From positions 496,001 to 560,000 of the forward strand of contig NBIV01000006.1 in NCBI GenBank assembly GCA_003194525.1: a stretch of 64,000 nucleotides of DNA, in the 5' to 3' direction. Both the position numbers and the translations under genes were made by a program. Shown here one piece after another: positions 1 to 64,000 of the stretch. Under the pieces are notes generated by a model. That model saw only the letters and a program-made list of their open reading frames with translations. It did no database searches and was not told the origin of the DNA. This DNA comes from Gracilariopsis chorda (Eukaryota; Rhodophyta; Florideophyceae; Gracilariales; Gracilariaceae). Within the stretch, counting starts at the first letter, position 1, and each line of letters starts with the position of its first letter.

Positions 1-1404
1 CCTTGAAATGGCTTCCCATAAGGTCTGATCCAAAACTGGCAAGTGTGCAAACAGCGGTGAGACTCTCATTTTCCGAAACGGAGTAGTTCCGTTCGTGCAC
101 GTTCAATTCTCAATACCAATATCCGCTTGGGGATGGTTGACCTTCTTTGGTCACTTGACATAGCGCAGAACCAACCCGTTTATCACTGGAATCACTATTC
201 ACTTTATAGGGTAACCGAGAGTTAGCAGCGCCAATATTGGAGGACACCTCACTGTTTTGATGAGTTCCGTGAAGTTATGCGCTCTCGCGTTGCCAACAGG
301 TTTCAGTTGAACTAGTTTTCCATTCTTTACGACAGTATTGAAAGGTGTTGCAAGCTCAGCGAAATTTGGGACAGACCGAAGATATACGTTACAAAGTCTT
401 AGAATTGGTAGGGGTTCCGTCTGTGCATGCGGATGTTTCGCGTTCTTCGACATAACTCTGATCTCGTCTATCTAGAACTGTCCGCGACGGAAGATATGCC
501 CAATATACATCACTGACTCAGTACAGAACTTTCACTTCTTGAGTTTTAGCGTAATCCCTGCATCTTAGAGCACACTCATGACGTTCTTTACATGTGTGTG
601 ATCAGCTAAGTGGTGGAAGAACACTATTACATCGTGGAGGTACACCAAGCCGGTTCCTTATTTGAACCTAGCCAATAGATTATCTATGGCACTTTGAAAC
701 GTAGCAGTTGCACTGCTTAACCCGAAGGAAATTCGTTTAAAACAATACAGTCCTTAGTGACACACAAAAAAATGTTTGTCGCGGTCCTCCATTCGAGTAG
801 GAACTTAGCCAGAACTCCAACTAGCGTTACGAGCAGTGAGCACAGTTAGACTCCTAAGTGAGTCGATGTACTGGTCCATCCAGGGATTGCGTAATTTTTT
901 TTTGACAGTAGCTGCGTTAAGAAGTCGTTAATCGATATAAAATCTCCATGATCCATGGGGTTCTGGAACAAGAACGACTGGCGAAGCCCAAGGTGACCGA
1001 GTGGGTTCGATGGCGCCAGCGCGTAACATCTTTTCAATTTGAGACTTTTCCTCTTCAAGAGCGGTCGATCCAGCCTAGTAGGGATGTTGTGCTATTGACC
1101 GAGTTTTCCGCAACAGATCAACACGCTGTTCTTTTACTTCTACAGCTCCAAAAGAACCATCCCATATGGGGGTAGAATTACGAAGCGTATCACGTAGTTT
1201 CTCACAGTAAGAGTCAGAGACATGGTCCAAATCGAATTTCTCGAGCTCCCCTAACGTACCTGTCTGTTTTGAACCAGGTGGTAAAGCACGGGTTTCCGTA
1301 GTACAGTCAATTTCGAAGTCGGGATCAGAATTACGGTCAGCGTTTACAGATTTGTCGTCCCTCACCCCAAGGACCGCAGCAACTGGAATGGTCATTGGCA
1401 CCAC
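1..1404 (-). pseudogene. Copy A pol: pre-RT linker, reverse transcriptase and RNase H start
   Basis: The pre-RT linker is readable at 1075-1404. The start of the RT (substrate-positioning segment, equivalent to the 'SPWASP...LVPE.HGSW' block) is spread over two frames near 846-1058. The RT/RNase H connection at 199-453 shows the family's 'YLRSVPNFAELATPFN' block. Bases 1-180 match copy B's RNase H region at the DNA level. The active-site YxDD block cannot be read in one frame. In a live element this enzyme copies the genomic RNA into DNA. This copy is non-functional. Confidence 0.7.
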
Positions 1405-1789
1405 TACGCGCAGGGGAGAAAGAACCCAGCAAAGGACTTGCTGCTTGAATAACCACTGAGTGGTTTCGCCTTGGCAAGCAGGACTTTAAAAGGAACATCA
1501 GGATGGATAAAAAACACTGCGTTGTCAAGTGCGACTTGACGCTGATCGTATTACGACGAAAGCGGTTGAGCCACATGTTATCCACTCTGTTTTGGAAATA
1601 AGTACAATCAAGACTTGGGACACGGTGCAAGAATTGAATGATCAATACGAGGCTTCGTCAAAACGAGAGAGGTTTTCTGCACTTTCTGAGCAGCCAGTAT
1701 CGGAACAAGCTTCGGCGTAGCACGCTCGAGCGGTTTTCGGACAATTGGTGCTGTAAAACCGTTTCCCATTTCCACTTTTTTAGTACCGG

Positions 1790-2130
1790 GGCTAAGTTAT
1801 TTGAAAAAGTCATCACAGAATTCACAACTAAGAATCACTGGTGCAGCGATTTTATCTCAAACAGCAAAGTCCAGTGGGACCGTACAGGTACCCAATCTGA
1901 AGACAACAGGAAGGTATTAAAAGGTCCTTAGGGGGTTTTTGATCACTTCAGCAATATCTCAGCCTGGTCCACAGAGCATGTGAGCCCAAAGAGCCGAAAG
2001 TTTTAATTCAGATTTGATAAGGGTGGATACAGCCCCTGTGTCTAAAACAAAGATCTGGCGAACTGTACGTCGATTGGACAGACCAAGAACAGAATACAAT
2101 TTGTAGTTTCTCCTGACCATGACCAGAGCT
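1790..2130 (-). pseudogene. Copy A retropepsin (aspartic protease) remnant
   Basis: Minus-strand translation across 2031-2042 gives an intact retropepsin active-site motif, DTGA, inside 'QIFVLDTGAVSTLIKSEL'. A hydrophobic second strand with interrupting stops follows. Retropepsins cut the Gag-Pol polyprotein. The position, between the gag remnant and the pre-RT linker, is right for Ty3/gypsy. In copy B the same site reads D-I-E, so copy A keeps the more intact catalytic triad. Confidence 0.65.
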
Positions 2131-2537
2131 CTATTTGCAATACGGAAATTGCGAAAACGCGTCCATTAACGGGATAGAACCGAGATGGCTTCCGATCTCA
2201 CGTCTGTTACAGCCATTTTACTGGTAAAGAACTTGACAGCTTGAGATCGAAGCTGTGACTCCTCAACCGTCAGCCTCAGCTCAAAATACGCTACTGCCTT
2301 GGGGTATACTCCCAATTTTAGTTTTTCCAGGAGGAACTCACCGAACTCAGTGTCACCAATCCATGGTGGGAACCAGAATGAATACCATTCGTCGATACGA
2401 CCGCGTCCAACATTGGCTCAGTTGTAGGTCTACCCACAGAAATATCCGTTCGTGCTAGTGCGGCGTTAGCGAGTGATGCTTTCACCTCTTCATAAAAAGT
2501 ACTCGGCACTCAGCTCCGATCAGCTGAGGCCCGTGTT

Positions 2538-4446
2538 TCATAATTCACGATAACCTTGGGCCCTCCCGGAATGTGAAGTCACATTTTGGGGCGATATGAC
2601 CATGATGGTAACATCTATGACAGATAGCCGATGCCACTTTATCTCATTAAACATGGCTATCCATTTGAAGCTGTGGTTGCCGTACAAACCATCCAGGGTG
2701 GGTAGGACGGGATCGGTTTGACGTGTGAGCGAGCGGAGTGGCCCGCATCCGTCCCGCAGCAGCGTAGAAAATGCGGTCTTCCTCAGGACTTGTTGCTGTT
2801 GTTGACGGATATTCCGTACTCCCAAACGAATCAGGGCGCCTGCCAGCGTACTGGATGTTTATGTCCTTATTCACGTTCACTCTCTTGCCCTGGCAGAAAT
2901 ACATGGATTGTTACGACCCTTTTCATAAAAGAGTTCTCCCAGAATGGCGTTTTGGTTGACTACATGCATGATGATCTTCTTTCTCAGCTAGGGCATACTG
3001 GACCAGTTCAAGGTATGAAATATTCCATAAAACCTCACGGTGTCGCGTCACGAGCGATCTTATTTCGAGATCCAATCCATCGAAGAACATCGTACATCGC
3101 TTTTGTGCAGAATACAAATTACCACAACGATGAATTGCTTTATTCAGGCGGGTTGAATAGACCGTCTCAGTTTCACCAGACTTCTGTTTCGTACTGCACA
3201 GCAGGAGTACCGCCGTATGGATGGAATTTCACATGGAGGATGACCTGAGAAGGTAATGAGCCGCTTCCGGCCAGCAGATTACTCGTCTTCCCAGGGTTTT
3301 GAAGGTTTCTAGAACGAAATTGAACTCATCTTCAGCCAGAACGACTAGGAAATACGAAAACGTGAGATACGCTTGGCCTTCACTGATGCAGAGTATGTCA
3401 GCCCCCTGAAAGAACCTGGCAGGAAAGTCAAACATTAGAATTGGATTTTCTTCTGAGAAAGGACTCGATTGAAGAGAATTATTCATGGGTTTGATGCAAT
3501 CGTTAACCTTGGCGGTACCTCGTCCAAACCGAGTAGATGAACAACCATACAATCCATAATCATGATACGATAACAATTTCTGGTGAGGCGGATTCGTAGG
3601 CTTTAACTATATAAATCCCAGATGACGTCTGCCAGTCTCGCGAGAGCGAATAACTGCCTGTGTAATGTAAGTTGCCTTAGACTTCGTCACACGCTACTTC
3701 CTCCGTTCATTATCAGAATCCGATGAGTGCGGAGAGCAATCCGCGGAACAGCGATCATAATCAAAGTGTGACGAAGCCGAATAAAGATATTGAACATCCG
3801 TCTTGGGTTTACGGGCCTGTCGTTTGTTCAAGTGTCGAATTGAATCGATAGAAGCAACCTCGTTTTCCGGTTCCAGTGGTGCTTCTGTATCTATACGGAT
3901 GGTCGCTGCCCGCGTATCCAGACGAACTTGCACACTTCCTAAGGCCAACTGAACGTCGTTGACAAACTTCTCGTAGTACTTCACAAAGGTACCTGGGGCA
4001 CCCAGATCCAAAATGGAGTTCACGTCTCTACTTAATAGTCGGATATCTCCAGAGACATCTTGAACTTGGGCATCGTGAAATTTTGGACGAAAGTTGTTTA
4101 CCTCTTCGAGGAGAGGCACATGAGCCACTTCAGATATTTCGATCATCGACTCCAGTCGAGCATTCTAGGCTGAATCCATAAGAGGGTACACCCCAGACGT
4201 CATTTCGACCAAGATGGGTGTTGCCACCTGGTTTATGGCCTTTGGAGCAGGCATAAACGTTGGCATTCTTTGGGTATTCCGACCAACTTCATTGTTGGCC
4301 AAACGTTCCGGAACGGATGTCCGCCTGCGCGGTGCGCCTTGCGAACGTTCACGAACGGAATCAGTAGAACCAATCCAAAATTGGGAGGCGGTCGCGGCAT
4401 AGTTCATGCCAGTCAGCCGAATATTCGGAACTTCAATGCGTTCCAC
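2538..4446 (-). pseudogene. Copy A gag remnant
   Basis: The minus-strand segments 2923-3117, 3229-3576 and 3694-4446 are consecutive pieces of a Gag-like protein. The segment 'LYSAQKRCTMFFDGLDLEI' matches 'VYSTEKRGNMFGDGLDAGM' in copy B gag (12696-12962), which identifies both. An N-terminal proline- and acid-rich region ends in a basic RR-containing tail. Gag forms the particle shell. No clean CCHC knuckle was found. Several frameshifts separate the pieces. Confidence 0.55.
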
Positions 4447-4795
4447 CTGCTCATGTCGACATAAGTGGCCAGGCCAATGTTAGGCACCCTGAAAGCTCAA
4501 CCCAAGTAAAATATAACCGTACAGCATGGTGCTGTCGAACACGCGCACATGCGTCCACTCATCTTGCAATTCAGTCTAAATTCCTACCTTCCTAGGTAAA
4601 ACTTCACACATTAATCCATTCCAATGGCATTACCTTGTATGTGTCCAAATAGTACATGGTAGAGCCGTCACGATAACCGCATCACACTCCTATGAGTAGC
4701 ATCATCTCGATCTCCATGCCTTTTGCGTTGCCCCATATCTGCCCCTCCTTATCCGATAGTCCCGCGTTCTTTGAGCCAATCTCACAGTTGGCAAA
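4447..4795. other. Unassigned spacer
   Basis: No gene is recognised. By position this stretch should hold the 5' LTR of copy A or the 3' LTR of copy B, but I could not find a matching second copy inside the window. Confidence 0.3.
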
Positions 4796-6585
4796 GTGCT
4801 TAGCCAACAGACTCACGATGCGTTCCGCCGACAATACAGTTCCTCGCAAATAATGCAATACACGCCAGATGCCCAAAGCGTCAAACTACGACTCGAGCAA
4901 TACTTTGGAATACCAACTCCTCCGAGGATACCAACGAACTTTCTTCCCAACCCTCTCCCGGGTGCCTGCAGCTCTTTCGGTCCTTCTCAACCTCCGCTGA
5001 TGATCGTACACCAGATTACTGGTTATCCTTCGGCCTTGCTGCCGCAACACCCCGGGTACCAGATTGGATCCCTTGGCCGTGGCCTGGAATTCAGAAGAAC
5101 CAACGCCGGTGACGAGCAATGCTTCTGGTTGGGTGGCAAAGGAGACTTTCCTCGTATTCAATTCCCTGCGAGATAGTTATCTCTTCTCGAGAGCACCATG
5201 ACTTCACCTCGAAGCACTGAAAATCACGCGTTGATTACTTCGTATGTTACCAATGGTTCATAGTCGAATCCTCCCATTGCATACGTCGCATAGGGATCGA
5301 CCTGCATCTGTTCAGGATCCTTGACCAAAAGCGTGAAACATTAAACAAGGCCCGTGAAGGGATCACGGAGCTCGCGTACGAAAAGCTAAATCATGCGCGG
5401 AATTCGAGCCTGGTACCGTAGCGGTATAGACTCGACTTATCGAGATACCGAACCTACGGTGAAATCTTGTATGGAGAAGAACTGGGTGCATTCAACCTCG
5501 CCATGTTTAACGGGAGTATCGTCCGTATCGAAACAGATATGCTCTGCTGGGCACGGCCCTTTCTTCGAGTGGAGTTCAGAAACATACGGCGAGCCGTTAC
5601 ACCCGTCAGGTTCACGAGCTATATCCGGGTTTAGTGGAAAGGGCGATCCGGTCACGAATATTTGGTCCCATACGTGAACATAAAAAAAGAACGATACTAG
5701 CCACAGGCTTGCGACGGGTGGATCGTGCCGTTACCAACATGGTGGTCTCGTGTTGAAGTACCCAAATTGTAGAAATCCCTCCTTCTCTTACGTATGTGGC
5801 GTCCCGCACGCTCATCAATCCAAGGTCTGTATACTGGTCATTACTACTCGCCGAGTGGGCTCCCCGCGTTGTGGTTTTCACCATTTGCGAAGCATATGAC
5901 CATTGTTAGGTTTTGTACCTACCTCCGTACCGCCGACAGGTAATGCAAACACTGAATCTTCACATCTATCTCGGTTTAGAAGAGAAAGTGGATGAATTAT
6001 ACTACATCCTATAGGTATTTGATCAGGATAACTGGAACACCGTGTAATATGGTAATCGTGCGATGGGTATCCGTTCTCTCTATGACGGGTCACCGAGTTC
6101 TCGGCATCAAGGAGATGGGTATTTCATCTATTACGAACGTACGAAGGGTGTAAGACGTAGTGTGCTCAAGGGCTTATGGTAAGCAACGCCCAAGGCGTAA
6201 TTCCTGAGAATTACCCTACTGGGCTCGTCTTCAATGATGTTTACCATGCTCCAGATGATCTCGAAGATCCGATTTTGGATGATGAAGCAAACGCGCTCGG
6301 TGGCGCCAATGTAATGGCAGTTTTGAACCTCTCGGGTGGCAGCGTTGCCGAAGCATCCACTACAGGAGCCCTGGCACAATCTGGTTGGAATCTGGAAACT
6401 CAACAGACGGCTCCAGCGCCAACTATGGTATCCACAGAAGCTCGGCATAGCGAGCTGCCCTGTTGAATCTGGGTATCCGAGATCTGCCTGGTATGAATGA
6501 CGTGAGCCAGCTGCTAGCGTTCGGAGCGCAGCATACGCCGGGAGCGTCAAATCAAGGTAGTGCCGGTCCCTCATCGGGAGTGTAA
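4796..6585 (+). pseudogene. Plus-strand coding remnant antisense to the gypsy copies (antisense ORF, copy B)
   Basis: Several strongly protein-like stretches run on the plus strand, although both flanking retroelements are on the minus strand. They lie at 4796-5176, about 5296-5638 (with 'ILYGEELGAFNLAMFNG'), about 5985-6175 (with 'FIYYERTKGVRRSVLKGLW') and 6176-6585 (ending 'GSAGPSSGV'). They form one broken gene of several hundred codons with frameshifts and stops. It lies beyond the integrase of copy B, where element D also has a plus-strand frame (31740-33830). A shared pattern, A-F then G then V-R-x3-D-x-[LI]-C, suggests the two are related. Function unknown; extra antisense ORFs downstream of pol are known from some plant Ty3/gypsy lineages. 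Confidence 0.45.
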
Positions 6586-7112
6586 CAACCTAGCTGTACT
6601 TGATCACCTAGTGATAGATCTTCTGAACACAAAGTATACACAATTTTGCCTTCGTACTTCTTTTTCTTCCTCTTACCTCACAATTCTTCTTCTTGGTGTA
6701 CTTCATAACCATGATTCATATCCTCTTAAACCGTTACTTTGGTGGAACTGTCAATGCGGTGAGTACAGGGGAATAATTCTGGATCCTTCACTCCTATTAG
6801 AGTTCTCAACTGATGACTCTCCTCGACTGCCTTCACATACTGCTTCGTGGTAGTAACAACGTCCTGCACGATCTCAATAAGTGTGGGTATCCAACTTCAG
6901 CATTATCCAAGGTGGATGGAAGAGCCGACCGGGTCTTACCGGGATAATATGTAATCTTGGACTTTGGGATGTGCTCTATAGTTCCCATGTATTCTCTTCG
7001 GGTGAATATTTATACCTACGGATGAGATACTGCAGTACCATTGCGAAATTCATGACGTAGGATACGTTCCACGACAAACTCCTGTGAATACACTTCTGTT
7101 TTCTTCATCACC
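6586..7112. other. Unassigned spacer
   Basis: A T-rich tract (about 6645-6690) follows the end of the plus-strand frame. No gene, LTR or structured repeat was recognised. Confidence 0.3.
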
Positions 7113-7536
7113 ATGACGCGTTCCGTTGGTCGGTGTCCTTTCTGCAACCAAATTAGAGCTCGGGACGCCACTATGGGCGATACTAACCCTCCTGGGGAGC
7201 GGCGAAAGCTTCATGACTTTGTCGTATATCATCGTGGCGACGCTATGACAACTTACGTCACAGACGTCCGAGTGGCGGTGTGGGAAATTGCAATGAAAGA
7301 ATTCACTCTCATGAGTACAACGAGCTAATGAAAGTTTGTCACGAGCGAATAACCGTGGAAAGGCGGCCTCGGAGATTCGAGAAGTTCTCCTTCTCCATTC
7401 GGATGTACAGTTGCTACGGAGATACTCACACACGTTACCCACTGCGCCAGGATCGCGGTTCACCCAACACGGTGCTTTTGCAACCATCTGGTTGGTTTTG
7501 GTCAAGCCCATAAAATTACTGTGTGTCACTGAATAG
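7113..7536 (+). pseudogene. Small plus-strand ORF remnant, unknown function
   Basis: An ATG at 7113 opens a frame beginning MTRSVGRCPFCNQ, with a single CxxC pair, then an amphipathic stretch ending near 7328. A second frame (7336-7536) continues in a protein-like way to a stop, which suggests one frameshift in a protein of about 140 residues. No family is recognised. The minus strand is also open here (7050-7574), so the coding strand is not certain. It lies between the antisense remnant and the integrase of copy B. Confidence 0.3.
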
Positions 7537-8091
7537 TGTTGCCTGTTCGAACTGTCGCCACGGACCGTATACACACGCGCCAGCGTTCTATGGCACTATA
7601 TCCCAGCTTTCCGTACTTTTCAACAGCAAAGCTGTCACGGCGTAGGCCATTGCGTCCAATGTCAGCAATGACAGTATGACTTGTGCCCAAAAGTTCTCTG
7701 AAATGACTTCAGTAATTTCATGGAGCTTCGTTATTCTCTACAATGAGATCGACCAACTTAGGTTGCAATTGCCTTACGAAACCCCATATTGGTCTACAGA
7801 GACGGTCTTCTTGGGTTGTTACACAACTTTTCGAGTGCGATTGTCCTTCTTCGTTGAAGATGAAGGTTCAACCGCAGCATTGGTGTTACCAGTAGTGCCT
7901 TCCCGTAATGGGTTAGTCTGATCGTTACTGACGTTAATATCTTTGGTTTGAGGCGTAGCGTCTCTTATATCTTGAAAGTTCTGTTCTTTAGTATACATTC
8001 CTCCCTCCGGAGCCAACGCCGCGTTGTGACGATATCTAGCGAGTGGAATTCCCAGTGACGGCGCTACATCGATAGACTTTTCACCAGCACC
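7537..8091. other. Unassigned spacer next to the copy B integrase
   Basis: Short open frames exist on both strands but none resembles a known family. The end nearest 8091 may hold the tail of the copy B integrase. Confidence 0.25.
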
Positions 8092-9553
8092 CTACCCCTC
8101 CTTGGCTGGAGCTGAGGGAGTGGATACAACCTCAGGCGAGGGTGTTACTAGAGTGAGTACTTGCGCATTATTCGGTTGTGTACCACGAGACTCAACGCGT
8201 TGAGAATCCGATTGCGAAGGTAGATTGGCTAAACTGCGATGTGCTGTGGAATGAATCGTGGTACACGAGAACGTAAAATCCGTACTCTGTGGTGCATCTG
8301 ATTGGGATACCCCTGAAAGCGTCCCAGGAGCGATAACCACTTGGATGTTTGGATTAGGAGCGTGGGTGACGCGATCACGTGATATCCGTTCGTGCAGATT
8401 GTTAATATCCAACACAACTGTGTTGGAATCAGTGGATACCTTTCGACAGGATGCATGTACAATTGGGGAGAGCTTGTGAAGATGTTCTTTCTCAGGACTG
8501 TAGTACTCTTTGCGTACGAATTTAAAGTCGTTTGTAGCAATCTTTGAAAGAGACTTACGAACTTTGCTATCGAAATTACGTTTGTACGCGCCCAGAGCGT
8601 TCGTCATACGTTTCCCAGCTATCTGTTCTATCTTTGTTAGCCATAGTTTCCACGATTCACCGTATAAACATGGGGAAGGGTACTTCGAGAGAGTCGGTTG
8701 TGCCTCGATAGCCACGGGTGCTGGGATACGGGACAAGACCAACTCAAAAGGTGAAAGCGAAGTAACCCGATGAACCTGGTAATTGTAGGCATACGTAATA
8801 GCAGCGGTGCCATACATTAAATTCCTTTGGGTGATCCCCCACATAGGATCTTAATGCATTAAGCATTGTAGGATTAAATCATTCTACATGTCCATCGCTT
8901 TTGAGGTGATAGGTCGTTGTGAAAAAGTTCTTGACCGTCCAGACTCGACAGACATCCTGTAAAAGCTTAGAATTGAACTGGCCTCCATTCTCAGATAGTA
9001 GATTGACGGTTAGACCGTATAAGAAAACCCAGTGAGTGACCAAAGCTTGTGCCACTGCACTAGCGATAATCCGTTTCAATGGCAATGTTTGTACCAGTTC
9101 AGAAAACCGATCGTTTACGACAATTAAGAACTTGTGTTCTTGAGATATGCGAATAAGGTCCCCAATTATACTGATGGCGAATAAATCCAGTGGTGCCCGA
9201 TCTGGGAATAGCGTTAACTTCGTAGAGTATTTACGTAGCTTCACGTTATTCTTAGCACACTTTGTACAAAAAAGGCGATTTGCATAGCAGAAAAATGCCA
9301 TAAAGGGCCAGTACAAGTACCTTATTAGGGTTAAGTACAACTTTTGACCTTCAGGGTGAGCTTCTAACTTCATATAGTGGGATAAATGTAAGACTTGCTG
9401 TTGCGATGAGTGCGATCCCGAAATGTAGGGTGTAGATTCGCCCAATCTAACAAGATAGGCCTCATCATTCATCACGAACGGTATTCGATCTCCTTCATTG
9501 AGGCGTGCTCGAATCTGCCTGCAGAACGAATCCAAGTGTTGATCACGGATCAT
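8092..9553 (-). pseudogene. Copy B integrase
   Basis: The catalytic core lies in 8879-9553. It shows the first Asp in the 'LFAISIIGDL' neighbourhood, the second-block region 'NLLSENGGQFNSK' (normally SDNG, so the Asp is Glu here) and a GHVE end. The C-terminal part continues in 8092-8844, with the typical 'YAYNYQVHRVTSLSPFELV' block after the core and a basic helix. Integrase inserts the cDNA into the genome. At least one stop separates the halves, and the altered second Asp would inactivate it. Confidence 0.7.
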
Positions 9554-9676
9554 TTCCTCTGGAGCAATAGGTAAACATGAACCAGCAAGTCGTTCCGAGC
9601 TTTTGGAAGACAGTCTGTCGTCATATACATATCCGAAAGGATTTGATGGTGTATCCAGGTCTGCTGTCGGTTCTGC

Positions 9677-10866
9677 TTACGCACTATTTTCCAGCCAGAA
9701 TAACGCATCTGCCTGACCAATAGAGAATCCTTTCTTGTATAGGATATCGAAATCTAACTCCGATAGGCGTACGATCCAACGCATCAAGCGATCGGAAGGT
9801 TTGGTGATCTCCAAACGCCAATGGAGACTCGCATGATCCGTACATACCTTAAAGTGAGTACCCAGAAGGTAGGGTCGGAGCGTTGGCAATGCTTATGAAA
9901 CAGCAAGATACTCTTTCTCAGAAACTGAGTAGTCACGTTCTTGCACGTTTAAATCTCTCGAGCAGTATCCGATGGGATTTCTTACACCGTTTTCTGTGAT
10001 CTAAAGTAGTGCAAAGCCAACCTGGTTATCATTTGCATCAGTTTCCACTTTATATGGAAGCACAAGTTTGGGAAGAGCCAAGATTGGTGCTGAGGTAACA
10101 GCATCCACAAGCTTGGATAGAGCAGTAGATTCTAGGTCACCAAAAGGTACCAAGTTCCTTGGTTGTCCCGTGTTTAGTAGCCAGTTAAAGGGAGCTGCGA
10201 TGTACGCAAATTGGGTACGAAACTTCGGTATACGTTACACAGTCCACGGAAATATCTTTGTTTCGTCTGCATTACCGGATGCTTCGTATTGTCAAGGGAT
10301 TTAACTCGAACTGCATCCACAGAGAGTTGTCAAGGACGAATGATGTGTCCAAGGTATTTCACAGAATCTGTAAAAAAATCGCATTTCTTCAAAGTAAAAG
10401 CTATTCCTGCATTACGCAGAACAGGCGTGACGTCACGTACATGGGTTAAGTGGTCATCCGCGTTATCGAAAAACACGACGATATCTTCCAGGTATACCGA
10501 GCTGATTTTCCACCTGAATGGAGCTAGCAATATATCGATAGCACGTTGAAACGTAGCGGGTGCATTCGTAAGCCCGAACGGCATCCTTTTGAAGCGAAAC
10601 AATTCTTGGTGACACAAAAATGCTGGCTCATCGCCATCATGCTCTCGAATTACAACCTGCCAATAACCCCAGTTGGCTTCTAAGGCATTGAACAGCGTAG
10701 CACTCCCAAGTGAGTCGAGATATTCGTCTATCCAAGGAATTGGATGAACCACTTTGGCAGGTACCGCATTAGGAAGTCGGTTATCAATACGGAACTTCCA
10801 AGATCCATCCGCTTTCGGAACCAACAGGGATGGTGAATCCCATGAAGATTGAGCGGGATCTATCAT
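9677..10866 (-). pseudogene. Copy B reverse transcriptase and RNase H
   Basis: RT is at 10330-10866: fingers block 'SSWDSPSLLVPKADGSW', palm block 'MPFGLTNAPATFQRA' and active site VYLEDIVVF, where the invariant YxDD has Asp changed to Glu. The connection runs to about 9900. RNase H at 9677-9889 shows 'CTDHASLHWRL' and a C-terminal 'FSIGQADALFW' in place of ADALSR. The gene is recognisable but split by stops. The catalytic substitution alone would abolish polymerase activity. Confidence 0.8.
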
Positions 10867-11639
10867 GCCAGCGCGTAGCTTCTTCCCGACGTGAGATTTC
10901 TCTTTTTTCAGAACTTCGGCCCTGCCTGATATGGGTGTTGTGCGATTGGCCTTGTATCTGGAAGGAGATCAATACGGTGTTCCATTATTGCTTTTTTTTC
11001 AAGGGAGACATCCCACATATATGTTAACACTCGCAGCGTATCTCACAATCTTTCGCGATATGTCCCAGGGATGACTTAAATCCAAGTTTTCCAACTCCTC
11101 GACAGGGTCTTTCTGTTCAAAACCAGACGGTGCAATACCGTTTCCGGGTTTAATTGGTACTGAATCCGAGTATTTGGTCTTCGCTTGCGCGATCTTAGCT
11201 TCGGCAGCACTCTCCGCCTTCTTAGGTTCTGCGATACCAACAAACTCAGAAACTGGTGGCTTTATAGGAACGATTGCTGCCAGGTGCGGAAGAACGGAAC
11301 CACGTACTTGGTTTTTGACTCACCACTGGTTGGTTTGGCTGAAGTTAGCAACCAAGATCTGAAAAGGTGTCCCGTGTTCAACCGAGACAAAACCATTCGC
11401 AAGTGCGAGTTGCCGATTGTCGTAAAGTGAAGGTAAAGGTTGAATGACGTGCACATCATGCGGTTTGGTAACGACTGACACCCAGGTCCGTGACTCCAGT
11501 GGTATTGAAACGGACTGGCAAGTACGGAGCTTTGTGAAAACCGGATTCATATCAATAACCTCCTATGCGGAGGGTATTGGAACGCGCTTACGCGTAGCGC
11601 GTTACAACCGGTTCCATACAATCGTCACGGTGGATCTTC

Positions 11640-11960
11640 TTTCCATCTCCACTGTTTTCGGACGAGGATGAGTAGCTTCAACAAAGCTGTTATAGAAATC
11701 ACAACTCAGTATTACTAATGCTGTGAGCTATTCGCATACCACGAAGTTCAAGTGTACCAAACAAGTTCCTAATCTCACCAGAAGTGATATATATCCACAG
11801 GTCTTCAGCGGGTTGTTATTCGCCTCGGCGATATCCATCGTAGGTCCAAAGCGAATGTTACCGCAAAGTGTCAGTGGTACAAAATCTGCATGGACTAAGA
11901 TAAGGGCTGCTTCAATATCTAGAACCGACAACTGTCAATCCATGAACTGGTTGGAGAGAC
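11640..11960 (-). pseudogene. Copy B retropepsin remnant
   Basis: The minus-strand frame at 11728-11931 contains 'LVHADFVPL', the segment that follows the retropepsin active site, and matches 'NLVHPKFLPL' of element D. The active site itself reads D-I-E in place of D-T-G, so the enzyme would be dead. It lies between gag and the pre-RT linker, as expected. Confidence 0.55.
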
Positions 11961-12099
11961 CAAGTTCAGCATAAACTTTGTATTTTTTCTTTTCCATCAC
12001 CAAGACACTATCTAGGATAAAAAGATTACTGGAACGTACCTACGGTTGACTTACAAACATTAACTGATCTGAATCAACGTTTGTTTCAGTTATCATCCG

Positions 12100-13375
12100 T
12101 GTAAGGATTTTAACAGGTGGGGCGAAGCTGTTCCGCCTTGGTCGTCTTCAAATTTGGCTCAGAGAACGCCCCTCCCAAAGGGGAAACTTTCAATATTAGT
12201 TTCTTGAAGCGGGTTGCACGAGAGTCGGTAGCTGGACCACTTCGAGGAATCCCGATTGAACCCCATTCGCAGGTACTCTGTCGTCAGCCTGGCTGTGAGG
12301 CATTCGTACTGTGCGATGGTCTTCAACCCCTCCCGCATAAGGAATGTGCATTTGGGTGCAACATGACCATGTAGTTAGCAGATAAAACATATCAGCCGGG
12401 CTGAAGCATCGGATGGTCGATTGTCCACCGGACGTTGTGTTGTGCCTTTCCAGCTCAGAATGGTGTGGCGCGTACCGTTGTTCGCATAAGCAAGCGGAGC
12501 GGCTGGAACTAGAACGTCTCCATAACACGCAGGGTCTCTTTTCGCGTCCGGAGTCGACGTTTACGGGAGATCCGTAGTTCCCAACCAGTCTCGGTCACTT
12601 CCAGCAAATTGGATGTTGTCTTTATCATCAGATGCGGTTACATCTCGCTATAGCAATTAAGAAGATGATCTTTCTACTTGAAGAGCTCTCGACGGTCAAG
12701 TGTTCACCAGATGTCGAGCAAAATAAGTATCTCCATCTGTTTGGGCAAATTTAAACAATTCGAGGTAGGTCACTCTCAGTTTTTCTTCGCGTTGGCGAGC
12801 AACCAAAGCTCTCATACCAGCATCAAGACCATCACCAAACATGTTGCCACGTTTCTCGGTGGAATAAACGTTACCACAACGGTGAATCGCCTTATTCAAA
12901 TGGGTCGAATAAACCGTTTCGATATCTCCAGGCTTTTGCATCGTATCGCGCAAAGCGAGCATCGTATGCTGTATAGCATTACCAATTGCGTAGGACCTGA
13001 GAAGGTATTAAACCGCTTCTGGCAAACAGGTTCCCCAACTATTCGAAGTACGAAAAGATCCACGAACGGAATTGAACTGATCTTTAGCCATACCAGTGTT
13101 AGGAACAGAGGTGCAGTGGTTGAATTGGGTGCAAGTCGATTGTGATGATCCGATTTAAAAATTTGGAAGATCCATCGGGGTTTATATAGAGTTTCTGGTC
13201 TAGTTCCATTAGTGCCACTAGTCAATGAGAATTCGTCCGAGTTAAACGGTATGATGCTTGGTGTTCGTGCTGGCCTGCGTATGGACTGCTTACTGGGTTC
13301 AGTGCCTGATCTACTCCTCTGATGAATTGTCATCATACAATGTCTTGATGATCTGGCATGGACCCAGAGTGCCAT
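12100..13375 (-). pseudogene. Copy B gag remnant
   Basis: The best segment is 12696-12962, with 'VYSTEKRGNMFGDGLDAGM' and an alpha-helical 'LRVTYLELFKFAQ', homologous by eye to copy A gag and to the 'RNVYSEGRLSDTL' part of element D gag. The C-terminal region (about 12196-12528) has scattered Cys and His but no clear CCHC knuckle. The N-terminal third is missing. Confidence 0.5.
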
Positions 13376-13719
13376 TGATGACTTTGCACGACTCCCTCGG
13401 GAATCTTACATGACGGTTTGATCCCCGCTGTACCGTGTGAAGTGTCTGTAGACGTTATGAGTAGTAATCCAAGTGTGATTTAGAGCTAATATGTCCACGT
13501 GGTCAACCAAGGCTTCTGTGACATGAACATGTTGTCATGTCGTACTGACAGGATGTCACGAAGATGTCAACTCGGCTTTGAGGCCAGTTTGGCATGGCAA
13601 ATGGGTAACCGATCTCATCAGAAGATCAAGTAGAATAAAACTTGCTGATTTGAGCACGTTAGAACTGATGCTAAAGCCAACTATATTCACGGAAAGGTAA
13701 ATAATAAGTAATTCTAACA
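13376..13719 (-). repeat. Probable 3' LTR of chromovirus C
   Basis: On the minus strand the LTR would start TGTTAGAATTACTTA at 13719, directly after a polypurine tract. The inner (left) boundary is a guess because the 5' LTR is not in the window for comparison. The segment contains a short inverted pair GTGACAT (13518-13524) and ATGTCAC (13553-13559). Confidence 0.4.
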
Positions 13720-13731
13720 TCCCTCCCCGCC
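13720..13731 (-). other. Polypurine tract of chromovirus C
   Basis: The minus strand reads GGCGGGGAGGGA immediately before TGTTAG, the layout of a plus-strand-DNA primer site next to a 3' LTR. Confidence 0.6.
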
Positions 13732-14329
13732 TAACAGTAGAGTCGCCCCGACCCGTCACGAAGATTTTATTAGACTCGCACAAACCCAGATTCGGGAGGG
13801 ACGGGGAACAGGTCGCGCTGAGTTTCAGGTTTCAAGGTGATTGGGACTTGACCTTCATCCTCGACGCAGTTCAGGGTTTCACCAACTTTCTCTGTAAATC
13901 TTCGTTCACCCGTGCGGTGTCCGTAACGCGTGATCATATAGTAGAGGATATGCATTTCGAACGCATCGTCCAAAATCGTCAGGATTCCACCATCATAGCT
14001 GAAAAAGAGTCACTGCAGGAGTATGTCGTTGTCGTCGGTGTAGAAGGGTTCACGGTGTTGGGCGAATAAGAACCAGAAATGACATGCTGACCAGCAAAGG
14101 CATAGCCTGATTGCTTCAATGCCAGTGATTTCACCCATCCAGTGGTGTAACGATCTTCCACTGAGGTTGGTATTGTTGTAGAACTCTCTCGCGGCTTCGA
14201 AATTGGAGTTCTGATTCATCGTCAAGGTTTGTTGAGACTAGGACGCTTAGTTTCGTCTTGGTAGGAGTCTGTTCGTCTTCTTATAGTTCCGGAGAAGTGC
14301 TATGCAGTTCGTGAGGGCTCTTTCTTTTA
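13732..14329 (-). other. Chromovirus C region between chromodomain and polypurine tract
   Basis: Several open minus-strand stretches (13770-13973, 13979-14161 and 14010-14225) follow the chromodomain. They may be a C-terminal extension of Pol or untranslated sequence. A Ser/Thr/Pro-rich stretch is visible in 13979-14161. No domain is recognised. Confidence 0.35.
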
Positions 14330-15700
14330 TACAAGTGTTCTCATGAGTTGGGTATCCAAGCCATCTGACAAGAAATTCAAATCATCTGGCCCGTTTTCTG
14401 TGGTTGACAATAAATTCTATTTCATAATTTTCTGTCCCATCCCTCAATGTTACAGAGATGGGGTGATTTGGGTCAGGGCGAATTGATTTGTCTTCTCGGT
14501 AAGGCTTGTGAACACTAGCGTGGAACACATCATGAATCTTTGACTTCAGTGAATGACTCAAGTCTAGACGAAATGCTACTGGACAAAGTATTTTTGTGAT
14601 CTTGAACGGTCCACACTATCGGATTCGTAGTTTGGAATTCTTTTCCATGTGGTCGGTATTCAGATTTTTTGTGACCACCATGACTTTCTGCGCCACTTGG
14701 AATGTGCAGGGGGACCGATTCTCATCGGTGTAAGATTTGGAGTAACAGTTACGTTTTTCAATCTGTGTTCTTGCTTCAATGGTTGCTTGCGTCATGTTTT
14801 CTATGAAATTCAGAGCTGCATCATTTCCTGAAATGATGGTATAGAGCGGTAATACTCTTGGGTGGTCCCCATAAGTTAAGAAAAAGAGTGTAATCTTTAT
14901 GGCTGAGTTCTCTTATGAGTTTTATGCGGCTTCGATTTCAATGAGATGTTCATCCCAATTAGATTGCTTTAGGTTGACGTATGCTCTAATTATTTCCTCA
15001 ATTTTAGTTCGTTACCTCGTTTTGACCATCTGTCTGTAGGTGATATGCTGTTCATGTCCTTATCTCAATACCGACGAGATGGAGTAGTTCTTTCCAAGAG
15101 TAGTTTATAAAATTCTTGTACCTGTTGGAGAAAATTGCTTCGGAGAGGCCATGATGTCTGTGTACGTGTTTGAAATAGAGTTCTGCAGTCTAGATTGCAG
15201 TGAAATCTGATGTTGTTGGGATAATTCTGATCAAGTTGCATCGGCGATCTACTACTACGTACAATGCACTACTCCCATGTTTCGTTTAGGGAAGCGGTTT
15301 GATGAAATCCATTGTAATTTGGGTCCACTTCTTTCTCGGAGGAGTTAGTGGTAGTTCTTGACCCTGGGGGTTTTCGGTTCGTGATTTCATTTCTTGACAC
15401 TTCAGACATGATTCGACGTATTTCTTAGTCGTTTGGCGTAACGATTTCCAGTAGTATAGTCTCCGAATCTTTTCATGTGTTTTCCTAAATGCTAGATGAG
15501 CTGATATAGGTTGATCGTGGTAGTCTTGTAGTATTTCTAGTCGTACTTCTCCTTTTGGTACGCAGAGTCGTCCTGCCCTATACTAAAATCCGTTTTGTTT
15601 GTAGATTGGGCACTGTGGAGACTTATACAAGTTATTGAATTCCTTGTCGTTCATATATCCGTTGATGAATGCGCGCGTATCCTTTCTGGATACTTCACCA
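14330..15700 (-). pseudogene. Chromovirus C integrase with C-terminal chromodomain
   Basis: The integrase shows the CxxC half of its zinc finger ('CLKCQEMKSRT', near 15400), a first-Asp block 'WTQITMDFIKPLP', and a third block 'YHLQTDGQNEVTN' that retains the Glu. The second-Asp block is changed to S-N-R. At 14340-14440 the minus strand encodes a chromodomain-like segment, 'EIEFIVNHRKR', then, after one stop, 'FEFLVRWLGYPTHENT', matching the chromodomain pattern of a VExILxHR strand followed by YLVKWKGYP. In chromoviruses this domain reads histone marks and steers integration. Multiple stops make this copy dead. Confidence 0.75.
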
Positions 15701-15768
15701 AGCTGGGATACAGCATTGACTTTGGAGGTTATGAGAATTGCTTCCTGAAGTAGTGACCGGTTAGTTAC

Positions 15769-17350
15769 TTAATCGTTCTCAGCGTGTTTCGGGTATCTTG
15801 AAAGAGCATCTGCGACAACATTGGACTTCCCTTTGATCGGCTGAAAACAGAAATCAAACTCAACGATTTTCTCCAGCCAGCGTACCTGTCTTTGAGACAG
15901 GTTCGGTTGAGATTCTAGATACTCCAAAGGGGAGTGGTCAGTGTAAAATGTAAAATTTCGGCCATGAAGGTACACTTTCTATGTCCTCAACGTGTCTATT
16001 ACTCGCAAGAGTTCTCTTTCGTAGTCTGCGTAACGGTGTTAGGCGGCGTTTAGTGTTCTTGATGAAAATGCTACAGGTCGTTACCATTGTTTTCAACCTG
16101 GCTCCAATGGGATATTGAGAAGCGTTGGTAGTAACGATGATGGGTAGTTTTGGGTCAAAGTGCCTTAGTACTGTGGTTCTCGTGATAGCTTCCTTCAAGG
16201 AATAAATATTTTCCGCTTGTTCTTTTTTCCATTTAACTTCACACTTTCCGCATAGTTTTGTCATTGGTCTCGATATTTCTGAACTGTTCTTGATAAACCT
16301 TTGGTAGTAGTTTACTAATACCAGGAGTGTCTGGACGTCGGTCTTGGTTTTAGGTGTAGTACAATTCAAGATTGTATCAGCCTTCTGCGCTTCGACAGAT
16401 ATACCTTATGCACCCACAATTTGTCCGTGTTATTCATCTTTCTGCTTCATGAATTCACACTTCGAAAGCTCCCCATAAAGCTTGTGCTCGTGAGGTTTGT
16501 TCAGTACACATCTGAGATGCTTCAAATGTTCTTCTTTGTTCTTACTATAAATAAGTATTTCATCTAGGTATACTAAGAAGCACAAGTCTATGTGTTCTCT
16601 CAGTATCGTGTCCATCAGGCTCATAAAAGAAGTTGGTGCATTGGTAAGACCAAAAAGAAGTACGAGGAACTCAAAGTGACAATATCTTGTACAAAAGGCA
16701 GTTCTCGGGATTGACTGTTCGGAAAGTCTTATTTGATGATACCCTGAACGAAGATCTATTTTTGAAAATATTTTAGCGCCAGTTAGCTGATCGAATATTT
16801 CCTCAATCTGGGGTATGTGGTAACTATTCTTCACCGTTAGTTTGGTCAATTGTCGGGAGTCAATGCATAGTCTCAATGCTACATCTTTCTTGGCAACGAA
16901 TAGTACGGGTGCACCCCAAGGGCTTGAACTTGGTCGGATGAAACCCTGTCGAAGTAGTTCATCGAGCTGCTTACGTAGTTCTGTAAGTTCTTTATCTGAA
17001 ATTCGATATATTCCTTTCCTGAGTGGCGTAGAACCTGGCAATAGGTCGATATGAAAGTCTTGTTCTCGCTTCGGGGGTACTCGTTTTGGGATTTAATCTG
17101 GAAATACATCTTCAGTTTCACCTAACAATGAGGTTTTGTACCTCTGTATTTTCTGGTTCAATTTGTGGGCGTACAAGAACTGCAAATGCTGGTAACTTCT
17201 TCTGTATGCATTTATTGATAGTGTTGATTGTTTTCAGGTTGTTACTTCGTTCCCATTTAGCGTTAATGACAACTTGTTTATTTTCGTGGGGAGTTGATAT
17301 GACGTTGGTTTGGTGGTTGACATACGGGTTGAACTGGTGAAGCCAAGTTT
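15769..17350 (-). pseudogene. Chromovirus C protease end, reverse transcriptase and RNase H
   Basis: The protease C-terminus near 17345 reads 'LGKTWLHQFNPYV' (family pattern ILGxxWL). The pre-RT motif 'TEDVFPD' is at about 17120. RT at 16430-17041 has '[20 protein letters not shown]', '[16 protein letters not shown]' and active site [10 protein letters not shown], where the second catalytic Asp of YxDD is Glu. The RT/RNase H connection and thumb are at 15938-16369 ('LVNYYQRFIKNSSEI'). RNase H at 15769-15975 ends 'NVVADALSRYP'. These enzymes make the cDNA. The Asp to Glu change and the frame breaks disable this copy. Confidence 0.85.
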
Positions 17351-17574
17351 TTCCAAGGGTTCGTCGGTGTTCTCGTAATGCTAGATAGAGGTGCTAGATC
17401 GCAAGTTTCTTAGGCAAAAGCTCAAAAATACTACGAAAATGATAGATTCTGCTAGTTTCGGGGGCTTGCCAAGTAAAAAAAAATGTTTTGGAATTCATAC
17501 TTCCATATCTTACAGAGCCTTGCCTTACCTGCACTGTGCATCGCTAGTTTCAAGTTTGGAGCAAGTTCATTCTC

Positions 17575-17586
17575 CACTAAAAGCTA
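17575..17586 (+). repeat. Candidate left terminal inverted repeat (CACTA)
   Basis: CACTAAAAGCTA, paired with the inverted copy at 30927-30938 (10 of 12 bases). Similarity does not extend clearly inward, so this is a short and weak repeat. Confidence 0.4.
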
Positions 17587-17813
17587 GATACAGATCTCGC
17601 CGCCAGCGCCATTTTGAGCAACCAACCAAAACTAAAATTTTTATTTCCATCTTTTGAATTTCAAACTTCATACTGCCCTAGTTTGACTTCCAAATCATCC
17701 TCAGGAACTCATCTGGGCAGCTCTCTTCCTTCTCACACACCCGACGCACCGCGCATCAGATTCCAATACCACCCATTCCGTCGTCCTAACAGCCTCAACG
17801 ACACTCCTAAACA

Positions 17814-18370
17814 TCACCAGCCTTCTTCTGCCTCTTCCCTCTTTCCATGCCTCCTCTTCAACCGACTCTTAACCTCCAATCCTTCTTTGTCCTTCTCCTC
17901 CAACCTCCTTTTCACGACCCCTCTACCTCCAGGAGTAACCGGAGACCCACTCCCGACAGCAGCTCCCACCCCACCTTCCCCTCCACCTCCATACATCTTC
18001 TTTCGCATATCCTCAACTAGATGCACAGCCCTGTCCACCAATAAAAGCCGCTTCTCCAACTCCAAAATCCGTCCTCGCAACTCCTCATTCTCCTTCCACA
18101 GCCTCCCCAGCTCCTCTCTCACACACGCCACAACCCCTCGAAGTCATCAGATGATAGGCACTCCGCCCGATGGTGCTTCCTCAAATTTATCCTCTGCATT
18201 CATGGATGGGAATACTTCACTGCATTTCCGCTTGCAGGCCACCCACTCGGCAACGAGTAAACCAGGTCCACCCAACACATGTCCGCTCCCATAGCCAGCT
18301 CTCCTGGCGTACTTAAGCCAGCGGGAAGCTTTTCAGAATTCTTATCGTCAAAGCTGCCTGCGGTTTGCTG
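17814..18370 (-). pseudogene. Coiled-coil C-terminal remnant, probably the tail of the ParB-like gene
   Basis: The frame at 17814-18131 encodes a strong coiled coil ('ELGRLWKENEELRGRILELE') followed by a Gly-rich linker and a basic tail. Between 18150 and 18300 the same strand gives more protein-like sequence ('LLVAEWVACKRKCSEVFPS') ending in two adjacent stops just before the coiled coil. The stretch directly continues the strand of the ParB-like gene, but a frameshift and stops intervene. It may be that gene's C-terminal oligomerisation segment, or a separate small gene. No start codon is convincing. Confidence 0.4.
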
Positions 18371-20677
18371 CTACTCTGCCTCGTCTTCTTCATCATCCAC
18401 AAAGTCCTCCTGAGCTTCATCCTCGCTTGACTCGAGCACAATGATCTCCCGTGCTGTCAACCACCTCTTCAAACCTTTTCTTTCCATACTACGTAGCACC
18501 TCCACCTCCACCACCTCCTGCGAGATACCAAAGCCAGGTCGCTTCACACCAGGTGCAGTCGGCTTACGATTCGATCGTCTCTGCCTCTTCACCGGTGGCT
18601 CAAAATCAACTGACTCTTCGTCTTCATCTACGTCCAGGACCTCCACTTTACACTTCTTTGAGATTCGCTTACTTCTTCGAGGCTCCTGGTCAGCGTTCGG
18701 AGGCTCCTGAGCAGCTTCCTCATTCAGACCAAGCAACTAGTTCACGTCCAAATCAGCCACAGAGGGAGCAGCAGCAGTAGCATCCGGTCCCTGCATGCCC
18801 GACAAAGCGCTGGACATGGTCCTACGAACCTCTTTCATCTTATTACTCACTCTGGACTCCAGTGAACTCCGTTTCACTTTCGTATACCACTTCTCCAGAC
18901 GAGATGTGATATACTTTGACACAGTCTGTTCAGAATCGCCGATCGTAACCGTGGTATTCATGACTTCCTGCACATTCGTTTTCTCGTTCATAGAACTCCC
19001 CAGCTCATTGCAAAGGTCATATGTTCTAGAAGCACAGTCGAAGAAGTACCTTCGCAAATTTTCAAACGGTCCCATCTTCACAGTGGCCGCCGACCTCACT
19101 CGAACATGCGCCTGTAGACATTGGATAGTAAAACGAAACTTATCCCCTGACATTCCAAGCAGAATATCACTATACACATGAGTGATTCCAATTTGAGGCG
19201 TCTCCTGCCACAACACATCGAAGAACTCTAACAGACCGGGATTACGCGCAAACTTCAGAGCAAGAGCAGGATGGCGATTGAAATGACGTATCTTCCCTTC
19301 TTTCCCCTTCGTCTCACTGGTCCACAACACCCCCGTGATTTGGCTTTGTTTAAGCTTCGAAAAATCATACCCATCCTGCTCTACGCCATTAAGAATAAAC
19401 GAAACAGCAGTGTGAATCTTATCTGCGAAGGACATCACCAGAACATTGGAGCTCAAATCATTCAAAGTCTTCCCCAGCCACGACACCTCATTCAATGTCA
19501 CTCTCCGGCCGTCGTTCCGTTCCCAAAGCATGACGTCCAAACCAGCAGTAATCCGTGCCCATTTCGCACCATCCTGCTCGAGGTCCAGTAGAACACTCAC
19601 TCGATGGAAGCCGTCCACCAAAACCACAGGAACAATCAAACGCCCACTCGCATCAATAGCGTCACGAACCGGCGCATTCTCCAACAGGGCCACCGCAATC
19701 GACCCAAGAGAAGGGAGCCATCCGAAGTTCCTCAGTTTGTTCGAAGTATCTCGAAGATGTTTGTCATTCTTTGAACGAACCATGTTCTTCGGAAATCGAA
19801 TGTTGCGGATATCGATTAAGCAATTATGCTGGTCATAATCATCTCGATTGATGTCTAAGACACCCAAACTGTTATCCACCTCTTCCGAAGGAACAGCATC
19901 ACCGTCATCATATAAAACCCTCTCCTCCGGATCACTATCGTTCCTGGAGAGTACAGGCACCTCTATGACGTCATCATCGGAGCTTGCCCCGACTTCAGGG
20001 CCTCTTCGGTTTCCAGAGCCGCCCGCGAGGGCACCTGATGTTCCTCCACCGCTCTGACGGGTTTTCACCGGAGCCTCTCCACCGCTCTCAAGGCTCTCCA
20101 CCGGCGCTTTTGTCACCAAAATGCTTGATGGTGTACCAGCAACAGCCGGAAGGCGCTTGACTTGTCTTGCAGTGGTCCTGGAAGCTGTACTTCTGTGGAC
20201 AATCTTCACATTTGCTCCTGACTGCGGTGGAACCGACTCATTCCCCTCTCCGCCTTCATTTTTGACACTCATCATCGCAGTGTCCCATGCATATAAACCC
20301 GCTGAAACCATCTCCTTCAAAGTTGCGGGCGGTTCCTTGGGACCCCCAAAAACATAAGGGTACTTCTCATCTTGGTGTGACGAAATATTTGTCTTAAAGA
20401 TAACCACCGAGTCCTCTCCAGATCTCTGCGTAGAGGACAGGGGATGGTTGTGTAGTGAACGACAGAGTCTCATCCCAGGCCCCCCAGCAAGCCCCACAGC
20501 GCGCAATTTCGCCTCTCCTACCTTCACCTTCGCATCACTACTCCCAACTCGTACGAACAGATTGACCTCCGTATCGCCCTTAAGCACCTGGCCCGTATTG
20601 CCCCCAATTGATGGCTCAGGGTGGCTGGCAGTTCGTGTGGCGCCCCGGCTCTTCGCCTTGCCTCGAGTGGTCGGCAT
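18371..20677 (-). pseudogene. ParB/sulfiredoxin-fold-like protein with acidic, SIM-like tails
   Basis: An ATG at 20677 opens 646 codons to a TAG at 18737-18739; the same frame stays open for 121 more codons to 18371. Residues 1-295 are low-complexity. Residues about 295-405 fit the ParB/Srx fold: a basic helix-rich entry, then 'VVLVDGFHRVSVLLDLEQDG' with DGFHR at 355-359 in place of the ParB DGHHR, then a beta strand and 'LNEVSWLGKTLNDLSS'. That fold binds nucleotide and DNA in bacterial ParB; here I infer DNA binding or nucleotide-dependent clamp activity, not partitioning. Residues 234-241 ('DDVIEVPV') and 'EIIVLESSEDE' in the read-through tail resemble SUMO-interacting motifs. It starts 53 bp from the divergent methyltransferase-SET gene. 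Whether TAG is a mutation or read through is unknown. Confidence 0.6.
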
Positions 20678-20730
20678 GTTGATAACACGTCTCTTCAGCG
20701 AAACAGGCTTCCTCCGAGTCCGTTTACGTC
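20678..20730. promoter_or_regulatory. 53-bp divergent spacer, presumed bidirectional promoter
   Basis: The ATG of the ParB-like gene (20677, -) and the first ATG of the methyltransferase-SET frame (20731, +) are separated by only this spacer, so the two genes probably share control sequences. No TATA box is recognised. Confidence 0.4.
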
Positions 20731-23700
20731 ATGGCGCGTTTATCTTATTCCCAGTGGAATCCATGGCTGAGTACTTCAAAGTTCGCGCCTGCGTTTTCTT
20801 GGCACCGGCTGAGGTCAAATGCTCCCGTGAGCACGTATGCTTGGTTCAAAAGAGATGGAATTGAGCACTATGTATCGTTTTCAAGACGTTTCATGACATC
20901 CATTATCGTCAACGTAGCATCCCTGCAGTTCCCCTCCCAATTACTTGCATTGCAAAAAGAAATTGATAATTTTTTGGTCGAGGACCATGGTCCGACGTGT
21001 CGTGGTGCGCCATCATGAACATGATGGAGTGCCAGGACGTGAAATGTTAATTAAAACTCATGCCTGGCGCTTCATCGTGTTCGCGATGGAGCACCATGAC
21101 ACCTCGGACGACGGTCCTCGACCTGAAACGAAGAGAAACATAATCCATGGCAACCAAGTCTAAAGGGACTTGCGCATTCTTCGCAATTGCATTCGTTGCG
21201 TCGGTTGGGGTGATTGAAAACTTCTATTGAACCCGAAGAACAACTTTTTCTTGGTAAACAAAGCACCGGAGTGGTCGTCTCCAACAGTTTTACCCCTGTA
21301 CTTCCAAGCTACCACGACCACTCCCTTTTTGCCATCCGCCCTTTCTCACCGCTTGGAATCCCCTGTGACTGCTGCGACGTCCGCTTACGACACCGCTACT
21401 TCATGAGCTCCTCTATAGAAGAAGTTATCATGGTGTCTAGCCCAGCCTCCACTGTAACCGCGAAGGAAACGGGTTCATTCAAGATGCACGGAACCTGAGA
21501 AGAGCTTATTGATGCTTATCTTGCAGTTTGTGATGACTGCGCAGCGACGAGGCAAAATTTGAATGAGCCGAGAAGTTTGAAGCACACCGACTTTGTGGAG
21601 CTCGCGGTACAAAGTCGCAACGATCATGACTCTGCCAAGAAAATGTTTCTCACTCTCATCTGACCGGATTACATCTCGTATTCGGACTCAGAGCTCCGTA
21701 ACATGTGTCTCAGAGGGCCTCCACGTCAACTCTATCTTATGGCAAGAGTGGTGGACGTAAAGGATCGTGAAGAAGACAGGCCTGTAAGGGACTTCTAGAA
21801 GGTTTATTGTAAAAGGGAAGGGCTTAAAGGAATTCCCCGTAACGTGTTGCTATCTGTCTTTCGCAAGTCCTGGGAGCAACCAAGAAATCTTCCGCTTTCC
21901 ACACGGACCCTTGCACCGACTTTGAAATTGTCATTGGGTTGTCTATGGTGCAACAGATTGCCGTGGATAAGAAAGGAAGTGGTAGGAAGAGGAAAAGGGG
22001 CATGGCAGATAAAAAGTTCTCAAAGTGAGTTTGTCGGACAAGACACAGAGTCAGAAAGTCGGATATGGTGTGCAGCTGGTGACCAGGGCTTGGGATTGTT
22101 TCGCCCACTTCCGCGGGTTTCCCAACGTTGAGGTTATGATCTTGCCTTACATTCGACTCGACTATAGCAGTGTAGTCTTCAGCGATATCTCACAACACTT
22201 CATGGGCTTCCAACACAGAGATTGTTCCAAACAGTTTGTGGAGGAGAAGAACGTCACCACCATATAAGAAAACGTTGCCAAATGGGCATGGAATCTGCCG
22301 GACCCAGTGGATACAGCGATTTGCCTTTGTGCCAAAGAATACCTTGGTGACCTTTCTAATGTGGTCGTACAAGAGAAAATTTTCGACATCTCTGCTCCCC
22401 GCAAATGGGATGCCCTCAAAAGGTTCATCATCACGAGAACGAGACTTTTCCCCCTCTGCGGTTTGAGAACTTTAGTGAATCTCTTGTCACTACGGTTCAA
22501 GAGGCCTTAAAGTCTCTGAAGCTCATTGCATTGCATGGAAGTAATGTCAAAGTATATCAGGCTGTGAAACTAGAGCCCGCAGAAGACGTTGAGATCATTA
22601 TGGAGCCGGTAGAAACTGGTACGGCTGGTGGTGGGAACGAACGTGCTGAGCGTGTGGAAGATGGTGATCAGGGTGAGTTGGAAGAAGTGGAAGAGATAGA
22701 GATGGTAGAGGATGCGGAACGTGGTACTGCAGAACGTAATACTGCACCAAAGGCCACTGAAAGACCGCAGACAACAGCTTTGTCGCAGAACTTATCGTAT
22801 GATGTCGAAGGCATGGGGATTCGTGCACTACCGTACCCTACAACTTTGGATGATGTGATAGCTTACAAGTATTTTGAGAAGAAGATGTCCCGCAACTTCC
22901 GTCTCCACAACTGCAAGTTCGAAAATCTCACCGAAGTTGACGACAAAAAGTCTGGCGAAAGCGAGGTATCTATTGAAGGAAAGGTACAGTTCCTGCTTTC
23001 CGATCCGCCATAAGGGACTCGTTCTGAGCGTCGTTTGGAGAACAGCAAACACAATATTCTGACCGAGAAGGGCATGAGCAGGTCAGCGAGGAGGTCGTCA
23101 AAGCTTCTACGTCCTGGTGGACATATTATGCAGTTCTGCTCATGGGATCAGGTACCGTTGTGGCGGGATGTGCTACGGAAAGTTACCTACATGGATGACT
23201 CTAATACGAAGCGTTACACATTTTTCGTCGACCAACAGCCCCTCCATTTCGTACGGTCTCTAGGTAATAAGACAGGTAACGTTGGGAGAAGAAGTTGTCG
23301 GTTGCACCAGACGACAGAATAAGCTGTACATGCTGTTCGTTCTGGAGTTCCTTATGCACAACAGCACCGGATGGTCAACTATGAGAACTTCAATTATGTC
23401 GCTTCACGATAGCCAGCGTATCATGCAATCATGGATCATGTGCCGCCGATGTCAAATAGTGAAATGGTCATGTGGTCTGTGAAAAACCCGGATGGGAAGT
23501 ATACGAGGAAGAGGGTGCGACCGGAACAGAAGTGAAGGGCACTGTTTAAAGAGCGGATTTGCAGGTTCAGTCAGCCAGGAGACCTCGTGGTCGACATGTT
23601 TGCCAGAAAGTTCTCGACAGCGATGGCATGCAGGGAACTGCCCAAGCATCGGAAGTTTGTGGGGTGTGAACCGGACAAAGCTTGCTTTGAACACGCCAGG

Positions 23701-24666
23701 CATGCCGCTATTGTTCGCTTCGCTTCCATAATACGGGAAGGACACAAGGATATTGAGAAGAGCCAGGAGCTTCGAAAGATGGCCCATTGTGTTTCCTCTG
23801 CAATCCCAATGGGACGAAGCAGGCACACCGTGTTATGGAGGGCTGTCGACGGATTTCCACCGTACCAAATTCTTCCCCCACACCTTGTCGACTTTCTCTC
23901 CACTTTGTGGCAAAGTAAAATTCTAGGGAAGTTGGGAAGGAAGAAAGCTATGAATGGATGGCCAAGGGAGCTGCAGGGTAGAATGAATCTGGAGAACATG
24001 AAGTCTCTATTGGCAATGCAGGCTGTGCAATATGGGTTGCGAGTGGGCAAGTCTACTATTCGTCACGAAAAGGCTGGTGTTGGAGTGTTTGCAACTCGTC
24101 GAATTGCTGCAGGCGAGGTAGTGTGCTATTTCTACGGGACGTTGGTTTATCATGACCTTTCGAATCGGAAAGAAGTGCAAAAGACCTACGGGGAGGGAGT
24201 CATGGGTGTGAAAAAAGATCAATTCCGGAAGTATGCAGTGGAGATAGAAATCTACGGTCAACAGTTCCAATCACTTCCGCATCGAAAATAGCTGACGAAC
24301 TGGCATGGAAAACAAGCTAACCTCATTTTATGGGTGGTTCCTGCCCCTTTTTGTATTGCGGTGTATATCAACGATCCAAAGTACGTGGAAGGGGATAAAC
24401 AGTTAGATGCCATGGTGGATGGCCTCGGGAAAAAAAGGGAGGCTAATGTGCGAATGAAACGGACACTGGGAGTGGGACGAACAGCAGGGGTAATAACGGA
24501 CTACAAACGTATTAAGATGGAGGCCACAGCCAACATAGAGCAAGGAGAGGAACTCTTCGCCAGATACGGTGATGTTTATGACTGGCAAACCCATTTGAAT
24601 GTGGAGGATGGAGCGATAGTCATTGATTGGTTTTTTGTTATAAACCTTTGTTCACAGCTTGGCTAA
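20731..24666 (+). pseudogene. Beta-class DNA amino-methyltransferase fused to a SET domain
   Basis: Most coding lies in one frame from an ATG at 20731 to 24666, interrupted by an inverted-repeat insertion (20976-21123), several stops, and a shifted stretch between about 21900 and 22470. An acidic linker is at 22600-22740. The methyltransferase has motif IV as 'VQFLLSDPP', where the following Tyr codon is TAA (23011-23013), then 'LLRPGGHIMQFCSWDQ', then motif I last: 'PGDLVVDMFARKFSTAMAC' and 'KFVGCEPDKACFEHA'. Motif IV before motif I is the beta-class order of N6-adenine/N4-cytosine enzymes. The uninterrupted ORF 23587-24291 joins motif I to 'GVGVFATRRIAAGEVVCYFYG', the SET start; after a TAG come 'REANVRMKRTL' and 'NIEQGEELFARYGDVY', the SET end. 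I infer a nuclear enzyme marking DNA and histone. No AdoMet motif is perfect: motif I has ARK in place of AGT. Confidence 0.75.
20976..21123. repeat. 148-bp inverted-repeat mini-element
   Basis: Arms 20976-21036 and 21063-21123 are each 61 bp and inverted copies of each other with about ten mismatches, around a 26-bp AT-rich loop. The outer ends read GGTCGAGGACC and GGTCCTCGACC. It interrupts the reading frame of the methyltransferase-SET gene, whose protein-like sequence resumes near 21214. No target duplication is clear. Confidence 0.7.
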
Positions 24667-24927
24667 AGGGCGACGTTTATTATTTGAACGGATGTGTAGT
24701 CCTAACTTAGGAGACCATCACTTTTCAGTAAGGTTAGAAGATACAAAGCGATATAGATGTGATACAGAAACGTCCCTTTTCGGTACCAAGGAGGATTGTA
24801 TTCTCAAGATTTCACAAAAAACAAAGATTTTTGTGCGCATTGGGTGGCGAGATTTTCCCGTACAAAACACAGCGTGCGCCATCCCAGAGCGTCACTAGCC
24901 ACTTGCGAAAGAGGTTTGACTCCAAGA

Positions 24928-27345
24928 ATGGCGCCGGAGGGAAAGAAGCGAGGCCCGGCAAGTGGTGGTGTGGCGAGTGCGCCTAAGACGCGGCGAAAGG
25001 CTATTGAGGAGCGAACTGCGAGTGGGACGAAAGCAAAATCATGTGTTTCCAGGAGCACATTATCGCGGAGGAGGTCAGGATAAGGTGCTTCGAAGAGAAG
25101 GGGAAGAAGTGGGGCAAAGAACGTCGGATCCGAGCGCACGACGAGTGAGCGCACGACGAGTCAGAATTTGAAGGCTGATGCCCATGCGCATGTAGCACGC
25201 GGGAGAGATTCGGTTCGGGGACAGCGATCTATGCCTGGGTCTGGTGGTGGGTTGGAGGGTAAGAAAGGGTCGGTTGCTAGGAGAAGGGAAGAGGTACCAG
25301 ATCAGGGAGGGTTGAAAGCAAATGCGCGGGTCGAAGACCGAAATAAAGATGAAGAAATGCCGGAAAGGAAACAAATGGAAGAGGCAGTTGCGCTGAAGAG
25401 AGATGGGGCCCCAAAGAGAAATCAATATGGAGGAGAGGTAAATGTCCCTTTGGTAGAGAGTGATGGGGACGAAGAGGATCACATTGTGAAAGGGAGATGG
25501 ACGAGAGAGAGAATAAAGGAAGGAGTGGGACGCCGCTATGATTTAAAGGAAACGCGAGAAGTGGAAGAAGTGGTCAGAGCGACGGATGGAATACAGGAAG
25601 CATCGAAAAGCGGAGAACGTACGAGCACCCCGGTACCGCCGCAAAAGGTGCAAATGGCTCAAGACTTGGAAAGTGATAAAGGAAGCAGAACGCCGCGGAC
25701 TCCGGACGGAATGCGAGAGAGGGAACAAAAGGTTCATCAGTGGCCTAGTGAGCCTGCTGAGGAGCGACGGCTGCCTGTCAATATTTTGAGAGATGCAGAG
25801 AATGACGACATCGGTGTGATGTGTCGATCTTTGTTAGTTGAGAGGATCAATATGTTGAAGGCAGAACTCGGGCAGATCAAAGGGGACCACTGCAGCCTAA
25901 AGATGTAGCTGAAGCTGACGCAAGAGGAACTGAAGAGGATGAGAGAAGAGATGGGCGAGAAGAATTTGCTGATAGATAGCTTACGGGAAGGGATGAAGGT
26001 GAGAGGAGGGGAGAAAAAGGGATCTGAAGGTGAAAAGGAATTGCTAGGGCGTAGGAAGTATGTGGTTAATGTGCAAGAAGGTTTTCATGGGTTTGCCAGG
26101 GTAGTATATGATAGGTTGTTGTACTACGCGAAGGTGGAGGTATCGGAGCTTTGTTTTACTTCGGAGGGTGTGGAAAGGAACTGGACGAATCGATGCGAAG
26201 TATTGGGGAAGGGAAAAGTGGGGAGTGTGTTTGTTGTGGGAGGAAAGGAGATTGTACCTCGATGTCCGTTTGAGATTGCGTCTGAGATGAGGTCGTACAC
26301 ACCTTCGTTGCGAGGAGGAAGTAATGAACTATTGAAGTACTTGGTTCGCGTTGAGATTGAGGGGGAGAGATGGGAGTCGATTCCTGAAGCGGGTAGGAAG
26401 GATCAATGCGTGCGGGAGGTTGTTGCGGACAGGTGTTTGAGGCAACGTATGAAGCAGAAGTTGAGTGATGTGATTGGGGTTCGGAAGCGTGTGGCACGGG
26501 ACAAAATGTTTTCGTTGCTTGGATATGACTTGATAGCCAGACGTGTGAGATCGCGAGAGGGGACGGAGCTATACATTGAGTTGAAGAAGCAGTTAGAGGA
26601 AGCAAAGACGAAGTTCAAGGGGGATGGGGAGGCGAAGAGCGGTAGTTTATGTTCTTGGAGGATGAAAACAATCGAAGATCCTACGTATTCTGGATTTCAG
26701 GTTGCTGGGCAGCTGAGAGAGTTTAGTGAAGGGGACATATACTTCAAGAACGGGGCTGCGGTGGAAGTTTTGGAAGAATTCATGGGATATGAGGTGGGGA
26801 CGGAAAGGGAGGGAAAGATGGAGTACGTTGATGGGACAGTGATGCATTTGGCTCGTTTGGATGCGTGGATTGGATGTGTTTTGACGGCAATGGACACAGA
26901 TTTGGGGCGTAGAGGAAGACGGCAGTTGTTATTTTCTACGTTGTACGGTGAGAATCTTCCGCTCGCGGGAGAGAATATACTTGGTGTGGCATGGGAGAGG
27001 GTGAGAGAGCTACATCATGAAGAATTGGAGAATGAAGGTTGCGATGAGGGTGACCCGCGTTGTATAGCTGGCAACGGGGATAGAGAAGTGACGGTAGCGC
27101 TGCGGATACCTTCAAAGCGGAGGATATAGCTGGCCTTGAAGGATGAATACTTTTTGGAACATATGACGAGACGGCTGGGAGGGGTTCTAGACTGTTATCT
27201 TGCTGCGTGTCGGCCAGAAGATGTGTGGATGAAGAGGTTGGTGAAAGAGAGTCGAGATATTGGGAGAGGTGAGGTGACGGATCATGTCGAAGAGCAGTGG
27301 GAGGAAGGTCGGGGAGGTTATGAAGAAGAAGTTGAAGAAGAATAG
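24928..27345 (+). pseudogene. Large orphan protein, basic N-terminus and coiled coil, unknown function
   Basis: An ATG at 24928 starts a frame that stays open to 27345 (806 codons) apart from stops at 25081 (TAA), 25906 (TAG) and 27127 (TAG). The first about 320 residues are Lys/Arg/Glu-rich and disordered. A coiled coil crosses the second stop ('MLKAELGQIKGDHCSLKM', then 'LTQEELKRMREEM'). A globular region follows (about 26060-27120) with 'FHGFARVVYDRLLYYAKVE' and 'YVDGTVMHLARLDAWIGCV'. The C-terminus is acidic. I recognise no family. It follows the methyltransferase-SET gene on the same strand and ends 2 bp from the convergent transposase gene, so it is probably an intrinsic accessory gene of the transposon. 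Confidence 0.6.
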
Positions 27346-27347
27346 CG

Positions 27348-30300
27348 TTATTGGTGGAACGGATGGTTTACTGATCTGTTGTAGAATTTGGTGCATAGGG
27401 CTTTGAAGTGGTGTAACGATAGAAGCGGTTGATGTAGAAACGGTGGAAGCGCCAGTGAAGACAAGGAGTGAATTGGGGGGGCGGGGTAGTTTTCTCGAAT
27501 GACGTGGACTGCACCAAGAATGGAGGTGGAAGGAATGAGACCAAACCAAGGAGATATGTTGTCGTCAGTAGAAGGTTTGAAGATGGGAACTGGATCGGTG
27601 GTGTGGTCCCGCTCGTCATCGGTTGACCATGTAAGGCATACGCATTTGAGGGTGATATCGACATTGTCGCGAGGTGTTACGAGTTCAAGGAATTGTGCGA
27701 ACGCGAACTTTTTTGCAATGGGGGCGGAAGAGTTTGAAGAGGGGGAAGTTAGCTTGAAGCGAACTAGAGCGATGAGCTTGGAGACCCATACAGTGGGTGT
27801 GGGTGGAGAGGAGAAGTTGGTTCCTGCGACAAGGATATGGCAGAACTTTGGTGATCTGGAAGGTCCGAATGATGGAACGGCGAAGATGCGCTGGAAAAGA
27901 GGGACGGAGGGTTTTTGGAGCACTAGTTCGTTTCGTTCTTGGTTGTAATTGTCTAGTGTTGGTATGTAACCGCCCATGACGTATGCGGAGTTGACGAAGG
28001 GGAGGCGACTTCGAGGGAGGTTGCTCGGTGAGGGATTTAGCTTGAGATATTCGATGGAAAGGGAGACGAAGGAATGAAGTGTGGTGTGACCTAGTTGTGA
28101 GATGATGGAGAGCGTGTCTGAGGAAAAGAGTTCTTGAAAAAAAATCGGCCTTGCGTTTTGGGTAGATGCAAGGTACTTGGCGGCTTTGAAGATGTCGTAG
28201 AAGGAAAGATGTTTTCCTTCAAGTACGAAGGAGGTTTTGCAGAGTTGCGGTTGAGTTTGAGACCGAGCATGGGAGGATAGTGAAGGGTCTTCGGAAAGTG
28301 GATTCCAGTCTTTGAAGAGATTGTAGCGGTGCATAGCACGGATGGTTTCTGTATGGGCAGTGGCTCTTCACTTGGAAGTTTTGGAGTAATGTGATTTGAA
28401 GAGGACGTGGGCGTGCTCGAAGATGCCTGCGTCGTTGAAGTGGAGACCCCCGTATCGGCGTATGTCTTCGACGATGTCGTCGAGGAGATGGAACGTGAGG
28501 TTGCCGAGGTGGGAGGAGTGGTAGGGTCCGAGAATGGATGCGGCTGTGACTTTGAAGGATCTGATGTGTTTTTCGAGAGAAATGAGGGAGGTGTCTGTCC
28601 ATTTCGAGGAGGAGCTGTATTGCATAGCGGAGAGAAGGGGGTCTGTGTACTTGGTGAAGACGGAATTGATGGGGGAGGTGTCACTTTCTTTGCAGCAACT
28701 GTCGAAGAAGGCGCCGATGAAGGAAAAGACCATGTCTAGAGTGCGATAATCCTTTGCTTCCGGCATTCCTCGTAATCCTTCTGTGGCGAAGAAGCCGTTG
28801 AGGGCCTGGGAGTTGTCGGGGGTGGAGAAGTCGATGTGGAGGCCGGGTGCAAGGGAGTCCTTTTCGATGGCGGCAAGGATGTGGTTGGAATGTTTCAGTA
28901 TGGAGGTGTGGATGGAATGGAACAGACTTTTGGTGTTCTTGGGGCCGACTGTGGTGAAGAGTGATTTGGAGCGGAGTCGTTCGATGGCGGTGGCGTTGAT
29001 GAGCTTGGAGACGCCGAGGTGAAAGTTATGAAGTGGTTCGAAGGCGAAGCTGTCGTAAGAGGAGAGGAGTGGGGTTGTGTTGAAAATGGCTTAAGATTCG
29101 ATGAGAGAGGAATAATTTGCGAGGGAGAGGGACTGGAGCGCTGTGGTTGCTTGTTCCTTTTTGGTGCGAGCGACTTTCGGTGTGCGGGCGAATGGGGCTT
29201 CGTCGGAGTCGCGAAGGAGAGCGGCGTGTTCTCTGTGTTTGTTCCGGCTCTGGGATTGCGTGCGGAAGTGTATGGGGTTTGTGTTGAGGGAGAGGTGTTC
29301 GCGAGGGACGGTACATCTGGGGCAGGAGTGCTGTGGTCGTGTTCCGTGCGAGATGGCGAGGATGTCCTTTGCCTCTGGGATGTCTGCACAGTAGCTGGAG
29401 AGGATGGGGTGGCAGTCGCGGAGTAAGTTGTGGGCGTCACGGAAGAAGAAACCCAGAAGAGCGGAAGAGAGGAATGGGTTGCGGATTGCGGAAATGGGGC
29501 GCTGAATGAGGTCCATTCTTGTTTTGCGTGGGATGTTGGAGGAAGAATCTGAGATGAAGTATCCGTCGCCAGGCGAGGAAGAGGAGGAACAGGAGGTTGG
29601 GAGGTATCCGAATAGGGGGAGGTTTTCGGAGATACACGTTCGGCGGAATGCGTCGGAGAAGTTGAGAAGGGTGATGTGAAGGGGATAGGAGATGATGGAG
29701 AAGCTTTTGAGTGAGGTTGCGGACCTATTGGGGTATAACTGGACGAGGCCGACGATTGATTCAATACCAGTTGTTTCGGGGGTGTTCCAGACGATGTCAT
29801 TGATGTGGCACTGCATGATGGCCTGTTCAAAGGCACCAACGACTTTCTTTCCGAAGGCTGCAGCCATAGAATGGGCGAAGGCGGGGGTGGAAGAAGAGGA
29901 AGGTGAAGATTGGGACGCGGGTTGGAAGAAAGTGTTGTTGAAGTGTGCGAGAGTGAGTTGTTGATTCAGGACGTCTATGGCGCGTTTTTGGAAGAGAGTT
30001 GCGGAGAAGAAGTTGTGGTCGTCGGAGATTGTAAGAGAGATGGACCGCTGGAGTTGATACGTTTCTTGACAAGGTGCTCTTAGAGTGGGACGCACTGCTT
30101 TGCGAAGGAGATGGATTTCTGGAAGGATGACTTGGAGAAGTCTGGGTGGTTCAGAAGGGAGGTGAACTCGTCGGCTTTGCGTCTGCTGAAGGAGGAAGCG
30201 ATGGAGGAGATGGAGAGGACGAGTTGCTCGAGGTGGGGGTTGTGGAGGAGAGGGGGGGGGACGGGAGGAGGTAGGGGAGGCGGGTTCGAGGAGATGCCTG

Positions 30301-30618
30301 AACAGAGGGCGTGACTTACCATGTGGTGTGCGTCTTGTGCTTGGAGGCAGAGGGTGGCCTGTTGGATGTGATAGGGTTCCTCTTCGGCGAGGGGGACGTT
30401 GTCTGAGGGGTGGTTTGAGGGAGTGGGAGGAGGAATGGTGGAGAGGTTTGGAACGGATATTCTTCGCTTGGTCCTTGGAGGGATTTGGATGAGAGCGTTG
30501 GCGGAGGAGGAAGAACGGGTGTAGGGGGTGAGTCGATAAGGCCCCTGCACTGGTGACTCTGGAGAGAGAACGCAGTGCGGCCATAGAAGGTGCAACGGGA
30601 ATGGCAACAGGGTATCAT
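27348..30618 (-). pseudogene. Plavaka-like (CACTA/EnSpm-type) transposase
   Basis: An ATG at 30618 begins MIPCCHSRC, an N-terminal zinc finger (C-x3-C-x12-H-x-C), followed by a Pro/Ser-rich linker with two frame changes (near 30520 and 30080). From about 30080 one frame runs to 27348 with stops at 29091 (TAA) and 28368 (TGA). Family blocks in order: 'IVGLVQLYPNRSATSLKSFS', 'LPLFGYLPTS', 'CHPILSSYCADIPEAK' with 'CPRCTVPREHL', 'DSFAFEPLHNFHLGVSKLI', and 'LTFHLLDDIVEDIRRYGG'. The last two correspond to the D-x2-H and E-containing helices of the RNase H-like core of Tnp2/Plavaka enzymes. Expected role: cutting and joining the element ends. Length, about 1090 codons, is typical. Assignment is from remembered family patterns. 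Confidence 0.7.
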
Positions 30619-30926
30619 GGCGGGGGAGGGAGGAGGCGATGTTTGGAAACAGAGAAGGGAGCGAGGGTGGTGGCGGAATGGGATATTGGGGAGCGTCATA
30701 TTATGGCGCACGGAGATGAGGTGTTGCAAGTGATGCAGAGCGTCTTTTCGTAGCACGTGGAGCAGCGCATGCGATGCAGGGAGCAGGTCAGGCAACGGTG
30801 GATAGAAAGCCAAAGCTATTTGATTATGCAAACGCTATGTATCTATTCTATGTATTCCATTTTGCTATTTGAAGGGGCAATCGCTCTGGACCGGTGAGAT
30901 TTGGATTCCACGTGCCCCGGAGAGGG

Positions 30927-30938
30927 TAGATGTTAGTG
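30927..30938 (-). repeat. Candidate right terminal inverted repeat (TAGTG end)
   Basis: The plus strand ends TAGATGTTAGTG; its complement CACTAACATCTA pairs with 17575-17586. It lies about 310 bp upstream of the transposase start, a normal distance for a subterminal region. Confidence 0.4.
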
Positions 30939-31147
30939 GATTCTGGCCCTAATTTTACCACCAAAGGAACTTGGAAAGTTTTAATAAACTGCTAGTCTTT
31001 TGTTCCAAGTAAACGAGCTCTGTGCTATGTATGAAATTATTTTGGGAAATTTGATCCATTCAAAATTGGGTTTGAATAGTCGTTATTCGTTCATTTTAAT
31101 TCTTTGCATTTTGATTGTCCAACTAGCATCCTTAAAACACCGACGTG

Positions 31148-31475
31148 TGTCCGCGGGAAGCTTGGGGGCGACTAGAGGACGGAGGTGATGCTTGCCTGTA
31201 CTACTCAGTGGCTGGCTGCACTCGAACCAACTAATATAGTTGGCGAGTCGCTCTAGATCACCGGTAAATACTACTAAAAAATTAAATAATATAGTACACT
31301 ATTCTATCGTGCACTGTGTTGCAGTGCAAGGTCCATCGGAGGTCACACTTCACATCACAATTATCTCCGACCCACGTGGCTAATATAGACATGGGCCAGT
31401 GGTACTCTGGTCCTTGGTCCACCTCTTCGGAACTCCATCTTCCCAGCCGTCTGACCTTGGGGCTATCGTAATACA
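31148..31475 (-). repeat. 3' LTR of element D
   Basis: On the minus strand it starts TGTATTACGATAGCC and ends CGCGGACA (TG...CA). It is alignable along its whole length with 41260-41586, with many scattered substitutions, so insertion is old. Confidence 0.85.
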
Positions 31476-31490
31476 TACTCCCCCCCTTAG
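31476..31490 (-). other. Polypurine tract of element D
   Basis: The minus strand reads CTAAGGGGGGGAGTA directly before the 3' LTR start TGTATTACG. Confidence 0.75.
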
Positions 31491-31739
31491 TTCCTGCCGC
31501 CTCGGCAGAATACACTGTCGGCCAACTTCTCCTGACGGCCATTTCTGTGTACTGTTTTTTAAGGACTGGTAGGGATAGCTGCACTAGCGCTGGCCACGAT
31601 GGCAATGGTCCGGTGACTCGTTTAGCACCCCCCCTACTAGGCCTTAGTAAGGTCTGGGAAGGGAAATGAATCGCCCATTGGTCGTGCCCCCGTTCCTGTT
31701 CCGTGTCAAATGCCAGCGGCCACGGAGATGAGTACATCA

Positions 31740-33830
31740 GTTGCCGATCCATTGGGTGCCCACGTCTACGGCCGGCATGTAGCTACTGTTCGCTTGCAAC
31801 CAATTCGTTCGCTCCGCTTCTTTCGGGTCGTCCCTTCTACCACCACAGCGATAGCGCGCAGAGTCTGTTGGTCTCCACGATATAGTGCATCTGGAGTCCT
31901 CCTATTACGACGCTTGGCCATTCCGCTTGGCGACTATGACGATCGGCATGTCCTTTGGAACAGATTCGTACTCAACCCCTTTGGGCCCTCGCCCACTGTG
32001 CAACGACAGTGAATGCATCCCGTGGTCCGCCGTCACTGTGGATTCCTCTCCAATGGCTTTAGTCCCCGCCAGCAGCGCGTATGCCCATCCTGGTGAGAGG
32101 TATGGCCAGAACCTAGGGCGCAGTCCGATGGCTACAAGGAGTACCCATTTGCTCAGTTCGGTCAAGGATTTCATCCACTAACACGACCAATATTTGGACG
32201 CCTGTAGATTCGAGGCAGTTCCAAATTATGTCCGTGAGAAGAAGAACGCGCGAGAGACCTCCTGGTACAACCGTTGGCTACATCTCCATGCGGACATCCG
32301 AGCGGTGGCGCGTTGCCGTGCCTTGGTCCGACCGGACATGCTGAACGTCCGATGCGACGAAGAAGAAGATTACCAATAGAGGGTTAGCTGGCTCTTCGCG
32401 GACCTATATATCTTACACGGTGACCCTCGGTCTTCGTACCCACCTGGCGACCATAACCTCCTGGGGCTGGTGTGCTACAAACCGCCTTATGATTGGCTGT
32501 AATGGATTGGCAACAGTTCCGTTTGGAATGAAATGATCGAACCCAACTGCCGTATCCAGACGAATTTGAAGTACTTCTTCTGCTGGCATCAGGTCGAATT
32601 CCACGACTTGCCACCGTCCCGTAGGGCCAACGTTTATCTTCCCATGCCCCTGGTGGCTGGGAGCCCGGAGGTGTCCATTTGGCATATGTGTAATCTCCTC
32701 ATGGTCCCTACTGCGTCCATTTTGGCTTACCATACCACCCAACTCTAGGGCGATATCCGTCAGCGACTTCCTTGGCTTACCTGGCAGGTCGTCTTTTTGG
32801 AATGGGCGGTATTCTGCCTCATGGCCTTTTTGGATACTGCCGGTACCGGCGTGCATACGAATGTCCGTGAGGCAGACCATCTTATTTGCAATGAGGAAAT
32901 CATTCTGAGTCCTGAAGGCCGATTGGTGCCCCTGCCTCCCCACCTCATCGGGTTCATTCGCGAGCTAAGGGTGCAAAACATAGTCCGCGAGACCTTGTAT
33001 AGCGCGGAGAACAAAAAGGAGCTTTTAGATAATGTACAAAGGTCGATTGGGCAAAAAAACCTGGATACTTGTGGTACGACTACGACGCAGACGAGTTCTG
33101 GCCGATTCCGGAGCCTCCTTTGGGTCGCGACAAGGGCAATGCCTACGAGGGGAAGCCTTTATTGGATACCCCAGTCAATGTACCGCTTCAGACCATCCCA
33201 TACTATTATCCCCAGGCCATTAGGGTTGATGCCGCTTGCCTGCGACCTCCCTCCAATGGTCCGCCAACCGTGCCTGTCCTCCTTTGTCTTGGGAGCCACC
33301 TTCGGAGCACCCCGTGGTCGAGCTTCCTGAGTCATCCATTGGGCCAACGGCCACCATTACCGGTCCGCTCCGTTCTTTGGCGGTCACTGCGCCACCGCCA
33401 CCTCCGCCACCTGCGATACCTATGGCCCTAACTCGAGCCAATGAAGAGCTTGTCAGGGTTTGCCGTTCGGCAGGCGTAACCGCGCCCATTGGGTTCGTCA
33501 AGGCGTTGCGTGCAGCGCATTATTGGGTCCGTAGGGCGTCAAAGTACCGGTACCTGGTGGGTAGGAACCAAGAGATCAAGGAGGAATTAGCGACTATTCT
33601 GTAGGAGAATGCTAAAGTTCTTTTAACGTCCATGGCGGCCGACTTGGATAATCGATTCGGTCTGAACCTGACGGGCACTGAACATTCTCTGGCTCACTCG
33701 TCTGCTTCGGCCCATAGTCCGGCTCACAAGCGCGCACGCGTCAGTTCTTCTGCTGGTCCATCGGCCTCACTGGTCGCTGGCGTACTAAGTAAAGCCTTGA
33801 GTCTTCCATACTGTCTACATGGGTCGTAGT
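31740..33830 (+). pseudogene. Antisense plus-strand ORF remnant inside element D
   Basis: Between the integrase and the 3' LTR the plus strand carries protein-like sequence. At 32850-33060 there is 'DHLICNEEIILSPEGRLVPL' and 'LIGFIRELRVQNIVRETLYS'. After a frameshift, 33069-33240 gives 'YDYDADEFWPIPEPPLGRDK'. A Pro-rich stretch and 'MALTRANEELVRVCRSAG' follow at 33420-33600. After a TAG the frame ends near 33830 with 'SSSAGPSASLVAGVL'. The region before 32797 is less certain, and a minus-strand frame is also open at 32413-32943. The V-R-x3-D-x-[LI]-C pattern and an SAGPS ending are shared with the plus-strand remnant at 4796-6585. No function is recognised. Confidence 0.45.
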
Positions 33831-35045
33831 TCGCGCTGATACTCGTCGTTCAGGCCCTGAGTACTTATTCAATTCCCATGGTCTGTGTTTTGGGAGGTCA
33901 AACCTTACTCCTTTGGCCATGATTGGCGCCCTTCAGACCCCTTGAGACCCTTTCTTGAAGTTCAACTACGGAGGTGTGAAGTCGCTGCGGTTTCCGTTCG
34001 GCCATAGGTCGGCCTGAGGAAGACGGTGAAGGCAGTACCATGGACGGCAGTTCAAGGTCACGCCGTGGCACGCGCGCAGTCCTATTGGTCGGAGGCGGTG
34101 TGTGGCGAGTGGCGAAAATAATCTCTGTGGCCAGAATCTCCCCCCCTCTCTCTAAGGGCACGCTCTGTGTGGCCCATGGTGGGGTAACAACGCCATGTGC
34201 TTAGCGAGGACGTCTGCATGGTGGCCCTGGCAAATGGCTGGTTCCCCATGGTTGGACTTTGGTAGAGATACACCTTGGGTCTCAAAATGCGATTTGTACA
34301 TCACAGACCCTTCGGGTATGCTTTCCTAAGGGCAGTTCTGTGGGACCGATATTAGCGTTGTCACTGTTTTCTGTGCGGGCGTGTGGAGGAAGAAAGAGCG
34401 AGCCGCGCGGCCAGGAGGCGGATTGCCGATGGTCCGTGACACGCGCGCATTCCTATTGGCCAGCGGCGTTTCGGGGCGCCTTGGCAGTGAACATGTGGTC
34501 AGGAATATGACATTTTCGGAGATGGCGCTCCATGTAGTAAATTTTGGACCAATAGCGATTAAAAAAAATCGCCGGGATATTTTCAGGCGGAGTCCACTAG
34601 TCGTCCTCCGGGCCATAGCCATACCAGCGGACTTTGTAGAGCACCTCACCTTTTCCGTCAAGGCCAGCGGAGACTATGCAGTCTACGGCATATTCGCGGC
34701 GGTCTTCCTCTGGTAAATACATGTCCTCGAAGGTTCCATACCCGTCGTCTGATGAGACGGTTTGGCAGCCACGGAGGTCGTCGCCAAAGGCACCCTGTGG
34801 CCCGCTTTATTGACCTCAAGACCAAGAAGGTCGGCGGTAACGGCGCGTGTGCCCGGTGGTGGTAGCAGCGTCAGGACGTGTGGGGATGTGCGCTCAACGG
34901 CCTGCAGTGCACTTGCACTTCCGGTAGGGGGTTGCATTGGTCCAATTAACGGCCGAGGTGCCATGGACACGTGGTCCGTTGACACAATATCCTGAAGGCC
35001 GTCTCCGTCTATTGTAACTGTATGGCCATTGAACTTTATTACCCT
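33831..35045. other. Element D non-coding or unassigned region with an internal repeat
   Basis: No domain is recognised. A GC-rich block, CCGTG[GA]CACGCGCGCA followed by TCCTATTGG, occurs twice (about 34064-34090 and 34434-34461). Each copy contains an inverted CCAAT box (ATTGG), which would suit a promoter. Plus- and minus-strand ORFs around 34326-34716 overlap each other and cannot be told apart. Confidence 0.35.
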
Positions 35046-36100
35046 TTATGGTCTGGTGGAACGAGGTACCTGCTTGGACGCAGTGTCCTCGGGCTCGTGT
35101 TTTTCCCTGGGTGGCCGGTCCAAGTGGACAGAGTAACCTGTAGAAACCTGTGGCACAAACCAGATGGCCTTATCAAAGTCCGCTTTGTAGCGCTTCTGCG
35201 CTTTGTCCAAATGTGTCTGTATGGCCTTCAGGATAGAATCGATTCGCTTACGCGAATACCTTTTGGCTTGAGCTGGCGTAATTTCGCCAGTAACGTCCTG
35301 GGAGATGCCTTTATCCCGTAGGTCGACCATGTACGGCGGGGGGGGCTCGGACCAGGGTGAGGTCAAAGTTTGTCATACCCGTGAACCAATGGACTTGATT
35401 ATTGTAGGCATAGACCAAAGGTGGGACGTAATCGTCCCAGTTCAACCGGTGCTCTGCCATTTAGTGGTTCAACCTAGAGGCCAATGTTCTATTAAAACGC
35501 TTAGCTTGTCCATTGGTCTGGGGGTGCTAGGCGGTGGCTAGGAGGTGTTTTAGACTTTGGGCCGAACACACATGTTCAAGGAACTTGGAGACAGATTGTG
35601 GGCCATTGTCGGTCAACAGATATAGAGGCAGACCATACGGGTATATCCAATGGACCAGAAACACCATAGCAACATCAGGTGCCGTGGTGTACCGTAGGGG
35701 AATAACACGCGTCATCTTGGAAAACCTGTCGGTAATAAAAAAGATGAAGGAGTGCCCATGGGTCGATTTAGGGAAAGGCCCTAAGATGTCCATAGTGAAG
35801 AATTCCAAAGGTCCTGCCGCAGGGAATAACTTAAGTTTACCCTAATGTATTGCTCGTGTCCCCCGAGTTTTAGCGCATGCTGCACATCCCCGTGCAGTTT
35901 CCATTATATCATTGGCCATGAGGTGCCATTAGATTAAGGTCCTTAAGGTCTGATACACCTTCGTCCCGCCTGGGTGGCCAGACAACCGAGGGTAATGAGC
36001 CATATATAGAAGTCTGGCCTGAAGGGCCTTTGGAACAACGCGCTGTATTGCCCCATCCAGTGGAGGGCAACAGCACAATATTTCGTGACGGTCGTAATCA
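35046..36100 (-). pseudogene. Element D integrase
   Basis: The zinc-binding domain has its His pair before 35930 and 'ARGCAACAKTRG' after it. The core at 35527-35808 has 'FFTMDILGPFPKSTHGHSF' (first Asp) and 'LYLLTDNGPQSVSKFLEH' (second Asp). The third block, after a stop, reads 'NGQAKRFNRT', with Lys where the catalytic Glu is expected. The C-terminal part at 35046-35366 has the typical basic helix 'HLDKAQKRYKADFDKA'. Stops and the Glu to Lys change make it inactive. Confidence 0.8.
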
Positions 36101-38225
36101 AACAAGGACCCAGGGGTCCTGACTGCATTAGCCCACTGGACACACTGTTCATCACCGTTCTGGACCGCGAGGAATTCCTCGAGGGATATGGGGGTGAGGT
36201 CTCCTATCTCCGTTTCGCCCACGTGGACTTCCAAGGGTGGGTCCTCCCAGTCAATAGTGCATAACATGACCTTAGATTCTTCTCCCTTCCCTTGGCCAGT
36301 GGTAACTTCTCCTACCAGGTCACCCATTTCCGGATCATCGTCTGCATCCTGTGGACCTTCCCATATGGTGGGAATCTCATCGTCCATTGGGATTTGGTCC
36401 GTGCCATCGGTCAGGATACGAGATAACGCATGAGCGGCTTGGTGCTCTAAGCCAGGCCTATAGGTAACCTCATACTCAAATTTGGCCAACTGGAGTCTCT
36501 AGAGGGCCAAACGGGATGACGCATCGGTCATATTCAAAAGCCATTGGAGGGCATTGTGGTCTTTCCTAATGGTTAGCCGAGTATCCTCCAGGTAAGGCCG
36601 CAGGTGTAAACCTGACTAGACAATGGCCAAGCATTCCCGTTTGGACGTGCTGTAATTACTTTCGGCATTCGTTAACGCACGGCTCCAGTATCCAATCGGT
36701 CGATAGTACTTCGGAAAATCCTGCTCTTGGAGCAGTGCGCATCCAACCTAGGTTGCAGAGGCATCCGTATCGAGGATGTACGGTTTGTTTGCCCCGGGCA
36801 AGGCCAAGACTAAGGGGTTTACCAGATTGTCCTTGAGGCTCTGGTAGGCTTCGAAATGCTCGTCCGTTAGGTCATCAAATTCCGAAGGGGTCCCTTTCTT
36901 GAGCATCTCGTTCAACGGAGACGCAGTCTTTGCGAACCCAGGGACAAACCTTCGGGACACATCGCATGGACATAAAACGTATCGCAGTTCCGTGTGGGTC
37001 CTCAGAGACTTTGCATCCCTAATGGCCTTCGTCGTATTTTTTGCAAACTGGAGCTTACCAGGTAAGACCACATGGCCAAGATAGTTCACAGAGGGCTGGA
37101 AGAAAAATATTTCCTCAGCTTTAGAGTGACACCGGCCTGCTGGAGTAACCTTAGGACAGCCTTCACATGAGTGAAGTGTTCACCAACGGACCTCGAAAAG
37201 ATGATCACGTCATCCAAGTAGACCAGGGCAAACTTCCATTTGACCCTGGATAGTATGATATCCATTGCTCGCAGGAAGGTCGCCGGTGCCTTCATCAGTC
37301 CCAAGGGCATCCGCGTGAATCGGAACAGTCCCTCGCAGGTCGTAAAGGTAGTCAAGGTCTTAGCCGTGTCGTCCATTGGTACTTGCCAGTAGCTGCAATT
37401 TGCGTCCAATCTGGTAAAAACTTGCGCCTCCCTCAGGGAATGAAAACCGTCATCCATCCTCGGAATGGGATAGGTGTCCGGTTTGGTCACGGTATTGAGC
37501 TTACGGTAATCAATGCGAGACCATATGGTACCATCTTTCTTGGCCACAAAGACAAAAGGGCTTGCCCATCCGGCCTCATTGGGTGGGGCATGTTCAATTA
37601 CTCCGGCAGTCTGCATCTTCCCCATTTCTTTCGCCACTACTTCTATTCCTTTCAAGCCCGTCCTATAAGGGTGCTGGTACTGCGGTGTGGCTCCATACTT
37701 GAGGTCGATGCGGTGTTTAGTCGCATCTATCTGTCCCAGCTTGCCCCTCCACATCCCGGCAAAGTCCTTCAGGAGGTCAGTGACCTGTTTCCTGTAGGGC
37801 TCGAAATCCTCACCGAGGTTAACTTCATTCTCCCGATTGGCCAATGGTTCGCTACTCGGCGCCAGGTTTCCGAGCTGAACACCCATGATTGCCACTGGGG
37901 CAGGTAAGGCAATGTCAAATACCGTAACTTTGGGCAGTGTAGTGGGATTATCGCGGAAAATGCTCATCGTAACCGTGAATGGCCTATAGGGTACGACATT
38001 CATCACTCCATTGTCCATCAACGATAGATGCTTCGTGACCAGCTTGGGGTGATTCTGCAACGAAACAAGACCTGAGCATTCACACACTGCAGCGGCCCTC
38101 TCTTGGGTCGTCGGCGGTATTAATATCGCCCTGGCCAAGCGTACCTTGTTGGATACCGTCCGCTTGGCGAACCTCGGTCCTGAGAGGGTGGCTTCGGGTC
38201 CAGGGCGTGCTCCCAAAATGGCCAA
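36101..38225 (-). pseudogene. Element D reverse transcriptase and RNase H
   Basis: RT lies in an unbroken 379-codon frame (37086-38225) that includes the pre-RT linker: 'AGWASPFVFVAKKDGT', 'MPLGLMKAPATFLRAMD' and an intact active site ALVYLDDVIIFSR. The connection and RNase H continue in another frame (35929-37089) with 'LNEMLKKGTPSEFDD', 'LDTDASAT' and 'LEHQAAHALSRI', broken by several TAG codons. This is the longest uninterrupted RT in the minus-strand gypsy copies of the window. Confidence 0.85.
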
Positions 38226-38827
38226 TGGAGGTACTCGATGAAATGCAACTTTCCATAGGCCATGATAGATAGCCTTACATATCTATCAATAAAACCCGCC
38301 CCTAGGATACCCTCTGCTCCCAGGTTTGGACGTACAAGAAACGAAGTCCTGACCTTCAGGTGACAAAATTGGATGTAAAGCAGCATGACTCCGCAGATAT
38401 CCATTGGTCAGCGCGACGCGTCCGTCACCCTTGGCGACTTCCTTTCCTACAGCATCCTCTTCCAGCCCAACGGTAAGAACTTAGGATGTACCAGGTTTGG
38501 GCCTGCACCCGTGTCGAACACAGCAGTGAAAGTCCACGTGGTGTTCCTTTGTAGTCCAAAAGTCCGGTGTAGTTTATAATTCTCCTTCCGTAGGGCACAT
38601 ACTGCGTCGTCAAGGTCTTCCCACTGGTCTACGGCGTACGCCTTACTGAAGTCCCGATAATTCCGTCCTTTGGTTCCAACTCCTTCTTCTCCTCTCGAGT
38701 CTTCCGGTCCTCTGTACTGAGGCAGTTGCTCTCTGAGGAACCGGACGCCTCTCTGCGTCCCTGCAGTCGTTTTCCTGTGGCTCCAGTTCCACGGGATGGT
38801 TCTGATGGTCATGGTGCTGGGCCTCAT
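38120..38827 (-). pseudogene. Element D retropepsin
   Basis: The minus strand encodes 'TAVFDTGAGPNLVHPKFLPL', an intact DTGA active site (frame 38447-38827). After a frame change comes 'GAEGILGAGFIDRYV', the ILG-x2-F block that ends retropepsins (38120-38404). It processes the Gag-Pol polyprotein. The two halves are in different frames. Confidence 0.75.
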
Positions 38828-38884
38828 GGACAGGCTATTGCAGCAAATTGACCTAAGGTTGCTGCACGGGGGTTGTAAGGGGTG

Positions 38885-40566
38885 CTACGTACATTGAACT
38901 CCCCGGGGTCCCTGTGGTCTTCTGACTAATTGGCCCTCGGTAATAGCCTTCCGCGCGGCGTACCCGATAGTTCTCTTATCTACCGGCCATGAAGGCTTCA
39001 CGGATGTCCTCAGGCATAAATGTGACGCAGTCACATGGACGGGCCATGGACAGGCAAATGAAACACGATTGATTGGACTTCGTAAATATATCCTTTTGCC
39101 GGGCCACTGGGACAATCTGGGAGTAGCAAAAGCGGATGGTGTGGTCATCCCTGAGGTCAGAATCGATGGTGCACCAGATGGGTCCGAAGAGAGGCTCACT
39201 GCGAGTGCGTCCGCAGTTTCAGAGTGTCCATAGGCTGAGTCCGTATCGGCCTGCGACTTGACCAGATGGGCACTTCCTCCCTTCGCCAGGGGTCTGGTGC
39301 GTCCCCTGTTATCTACATCTCCCGCGCGGCGGGAGGTTCTATAGGTCTTCCCGTATCCTTCGGCGAAGGTCACCAGCTGACGTAACGAAAGGTCCGGATG
39401 GGCGGTGTAGTGGTTACAGACGTGCGTCCGTACGGCTCGTAAGAGACCTGCGATAAAGTATCGCTTAGCCGACCTTCGGAATAAACGTTTCGGCAACGGC
39501 GGGCACGTGTCCAAAGTTGGTCAGCCAAGTCCGTTTTGGTCACATTGGAACCTTGATGGTATCTAATGACGTCCTGATAGGCATCCATTATGTAGTCATT
39601 GGAGGCATAGGTCTCCAATAAATAATGAACGACCTTAGGATAGGTTCTTAAGAGCTCCCTGTCACGGACATCCACAGGCTTGGCCGAGTCAGATATCTTG
39701 GCAACCACATGGTCTTTTGCTTGAACACTGAGGAAGAACTGAATTAAATACATTGCAGCTCCTTCATGGATACCGTTCTGGTCACATGCCACTTAAAACG
39801 AACTCAAGAACCTGAGGAGTGTGATGGGACCCTCCCCAGAAAACTTGTCTTGGATGGTCACTTGCATCCTCTTTGCCCACCTGGCAATATTCTTGGCGAC
39901 AGATGAGATGTACCGCTTGGACTGACCCAACAGGCGGTACGTGTTCACGTCCAAGACCTTCTGGAAAAGCTCATTAGTGGTGGCCAATGGTCTAAGGTTC
40001 CGAACGTCTGCTTCACCCGCATCGGTATCGGAGGTGCTGGAGGAGTCCGAATGGTCGTCATCACTGGAGTTCGAGTGGTCTCTCTTCCGACGGCTCGACC
40101 TTTTTGGCCTTCAGTTTCTCTTCTTTTTCCTCTCGTCTTCGGCACTTCCATAGTCCTGCGGGACAAGCTCTTTGCTGCCCCGATAGTATTTCGCAGCATA
40201 CTGAATGCCATATTGACCAGTGGGCTCATCTCCCACGTGGCCTTTCTGCCTATGAGGTATCTCTACCCCAGGCGGTGGATGGTCCAATGGACGTTCCTGA
40301 TGATTTCCCAGGCGAGGGGCTAATTCTGTAGCTGCTCCCTGGGGTCCAGTCTGGTCTGGCCGATGGAAACCCGACGGTCTACTTTGAGAAAAAGCTCGAG
40401 AGCTGTCGAGCTGGCCTACCTGACGTGTGATTTCCCGCTGGATGTTCGTGGCAATTGACTCCACTAGGACATCAGAGTGAACGACGTGAGGCATGAGTCG
40501 GTCAGCGAACACGGAGAGGTCATCGCGAAGTGCCCTATCCAACTGGTCCCTTAGGAATTGCTCCAT
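38885..40566 (-). pseudogene. Element D gag
   Basis: The N-terminal helical segment begins near 40566 ('MEQFLRDQLDRALRDDLSVF'). The capsid-like middle runs at 39370-39987 in one frame with an in-frame TAA at 39793 ('QDKFSGEGPITLLRFLSSF', then 'GAAMYLIQFFLSVQ'), followed by 'RARRCRNVYSEGRLSD'. A possible atypical zinc motif, 'CFICLSMARPCDC', is near 39040. A frame change separates the middle from the C-terminal part. Same gag family as copies A and B. Confidence 0.65.
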
Positions 40567-41259
40567 TTGTTCTTCACACCAAGAACGGAGTTGCGGCCAC
40601 AGAAGAGCGGCAACCTCGTCTACGATTTGGGCATTGGGGGCGAGTGCGGCTGGGTCCTGAGGCTGTAGTGCATTATTATTTTGGTCGACCGGCTGGTTAA
40701 ACTATTCGACCCTCTTGCGAAGGCGAGCGACCAATGGTGACTCCCGGATGAGTGGTTCGGGGTTGTCCACTGGGTCTATCGTACGGCGACCGGAACAGCT
40801 GCGCGCTCCTATGGTCACTTGCACTCTCCCCTCGGGCCGGTACCGGTGAAAGAGTGACCTAAACGGTCACGGCGGCTGCTGGGATTCCTTGTTGGGCGTC
40901 TGTTGTGGGGTTGGGTTGTTGGTTTTCCATGAGTTCACGGTTACTTTCAAGTCAGAAACGACGACAAGTAGTCCGATGGTAGAGGTCCTATTCGATTTTC
41001 TTCGGTCTTAAGACTCCAAACGGCTGTCACTGTAGGCTTCTAGTTCGGGAGACCAGATGTACTAGAATACTAGTCCAAACTCCAAGGGGGGAAATAGTAC
41101 CTACTAGGGTTAGCGGTGGCAGAGTACCAGCCACTAGGGTGACAGGCCACTGGGGTCTAGTTGTGCCGTGGGCACCTTCTGACCTGCAGGCCCAATGGGC
41201 GGGATTTATATGAGGTCCCCATAGGTCAGGTACCCTCGTAAAGATGGCTTGAAAGCCTT
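40567..41259. other. Element D 5' untranslated region
   Basis: This stretch lies between the gag start and the 5' LTR (minus orientation). No clear tRNA primer-binding site follows the LTR: the minus strand reads AAGGCTTTCAAGCC right after it. No gene is seen. Confidence 0.4.
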
Positions 41260-41586
41260 TGTCTTCTGGAAGCTTGGGGCGACTAGAAGACGGAAGTGGT
41301 GCTTGCCTTTACTCTTCAGTGGCCGGCTGTACTCGAGCCAACTAATATAGTCGGCGAGGCGCTCTAGACCACCGGTAACTACTACTAAAAAACTAAATAA
41401 AATTCTACACTATTCTATCGTACACTGTGTTGCAGTGCAAGCTCCACCGGAGGTCACACTTCAGATCACAATTATCTCCGACCCACGTGGCTAATATTGA
41501 CACGGGCCAGTGGTGTTCTAGTTTTTGTTCCACCTCTTCGGCACTTCATCTTGCCAGCTGTCTGAACTTGGGGCTATTGTACTACA
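41260..41586 (-). repeat. 5' LTR of element D
   Basis: On the minus strand it starts TGTAGTACAATAGCC and ends CCAGAAGACA. Partner of 31148-31475. Confidence 0.85.
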
Positions 41587-41623
41587 CAGAAGATCTATAT
41601 CTACAGAAAAGAACAGGGCAGAT

Positions 41624-41911
41624 TCATTCTGAAAGGCATTCAAATTCACCTGGGTAAAGCCCTGTGACGGTCTTGAAAGTAGAAATGTCCACGGACGTAA
41701 GTTGTTGCAGCCGGTCCACTTTTGGGAAAAGAGAGGTCACGGAATATTCCCCATGCACCTCGTCGTTAAACGACTCTAAGAATAATTGAAGGAAGAGACA
41801 TGTAGAAGATGTAGCTCGATAGAGTTGTAGCGCGTGGTATGCGACTTCGATAGAGATGTAACTGCGGTGCACTTCGTTTTCGCTTATATAAATGTCGGGA
41901 CTGGCATCCAT
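41624..41911 (-). pseudogene. Possible N-terminal fragment of a DDE transposase, cut near element D
   Basis: An ATG at 41911 starts a 95-codon frame ending 'FKTVTGLYPGEFECL', a phrase resembling the helix-turn-helix-like start of DDE_4/Harbinger-type transposases (pattern FxxVTGLxxxEF). The frame stops 38 bp before the LTR of element D. The rest of such a gene was not found left of element D. Low confidence. Confidence 0.25.
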
Positions 41912-42950
41912 AACGCGCTAACGCATATTTCGGTGACGCTGAAGACTATTTTCCGCCACCCGGCAAACCTGTCGTTCATCACTGGTGTAGTAGTCGCTTT
42001 CTGATGCTTCGCCTCGCTTTCGTAGTTAGGGGCCAAAATTCAGGCTATAATCCAGGTGTGAGATTGGTAGTGTCTGGTGTTGATGTTAACAGCAGATGTG
42101 GGTTTCAACATCAGCACGCAGTAGAAATTGTTAAACAATATCGTGGTTTGCAACTTTGCGGACAGCATTCTAATCTCCGATTCGCCAAAACACTAACGGA
42201 CTTTGCGGAAAATTCTATTGAATAGCCGTGTGAATTCTGAAGTTTGGACTTAGAAGACCTCTGTCTTTAGTGAGCTAGAAGTGATACTTCACGAAGCCCA
42301 ATTTGGTTGACTGAACTTGCAAACGAAAGCCAATGGGAGGGCGGACCAGAGTATTGAGGTCTGAACATGATTGAATCACTTCCTCATGTCCAGATCTGGC
42401 CCTCTTTGAGACCCTTCTAGAAGTCCATATGTTCACAAAAGTGAAGACATGGGAACTTCAGAATTTTTTGTCATTTTGCGTATGTTCACAAAATGTGAAC
42501 ATATGGTACACTAGGGATATGAGGTCGCTGTTCAGATAGACACTAAGACTACAAAGACGTTACTCTACTGAAGCGCAAAGAGGTTGGATTTGCGTTGATA
42601 TCGAGTTAATGCGCCGGTAGCGCACAGCACCGCATGTAATGCAAACAATTCATTTACTCATAAACTTATCATAAAGTGCAATGCTAGCGTTGTCAGCCAA
42701 ACACGCCAGTTAAACTCCAAATTACGTACTTGCCAATCAAGAACGTGGATCTAGCGTCTCGTCATGTCTTGCAGCGTTACGAAACTGAACGTTCAAGCGG
42801 CACTGCGGCTTTTCGCGACATTTCTGAATAGCCAATCTTCTCTTTTTTCAAATATCCTCCCCTATAGCATATTATCTGTTCATGACATGCACATAAAATT
42901 CTCCATTCATTTTTGGGAGCGGATGCAAAGTTACATGCATTTATGTCATT
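41912..42950. other. Mostly unassigned region with a small ORF and an inverted repeat
   Basis: A 73-codon plus-strand ORF (42004-42225) is protein-like but unrecognised. The rest lacks coding signal. The inverted-repeat cluster at 42425-42506 is listed separately. Confidence 0.3.
42425..42506. repeat. Short inverted-repeat element
   Basis: CCATATGTTCACA (42425-42437) and its complement TGTGAACATATGG (42494-42506) bound 82 bp. A third copy, TATGTTCACA (42481-42490), forms a near-perfect hairpin with the right arm. This could be a tiny MITE or a transposon terminus. Confidence 0.5.
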
Positions 42951-44005
42951 CTAAGACAACATTTTAAACTTTGTCATACAATTTTTCGTTCCACCTAAAT
43001 TTGAAAGATAAAATAGACCATAAACTGCACTAGCGACCGAACTCATTTTTGACGATAATCCGATCCGGTTAAAAGTTTTTATTTTCACTTTTCTCATCCA
43101 AATTAAGCAACCCGTTCCTTGGAGATTCCTTCCGGGATGTATAGCCTTGTAAAATTCCTTTGCTCCCTGATATCCCTTTTCCAAGAGTACAGCTCAGTAA
43201 CCTTCGTACTCATAAGATAAAATTTCAAAGTCTGTAATAATCCTCTCGGAATTTCTCTTTTTCAAAGCAATTGGATGAAAATTTTCAAAATTTTCATACA
43301 GAATACCAAAATCCGCTTCTGATCCAGGGTAATGATTAGAGCATCCAATTGCCAAACCACTGGATAGCACAGGCACTTCAACCATAAATGCGTAAAGCTT
43401 ACGCTTTCCACTAAAATATTTTTTCCCTTCTTCAACACTTCCGGATAGACGGTAGGATTGCTGAAAAGTAACATCAGTGGCGTAGCGGGCATACTTAAAT
43501 TCTTAAAATAATTATTCTTCTCGATAGCTTTTTGCATAGACCGATGGACGTCAGTTTCTAAAACGAACTCGTCGTACACGTGGTCTGCAATAATATCGAT
43601 AAATTTGTTGCGAACACATTCAAAAGTAGTCGTTTTCATTTTGAAAATAGTTGCAGAAAGTCCCAATCACCACTGTGACAGTGAGCATCATAAATAAAAC
43701 ATCTTTCCCAGAAACTGAAATTTCTTTCGACGGCCCGTGTTCTAGTTTTCACGAATAAAATTCCACAAGAAATTCCAGATTTGTTGAAATTCTAACGCAT
43801 TAAAATTTGTCATTTGAAGAAGGGTTTTCGACCCTTGTCGCTGGTAGAAAGTGTCGAAGATTGGGCTTTGAGAGCCCGAATCTTCGTCACTATTGGAATG
43901 GGCGGGAGTGCTGGGCGGACCATCAATTTCTTGCTGGCGTTGCGAGGTTGCTTCAGCCAGCAAGTTAAGCGCATTCGCAGCGTCAGAGAGCGAAATGTTG
44001 GCCAT
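42951..44005 (-). pseudogene. DDE_4-like (Harbinger/IS5-related) transposase
   Basis: An ATG at 44005 begins MANISLSDAANALNLLAEA; 'LLQMTNFNALEFQQIWNFL' follows near 43770. After frame changes come 'ISVSGKDVLFMMLTV' (43670-43730), 'YFSGKRKLYAFMVEVPV' with 'GCSNHYPGSEADFGIL' (43200-43430) and 'VLLEKGYQGAKEF' (43140-43195). These match the DDE superfamily endonuclease order: recognition helix, SGKH..Y strand, HYPGS-x-[SA]-D catalytic Asp, then the DKGYQG block. Single-base indels split it into four frames. No terminal inverted repeats were identified. Confidence 0.65.
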
Positions 44006-44137
44006 GACGTTGGATGGAGATAGGGAGGTCTGTAGAAACGTAGAAGAGTCTTTAAAGTTATGTTTCTTGTAGTCTACTACGTTTTTTTATAGGTTTCACT
44101 GCAGGTACGTAGTCTATCCCTAATGATAACATTTTGC

Positions 44138-44144
44138 AGACGTA
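44138..44144. repeat. Flanking duplication, left (copia element)
   Basis: AGACGTA directly abuts the left LTR and is repeated at 49525-49531 directly abutting the right LTR. Seven bases is more than the usual 5 for Ty1/copia, so two flanking bases may match by chance. Confidence 0.75.
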
Positions 44145-44420
44145 ATGAAGGAACAAGATAACAAAGGGAAACAAACAGGGGTTTACGATAGCGGAACCCC
44201 GATCGTAACCGTCGGGACGTCGCCTCCTCGTATAGGAGTAGAACACCGGCTTTACGTAGGGCGCAGAGGACAGTACATAACCACTGAAAGGGCGCAACAC
44301 AAAGGGCGTGATACAAACGATACTCGCCAATAAACGCGAACAGCAATCTTCCTCAGTACCGATAACACGCAACGTGTTTCTACGCAGAGATCTGTGGCGC
44401 TACACACTGTATCTGTTCAT
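44145..44420 (-). repeat. 3' LTR of the copia element
   Basis: Plus strand ATGAAGGAACAAG...CTGTTCAT, same length as the partner at 49249-49524. It contains an inverted pair around ACGTCGCCTCCTCG. Confidence 0.9.
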
Positions 44421-44592
44421 TCTCATTCATCTTCGGGGAGGAAGCTACACCGAGACAGGTATCCAAATGTAAACAACCGACCATAAAACAAAGGAGGCAA
44501 GAAAACAAGAAACGACAAGCGAGAACAACAAAATGACAAACAAATGAAGATTGCCAGAGAGAGAACCAAATCAACCCAGTTAAGAAATATGA

Positions 44593-45885
44593 TCAGTCAG
44601 TAGACCGTCCAGAAATTCGATGTTCACACATAGTTGTATCGAGCGGAATAGTACCTGAGTAAAGCAAGATCTCAAGGGAGGTGCGCAAAGGGCTATCCGA
44701 CTTCTTCAGAAGGTCGGCAAGATTAAGTTTGCCCGGGATCCAAATTATTTGGGAGACGTTGTGAGTCTCAAACTCGTAGCGTATGACAGAAACCTCGGCA
44801 CGAATGGAGCGGTCCGTAGCGTTTCTACAAGTAGAGAGTGTATCAAACAAGTCCTTAGAGTCCACAACGACAAACAAATCAACTTTCACAGCGAGTAGTT
44901 TTCGGAACGCATTAGCAAGTACCTTTCCCTCGTCAATTGCTTCCCCTGCAGCAAGCGTTTCTTCGGAGCCAATAGGCTTCACTTGTCGACGAGAATTGTG
45001 CAAAGACCACGAAATAGGGTGAAACACCGATCCTTCCGTGATTTCCCCAAACATCAACCCAGTTACAAACCCAAGCTGTCCATGATCAAACGTGCGACTT
45101 GCATCTGCGAATACAAGAAGAGAAACAGGATAACATCCTACAGGAGGGCGGTGAAAAAGGGCGCAGGTTCTGCGCTTCTTCAAGTTGCGAAGAGCATTAC
45201 ACTGTGACACAAGATGTTTCACAGTAACATGAGGTCCTTTCTGCTGCAGCGAGCTGGAAGCAATGGCCCGAAAAGGAGATGCAGCAATGCCAAGCCAGCC
45301 GATTGAGCTATTAAGGGATCGAAAAACTCGGAGTTCCAATTGGTTAAACGGCTCATCAACTTGTCTGTGTCTATTGCGGTCGATCGGAAAAGGTTCAAAG
45401 GACTGAAGCTTATCATCACCATGGACAGTAACAGAATAATCATCGTACTGAGTAACCGTCAGACCGTAGAACTGAAAAGTACCAGGTGCAAAGACAATAG
45501 TACCGAGCTGAAAGTCCTGTTGTATCCAGCTGATAATGTGTTCGATAACGTGGCGCGGGGCTGCAAACAGGACGTCGTCAACGATTTTCACAGCAACGCA
45601 TGTAAGACCATCCTCTTGAAGGCGGTGGAACAACTGGGGTACCCATACGAGCTGCAGAAAACCTAGGGATCTCAACAGATTTTCGCTCAGTTGCTGCCAA
45701 TTTGCGCTGTCGTCCACGGGACCATAAGCCGCAGTTAGAGGCAGCCAGTAAAAGTGGCATCTAGACGTGCACAAACGCGGTGGGACCATGTAGACATCTC
45801 GAGTTGCGGAGCGAGTTTGTAGGAAGGCGCTGTTAAAACTTATCTTTGCGAGAACCCATTGCTGTATGGAGGCGATCCAGAACAA
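44593..45885 (-). pseudogene. Copia reverse transcriptase and RNase H
   Basis: 430-codon uninterrupted minus-strand frame. RT blocks: 'NSAFLQTRSATRDVYMVPP', an unusual 'LTAAYGPVDDSANWQQLSE' in place of the copia LYGLKQAPRxW block, and active site VKIVDDVLFAAP. RNase H blocks: 'LLVFADASRTFDHGQLGF', 'GSEETLAAGEAID', 'VDSKDLFDTLS' and 'WIPGKLNLADLLKK'. Its N-terminus continues from the previous frame (45840-46712), so the RT is split by one frameshift near 45860. The catalytic residues look intact. Confidence 0.8.
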
Positions 45886-46712
45886 GATGCAAATTCCAAC
45901 AGGAGAGCAAGTGGCCGATCGGTCTTCAAAGCACGCTTCCCCTTATCTCCGTTACCATGCGGCGTGATTCTGGCCTTGAGAACAAATGAATCGTCATCAC
46001 ACATCTTGATCTTATAAAATACATGACTACGGATAACATTTGCATCATCGGGGATTTGAGACACTGGAACTTCACGGACAGTCTTCTTAAATGCTATCTC
46101 TTCCTTGGAGTAAGCGTTCTCAGTGACAAAGGGAGGCATACCCTGAGCCTGATGTAACATGAATTCCTTCGACTTCAAGATTTTAAAGGACTCAGCGAAA
46201 GTCTGCTCTACCGTCCGAACGAGATCCTGGACGGGTGACAGTTGAACTTCTGATAAAGAAATGGGGGCGGTGGTTTCATGCTCAGGACTTTCGACAGATT
46301 CACTCTCATTAGCAGTAGGTCCAGAATGAGGAACCGTTTTCCTGTCCCTAGCGCCTGTGTAACGCCAAGTATGTGCCTTAAGGACAATGACATCCTTGCC
46401 GCCATCATCGTAACGAATAGTGTGCTTATTAGAGCGAGCGGTAAACCTCGTAACTGTACCAGGGTAGTACAATTTGTCAAGCGGCCAGTAAAACTCAATG
46501 GAAGCACCAACGGAGGGGTGGTCTGGACCGGCAGGGCTGATCATGGGCTCGCTGAGTGATTGTTCGCTGGAGGGTTTGGAACTGGGAGTAGGAGGAAGGT
46601 CAGCGGAGGTATCGGATGCAGGGCAGGTCACCGTGGCAGAAGTTTCATGTTCTTCATCATCGGGGGGGCTGGGGGGGCTGGGCATATTCGTCAGGATTTT
46701 TCGTGCCGGCAT
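45840..46712 (-). pseudogene. Copia polyprotein middle: Tudor-like domain and RT start
   Basis: Residues about 66-118 (46359-46517) read as a Tudor-like barrel: 'VGASIEFYWPLDKLYYPGTV', then 'KHTIRYDDGGKDVIVLKAHT' and a closing WRY. This follows the Tudor/PTM pattern of [FY]-W-P-x-D...[WY]-Y-P-G-x-V...H-x-[IV]-x-Y-D-D-G. Such domains bind methylated or acidic protein tails. The C-terminal third is the RT entry ('VIRSHVFYKIKMCDDDSFVL' and 'KARITPHGNGDKG'). An acidic Ser/Pro-rich segment precedes the barrel. I infer a chromatin-tethering role like that of chromodomains in chromoviruses. Confidence 0.65.
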
Positions 46713-47907
46713 CGGAGGCTATATCAACAATGTCCTCAACAGCCATTTGAAAATAGGAGTGCATCTCATCTAAATCATCCTGAATCGAGGCAGCGAGTTC
46801 GTCTTTGCTGACAGCGGGGCGTGTATGTTCGATAGCAGCGGATAATTTGCGACCGTTAGCTCCAGGTACAGTAACAGTTCGGCTCGCACGATCGTTGCTG
46901 AAGAACGGTTTGGCGGAAGACCAATGACCCTGCTTTTGATGTTGGTACTTGAAAAACACTTTTACCATATCTCCAACCGACAGAAGGATCTCGATAGTAG
47001 CCTTGGAACTAAGGATCAAAGCGAGTTTGCGCTTAGCGAATAAGGCTTGATGGGCCTTCACTATTTAGTCTGGAACAATAAAAGGGGCAGCCATAGAGAC
47101 GACGGGACGTGTGAAACCTTTGGCGAGCTCGTAAGCAGAGAGACCGTCGTTGCCATATAAGTCGTTGCAAAGGCACAGCGACTGCTGAATGAGAAGGGGT
47201 AATGGGGTGGGCGTGGTGGAAGACGAGGCGTGTTTCATACGTTCGAAGATGTCCCAGATGACTTTTTGCTTCGACTCAAGGACGTTTTTGTTGTGACGTC
47301 GTGGCGGGATGGGACAGCGATGAATACCGAGACTGTTGAGGTAGCTGGTGAATGGGTTCTTGTGAAATGCAGGATCAAAAAGGACGGCTGCGGGAATCCA
47401 GAAGGGAGATATTCATACAGTTTCGAACGACGAGATAGTGTGATCCATGGAGGTGTTGGGTACAATAAGTCCAGCTGAGTAGCGAGAATCGGCGTCCATA
47501 GCGTGGAACACGCATACGTCGTCCAAGAACATATGGTCAACGCACACAACTTCGTTGAATTCGCGGGACATGGAACTAATTGAGACCTTACGGGGAGGTT
47601 GAGGACGAGCTGTAGTGGAGCAACTGACTCACTCTTCCAAGGTACGAGACAGATACTTCTCGATCGAATCATCCCACACTTGATTGCGCTGCAGCAAAGT
47701 CTTGATATCTGTGTAGGTGACATGGCCGCACACATCTTTATGAACTTTATCCACAATGTGCTTCACTTCAGACCATGGGCGGTTGTAGAGCGAGTCGCCG
47801 ACAGTAGCGGTAGCGCAGAACAAGCGAGTCAAGTGAGCACTAGACAGCGGAGTGGAACGAAAAGTGAACGTTTCGTGTGGTATGCAGCAGTGCATCTCAT
47901 GGCTCAC
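46657..47907 (-). pseudogene. Copia integrase
   Basis: The HHCC zinc domain lies in 47629-47907 ('VHKDVCGHVTYTDIKTLL', then 'ECVSCSTTARP'). The core, in shifted frames between about 47080 and 47590, contains 'VCVDHMFLDDVCVFHAMDAD' (first Asp) and 'ERMKHASSSTTPTPLPLLIQ'. The C-terminal domain at 46657-47061 has 'LLSVGDMVKVFFKYQHQKQG' and 'GHWSSAKPFFSNDRASRTVT'. It inserts the cDNA. Frame changes and a stop at about 47062 interrupt it. Confidence 0.7.
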
Positions 47908-48152
47908 TAGAGACTCTCGAGAGAGACCTCGTCATGCGTGGAAGCCACACAGGGTAGCTGGAGTACATTGCGACCTTGGTGCCGTATGTTGCAGTACTGA
48001 GTAACATTGCAACCAACAACCCACTGAGACGAACCTTGTATGACTAAGTGGCGAATGTCCACGAAATTGTCAAGGTTGGTGCGCATCTGCAACGCAATGG
48101 AGCCAAGAATTTGTCGAGCTTCACTAGAGTGATCACCATTTCCGTACTGCCA

Positions 48153-49244
48153 TTACAGTGTATTGGCGACCAAAGGCTTCAACGGGTCGAGCTGTCCATT
48201 CCAATCGGGGCAAACAGAGTCTTGAATGAGAGACAATTCGTGCTGGACAAGGCCAATGTAAAGAGCGCCCTCGTCTAGAAGGGGTCCGACAAAGTCAGGA
48301 CTAAGGGAGCTATTACCGGATGTCTTACACATACGCACCGTTTGGAAGGTAAGGGTTTCCTTTTCTGCAGATTTATCTTTATGAGCATCATAACAGGACA
48401 GGCCATGCTTCAGGGACCCATCTTCTTTATGGTCGGCAGCCCAATGACCATATTTGGAGCATTTCCTGCACTTGGACCGGGACTTCAGATCTGCAAGCTG
48501 CTCGGGCGTTAGCTTGTTTTTCGTTCTCGGACGAGAGCCATAAGACCTAGGAGCACTTGCGGCATTGGCAGAAAGAGCTGAGGAACGGGAAAAAGCCACA
48601 GTTGTTCTTCCGCATTGTCCTATAACAGAAGCAATAGAGCTGTACGATACTGCCCTCAAGTAGTCGTTGGAGCTGAAGGTATCGGAGAAATCTTTAGTGC
48701 CCGGAGCAGAGTTGATGAGCACAGAAATTCGTTGAGTAGCGTCAACATCGGCATTGGCCAGGAGCGTGAGTGGGGTAGCAGGATCGGAGAGTCTCACTTC
48801 AGAACCATGAGCGTGTAGTTTAGAGCTGTGGGCTAGGAAACGAGACTCGAAATTCTTTAAAGATTCATTGTTACCACGACGGGTGGTCAACAGCAACACG
48901 AAGTCTTAGTATACTTCGGATAGAACTGCAAGGGGGTAACGAACGTAGACAGCCGCAACAATTGCAGCAGCGCCTTTTTCAGACGCAATGGTAGTTTGAT
49001 CAATAGTCTTGCAAAGGTCACGTGCGCGTCCAAATAGCTGGGACTGTAACATAATTCCGCGGAGCCCTTTCTAGAGCTTGTGACTGTTAGTTTCTTCAAG
49101 AGCATCATGAATTGATTCCCAATGTATGAACGCATTAGCATAACGATCTTGATTACCCTTTCCATCAGTGTAATGGACGTTGAGAATATTCCAAGTAAAC
49201 ATTGGTCTGTTAGGGAGGTCAGAAGACGAACGGGCTGGGCCCAT
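48153..49244 (-). pseudogene. Copia gag and protease
   Basis: The first ATG, at 49244, is only 5 nt inside the 5' LTR; a later ATG ('MFTWNILNVHYTDGKGNQDR') may be the real start. The frame runs to 48153 with stops at 49071 (TAG) and 48900 (TAA). It holds a capsid-like segment ('FESRFLAHSSKLHAHG'), a basic stretch, a zinc knuckle 'CRKCSKYGHWAADH' (final His in place of Cys) and a protease-like 'VGPLLDEGALYIGLV', where D-E-G replaces D-[ST]-G. Particle assembly and processing are the expected roles. Confidence 0.65.
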
Positions 49245-49248
49245 AACA

Positions 49249-49524
49249 ATGAACGAGCAAGATAACAAAGGAAAACAAACAGGGGTTTACGATGGCAGAA
49301 CCCCGATCGTAGCCGTCGAGACGTCACCTCCTCGTATAGGAGTAGAACACCGGCTTTATGTAGTGCGCAGAGGACAGTACATAACCACTGAAAGTGCGCA
49401 ACATAAAGGGTGCGATACAAACGATACTCGCCAACAGACGCAAACAGCAATCTTCTTCAGTACCGATAACGCGCAACGTGTTTCTACGCAGAGAACTGTG
49501 GCGATATACACTGTATCTCTTCAT
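49249..49524 (-). repeat. 5' LTR of the copia element
   Basis: Plus strand ATGAACGAGCAAG...CTCTTCAT. Partner of 44145-44420. Confidence 0.9.
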
Positions 49525-49531
49525 AGACGTA
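49525..49531. repeat. Flanking duplication, right (copia element)
   Basis: AGACGTA, identical to 44138-44144. It overlaps by three bases the GTAGT duplication of the neighbouring palindromic element (49529-49533). Confidence 0.75.
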
Positions 49532-49533
49532 GT

Positions 49534-50835
49534 TGAAAGCAACAAAGTGGCTTGCCTCTCCCTTCGGATGGGAAGGGGGGAGGGGCCGGCTTTTATTGAA
49601 TCTGGCCCTCCGGTAAGATCGTCGGAGGGCCAATCAGACGTCTTCATAGAGACTGGCGTGCCATGCACGCCAGTCAGGTATGTCCACGTGGACATCCTCG
49701 ACAGTCCGCCTCCCAAGCTGCCGCCATGGGCAGCTACATCAGCGCACTTCTCTTCCTCTTGCTTTCTTTCTCTTTCCCGTCATCCTGACATTACTTTGCG
49801 TTCTTGCCTCACCCCAACGCGCCACCGTCGCACTGCCTGGTCCGTCTCGCCCTGAGCACCATCCCCGCATTGCCTACTATGTCACGCTCTGTGCGCTCTG
49901 CGCCCCACGATACATCTGCCGCTGCTCTGCGCCCTGCGCCCTACGCTACATTCGTCGCCATTTTGCGCCCTGCGCCCCGCGCCCTAGCTCTACCTTCATC
50001 GCTATTCTGCGCCCTGCGCCACGCGCCCCAGCGCTACATTTGTCGCAATTCTGTGCCTCGAGCTCCGCGCCCCAGCGTTATATTCATCGCCATTCTGCGC
50101 CCCACGCTACTACCTTCCGGCACTGCCTTGCAGTCGGCGTACACATCTTCCTGAGCAAGGCTTCAGAAACGGTTACTACATCTAGCGGCTACTTATCCTT
50201 GTATATCAAGCTTACTGTAAGCTTGCTGTAAGCCACGTTTTCATTAATTGAGACGTACTAAAGTGAGGTCTAAGTCCCCTAGTATACTCTTAATACAAGC
50301 TCACTTGTAGTATTAAAGTAACCAAGAGAATCAAAATGGCTCGTAGGAAGCCTACTGCTACGAACACGGTATGCGAAGCCCCTCCACATCATTACATTGG
50401 AACGAAAGGTATAAAAGCTTTTCCATTCATCCCCAAAGATAATCTTGTCCTGAAGTTCTCTCGACGTGGTGATGTGGGGAACGTGAAGATTCTAGATGGC
50501 GGGGTAGGGCTACCTCAATTCGTTATACGTTGCTCCAACGGCGGTGAAGGTCAGTTCACGAGAGAAGAGTTCTGGCAACTTCTAGGTCCGCATATTGTTA
50601 TGTTCCTTGAAGATTCCCCATGGGAGGAGCTTTCTTTCAATGATCTCTACCGTTTGGGGATGACACTCTCCGTGAAGGACAATGTCAATTACAGCTCGTT
50701 TGAAGGATACTCTTGGGTAATTGAGAAAATAGTATTCAAGCATGGATACTATTATGGTATGGACGAACCTACTCAGCGCGAACACGCCATTGATCTGTAT
50801 ACCCTTCGCATATTCGGTACCCCTTCCAACGCATC
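49534..50835 (+). repeat. Left inverted arm of the palindromic element
   Basis: Matches the complement of 51412-52714. It contains a minisatellite at about 49895-50115 and tandem AAGCTT[AG]CTGT units near 50208-50230, just upstream of the gene start at 50336. Confidence 0.85.
49895..50115 (+). repeat. GC-rich minisatellite in the left arm
   Basis: Four to five diverged units of about 45-58 bp with a core like CGCTACATTCGTCGCCAT followed by TCTGCGCCC. The inverted arm carries the same array at about 52130-52370. Confidence 0.7.
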
Positions 50836-51408
50836 GATGTTACATTCCGTGACCGAATCTGGAAACTTTAGGTTTGACATGGATAATCGAATCATGGCAA
50901 TTTTCGAAGTGGATGAGTGGTGCTTCAAGAACCCAGAACGTTATCTACGAATGTCTACTGGCAGTTCTCGAGAAACCAATCCCAGCCTTAGGGATGACGA
51001 GCTACCTCATGTGCAGCCCATTTGCTTCCGGGAACAGACTGGTTTATGTCTCGCCGCAGCGTTATGCAATGGGCTGCATGTCTCAACGCTGCTGTTTGCC
51101 ATGATTACTGGGAAATGTTCCGTGGTTATCAGAATGCCTTTGAGCATTTTGGTATCCTTGCACCCGGAATCGAGATCTCCGTGAGCTACAAGAACACCTT
51201 TCTCAGCGTGATGCAAACCTTCAAATAGTTCATGGGCATGGTCACTCGATTCGTCTCACAGATGTTGTTTATCTCTCTCCTGGTGTCTATCTTCCTACCC
51301 TGCATGGAACTGGAGGCGTCTACCACACTTTGGCAATAGATACTGATCATGGTCATATAATTGATTGTATGGAGCCATACAGATTGATACTTTGCCCACA
51401 TACCCTGC
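50336..51408 (+). pseudogene. Cysteine-peptidase-like gene (left copy)
   Basis: An ATG at 50336 opens a frame to about 51080, with 'GVGLPQFVIRCSNGGEGQFT' and 'TREEFWQLLGPHIVMFLED' in the N-terminal part. The centre then gives 'CFREQTGLCLAAALCNGL', resembling a thiol-protease nucleophile helix (G-x-C followed by an Ala-rich helix). Two frame changes later, in 51180-51400, come 'GTGGVYHTLAIDTDHGHII' and 'DCMEPYRLIL', a His block followed by an Asp, in the C-H-D order of papain-fold enzymes. The right arm cuts off the C-terminus. Family is not recognised; peptidase is inference from motif order. The frame changes imply a broken gene or introns. Confidence 0.5.
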
Positions 51409-51911
51409 AGAGATGCGTTGGTAGTGGTACCGAATATGCGAGGGGTATACAGATCAATGGCGTGCTGGCGATGAGTAGTTTCGTCCACACCATAATAATA
51501 TCCATATTTGAATACTATTTTCTCAACTACCCAAGAGTATCCTTCAAGCGAGCTGTAGTTGACGTTGTCCTTCACGGAGAGCGTCATCCCCAAACGGTAG
51601 AGATCATTGAAAGAAAGCTCCTCCCATTGGGAATCTTCAAGGAACATAACAATATGCGGACCTAGAAGTTGCCAGAACTCTTCTCTCGTGAACTGACCTT
51701 CACCTCCGTTGGAGCAACGTATAACGAATTGAGGTAGCCCTACCCCGCCATCTAGAATCTTCAACTTCTCTACATCACCACGTCAAGAGAACTTCAAGAC
51801 AAGATTATCTCTGGGGATGAATGGAATAGCTTTTATACTTTTCGTTCCAATGTAATGATGTGGAGGGGCTTCGCATACCGTCTTCGTAGCAGTGGGCTTC
51901 GTACGAGCCAT
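51186..51911 (-). pseudogene. Truncated inverted copy of the peptidase-like gene N-terminus
   Basis: An ATG at 51911 starts MARTKPTATKTVCEA, paralogous to MARRKPTATNTVCEA of the left copy. A TGA interrupts after 'DNLVLKFS'. Similarity to the left copy ends at 51412, where the unique centre begins, so only the N-terminal half is present. Confidence 0.75.
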
Positions 51912-52714
51912 TTTGCTTCTCTTGGTTACTTTGAAACTACAAGTCAGCTTGTATTAAGAGTATACTAGGGGACTTAGACCTCACTTTAGTACGTCTCAAT
52001 TAATGAAAACGTGGCTTACAGCAAGCTTACAGTAAGCTTGATATACAAGGATAAGTAGCCGCTAGATGTAGTAACCGTTTCTGAAGCCTTGCTCAGGAAG
52101 ATGTGTACGCCGACTGCAAGGCAGTGCCGGAAGGTAGTAGCGTGGGGCGCAGAATGGCGACGAATGTAACGCTGGGGCGCGGAGCGCGAGGCGCACAATG
52201 GCGACGAATGTAGCGCTGGGACGCGTGGCGCAGGGCGCACAATAGCGACGAAGGTAGTGCTGGGGCGCGAGGCGCAGGGAACAGAATGGCGACGAATGTA
52301 GCACTGGGGCGCAGGGCGCAGAGCAGCGACGGATGTAGCGTGGGGCGCAGAGCGCACAGGGCGTGACATAGTAGGCAATGCGGGGATGGTGCACAGGACG
52401 AGACGGACCAGGCAGTGCGATGGTGGCGCGTTGGGGCGAGGCAAGAACGCGAAGTAATGTCGGGATGACGGGAAAGAGAAAGAAAGCAAGAGGAAGAAAA
52501 GTGCGCTGATGTAGCCGCCCATGGCAGCAGCTTGGGAGGCGGACTGTCGAGGCTGTCCACGTGGACATACCTGACTGGCGTGCATGGCAAACCACTATCT
52601 ATGAAGACGTCTGATTGGCCTTCCGACGATCTCGCCAGAGGGCCAGAGTCAATAAAAGCCGGCCTCTCCCCCCTTCCCATCTGAAGGGGGAGGCAAGCCA
52701 CTTTGTTGCTTTCA
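51412..52714 (-). repeat. Right inverted arm of the palindromic element
   Basis: Inverted copy of 49534-50835. The outer end GTTGCTTTCA is followed by GTAGT. Confidence 0.85.
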
Positions 52715-52767
52715 GTAGTCTTAGTTTTGCATAGGCTTTTACTCCGGTGCGGTTGCCTTTTCTAGCT

Positions 52768-52831
52768 GCGCAGATACCGCCTCTGCCATAGGATGCACAG
52801 CAGTATGCTATGGCAGAGGGAGTATCTGCGC
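52768..52831. repeat. Hairpin of 23-bp arms
   Basis: Arms 52768-52790 and 52809-52831 pair with two mismatches (outer ends GCGCAGATAC and GTATCTGCGC) around an 18-bp loop. It lies 50 bp outside the palindromic element. Confidence 0.6.
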
Positions 52832-53060
52832 TCGACGCATTAATTTGCGCATAGGTCCTAAACTAGATAGCTGAAACAAAACCGAATTGGTCCTTCGACA
52901 CAGGTTGTTACCGCCGTGTCGCTTCAAATTAATCGAGTAATATCGACAGAATTCTTTAGGCCATTTCTGAATAGCTTCCATTCTGACAAGATGGTTCCCC
53001 CCTCCCCCGACAGTGGCGGGCACCGCCGGCAGAGAGCTAGAATTTAATTATCGTTACGGT

Positions 53061-53088
53061 ACAGTGAGCTCCGTGGAGAGCTCACTGT
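53061..53088. repeat. Perfect 11-bp hairpin
   Basis: ACAGTGAGCTC and GAGCTCACTGT flank a 6-bp loop, in a stretch with further GAGCTC copies (53093). Confidence 0.6.
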
Positions 53089-53177
53089 CAAGCGAGCTCC
53101 TGCGCTCCACGCAACCGAAATGAAATCTAATTCTCACATTCACAGTCGCATGCTAGAAATCGTCACTCTGAATTGTG

Positions 53178-53182
53178 GATCG
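53178..53182. repeat. Target-site duplication, left (element E)
   Basis: GATCG, repeated exactly at 59926-59930 directly outside the two LTRs. Confidence 0.9.
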
Positions 53183-54245
53183 TGTCGGTCGCGAATGTTG
53201 CGGAATGTGCCAGACATCGCTGGAACACCCGTGTAGAATGTTCCAGTAGTGTCTAGCACATTGCACGCTTTGTTGGCCCAGCAAAGAATACAGTATTTTA
53301 GTGACGCTGGCGCAAAATGTCGCTTTATTATTGGTTAGTGTGCAGCTCCAGAGGTCTCTAGAAGCCAATGGAGTAACCTAGACGCACACATGAGTAACTA
53401 GCAAGTAGAAATGCGTATTTGGCTCGTTTGTAGTGCCTCTAAACACTGTAAAAAGAGGTTCTGAGCTTCGGACTTCGGTCTGAACTCACCTAAACAATCG
53501 ACCAACATCTAAGCCCCACCCCGCTATCAACCTTCAGCCACTTCAACTATCATCAACAACCAGTGAGGCGTTCGCCGCTGGATAAAGGGCTTCTAGTGAG
53601 GCGTGTGCTGCTAGTTGTCCAATAGGGTGGGGAAGTACCGTTGCTAAGACCGGTTGAAGCGCCTTAGGCGTAGACGGGAGACGGGTAGTGTGTACCAAAG
53701 GTGTGTCTGTCGTCTGTGAGCCCCACCGGAGCTTTGCTCGGATAACGGTGTCGGTCGAAAGACCTGGTGATTTCCGGACGGAAGTACTTGACGGGAAGCT
53801 ATCCGCAGGCGACTTGCCGTGCAACCTTTCCTGCAAAGGGCCAGCTTGGGTATAGAGTGAAAGCATATCCCGCTGTTAGTAGCTCTCCTCGGGAAGCCCT
53901 GTAAGGATTGTATGCGCCTGCTTCTGGTTAGTGCAGAGGTAGGTAGGCTGCAGAATCCACTTCACATCCGGAGTGTCTGACCGGAAGCCGAGGGTCTGAC
54001 CCTTAGTGATCCTTGACATAATTCTTGGGTTGCGCGCCGTTTCAACAAGAAGTTAAGAAGTTTTATTTGGGGATTGAGTCTCTTGCTCTCCCTAGTGTTG
54101 TTTTATTTCATCGAGTGGGTTTAGTTCTTTTGATTCCACTGTTTTCAACTTGTTTTGGGGCTTTTAGCTACGAAGAGCACCCTTTTGACTTTTATTATTA
54201 CAACTTTTTGGCCCCCTGCATCACCGTCCCGTGATGGCGCCCACA
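53183..54245 (+). repeat. 5' LTR of element E
   Basis: TG...CA ends. The gag start codon (54234) lies within its last 12 bases. A 107-codon antisense frame (53543-53866) is open in both LTRs but looks incidental. Confidence 0.95.
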
Positions 54246-55076
54246 TGGTACTCTCGAGGAGGGAGCTCTTCTGACTCTAACGCTGCATTTACTTCTTATG
54301 ACGGTTCTTCTATTGACGTTGTAAAGTTCTTCTTTTACTTTGTGAATGTTGCGATGAGAGGAAAGACTGACGAGGACATGGCACTTGAGTTGCTTGGTTT
54401 CCTTGAGAACAAAGCCTTTGAGTTCTACTATGATTCTTATGCTGTTAATGGTTCACTTTCGGAAGAAGCAAAGGACTACCGCTCCGTTAAGCAAGCTTTC
54501 ATCGATCGTTTTGGAAAAGCCAAGGAACCTGAGGAAGATATATGCCTTGCAATTTCTGCTAAATTGGATTATGCAGACTTGGTTGGTTCCTTGACCTATA
54601 TGGACAACCTCTTCTTAAAGGCAGGATTCAACGCTAAGGCTAAGTTTGGTCTTTTGAAGAAAGCTGTAATGGAATACGCTGATCTAGCCCAGTTCGTTGT
54701 TTTACGTGGCGCTGATGATTATGATGAGTTGAAGGTTCAAGTGAAAGCCTTCGATGCTGCCCGGAAAGCAATGGGGAACTACGTTTCATTAAGTACCCCA
54801 CCTAAGCGTATTGTCCAAAACCACAGGTCTTCTGAAGAAACTATCTCTCATGCTTTGGAGTCTAAGGTCGACAAACTCTCTGAGCAGTTTGCTCAGCTGT
54901 CATTAATGGTTAAGAAGACACAGACGGAGCGTCGAGACTACGAAAAGGTTTGTTCATACTGCAAGAAGCCCGGACATTATGCCTCACAATGTGACTCTAA
55001 TCCGCACCGAGATACGCGATGCCCGCGTTGTGGGAAAATTGGACACTCAGAAATCACTTGTTGGCGAAGAATCTGA
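54234..55076 (+). CDS. Element E Gag
   Basis: 280 residues from an ATG at 54234 to a TGA at 55074-55076. The N-terminus is MAPTWYSRGG. A helical capsid-like part follows ('KTDEDMALELLGFLENKAFE', 'DYRSVKQAFIDRFGKAKEPE'). Two perfect CCHC zinc knuckles close the protein: CSYCKKPGHYASQC and CPRCGKIGHSEITC. It forms the particle and packages RNA. The start codon is inside the LTR, so the first residues are LTR-encoded. The TGA is in the same frame as the downstream protease, so read-through could give Gag-Pol; alternatively it is a mutation. Confidence 0.85.
   Translation: MAPTWYSRGGSSSDSNAAFTSYDGSSIDVVKFFFYFVNVAMRGKTDEDMALELLGFLENKAFEFYYDSYAVNGSLSEEAKDYRSVKQAFIDRFGKAKEPEEDICLAISAKLDYADLVGSLTYMDNLFLKAGFNAKAKFGLLKKAVMEYADLAQFVVLRGADDYDELKVQVKAFDAARKAMGNYVSLSTPPKRIVQNHRSSEETISHALESKVDKLSEQFAQLSLMVKKTQTERRDYEKVCSYCKKPGHYASQCDSNPHRDTRCPRCGKIGHSEITCWRRI
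54246..54263 (+). other. Primer-binding site of element E
   Basis: TGGTACTCTCGAGGAGGG begins directly after the LTR end, where a tRNA 3' end should anneal (TGG complements CCA). The matching tRNA is not identified. It overlaps gag codons. Confidence 0.55.
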
Positions 55077-56033
55077 CCCGAAGAGACCCGCAAAGTATGG
55101 GATACCAATGAGGAATCTAGAGAGTCAGCATCTAATCTTCAGAAAGGATCCGACCCCGTATCAATTGTCACCGAAAACGCCGGGAATGCTGATGTAGTCG
55201 CCACAACCAAGAGAAGTGCTGACGGTGAAGCGTTGCCTAAACAGCACCGTTTAGACGGTGGTGCACCCATCCCGCTTTTGCTCAATCCAACAAGATACGA
55301 AGAGAGAGTTCGGAGACCTAAGGTTCATGAACAGAAAGTCAAGAAGCCGAAACAGAGGAAGTCGAAGAAGCAGAGTCTTCAAGACCATGCAAGCAAATAT
55401 AACGTTCTCACTGAGCTCGCGAATGCCTCTTCCGGACTAACCTTTGGACAACTTATCAGAGGAGACGCAGATGATGCGAAGAAAGAGATTCGTAAGCTCA
55501 TCGGTCGCAAAAGCAATGTTCGACGCCCTTTTGTTGGGCCAGTCGGTAAGCAGCCTAGACGTCTTAAGGCGGTCCCCGTTATGATATATGGGACTGAGAC
55601 TGAAGCTTTGCTCGACTCTGGAGCTGTTCCAAACCTTATGTCAACCAAGCTGTGTGACAGGCTAGCACTGGAACCCAAGCATACGACGAAGAAGATAACT
55701 GTTGCCAATGGAAAGGGCGCCATGTGCAGAGAAATACCATACGATATCCCTATATCCTTCAGGGGCGTCTCCGTTCCATTAGACTTTCTTGTTATTGATG
55801 GTCCGCCATTCGACATCATCGTGGGTTGTCCAACACTTGAATCGTTACAAGCCTGCCTTGACCTCGGAAATCAGCACGTGAAGATGAATATTGATGGAAA
55901 AAGAGTAACACTTGGCTTTGACTATGCTCGCGTCGAGATTTCAGACGAAGAGGGTTTCCAGACGGATAGCGACGACTTCACTTCAGATTCTGACGCCACT
56001 ATTGACTCTGATACTGCTTCTGAAGATGACTAA
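55077..56033 (+). pseudogene. Element E protease region of Pol
   Basis: It continues the gag frame after the TGA. A basic linker leads to retropepsin: 'VPVMIYGTETEALLDSGAVP' (active site DSG) and 'PPFDIIVGCPTLESL' (the ILG-like block). The acidic C-terminal tail ends in a TAA at 56031-56033, after which the same frame continues into RT. The first internal ATG is near 55233. Protease would cleave the polyprotein. Confidence 0.8.
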
Positions 56034-56841
56034 CAACTCGTGGTTGCTCTAACAGAAAAGAACCATGGCGAGACGCCCGAAATGATCCCGCAATTGGACA
56101 TCACTACCGATGAGCAGCACGAGAAGTTACTCTTTTCAAAACTCTCGCACATTTCAGAGGATGAAAGAGACGACTTGGTTTATTGTCTGAAGGACTCGAA
56201 TGTAATCCCTTGGTCATTGAAAGACTTACGCCCAGCCGATGTGCCTGTTTCTCACTCTTTCGAGTTGACAGTTGACAAACCAATTTACTTCAGAGCCAGG
56301 AGGATGTCGCCGAAGCACAACGAGTTCATACGCAAGGAGATTGATCTTCTTCTCGAAGCTGGTATCATTACCCCTTCAGCCTCTGCTTGGTCGTTTCCAA
56401 TTGTCATTGCCTCGAAGAAAGATGGAAGCGCAAGGTTTTGTGTCGATTACAGAGAGCTGAACAGAGTCATGAGAGCTGACCGCTGGCCTTTGCCACGCAT
56501 GGAAGAGATCTTTGACGAACTTGGAGGTTGCTGTGTCTTCACTACGCTCGACCTGTTCTCTGGATACTGGCAAGTCAAGATGTCTGAGGATTGCAAAGAG
56601 ATGACGACCTTTGTGTGCAGATACGGAACTTTCATGTTCGAAGTCATGCCATTTGGTCTCATGAATGCCCCTTCCACCTTTCAACGGATGATGGATCATG
56701 TGCTAAGATGACTTCCATTCGTTCGGGTTTACATTGATGACGTTGTCATATTCTCAAGAAGCCTCAGAAAGCACGTGATTCACTCGAAGGCTGTGATTGG
56801 TCGGATTGCGAAGCATGGATTGAAGCTCAAACTGTCCAAAT
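56034..56841 (+). pseudogene. Element E reverse transcriptase
   Basis: Same frame as the protease. Blocks: 'FRARRMSPKHNEFIRKEIDL', 'ASAWSFPIVIASKKDGSARF', 'MPFGLMNAPSTFQRMMDHVL', then a TGA (56709-56711), then 'FVRVYIDDVVIFSR' with an intact YIDD active site. A frameshift near 56850 joins it to the next frame. Apart from the stop and shift, all catalytic residues are present. Confidence 0.85.
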
Positions 56842-58818
56842 GTGTCTTTTGCACTATCGGAGGTGTCTCTTCTAGGCCATGTCATCAACGGAGATGGAGT
56901 GCACGTGGACCAGGAGAAGATTGCTAAGATCCAGGATGCCCCAATTCCTGCCACCACTACGGAACTACGATCTTTTCTGGGACTAGCCGGATACTATCGA
57001 AGGTTCATCAGAAACTTTGCTGAGACTTCCGCCGTGCTTCACAGTGCTACCTCGGGGAATAAGAAGCTGAGTTGGACCGGAGAGATGCTAGAAGCTTTCC
57101 ACGGTCTGAAGAAAAAGATGACTGAGCCTCCGGTACTTTCATTTCCAAACTTCGAGCACCCTTTCATCGTGGAAACGGACGCCTCTAGTGTTTCACTCGG
57201 CGCAGTTCTCTCTCAAAAAAAGGAAGATGGGAAGATAAATCCTCTGCAGTTTGCCAGTCGTACTATGACCGCTGCGAAAAAGAACTACTCGGCATGTGAA
57301 AGAGAAGCATTGGCAGTTATCTTTGCTCTCAAGAAGTTCAGATTGTATCTACTCTCGTCTGTTCCATTAAAGGTAATCACGGACCATATGGCTTTACGAT
57401 ATGCATTTCAGAAGCGCGATATACATGGACGCTTAGCTCGCTGGCTAGACTTTCTGGCCGAGTATGACTTTGAAATAGTGTATCGCGCTGGCAAGGAGAA
57501 TGGCGCAGCAGATTATCTGTCAAGGATAGTTCACGGAGACGAGGTCGAGCCGTTAGAAGATGAAGGCGACCTTCCTTGTATGGCTGTTGAGCCTGACGAC
57601 CTCTCCGGTCTTGAACCATACTACGCAAACATTGCGCGCTTCTTGTGCGGTCTGCCTACAGATGAGACTGATGCACGTCTCTGCCAAGCAATCCGACGAA
57701 ATGCGAAGAAATTCCTGGTCTGGGAAGGAAAATTGTTCAGAAGGATGCCAAACGCACTGCGAGTTGTTCCTATTATTGGTCGGCGACAGATCATTATCAA
57801 GTCATTTCATGATGAGATTGGACACTGGGATTTGAAGACTACAAGTAAGTTCATCACTGAGAGATACTGGTGGCCCACTATGCATGAAGATATCGGCAAC
57901 TACGTCAAGAGTTGTGACGAATGCCAGAGACTCGCACCACCACCAAGGTATTAAAGCAACCTTCGGACTCCCATTTCATCTCTCTTTGACGTCTTCTCGA
58001 TTGATTTAGCAGGTCCTCTTCGGACTACCAAATCCGGAAACCGTTTCATTCTGGTTTATCTTGAGCATTTGAATGGTTGGCCACTTGCAGTAGCGACAAA
58101 ATGGTCTACGTCACAAGAGGTCATAGACTTCGTGAGAAAAGAGATCATTGCCGTGTTTGGTTTCCCTCATATCGTGGTGTCGGACAATGCTACATGCTTC
58201 ACTTCTAATTCGCTCGTCTCATTCATGAAGGACCATGGTATCAAATGGAAAACGGTCTTGGCGTACGCCCCAATGTCCAATGGCCGAGCTGAAAGGATGG
58301 TTGGTACTCTGAAAAGAGCAATAGGAAAGAAAGCTCTGGATAATCTTTCAAGTTGGGACGAACACCTGCCTTCGGTTCTGTACGGATACCGGCGCAGACA
58401 TCTTGCCAGTGGGATCTCTCCGTTCGAGTTGCTTTACGGCGTGAAACCACGTATGACCTCCGATGAAGGTGGTGTCGTGGCACGAGTTGGGGACTCCTCC
58501 GACCGGTTCCGCTCAGTGGAGCTGCTCGCATCAAGGAATCATAGAGCTAAACGTTCTGCTCTGAGGCCTTTGAAGGAAGTCGATGCAGTCTCCATTACGA
58601 AGTTTGAAGTCGGTGATCTGGTCCTTGTGGCTCGTGGAAAGGCCCTGAACACTACCGTGAAATGGCCTGCTTTTTCCTCTAAGTACTTTGGTCCATGTCG
58701 TGTGGTGAGGGCTCACCATCCAAGGTACACGTTGGTTTCTCCACACAACCGGTACACTCGCCATGGAATACACGCCCGTCGTTTGAAGAAGTATATTGCA
58801 CACCCGATGGAAGGTTAG
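56842..58818 (+). pseudogene. Element E RNase H and integrase
   Basis: One frame with a single TAA at 57952. Connection: 'LRSFLGLAGYYRRFIRNFAE'. RNase H: 'FIVETDASSVSLGAVLSQ', 'SACEREALAVIFALKKFRLY', 'KENGAADYLSRI'. Integrase zinc domain: HDEIGHWD and CDECQRLA. Core: 'FSIDLAGPLR' (Asp), 'IVVSDNATCFTSN' (Asp), 'NGRAERMVGTLKRAI' (Glu), so the D,D,E triad is complete. The C-terminal beta domain ends 'RRLKKYIAHPMEG'. No chromodomain. The stop lies between the zinc domain and the core. Confidence 0.9.
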
Positions 58819-58848
58819 GTTTTCAGGTTGCCGCGGCGTGGCAACCCT

Positions 58849-58862
58849 TGAGGTTGGGGCTG
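58849..58862 (+). other. Polypurine-rich tract of element E
   Basis: TGAGGTTGGGGCTG lies directly before the 3' LTR start, an imperfect purine tract in the expected place. Confidence 0.45.
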
Positions 58863-59925
58863 TGTCGGTCGCGAATGTTGCGGAATGTGCCAGACATCGC
58901 TGGAACACACGTGTAGAATGTTCCAGTAGTGTCTAGCACATTGCACGCTTTGTTGGCCTAGCAAAGACTACAGTATTTTAGTGATGCTGGCGCAAAATGT
59001 CGCTTTATTATTGGTTATTGTGCAGCTCCAGAGGTCTCTAGAAGCCAATGAAGTAACCTAGACGCACACATGAGTAACTAGCAAGTAGAAATGCGTATTT
59101 GGCTCGTTTGTAGTGCCTCTAAACACTGTAAAAAGAGGTTCTGAGCTTCGGACTTCGGTCTGAACTCACCTAAACAATCGACCAACATCTAAGCCCCACC
59201 CCGCTATCAACCTTCAGCCACTTCAACTATCATCAACAACCAGTGAGGCGTTCGCCGCTGGATAAAGGGCTTCTAGTGAGGCGTATGCCGCTAGTTGTCC
59301 AATAGGGTGGGGAAGTACCGTTGCTAAGACCGGTTGAAGCGCCTTAGGCGTAGACGGGAGACGGGTAGTGTGTACCAAAGGTGTGTCTGTCGTCTGTGAG
59401 CCCCACCGGAGCTTTGCTCGGATAACGGTGTCGATCGAAAGACCTGGTGATTTCCGGACGGAAGTACTTGACGGGAATCTATCCGCAGGCGACGTGCTGT
59501 GCAACCTTTCCTGCAAAGGGCCAGCTTGGGTATAGAGTGAAAGCATATCCCGCTGTTAGTAGCTCTCCTCGGGAAGCCCTGTAAGGATTGTATGCGTCTG
59601 CTTCTGGTTAATGCAGAGGTAGGTAGGCTGCAGAATCCACTTCACATCCGGAGTGTCTGACCGGAAGCCGAGGGTCTGACCCTTAGTGATCCTTGACATA
59701 ATTCTTGGGTTGCGCGCCGTTTCAACAAGAAGTTAAGAAGTTTTATTTGGGGATTGAGCCTCTTGCTCTCCCTAGTGTTGTTTTATTTCATCGAGTGGGT
59801 TTAGTTCTTTTGATCCCACTGTTTTCAACTTGTTTTGGGGCTTTTAGCTACGAAGAGCACCCTTTTGGCTTTTATTATTACAACTTTTTGGCCCCCTGCG
59901 TCACCGTCCCGTGATGGCGCCCACA
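58863..59925 (+). repeat. 3' LTR of element E
   Basis: Near-identical to 53183-54245 and of equal length. Confidence 0.95.
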
Positions 59926-59930
59926 GATCG
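59926..59930. repeat. Target-site duplication, right (element E)
   Basis: GATCG, directly after the 3' LTR. Confidence 0.9.
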
Positions 59931-61149
59931 GAATCAAACGGCAAAGGCATGTGCTTTCGCACCTCATGCACAATGTGTCAAAGCCAATCGTAGTGATATG
60001 TAGTCCAACTTGAAGAATATTAGGAGAACGTCGAAACGATCGAAGACCGAGCATTCTAAGTAGCCAGTACTCATGAGGAGCTCTCAAGTTCAACAATGTT
60101 GAGCCAGGCGGGAACTGTCGTCCGCCAAAGCAAGGAAACTGCTCCACTTCCTACCCGATGTGTGAGCATGCACAAATGCTGAGCGGAATAGCATAGGAAA
60201 CATCTCTCCGAGATAAATCGATACTTCTTCTGGTGAACAGTATTCGCGGGAGACAAGAACAGGAACAACTACGGTGGTGCGTCGCGATGTATGTGCTCAA
60301 TTGTGATGTGGACGGCCTCCATATGAGTTTCTATAGCGTCTGTATTCCCTTTCTAGCCGGTGTGGGGAAACCCGGAAGTCCATCTTGAAAAGGCGTTTCT
60401 GCTGTGTACTCTCTTGGTGTGACGATGATGACCTAGGAATTGACCGCATCTCTCTAAATTACTTCGCATATGCGCTAGTCCGTTTATGTAGGTACATCTG
60501 TGTTCCTGAAACGCGACAGAAGCACAAGGGAAAGCTAATGGATCCGTCGCGGCGCCTAACGGTTTGAAACCTACTGATGCGAACGCTTCGTTTCGGTGCT
60601 CTGTCGGTCTCAACGGCTGAAGCCATGTTCCGAGTCTAACGAGATTAGGATTACCCTTGTAATCACAAAGAAGTGCTGCACATACTTTGCGTTCAGTTTA
60701 CGTCAATAATTTTGTTCGATTGAGCACCGACACATTACTTCAGTTAAAGGTATAAGGTGACCTTCTGCACCATTACCTTTTGCGATTGAGATGCGTCGTC
60801 GTTTTGCTGCCTTAGGAAAACCCAATGCGATAACTAATTGAGTACTCTTAGTGCAGGATAGGCTGAGAGACCGAGGAGCCAGGAAAGGTTCTGAAAGTCC
60901 GGCACGGGGAGATCATCGCATCAGGTAAACCATCAGGATGGTGTTTTAGCCCTGGAAAAGGACTACAGTACAAGGGTATGGCTTTTGCAATAGAAATGGA
61001 GTTCGCAAGCACCTTGTCTCGGAAGTTGAAATTCGGCTACTTCAAGTACCAGGGATAACCAAGGTCAGTCTTCTAGCCTATATTCGAAAGCCACAAGGAA
61101 GAGCATCCCGAATCCTGACCCTTTAGTCGCCATCTAGAATCACCCAAAC
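59931..61149. other. Intergenic region upstream of the dehydrogenase gene
   Basis: No gene, repeat or RNA gene was recognised. Short frames on both strands (for example 60353-60613, -) show no known motif. The last few hundred bases presumably hold the promoter of the dehydrogenase gene; no TATA box is evident. Confidence 0.4.
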
Positions 61150-62199
61150 ATGGCCGAAGACCTAGAGTACTCGAGATACATACAGTTCGATGCTCCAAAG
61201 CAAGTATCGGTGCAAGAATCAAAGCTCGTAAGCAGCGATCGTGGGAGTGTTCTAGTATCGTCAAAGTACTCAGCAGTTTCCACAGGAACAGAGTTGTTAC
61301 TATTCACTGGTAAGATGCCCGGCGATATCCCGACCGATGAGGTTTTCGCTTCTCAAAAGGAAAGGTTTTCATATCCCTGCAAATATGGGTACGCTGTCGT
61401 GGGTACTGTGATTACATCGCACGCTAATGAACTTCAGCCAGGAACAAAGGTATTTGCATTTCGGGAACATGTGTCAGAGTTCTGGGAAGAAGCGAAGAAT
61501 CTTCATGTTTTACCAAACGATGTCGAACTTCTTGATGCGTGTTTTTTTCCAAGCGTTGAGACCGCAGTGAGTCTTGTCTTTGATGCAGGAATTCTACCCG
61601 GAGAATCTATAACCATTGTTGGACAGGGTGTCGTGGGTCTGCTTGTAACGTCTGTCATTAAACATCTCTATCCTTATAGCAAGGTAATGACGGTTGATAC
61701 AAATCCAAAGCGTCGAAAGCTTTCCGTAGAGCAGGCGGGGGCGAGCAACTCGTTCGATGCAACAGAAGCGATAGGAACTGTAGCAAAAGAACTATTTCCA
61801 TTCGGAACAGACGTAAGCATTGACGTTTCCGGATGCGGAGAAGGCCTACAAACTGCAATTTCATGTACAAGAGATCACGGGAGAGTTGTTATTGGGTCGT
61901 GGTTCGGTACGAAGTCTGTTACACTGCCAAATCTTGGCGGTCGCTTTCACCGGAGTCATATCCAGCTTGTCGCTTCACAAGTCAGTGCTATTCCACCCGC
62001 GGTTTCGGGACGATGGACGAAAGCTCGGCGATTCAAACTTGTCTGGAAGCTCTTGAGCGATATTCGCCCTTCGTCTATATTCCCGATGCGTATTGCAGAT
62101 GTTCACAACGCGCAGAAAATATACAGCGATTTAGCAAGTGGGGAACTTCTGCAAGCCATATTCACTTACGGCGATACTGAATTGCGCGACAGCAAGTAA
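61150..62199 (+). CDS. Medium-chain dehydrogenase/reductase (MDR), BchC-like zinc-type alcohol dehydrogenase family
   Basis: Single-exon, 349 residues, ATG at 61150, TAA stop. The N-terminal GroES-like part has 'YSAVSTGTELLLFTGK' and 'KYGYAVVGTVITSH'. The hinge block 'FFPSVETAVSLVFDAG' follows, then the Rossmann dinucleotide motif GQGVVG at residues 158-163 and 'VMTVDTNPKRRK', where the Asp (residue 183) favours NAD over NADP. The order matches MDR proteins annotated as zinc-type alcohol dehydrogenases and related to the bacteriochlorophyllide dehydrogenase BchC; the Cys/His zinc ligands of classical ADH are not obvious. The substrate is unknown. It is convergent with the METTL18-like gene, 411 bp away. 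Intact and unlike the decayed elements around it, so a real host gene. Confidence 0.85.
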   Translation: MAEDLEYSRYIQFDAPKQVSVQESKLVSSDRGSVLVSSKYSAVSTGTELLLFTGKMPGDIPTDEVFASQKERFSYPCKYGYAVVGTVITSHANELQPGTKVFAFREHVSEFWEEAKNLHVLPNDVELLDACFFPSVETAVSLVFDAGILPGESITIVGQGVVGLLVTSVIKHLYPYSKVMTVDTNPKRRKLSVEQAGASNSFDATEAIGTVAKELFPFGTDVSIDVSGCGEGLQTAISCTRDHGRVVIGSWFGTKSVTLPNLGGRFHRSHIQLVASQVSAIPPAVSGRWTKARRFKLVWKLLSDIRPSSIFPMRIADVHNAQKIYSDLASGELLQAIFTYGDTELRDSK

Positions 62200-62610
62200 A
62201 GTTTCACTGAGAATGTGGAAAGGCCGGGAGAAAGAGCCACAAGATGAGTTGGACGGAAGTAGTTTCCTTATTTGCAATGATAGCGTCGTGGAGTTTCACT
62301 TGGGAGCTGGTAACAGATAATACATACCCAAACCACTCAAAGGACGATAGATATCCTAGTATAATGAGATATATTCACTCAAACCTCAGCAGCCAATTCC
62401 TGAAACCTCAGTGCGATCCAAGAATCAAGGGTCTTGAGTGAGCGTCGGAAGAATCACAGCCTGCGTCTTCAAAGCGAAAGAATTTCTCAAGTACAGGGCA
62501 ATGATACAGCAAGGTATATTGAGCACTTGTTGCGGCTACAATAATCTGGGCACCTGTATTCAGAAGACATTAGAATGAACAGGAGAGCCCAAGAAAGTAA
62601 ACCAAGATAG
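62200..62610. other. Convergent intergenic region
   Basis: 411 bp between the stop codons of two convergent host genes. No coding signal; presumably both 3' untranslated regions and terminators. Confidence 0.5.
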
Positions 62611-63408
62611 TTACTCACGTTGTACCTCAATTATTTCTCTAATATTGCTCAATCCATCGCGTATCTCGAGAACCGTCCTGATACGCAGAGAGATGTTTTG
62701 ATTCTTGGCATGGAGCCTTAGGGCTTCTTGAAAGGCAGCCGTTCCACCTCCGACTCCAAAGTAATACTTCTTCGCCGCAATGAGAGCGAGGCCGCCCACT
62801 TCCAAGGTTCTACAAATACAATCTGCTAGTGAGTCACATTGTTGATTCGCGTATATTGTATCGGCAGACAAAATGATGTCAAATCGTCGTCGCAGGTTGT
62901 ACGGCAAAGTCTTCCATCCGCCAGCGAAGTAGCGCACAGGCACGTTAGAAGTGTTGGTTGTCAAGTTTGGTATGGTTACGTCACGCAGGACCTCTTCGTT
63001 GTAATCTTGTATGCACAAAACCGTCGCATCTTGCATAGCAGCAACGATGGAAGGTATAGCATGCCCGGCACCAAGCTCCAAGACAGACTTTCCCTTACAT
63101 AGTGATGCCTTACGAAGATATTCTGCAAGATCAATTGCACATTCCCAAAGCTTGTATCCACCTTCATATACACTTGGAACGATATCTGATCCTGCTGGAG
63201 AGAGAGATGATGAGGGAGTTGCTATTGATTTGAATACTTGAAGATCGCCGAGTTGGACGGTATCATGAGCGTTCTCTCTCAATGAGGATTGAGAATGCGG
63301 CGTGATTTCATGAGATTCAGGCTCGTCCCTTACAGGATTCAAAAGAGGAGCAACCCGCGGTTCCATATCTGTGTCTTTGGCCCCTCCAAAGTTGAACTTG
63401 AATGCCAT
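62611..63408 (-). CDS. METTL18/HPM1-like protein-L-histidine N-methyltransferase
   Basis: Seven-beta-strand AdoMet-dependent methyltransferase, 265 residues from the ATG at 63408. That start (MAFKFNFGG) is preferred over an in-frame one at 63501 because family members begin with a similar short Phe-rich motif. 'SDIVPSVYEGGYKLWECAID' precedes motif I 'VLELGAGHAIPSI' (residues 109-121). 'CIQDYNEEVL' is the acidic AdoMet-ribose site. The family signature 'KKYYFGVGGGTAAFQ' lies around residues 213-226, and the end reads 'DGLSNIREIIE'. Known members (yeast Hpm1, human METTL18) methylate a histidine of ribosomal protein uL3. Same role inferred here, in cytoplasm or nucleus. Single exon, intact; the last codons read CAACGTGAGTAA, so a splice donor (GTGAGT) could exist but is not needed. 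Confidence 0.88.
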   Translation of the reverse strand: MAFKFNFGGAKDTDMEPRVAPLLNPVRDEPESHEITPHSQSSLRENAHDTVQLGDLQVFKSIATPSSSLSPAGSDIVPSVYEGGYKLWECAIDLAEYLRKASLCKGKSVLELGAGHAIPSIVAAMQDATVLCIQDYNEEVLRDVTIPNLTTNTSNVPVRYFAGGWKTLPYNLRRRFDIILSADTIYANQQCDSLADCICRTLEVGGLALIAAKKYYFGVGGGTAAFQEALRLHAKNQNISLRIRTVLEIRDGLSNIREIIEVQRE

Positions 63409-64000
63409 TTTGCGGCTGCCGAACACCAGGATACTTGAATCTAGAGAGGTTAGAGGAGACACTTCGGGTTCCGTCTTGTCGTAAAGGCTAATGTCTGACA
63501 CAACAGCCCTTCCTCCTGCAGTTAGACTGAAGGTATTATGCAGTACAAATGCCGCGGATATGAAGTTTACCGTAAATCGTTAATGGTAAGTGAATAATCT
63601 GACCTCTTATAGTCCACTTGGATTTGATGTGAACTGCATCCTCTGTTGCGTCTCCTTGATTCGTAATAGAGGTCCTTAGCTTCGTCAGGTCTATCGACCT
63701 CTTCAACGACGGGAACGGTTACATTCAGTGACGAGGAAGATCACCTCAATGTCTGCATAGGAATTCCTCACACCAGACTGCGTTACAGAGCTTATTGCTA
63801 CACTTTCAGAGAAGGCCAGTCTTATTCTCTAACGTTAGCAATTAGCAATCCTAAACCCTGGATTACACGTAGTTGGATACTGGGCAAGAGATCCAAATGC
63901 TCGATCGCTGGGAGAAATGTTTCTAAAAATGTGGGATTGCGAGGGATTGAAAGCGATGTGCTCTGTGAAATGATTAAGATACGTTTTCAACTCCCATGAA
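63409..64000. other. Upstream region of the METTL18-like gene
   Basis: The frame stays open to 63501 upstream of the chosen start. Beyond that no gene is recognised before the window ends; it presumably holds the promoter. Confidence 0.4.

Follow-up and report, generated by a model that had tools for sequence, protein, structure and literature searches.

Plavaka transposons of fungi are already known to carry a TET/JBP dioxygenase beside their transposase. In the available portions of the report on these TET-positive elements, they make a 2- or 3-bp target duplication, and the enzyme CcTET is active on both 5mC and 6mA (Kojima 2025, PMC12730594). The same portions describe oomycete HarbingerS and MuDR elements with SET genes. 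A bacterial-type amino-methyltransferase tied to histone methylation, N4CMT, is present in bdelloid rotifers, where the accessible text of Rodriguez 2022 (PMC8885841) presents it as a host gene that silences transposons. In Amoebidium a Plavaka transposase is found in giant repeats, long units of several genes with few introns, described in the accessible part of PMC11244446 as tandem gene clusters of up to 50 kb with many tyrosine recombinase genes.

Here we describe a decayed Plavaka-type DNA transposon copy with inverted-repeat ends, at positions 17362-31145 of a 64,000-nt stretch of DNA (the window). It is probably a jumping gene of the fungal kind, and the element resembles the TET-positive ones in its transposase, its short target duplication and, in fuller copies, an accessory dioxygenase-like domain. 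It differs from the Plavaka elements in the available portions of PMC12730594 in its termini (CGTCGG..CCGACG, against TGT..ACA in PlavakaA and CATCA..TGATG in PlavakaB), in a dioxygenase-like HxD motif where those have the HxE of the PE type, and in a DNA methyltransferase-SET fusion, which was not found there. Its dioxygenase-like domain is fused to a ParB-like one, whereas ParB is absent from that report's main text. Like the oomycete elements, it places a histone-methyltransferase-type gene on a DNA transposon, although those have other transposases and the available portions of PMC12730594 mention no fused DNA methyltransferase. Unlike this element's methyltransferase, N4CMT is fused to a chromodomain and is not transposon-borne, and the Amoebidium units differ in their tandem, recombinase-rich organisation. 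A search of the open-licence literature found no earlier report of a methyltransferase-SET or a ParB-dioxygenase fusion.

Results

Alignment of the window copy with seven fetched copies places the whole element at 17362..31145 (plus strand), a length of 13.8 kb, compared with 15.8-17.6 kb in fuller copies. The left end is common to six of the seven fetched copies and the right end to five. The left terminal inverted repeat (17362..17389, plus) begins CGTCGGTGTT and the right one (31118..31145, minus) finishes AACACCGACG, with 28-nt arms that are 75% complementary. The left repeat recurs with single-base variants in C46, C35a, C35b, C63, C1 and C114. The original prediction had drawn the limits at 17575 and 30938, between weak CACTA termini; the ends shared among copies lie outside these limits and carry CGTCGGTGTT instead. 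As the element's termini, CGTCGGTG..CACCGACG, match neither the PlavakaA nor the PlavakaB pattern, it is assigned to neither lineage.

Both ends were readable in five copies, and four of these (C46, C35a, C63 and C1) have a matching 2-bp target duplication; the fifth is the window copy, whose flanks, TT and TG, differ. The expectation that the genes would recur between common ends with a 2-3-bp duplication is thus borne out in other copies, but not at the ends first proposed. The right flank of the window copy is the LTR of another element, a retrotransposon. Rfam and tRNA searches of the window gave no match.

The unit is present at dozens of sites in the 91.3-Mb genome with fixed order and spacing, and with its own ends, many copies and constant gene order it is one mobile unit. 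The existence of many related copies in one genome indicates that the gene set is real, and the predicted composite transposon with a DNA methyltransferase-SET and a ParB-like protein is supported. Among 38 and 40 main rows, a search within 1.5 kb gives 20 methyltransferase-orphan pairs, the two genes being 217-220 bp apart in all of them, and only two copies, on C314, have neighbours in the opposite orientation within 20 kb.

Relative to fuller copies, the window copy is missing 2.3-3.8 kb at 18140. At this junction (18140..18144), C35b, C1 and C114 have an extra 2.3 kb and C46, C35a and C63 an extra 3.8 kb, and in this extra DNA lies the half of the ParB-like gene that resembles a dioxygenase. 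A membrane-like gene, open over up to 400 aa in C46 and C35a, is also found in the 3.8-kb insert, and C63 aligns to it as well. Besides this gene, the longest copies have a coiled-coil gene in fuller form; a remnant of the latter, recognised as coiled coil by eye, is an ORF at the left end of the window copy (17814..18143, minus), and C35a has a 277-aa frame for it. The spacer between the two divergent genes holds an inverted repeat (20971..21128; 66-nt arms, 82%). Among the six fetched copies covering 21147-21460, this stretch is absent from C35b, C1 and C114, present in C46 and C63 and partial in C35a.

The Plavaka transposase domain (PF18759) was found at 29091-30614 on the minus strand, with an E-value of 2.2e-12 and 47.3 bits against a cut-off of 26.3, in agreement with the original prediction. 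The transposase gene (27348..30834, minus; upstream limit approximate) consists of several broken frames, and the genes of the window copy are decayed, as had been noted. RIP-like decay was considered: C/T differences are commonest before G by raw, non-normalised counts. The predicted orphan gene is present as an ORF at 24928..27345 (plus), with an N-terminal part that appears by eye to be of low complexity; the searches made found no family for it. It converges on the transposase gene with exactly 2 bp, as predicted, between the stops (27343-27345 and 27348-27350).

The DNA methyltransferase-SET gene (21403..24666, plus) is decayed in the window and has a homologue, P0002, of 1060 aa. DPPY followed by an FAGT-type motif is the order that marks beta-class amino DNA methyltransferases. 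All seven fetched copies have DPPY and five have FAGT (C63 reads FGGT and C114 FAET), whereas the window copy has neither, reading DPP-stop and FARK. Its methyltransferase and SET matches (E 4.3e-5 and 0.0021) both fall under the Pfam cut-offs. Other copies exceed them, with N6_N4_Mtase at E 1.2e-13 in C63 and SET (PF00856) at E 5.7e-7 in C46 (30.3 bits against 22.4). Profile matches therefore confirm the predicted DNA methyltransferase-SET protein as part of the element.

Relatives P0002, P0003, P0004 and P0005 are 69, 30, 36 and 27% identical, three of the four over 1000 aa. All four match N6_N4_Mtase above the cut-off (E 8.6e-14 to 3.8e-19), P0004 with DPPF in place of DPPY. P0004 and P0005 also lie above the SET cut-off, with P0002 (20.5 bits) and P0003 (14.3) below it. 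The usual SET motif contains NH, at whose position this domain reads YIND. The methyltransferase has phage and bacterial relatives, and its closest solved structures, over a short stretch only, are bacterial adenine methyltransferases. The Foldseek list for P0002 agrees with adenine methyltransferases and includes N4CMT structures, as supporting evidence only given a poor model (pLDDT 42).

An ATG at 20732 was considered as the methyltransferase start and is probably wrong. P0002 matches C46 from its residue 1 at a point that corresponds to about window position 21403, which leaves roughly 725 bp between the divergent starts in place of the 53 bp first proposed.

The ParB-like gene (18140..20677, minus) starts at an ATG at 20677-20675 and is interrupted in the window by an in-frame stop at 18737-18739, with the dioxygenase-like half missing. 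Its predicted long ORF is present (18737-20728, minus) with the motif LVDGFHR, and LVDGxHR, which fits the D-G-x-H-R motif looked for in the ParB/DGQHR superfamily, is shared by the window, P0001 and P0006. Copy C1 and two long open proteins, P0001 and P0006, have the ParB-like and dioxygenase-like parts fused; of the frames that span both halves, the longest is that of C1 (L038:69-3254), which lacks the N-terminal part and has 1062 aa. The second half has the HxD..H..R pattern of 2-oxoglutarate/Fe(II) dioxygenases. Among 14 distinct copies, HxD is retained in nine and the second His in 12, the losses differing between copies; P0001 has His-x-Ala (HTA) at the HxD position.

Profile searches place these domains less firmly. 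The DGQHR profile matched P0006 alone, below its cut-off (E 7.3e-5; 22.6 bits against 58.85), and gave no match in L038, P0001, the window, L005 or L015. Pfam returned no ParB match for the ParB-like proteins, and the dioxygenase-like half had no meaningful match in Pfam or PDB up to E 10. PDB searches with P0001 and with the dioxygenase-like and ParB-like alignments likewise gave nothing meaningful, and structure prediction for the ParB-dioxygenase protein failed, with a mean pLDDT of 29. The comparison with TET/JBP-carrying transposons in the original prediction thus finds a counterpart in the dioxygenase-like half of fuller copies, while membership of TET/JBP itself lacks a profile match.

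A younger sister family in the same genome was read for methyltransferase-SET, orphan and transposase frames. On contig C53 these are open and adjacent (1065, 821 and 1160 aa), so that at least three proteins could be expressed unaltered, as encoded. On eight sister-family contigs a truncated methyltransferase (residues 420-1014) lies 1245-1248 bp from the transposase, which leaves no space for the orphan gene; a full gene set in every copy is therefore unnecessary for spread. Such truncated copies could be mobilised by the proteins of other copies.

Among old copies, dN/dS of the accessory genes is 0.64-0.86, inseparable from five other frames, and by this measure purifying selection on them is not detectable. 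The N-terminal half of the transposase, at 0.63, falls below four of five controls, one control being 0.58. We considered dN/dS among old copies as proof of function, and its own controls do not bear this out.

Discussion

We give a probability of about 0.5 to the reading that this is a large autonomous cut-and-paste Plavaka-type transposon which has assembled accessory chromatin genes and is kept from silencing, or timed, by them. Anti-silencing or self-marking is the most likely mechanism, and we infer from the domain content that the set may form the epigenetic self-marking or targeting system of the original prediction. The transposase would mobilise the whole unit. The beta-class enzyme would methylate adenine, or cytosine at N4, and the fused SET domain a nearby histone or other protein, so that DNA and histone marks may label the element's chromatin as active or 'self'. 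The dioxygenase, brought to element DNA by the ParB/DGQHR-like domain fused to it, may then oxidise either the 5mC with which the host silences or the mark that the element itself makes. Acting jointly, these activities would avoid host silencing or time movement. In favour of this reading are the fixed spacing of the genes, the inverted-repeat ends with matching 2-bp flanks, the profile matches and fusions, the open frames of the sister family, and the precedents of transposon-borne TET/JBP enzymes and rotifer N4CMT. Against it count the accessory-gene dN/dS among old copies, the spread of truncated derivatives, the dioxygenase-like half with no meaningful Pfam or PDB match, His-x-Ala in P0001, YIND in the SET domain, and a DGQHR match confined to P0006 and below its cut-off. 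If DNA and histone marking do sit on one mobile element, they would allow a direct test of how a genomic parasite evades silencing, and the element could show whether adenine methylation is of consequence in fungi that rely chiefly on 5mC.

It is possible, though we think unlikely, that the accessory genes are passive cargo, captured by chance and spreading with the transposase without helping it. Their dN/dS values among old copies, inseparable from controls, are what such cargo would give, as are the amplified truncated derivatives of the young family and the ParB loci (seven of 20, with 1.5 kb of flank each) at which the dioxygenase-like half was not found. Against this stand the long open methyltransferase-SET, orphan and transposase frames of the younger family, and the recurrence of the same fusions, motifs mostly intact, among proteins of just 26-37% identity (the exceptions being HTA in P0001 and DPPF in P0004).

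Only tentatively would we extend the chromatin-gene reading to a full portable chromatin system, in which a fused DNA-adenine/histone writer and a ParB-like loader or spreader fused to a DNA-methyl eraser would mark and defend every copy.

Dam methylation switches Tn10 and Tn5 transposition on after replication. By analogy, the element might methylate its own DNA near the ends and erase that mark with the dioxygenase, turning transposition on once replication has passed, as control of timing or target and not as anti-silencing. Writer-like and eraser-like domains on one element and a methyltransferase closest to adenine-specific enzymes would suit this, as would the CcTET precedent for 5mC and 6mA in the available portions of PMC12730594, but the SET domain is left unexplained and we consider the proposal doubtful.

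That the locus is a decayed virus or an endogenous giant-virus insertion is very improbable. It has several long genes without obvious introns and a methyltransferase with phage and bacterial relatives, and its ParB-like ORF has a sub-threshold match to the phage capsid family SU10_MCP (E 0.037; 14 bits against 24.1). The inverted-repeat ends, 2-bp duplications and transposase speak against it, and no capsid or polymerase match rose above cut-off among the element ORFs tested. Pattern scans gave 36 and 600 matches on viral contigs and 97 on prokaryote contigs, none of which encodes a relative; one set of patterns came from low-complexity stretches, and those scans carry little weight. Finally, the idea that host genes merely adjoin a transposase by chance has nothing found in its favour and is ruled out by the joint recurrence of the genes, in one order, at dozens of sites.

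Copies, ends and gene order of the element

The element, one copy of which lies at 17362-31145, is a genuine composite transposon, as the original prediction held, and two of its proteins are unusual fusions. A transposon with an epigenetic enzyme is a kind already known; the content here is new. A DNA search of the organism's own genome (91.3 Mb, 1081 contigs) returned at least 40 matches each for the ParB-like gene (best 40 of 89 candidates), the orphan gene (best 40 of 160), the transposase (best 40 of 182) and the left end (best 40 of 189), and at least 38 for the methyltransferase-SET region (best 38 of 133). The presence of Plavaka and Gypsy/Copia-like elements may point to a fungus, probably one related to mushrooms.

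The window copy was aligned with seven fetched copies, named here by contig. Homology begins at 17356-17362 in six of the seven, C153 starting only at 21510, and reaches a right end at 31129-31150 in five, C35b and C114 ending sooner; these positions replace the ends first proposed, 17575 and 30938. The termini form an inverted repeat, CGTCGGTGTT..AACACCGACG, and the two ends of the window copy agree at all of the first 10 bases and 18 of the first 23. Matching 2-bp flanks were found by eye in four of the five copies with both ends readable (C46, CA/CA; C35a, AA/AA; C63, AT/AT; C1, TA/TA), so that the anticipated mobile unit with a 2-3-bp duplication is borne out in those four, at 2 bp, and not in the fifth, the window copy (TT/TG). 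Left of the latter is a Gypsy-like reverse transcriptase fragment (open reading frames, by eye), and an LTR retrotransposon abuts its right end (~31146-41589; repeat pair 31148-31475 and 41260-41586, 87.8%; RVT_1 at 37086-38282). With retroelements on both sides, the TT/TG flanks say nothing of its own target site.

The non-random layout claimed from the sequence recurs across the genome in the same order and with near-constant spacing. Pairs were counted from one main match per copy for four genes (ParB-like, methyltransferase, orphan, transposase), fragments being left out. A methyltransferase match has an orphan match within 1.5 kb in 20 cases, out of 38 and 40 listed, and the gap is always 217-220 bp; orphan and transposase form 21 pairs among 40 and 40 (18 abutting, the rest 1, 9 and 1263 bp apart); and ParB-like and methyltransferase form 18 among 40 and 38, an unpaired match being either a real absence or one whose partner lies beyond the matches listed. 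Among these, neighbours in opposite orientation within 20 kb were confined to two copies on C314. The divergent spacer (20732-21460) varies, with an inverted repeat and stretches doubled or absent in other copies.

Domain content of the encoded proteins

Pfam searches of the window's open reading frames identified the Plavaka transposase (2.2e-12), together with fragments of a DNA methylase (4.3e-5) and of SET (0.0021 and 0.037), these fragments all under their cut-offs. For the methyltransferase-SET protein the query was one broken copy, read through, which gave four relatives among 6716 candidates (P0002-P0005); P0002 (1060 aa) is 69% identical across the whole query. N6_N4_Mtase is above cut-off in all four, SET in P0004 and P0005, and SET falls below it in P0002 (0.00068) and P0003 (0.057). 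Of the profiles named beforehand, Plavaka is recovered in the window, N6_N4_Mtase and SET in other copies (C63 and C46) and in relatives; Pfam gave no ParB match. By sequence, the methyltransferase is related in the PDB to DpnA/M1.HpyAVI, MboIIA, CcrM and RsrI over ~40-67 positions, and the SET part, weakly, to EZH2. A low-confidence model would place the protein near adenine methyltransferases and rotifer N4CMT, and its SET part near SUV420, SETD8 and vSET.

Other copies carry extra DNA at window position 18140, 2.3 kb in C35b, C1 and C114 and 3.8 kb in C46, C35a and C63. A 1062-aa frame in C1 spans most of the ParB-like gene, minus its N-terminal part, and continues into the extra stretch. 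This second half holds the series H-T-D, G-R-G-D-V-F-H and R-Y-H (Q-T-D for H-T-D in C1), a series we read as that of 2-oxoglutarate/Fe(II) dioxygenases. The stretch is present in 13 of 20 ParB-like loci (L001-L020, 1.5-kb flanks) and in 14 distinct copies overall; HxD is kept in 9 of the 14 and the second His in 12, with losses that differ between copies. In the protein database a single relative of the 1062-aa protein scored above threshold, namely P0001 (1452 aa), and a second-half profile added P0006 (1032 aa), each among the best ~8000 candidates and each with both halves. P0006 retains HTD and GRGDLFH, P0001 has HTA, and LVDGxHR occurs in the front half of both and of the window gene. 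A weak DGQHR match was confined to P0006 (7.3e-5, under the curated cut-off). No meaningful Pfam or PDB match was found for either half, so 'ParB-like' and 'dioxygenase' are names given from motifs and context; on these, the gene with its dioxygenase-like half is a putative fusion protein of an unusual kind.

Among the papers listed in literature searches, no title or abstract opening mentions a Plavaka element with a ParB-like gene or a methyltransferase-SET gene; the 2014 paper by Iyer, to which Plavaka is traced, may describe more accessory genes. Kojima 2025 (PMC12730594) describes Plavaka elements carrying PE-type TET/JBP dioxygenases, recognised by HxE; SET genes of oomycete transposons are named there as well.

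A further open frame with several hydrophobic stretches encodes 400 aa in C46 and 355 aa in C35a. In C1 a remnant of this membrane-like gene is fused to the left-end coiled-coil gene, and the shorter copies therefore look like deletion derivatives.

Selection in the old family and a younger sister family

Among the old copies sampled (20 ParB-like, 19 dioxygenase, 3 membrane-like, 7 or 8 for other genes), in-frame dN/dS was 0.82 for ParB-like (interval 0.71-0.95), 0.85 for dioxygenase, 0.80 for membrane-like, 0.84 and 0.82 for methyltransferase, 0.64 for SET, 0.84 and 0.86 for orphan, and 0.63 (0.50-0.77) and 0.83 for the transposase N- and C-halves. Control values from the remaining five frames of each stretch ranged over 0.58-1.22. 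Against these, the accessory genes of the old copies have diverged with no detectable constraint, and it is the sister family and the distant homologues that carry the case for function.

P0002 has at least 45 matches in the genome that holds the window (best 43 of 401 candidates). Five near-full copies are 94% identical to it, four with stop-free 1065-aa frames (C332, C53, C241, C745); the near-full copy on C48 has one TGA, and the other matches are shorter or belong to the old family (64-72%). The orphan has at least 104 matches (best 102 of 265), with 821-aa open frames on C31, C48, C53, C550 and C976, and the transposase at least 97 (best 85 of 348), with 1160-aa open frames on C31, C386, C53 and C259. 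Sister-family matches were chosen by eye on identity (22 methyltransferase, 20 orphan, 39 transposase), leaving out second fragments of a gene and some orphan matches at 70-74% (C911, C360, C990, C63, C8). Among those chosen, all three genes lie in order on at least 10 contigs, and on C53 all three frames are open.

Among the matches listed, 15 of the 39 transposases have neither neighbour, and on eight contigs only a truncated methyltransferase (residues 420-1014) lies near the transposase. In this compact derivative (C253, C64, C37, C232, C144, C12, C546, C281), 1245-1248 bp separate those residues from a transposase whose frame is 681-911 aa long. The matches listed also include a third and more remote group (orphan 43-45%, 8 matches; transposase 43-49%, 7 matches).

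Other features of the window

A young Gypsy-like element (53182-59925) has 1064-bp end repeats 98.3% identical and internal aspartyl protease, RNase H and integrase zinc-binding domains. A possible Copia element (44144-49524) has a 277-bp repeat pair, 91.7% alike, enclosing a sub-threshold RVT_2 match (9.1e-5). A 1.3-kb inverted repeat (49534-50835 and 51412-52714; 93.9% identical, arms ~0.6 kb apart) may represent either one long hairpin or a pair of insertions facing opposite ways. Two likely host genes encode a zinc-binding dehydrogenase (61138-62199) and a Methyltransf_16 lysine methyltransferase (62611-63579).
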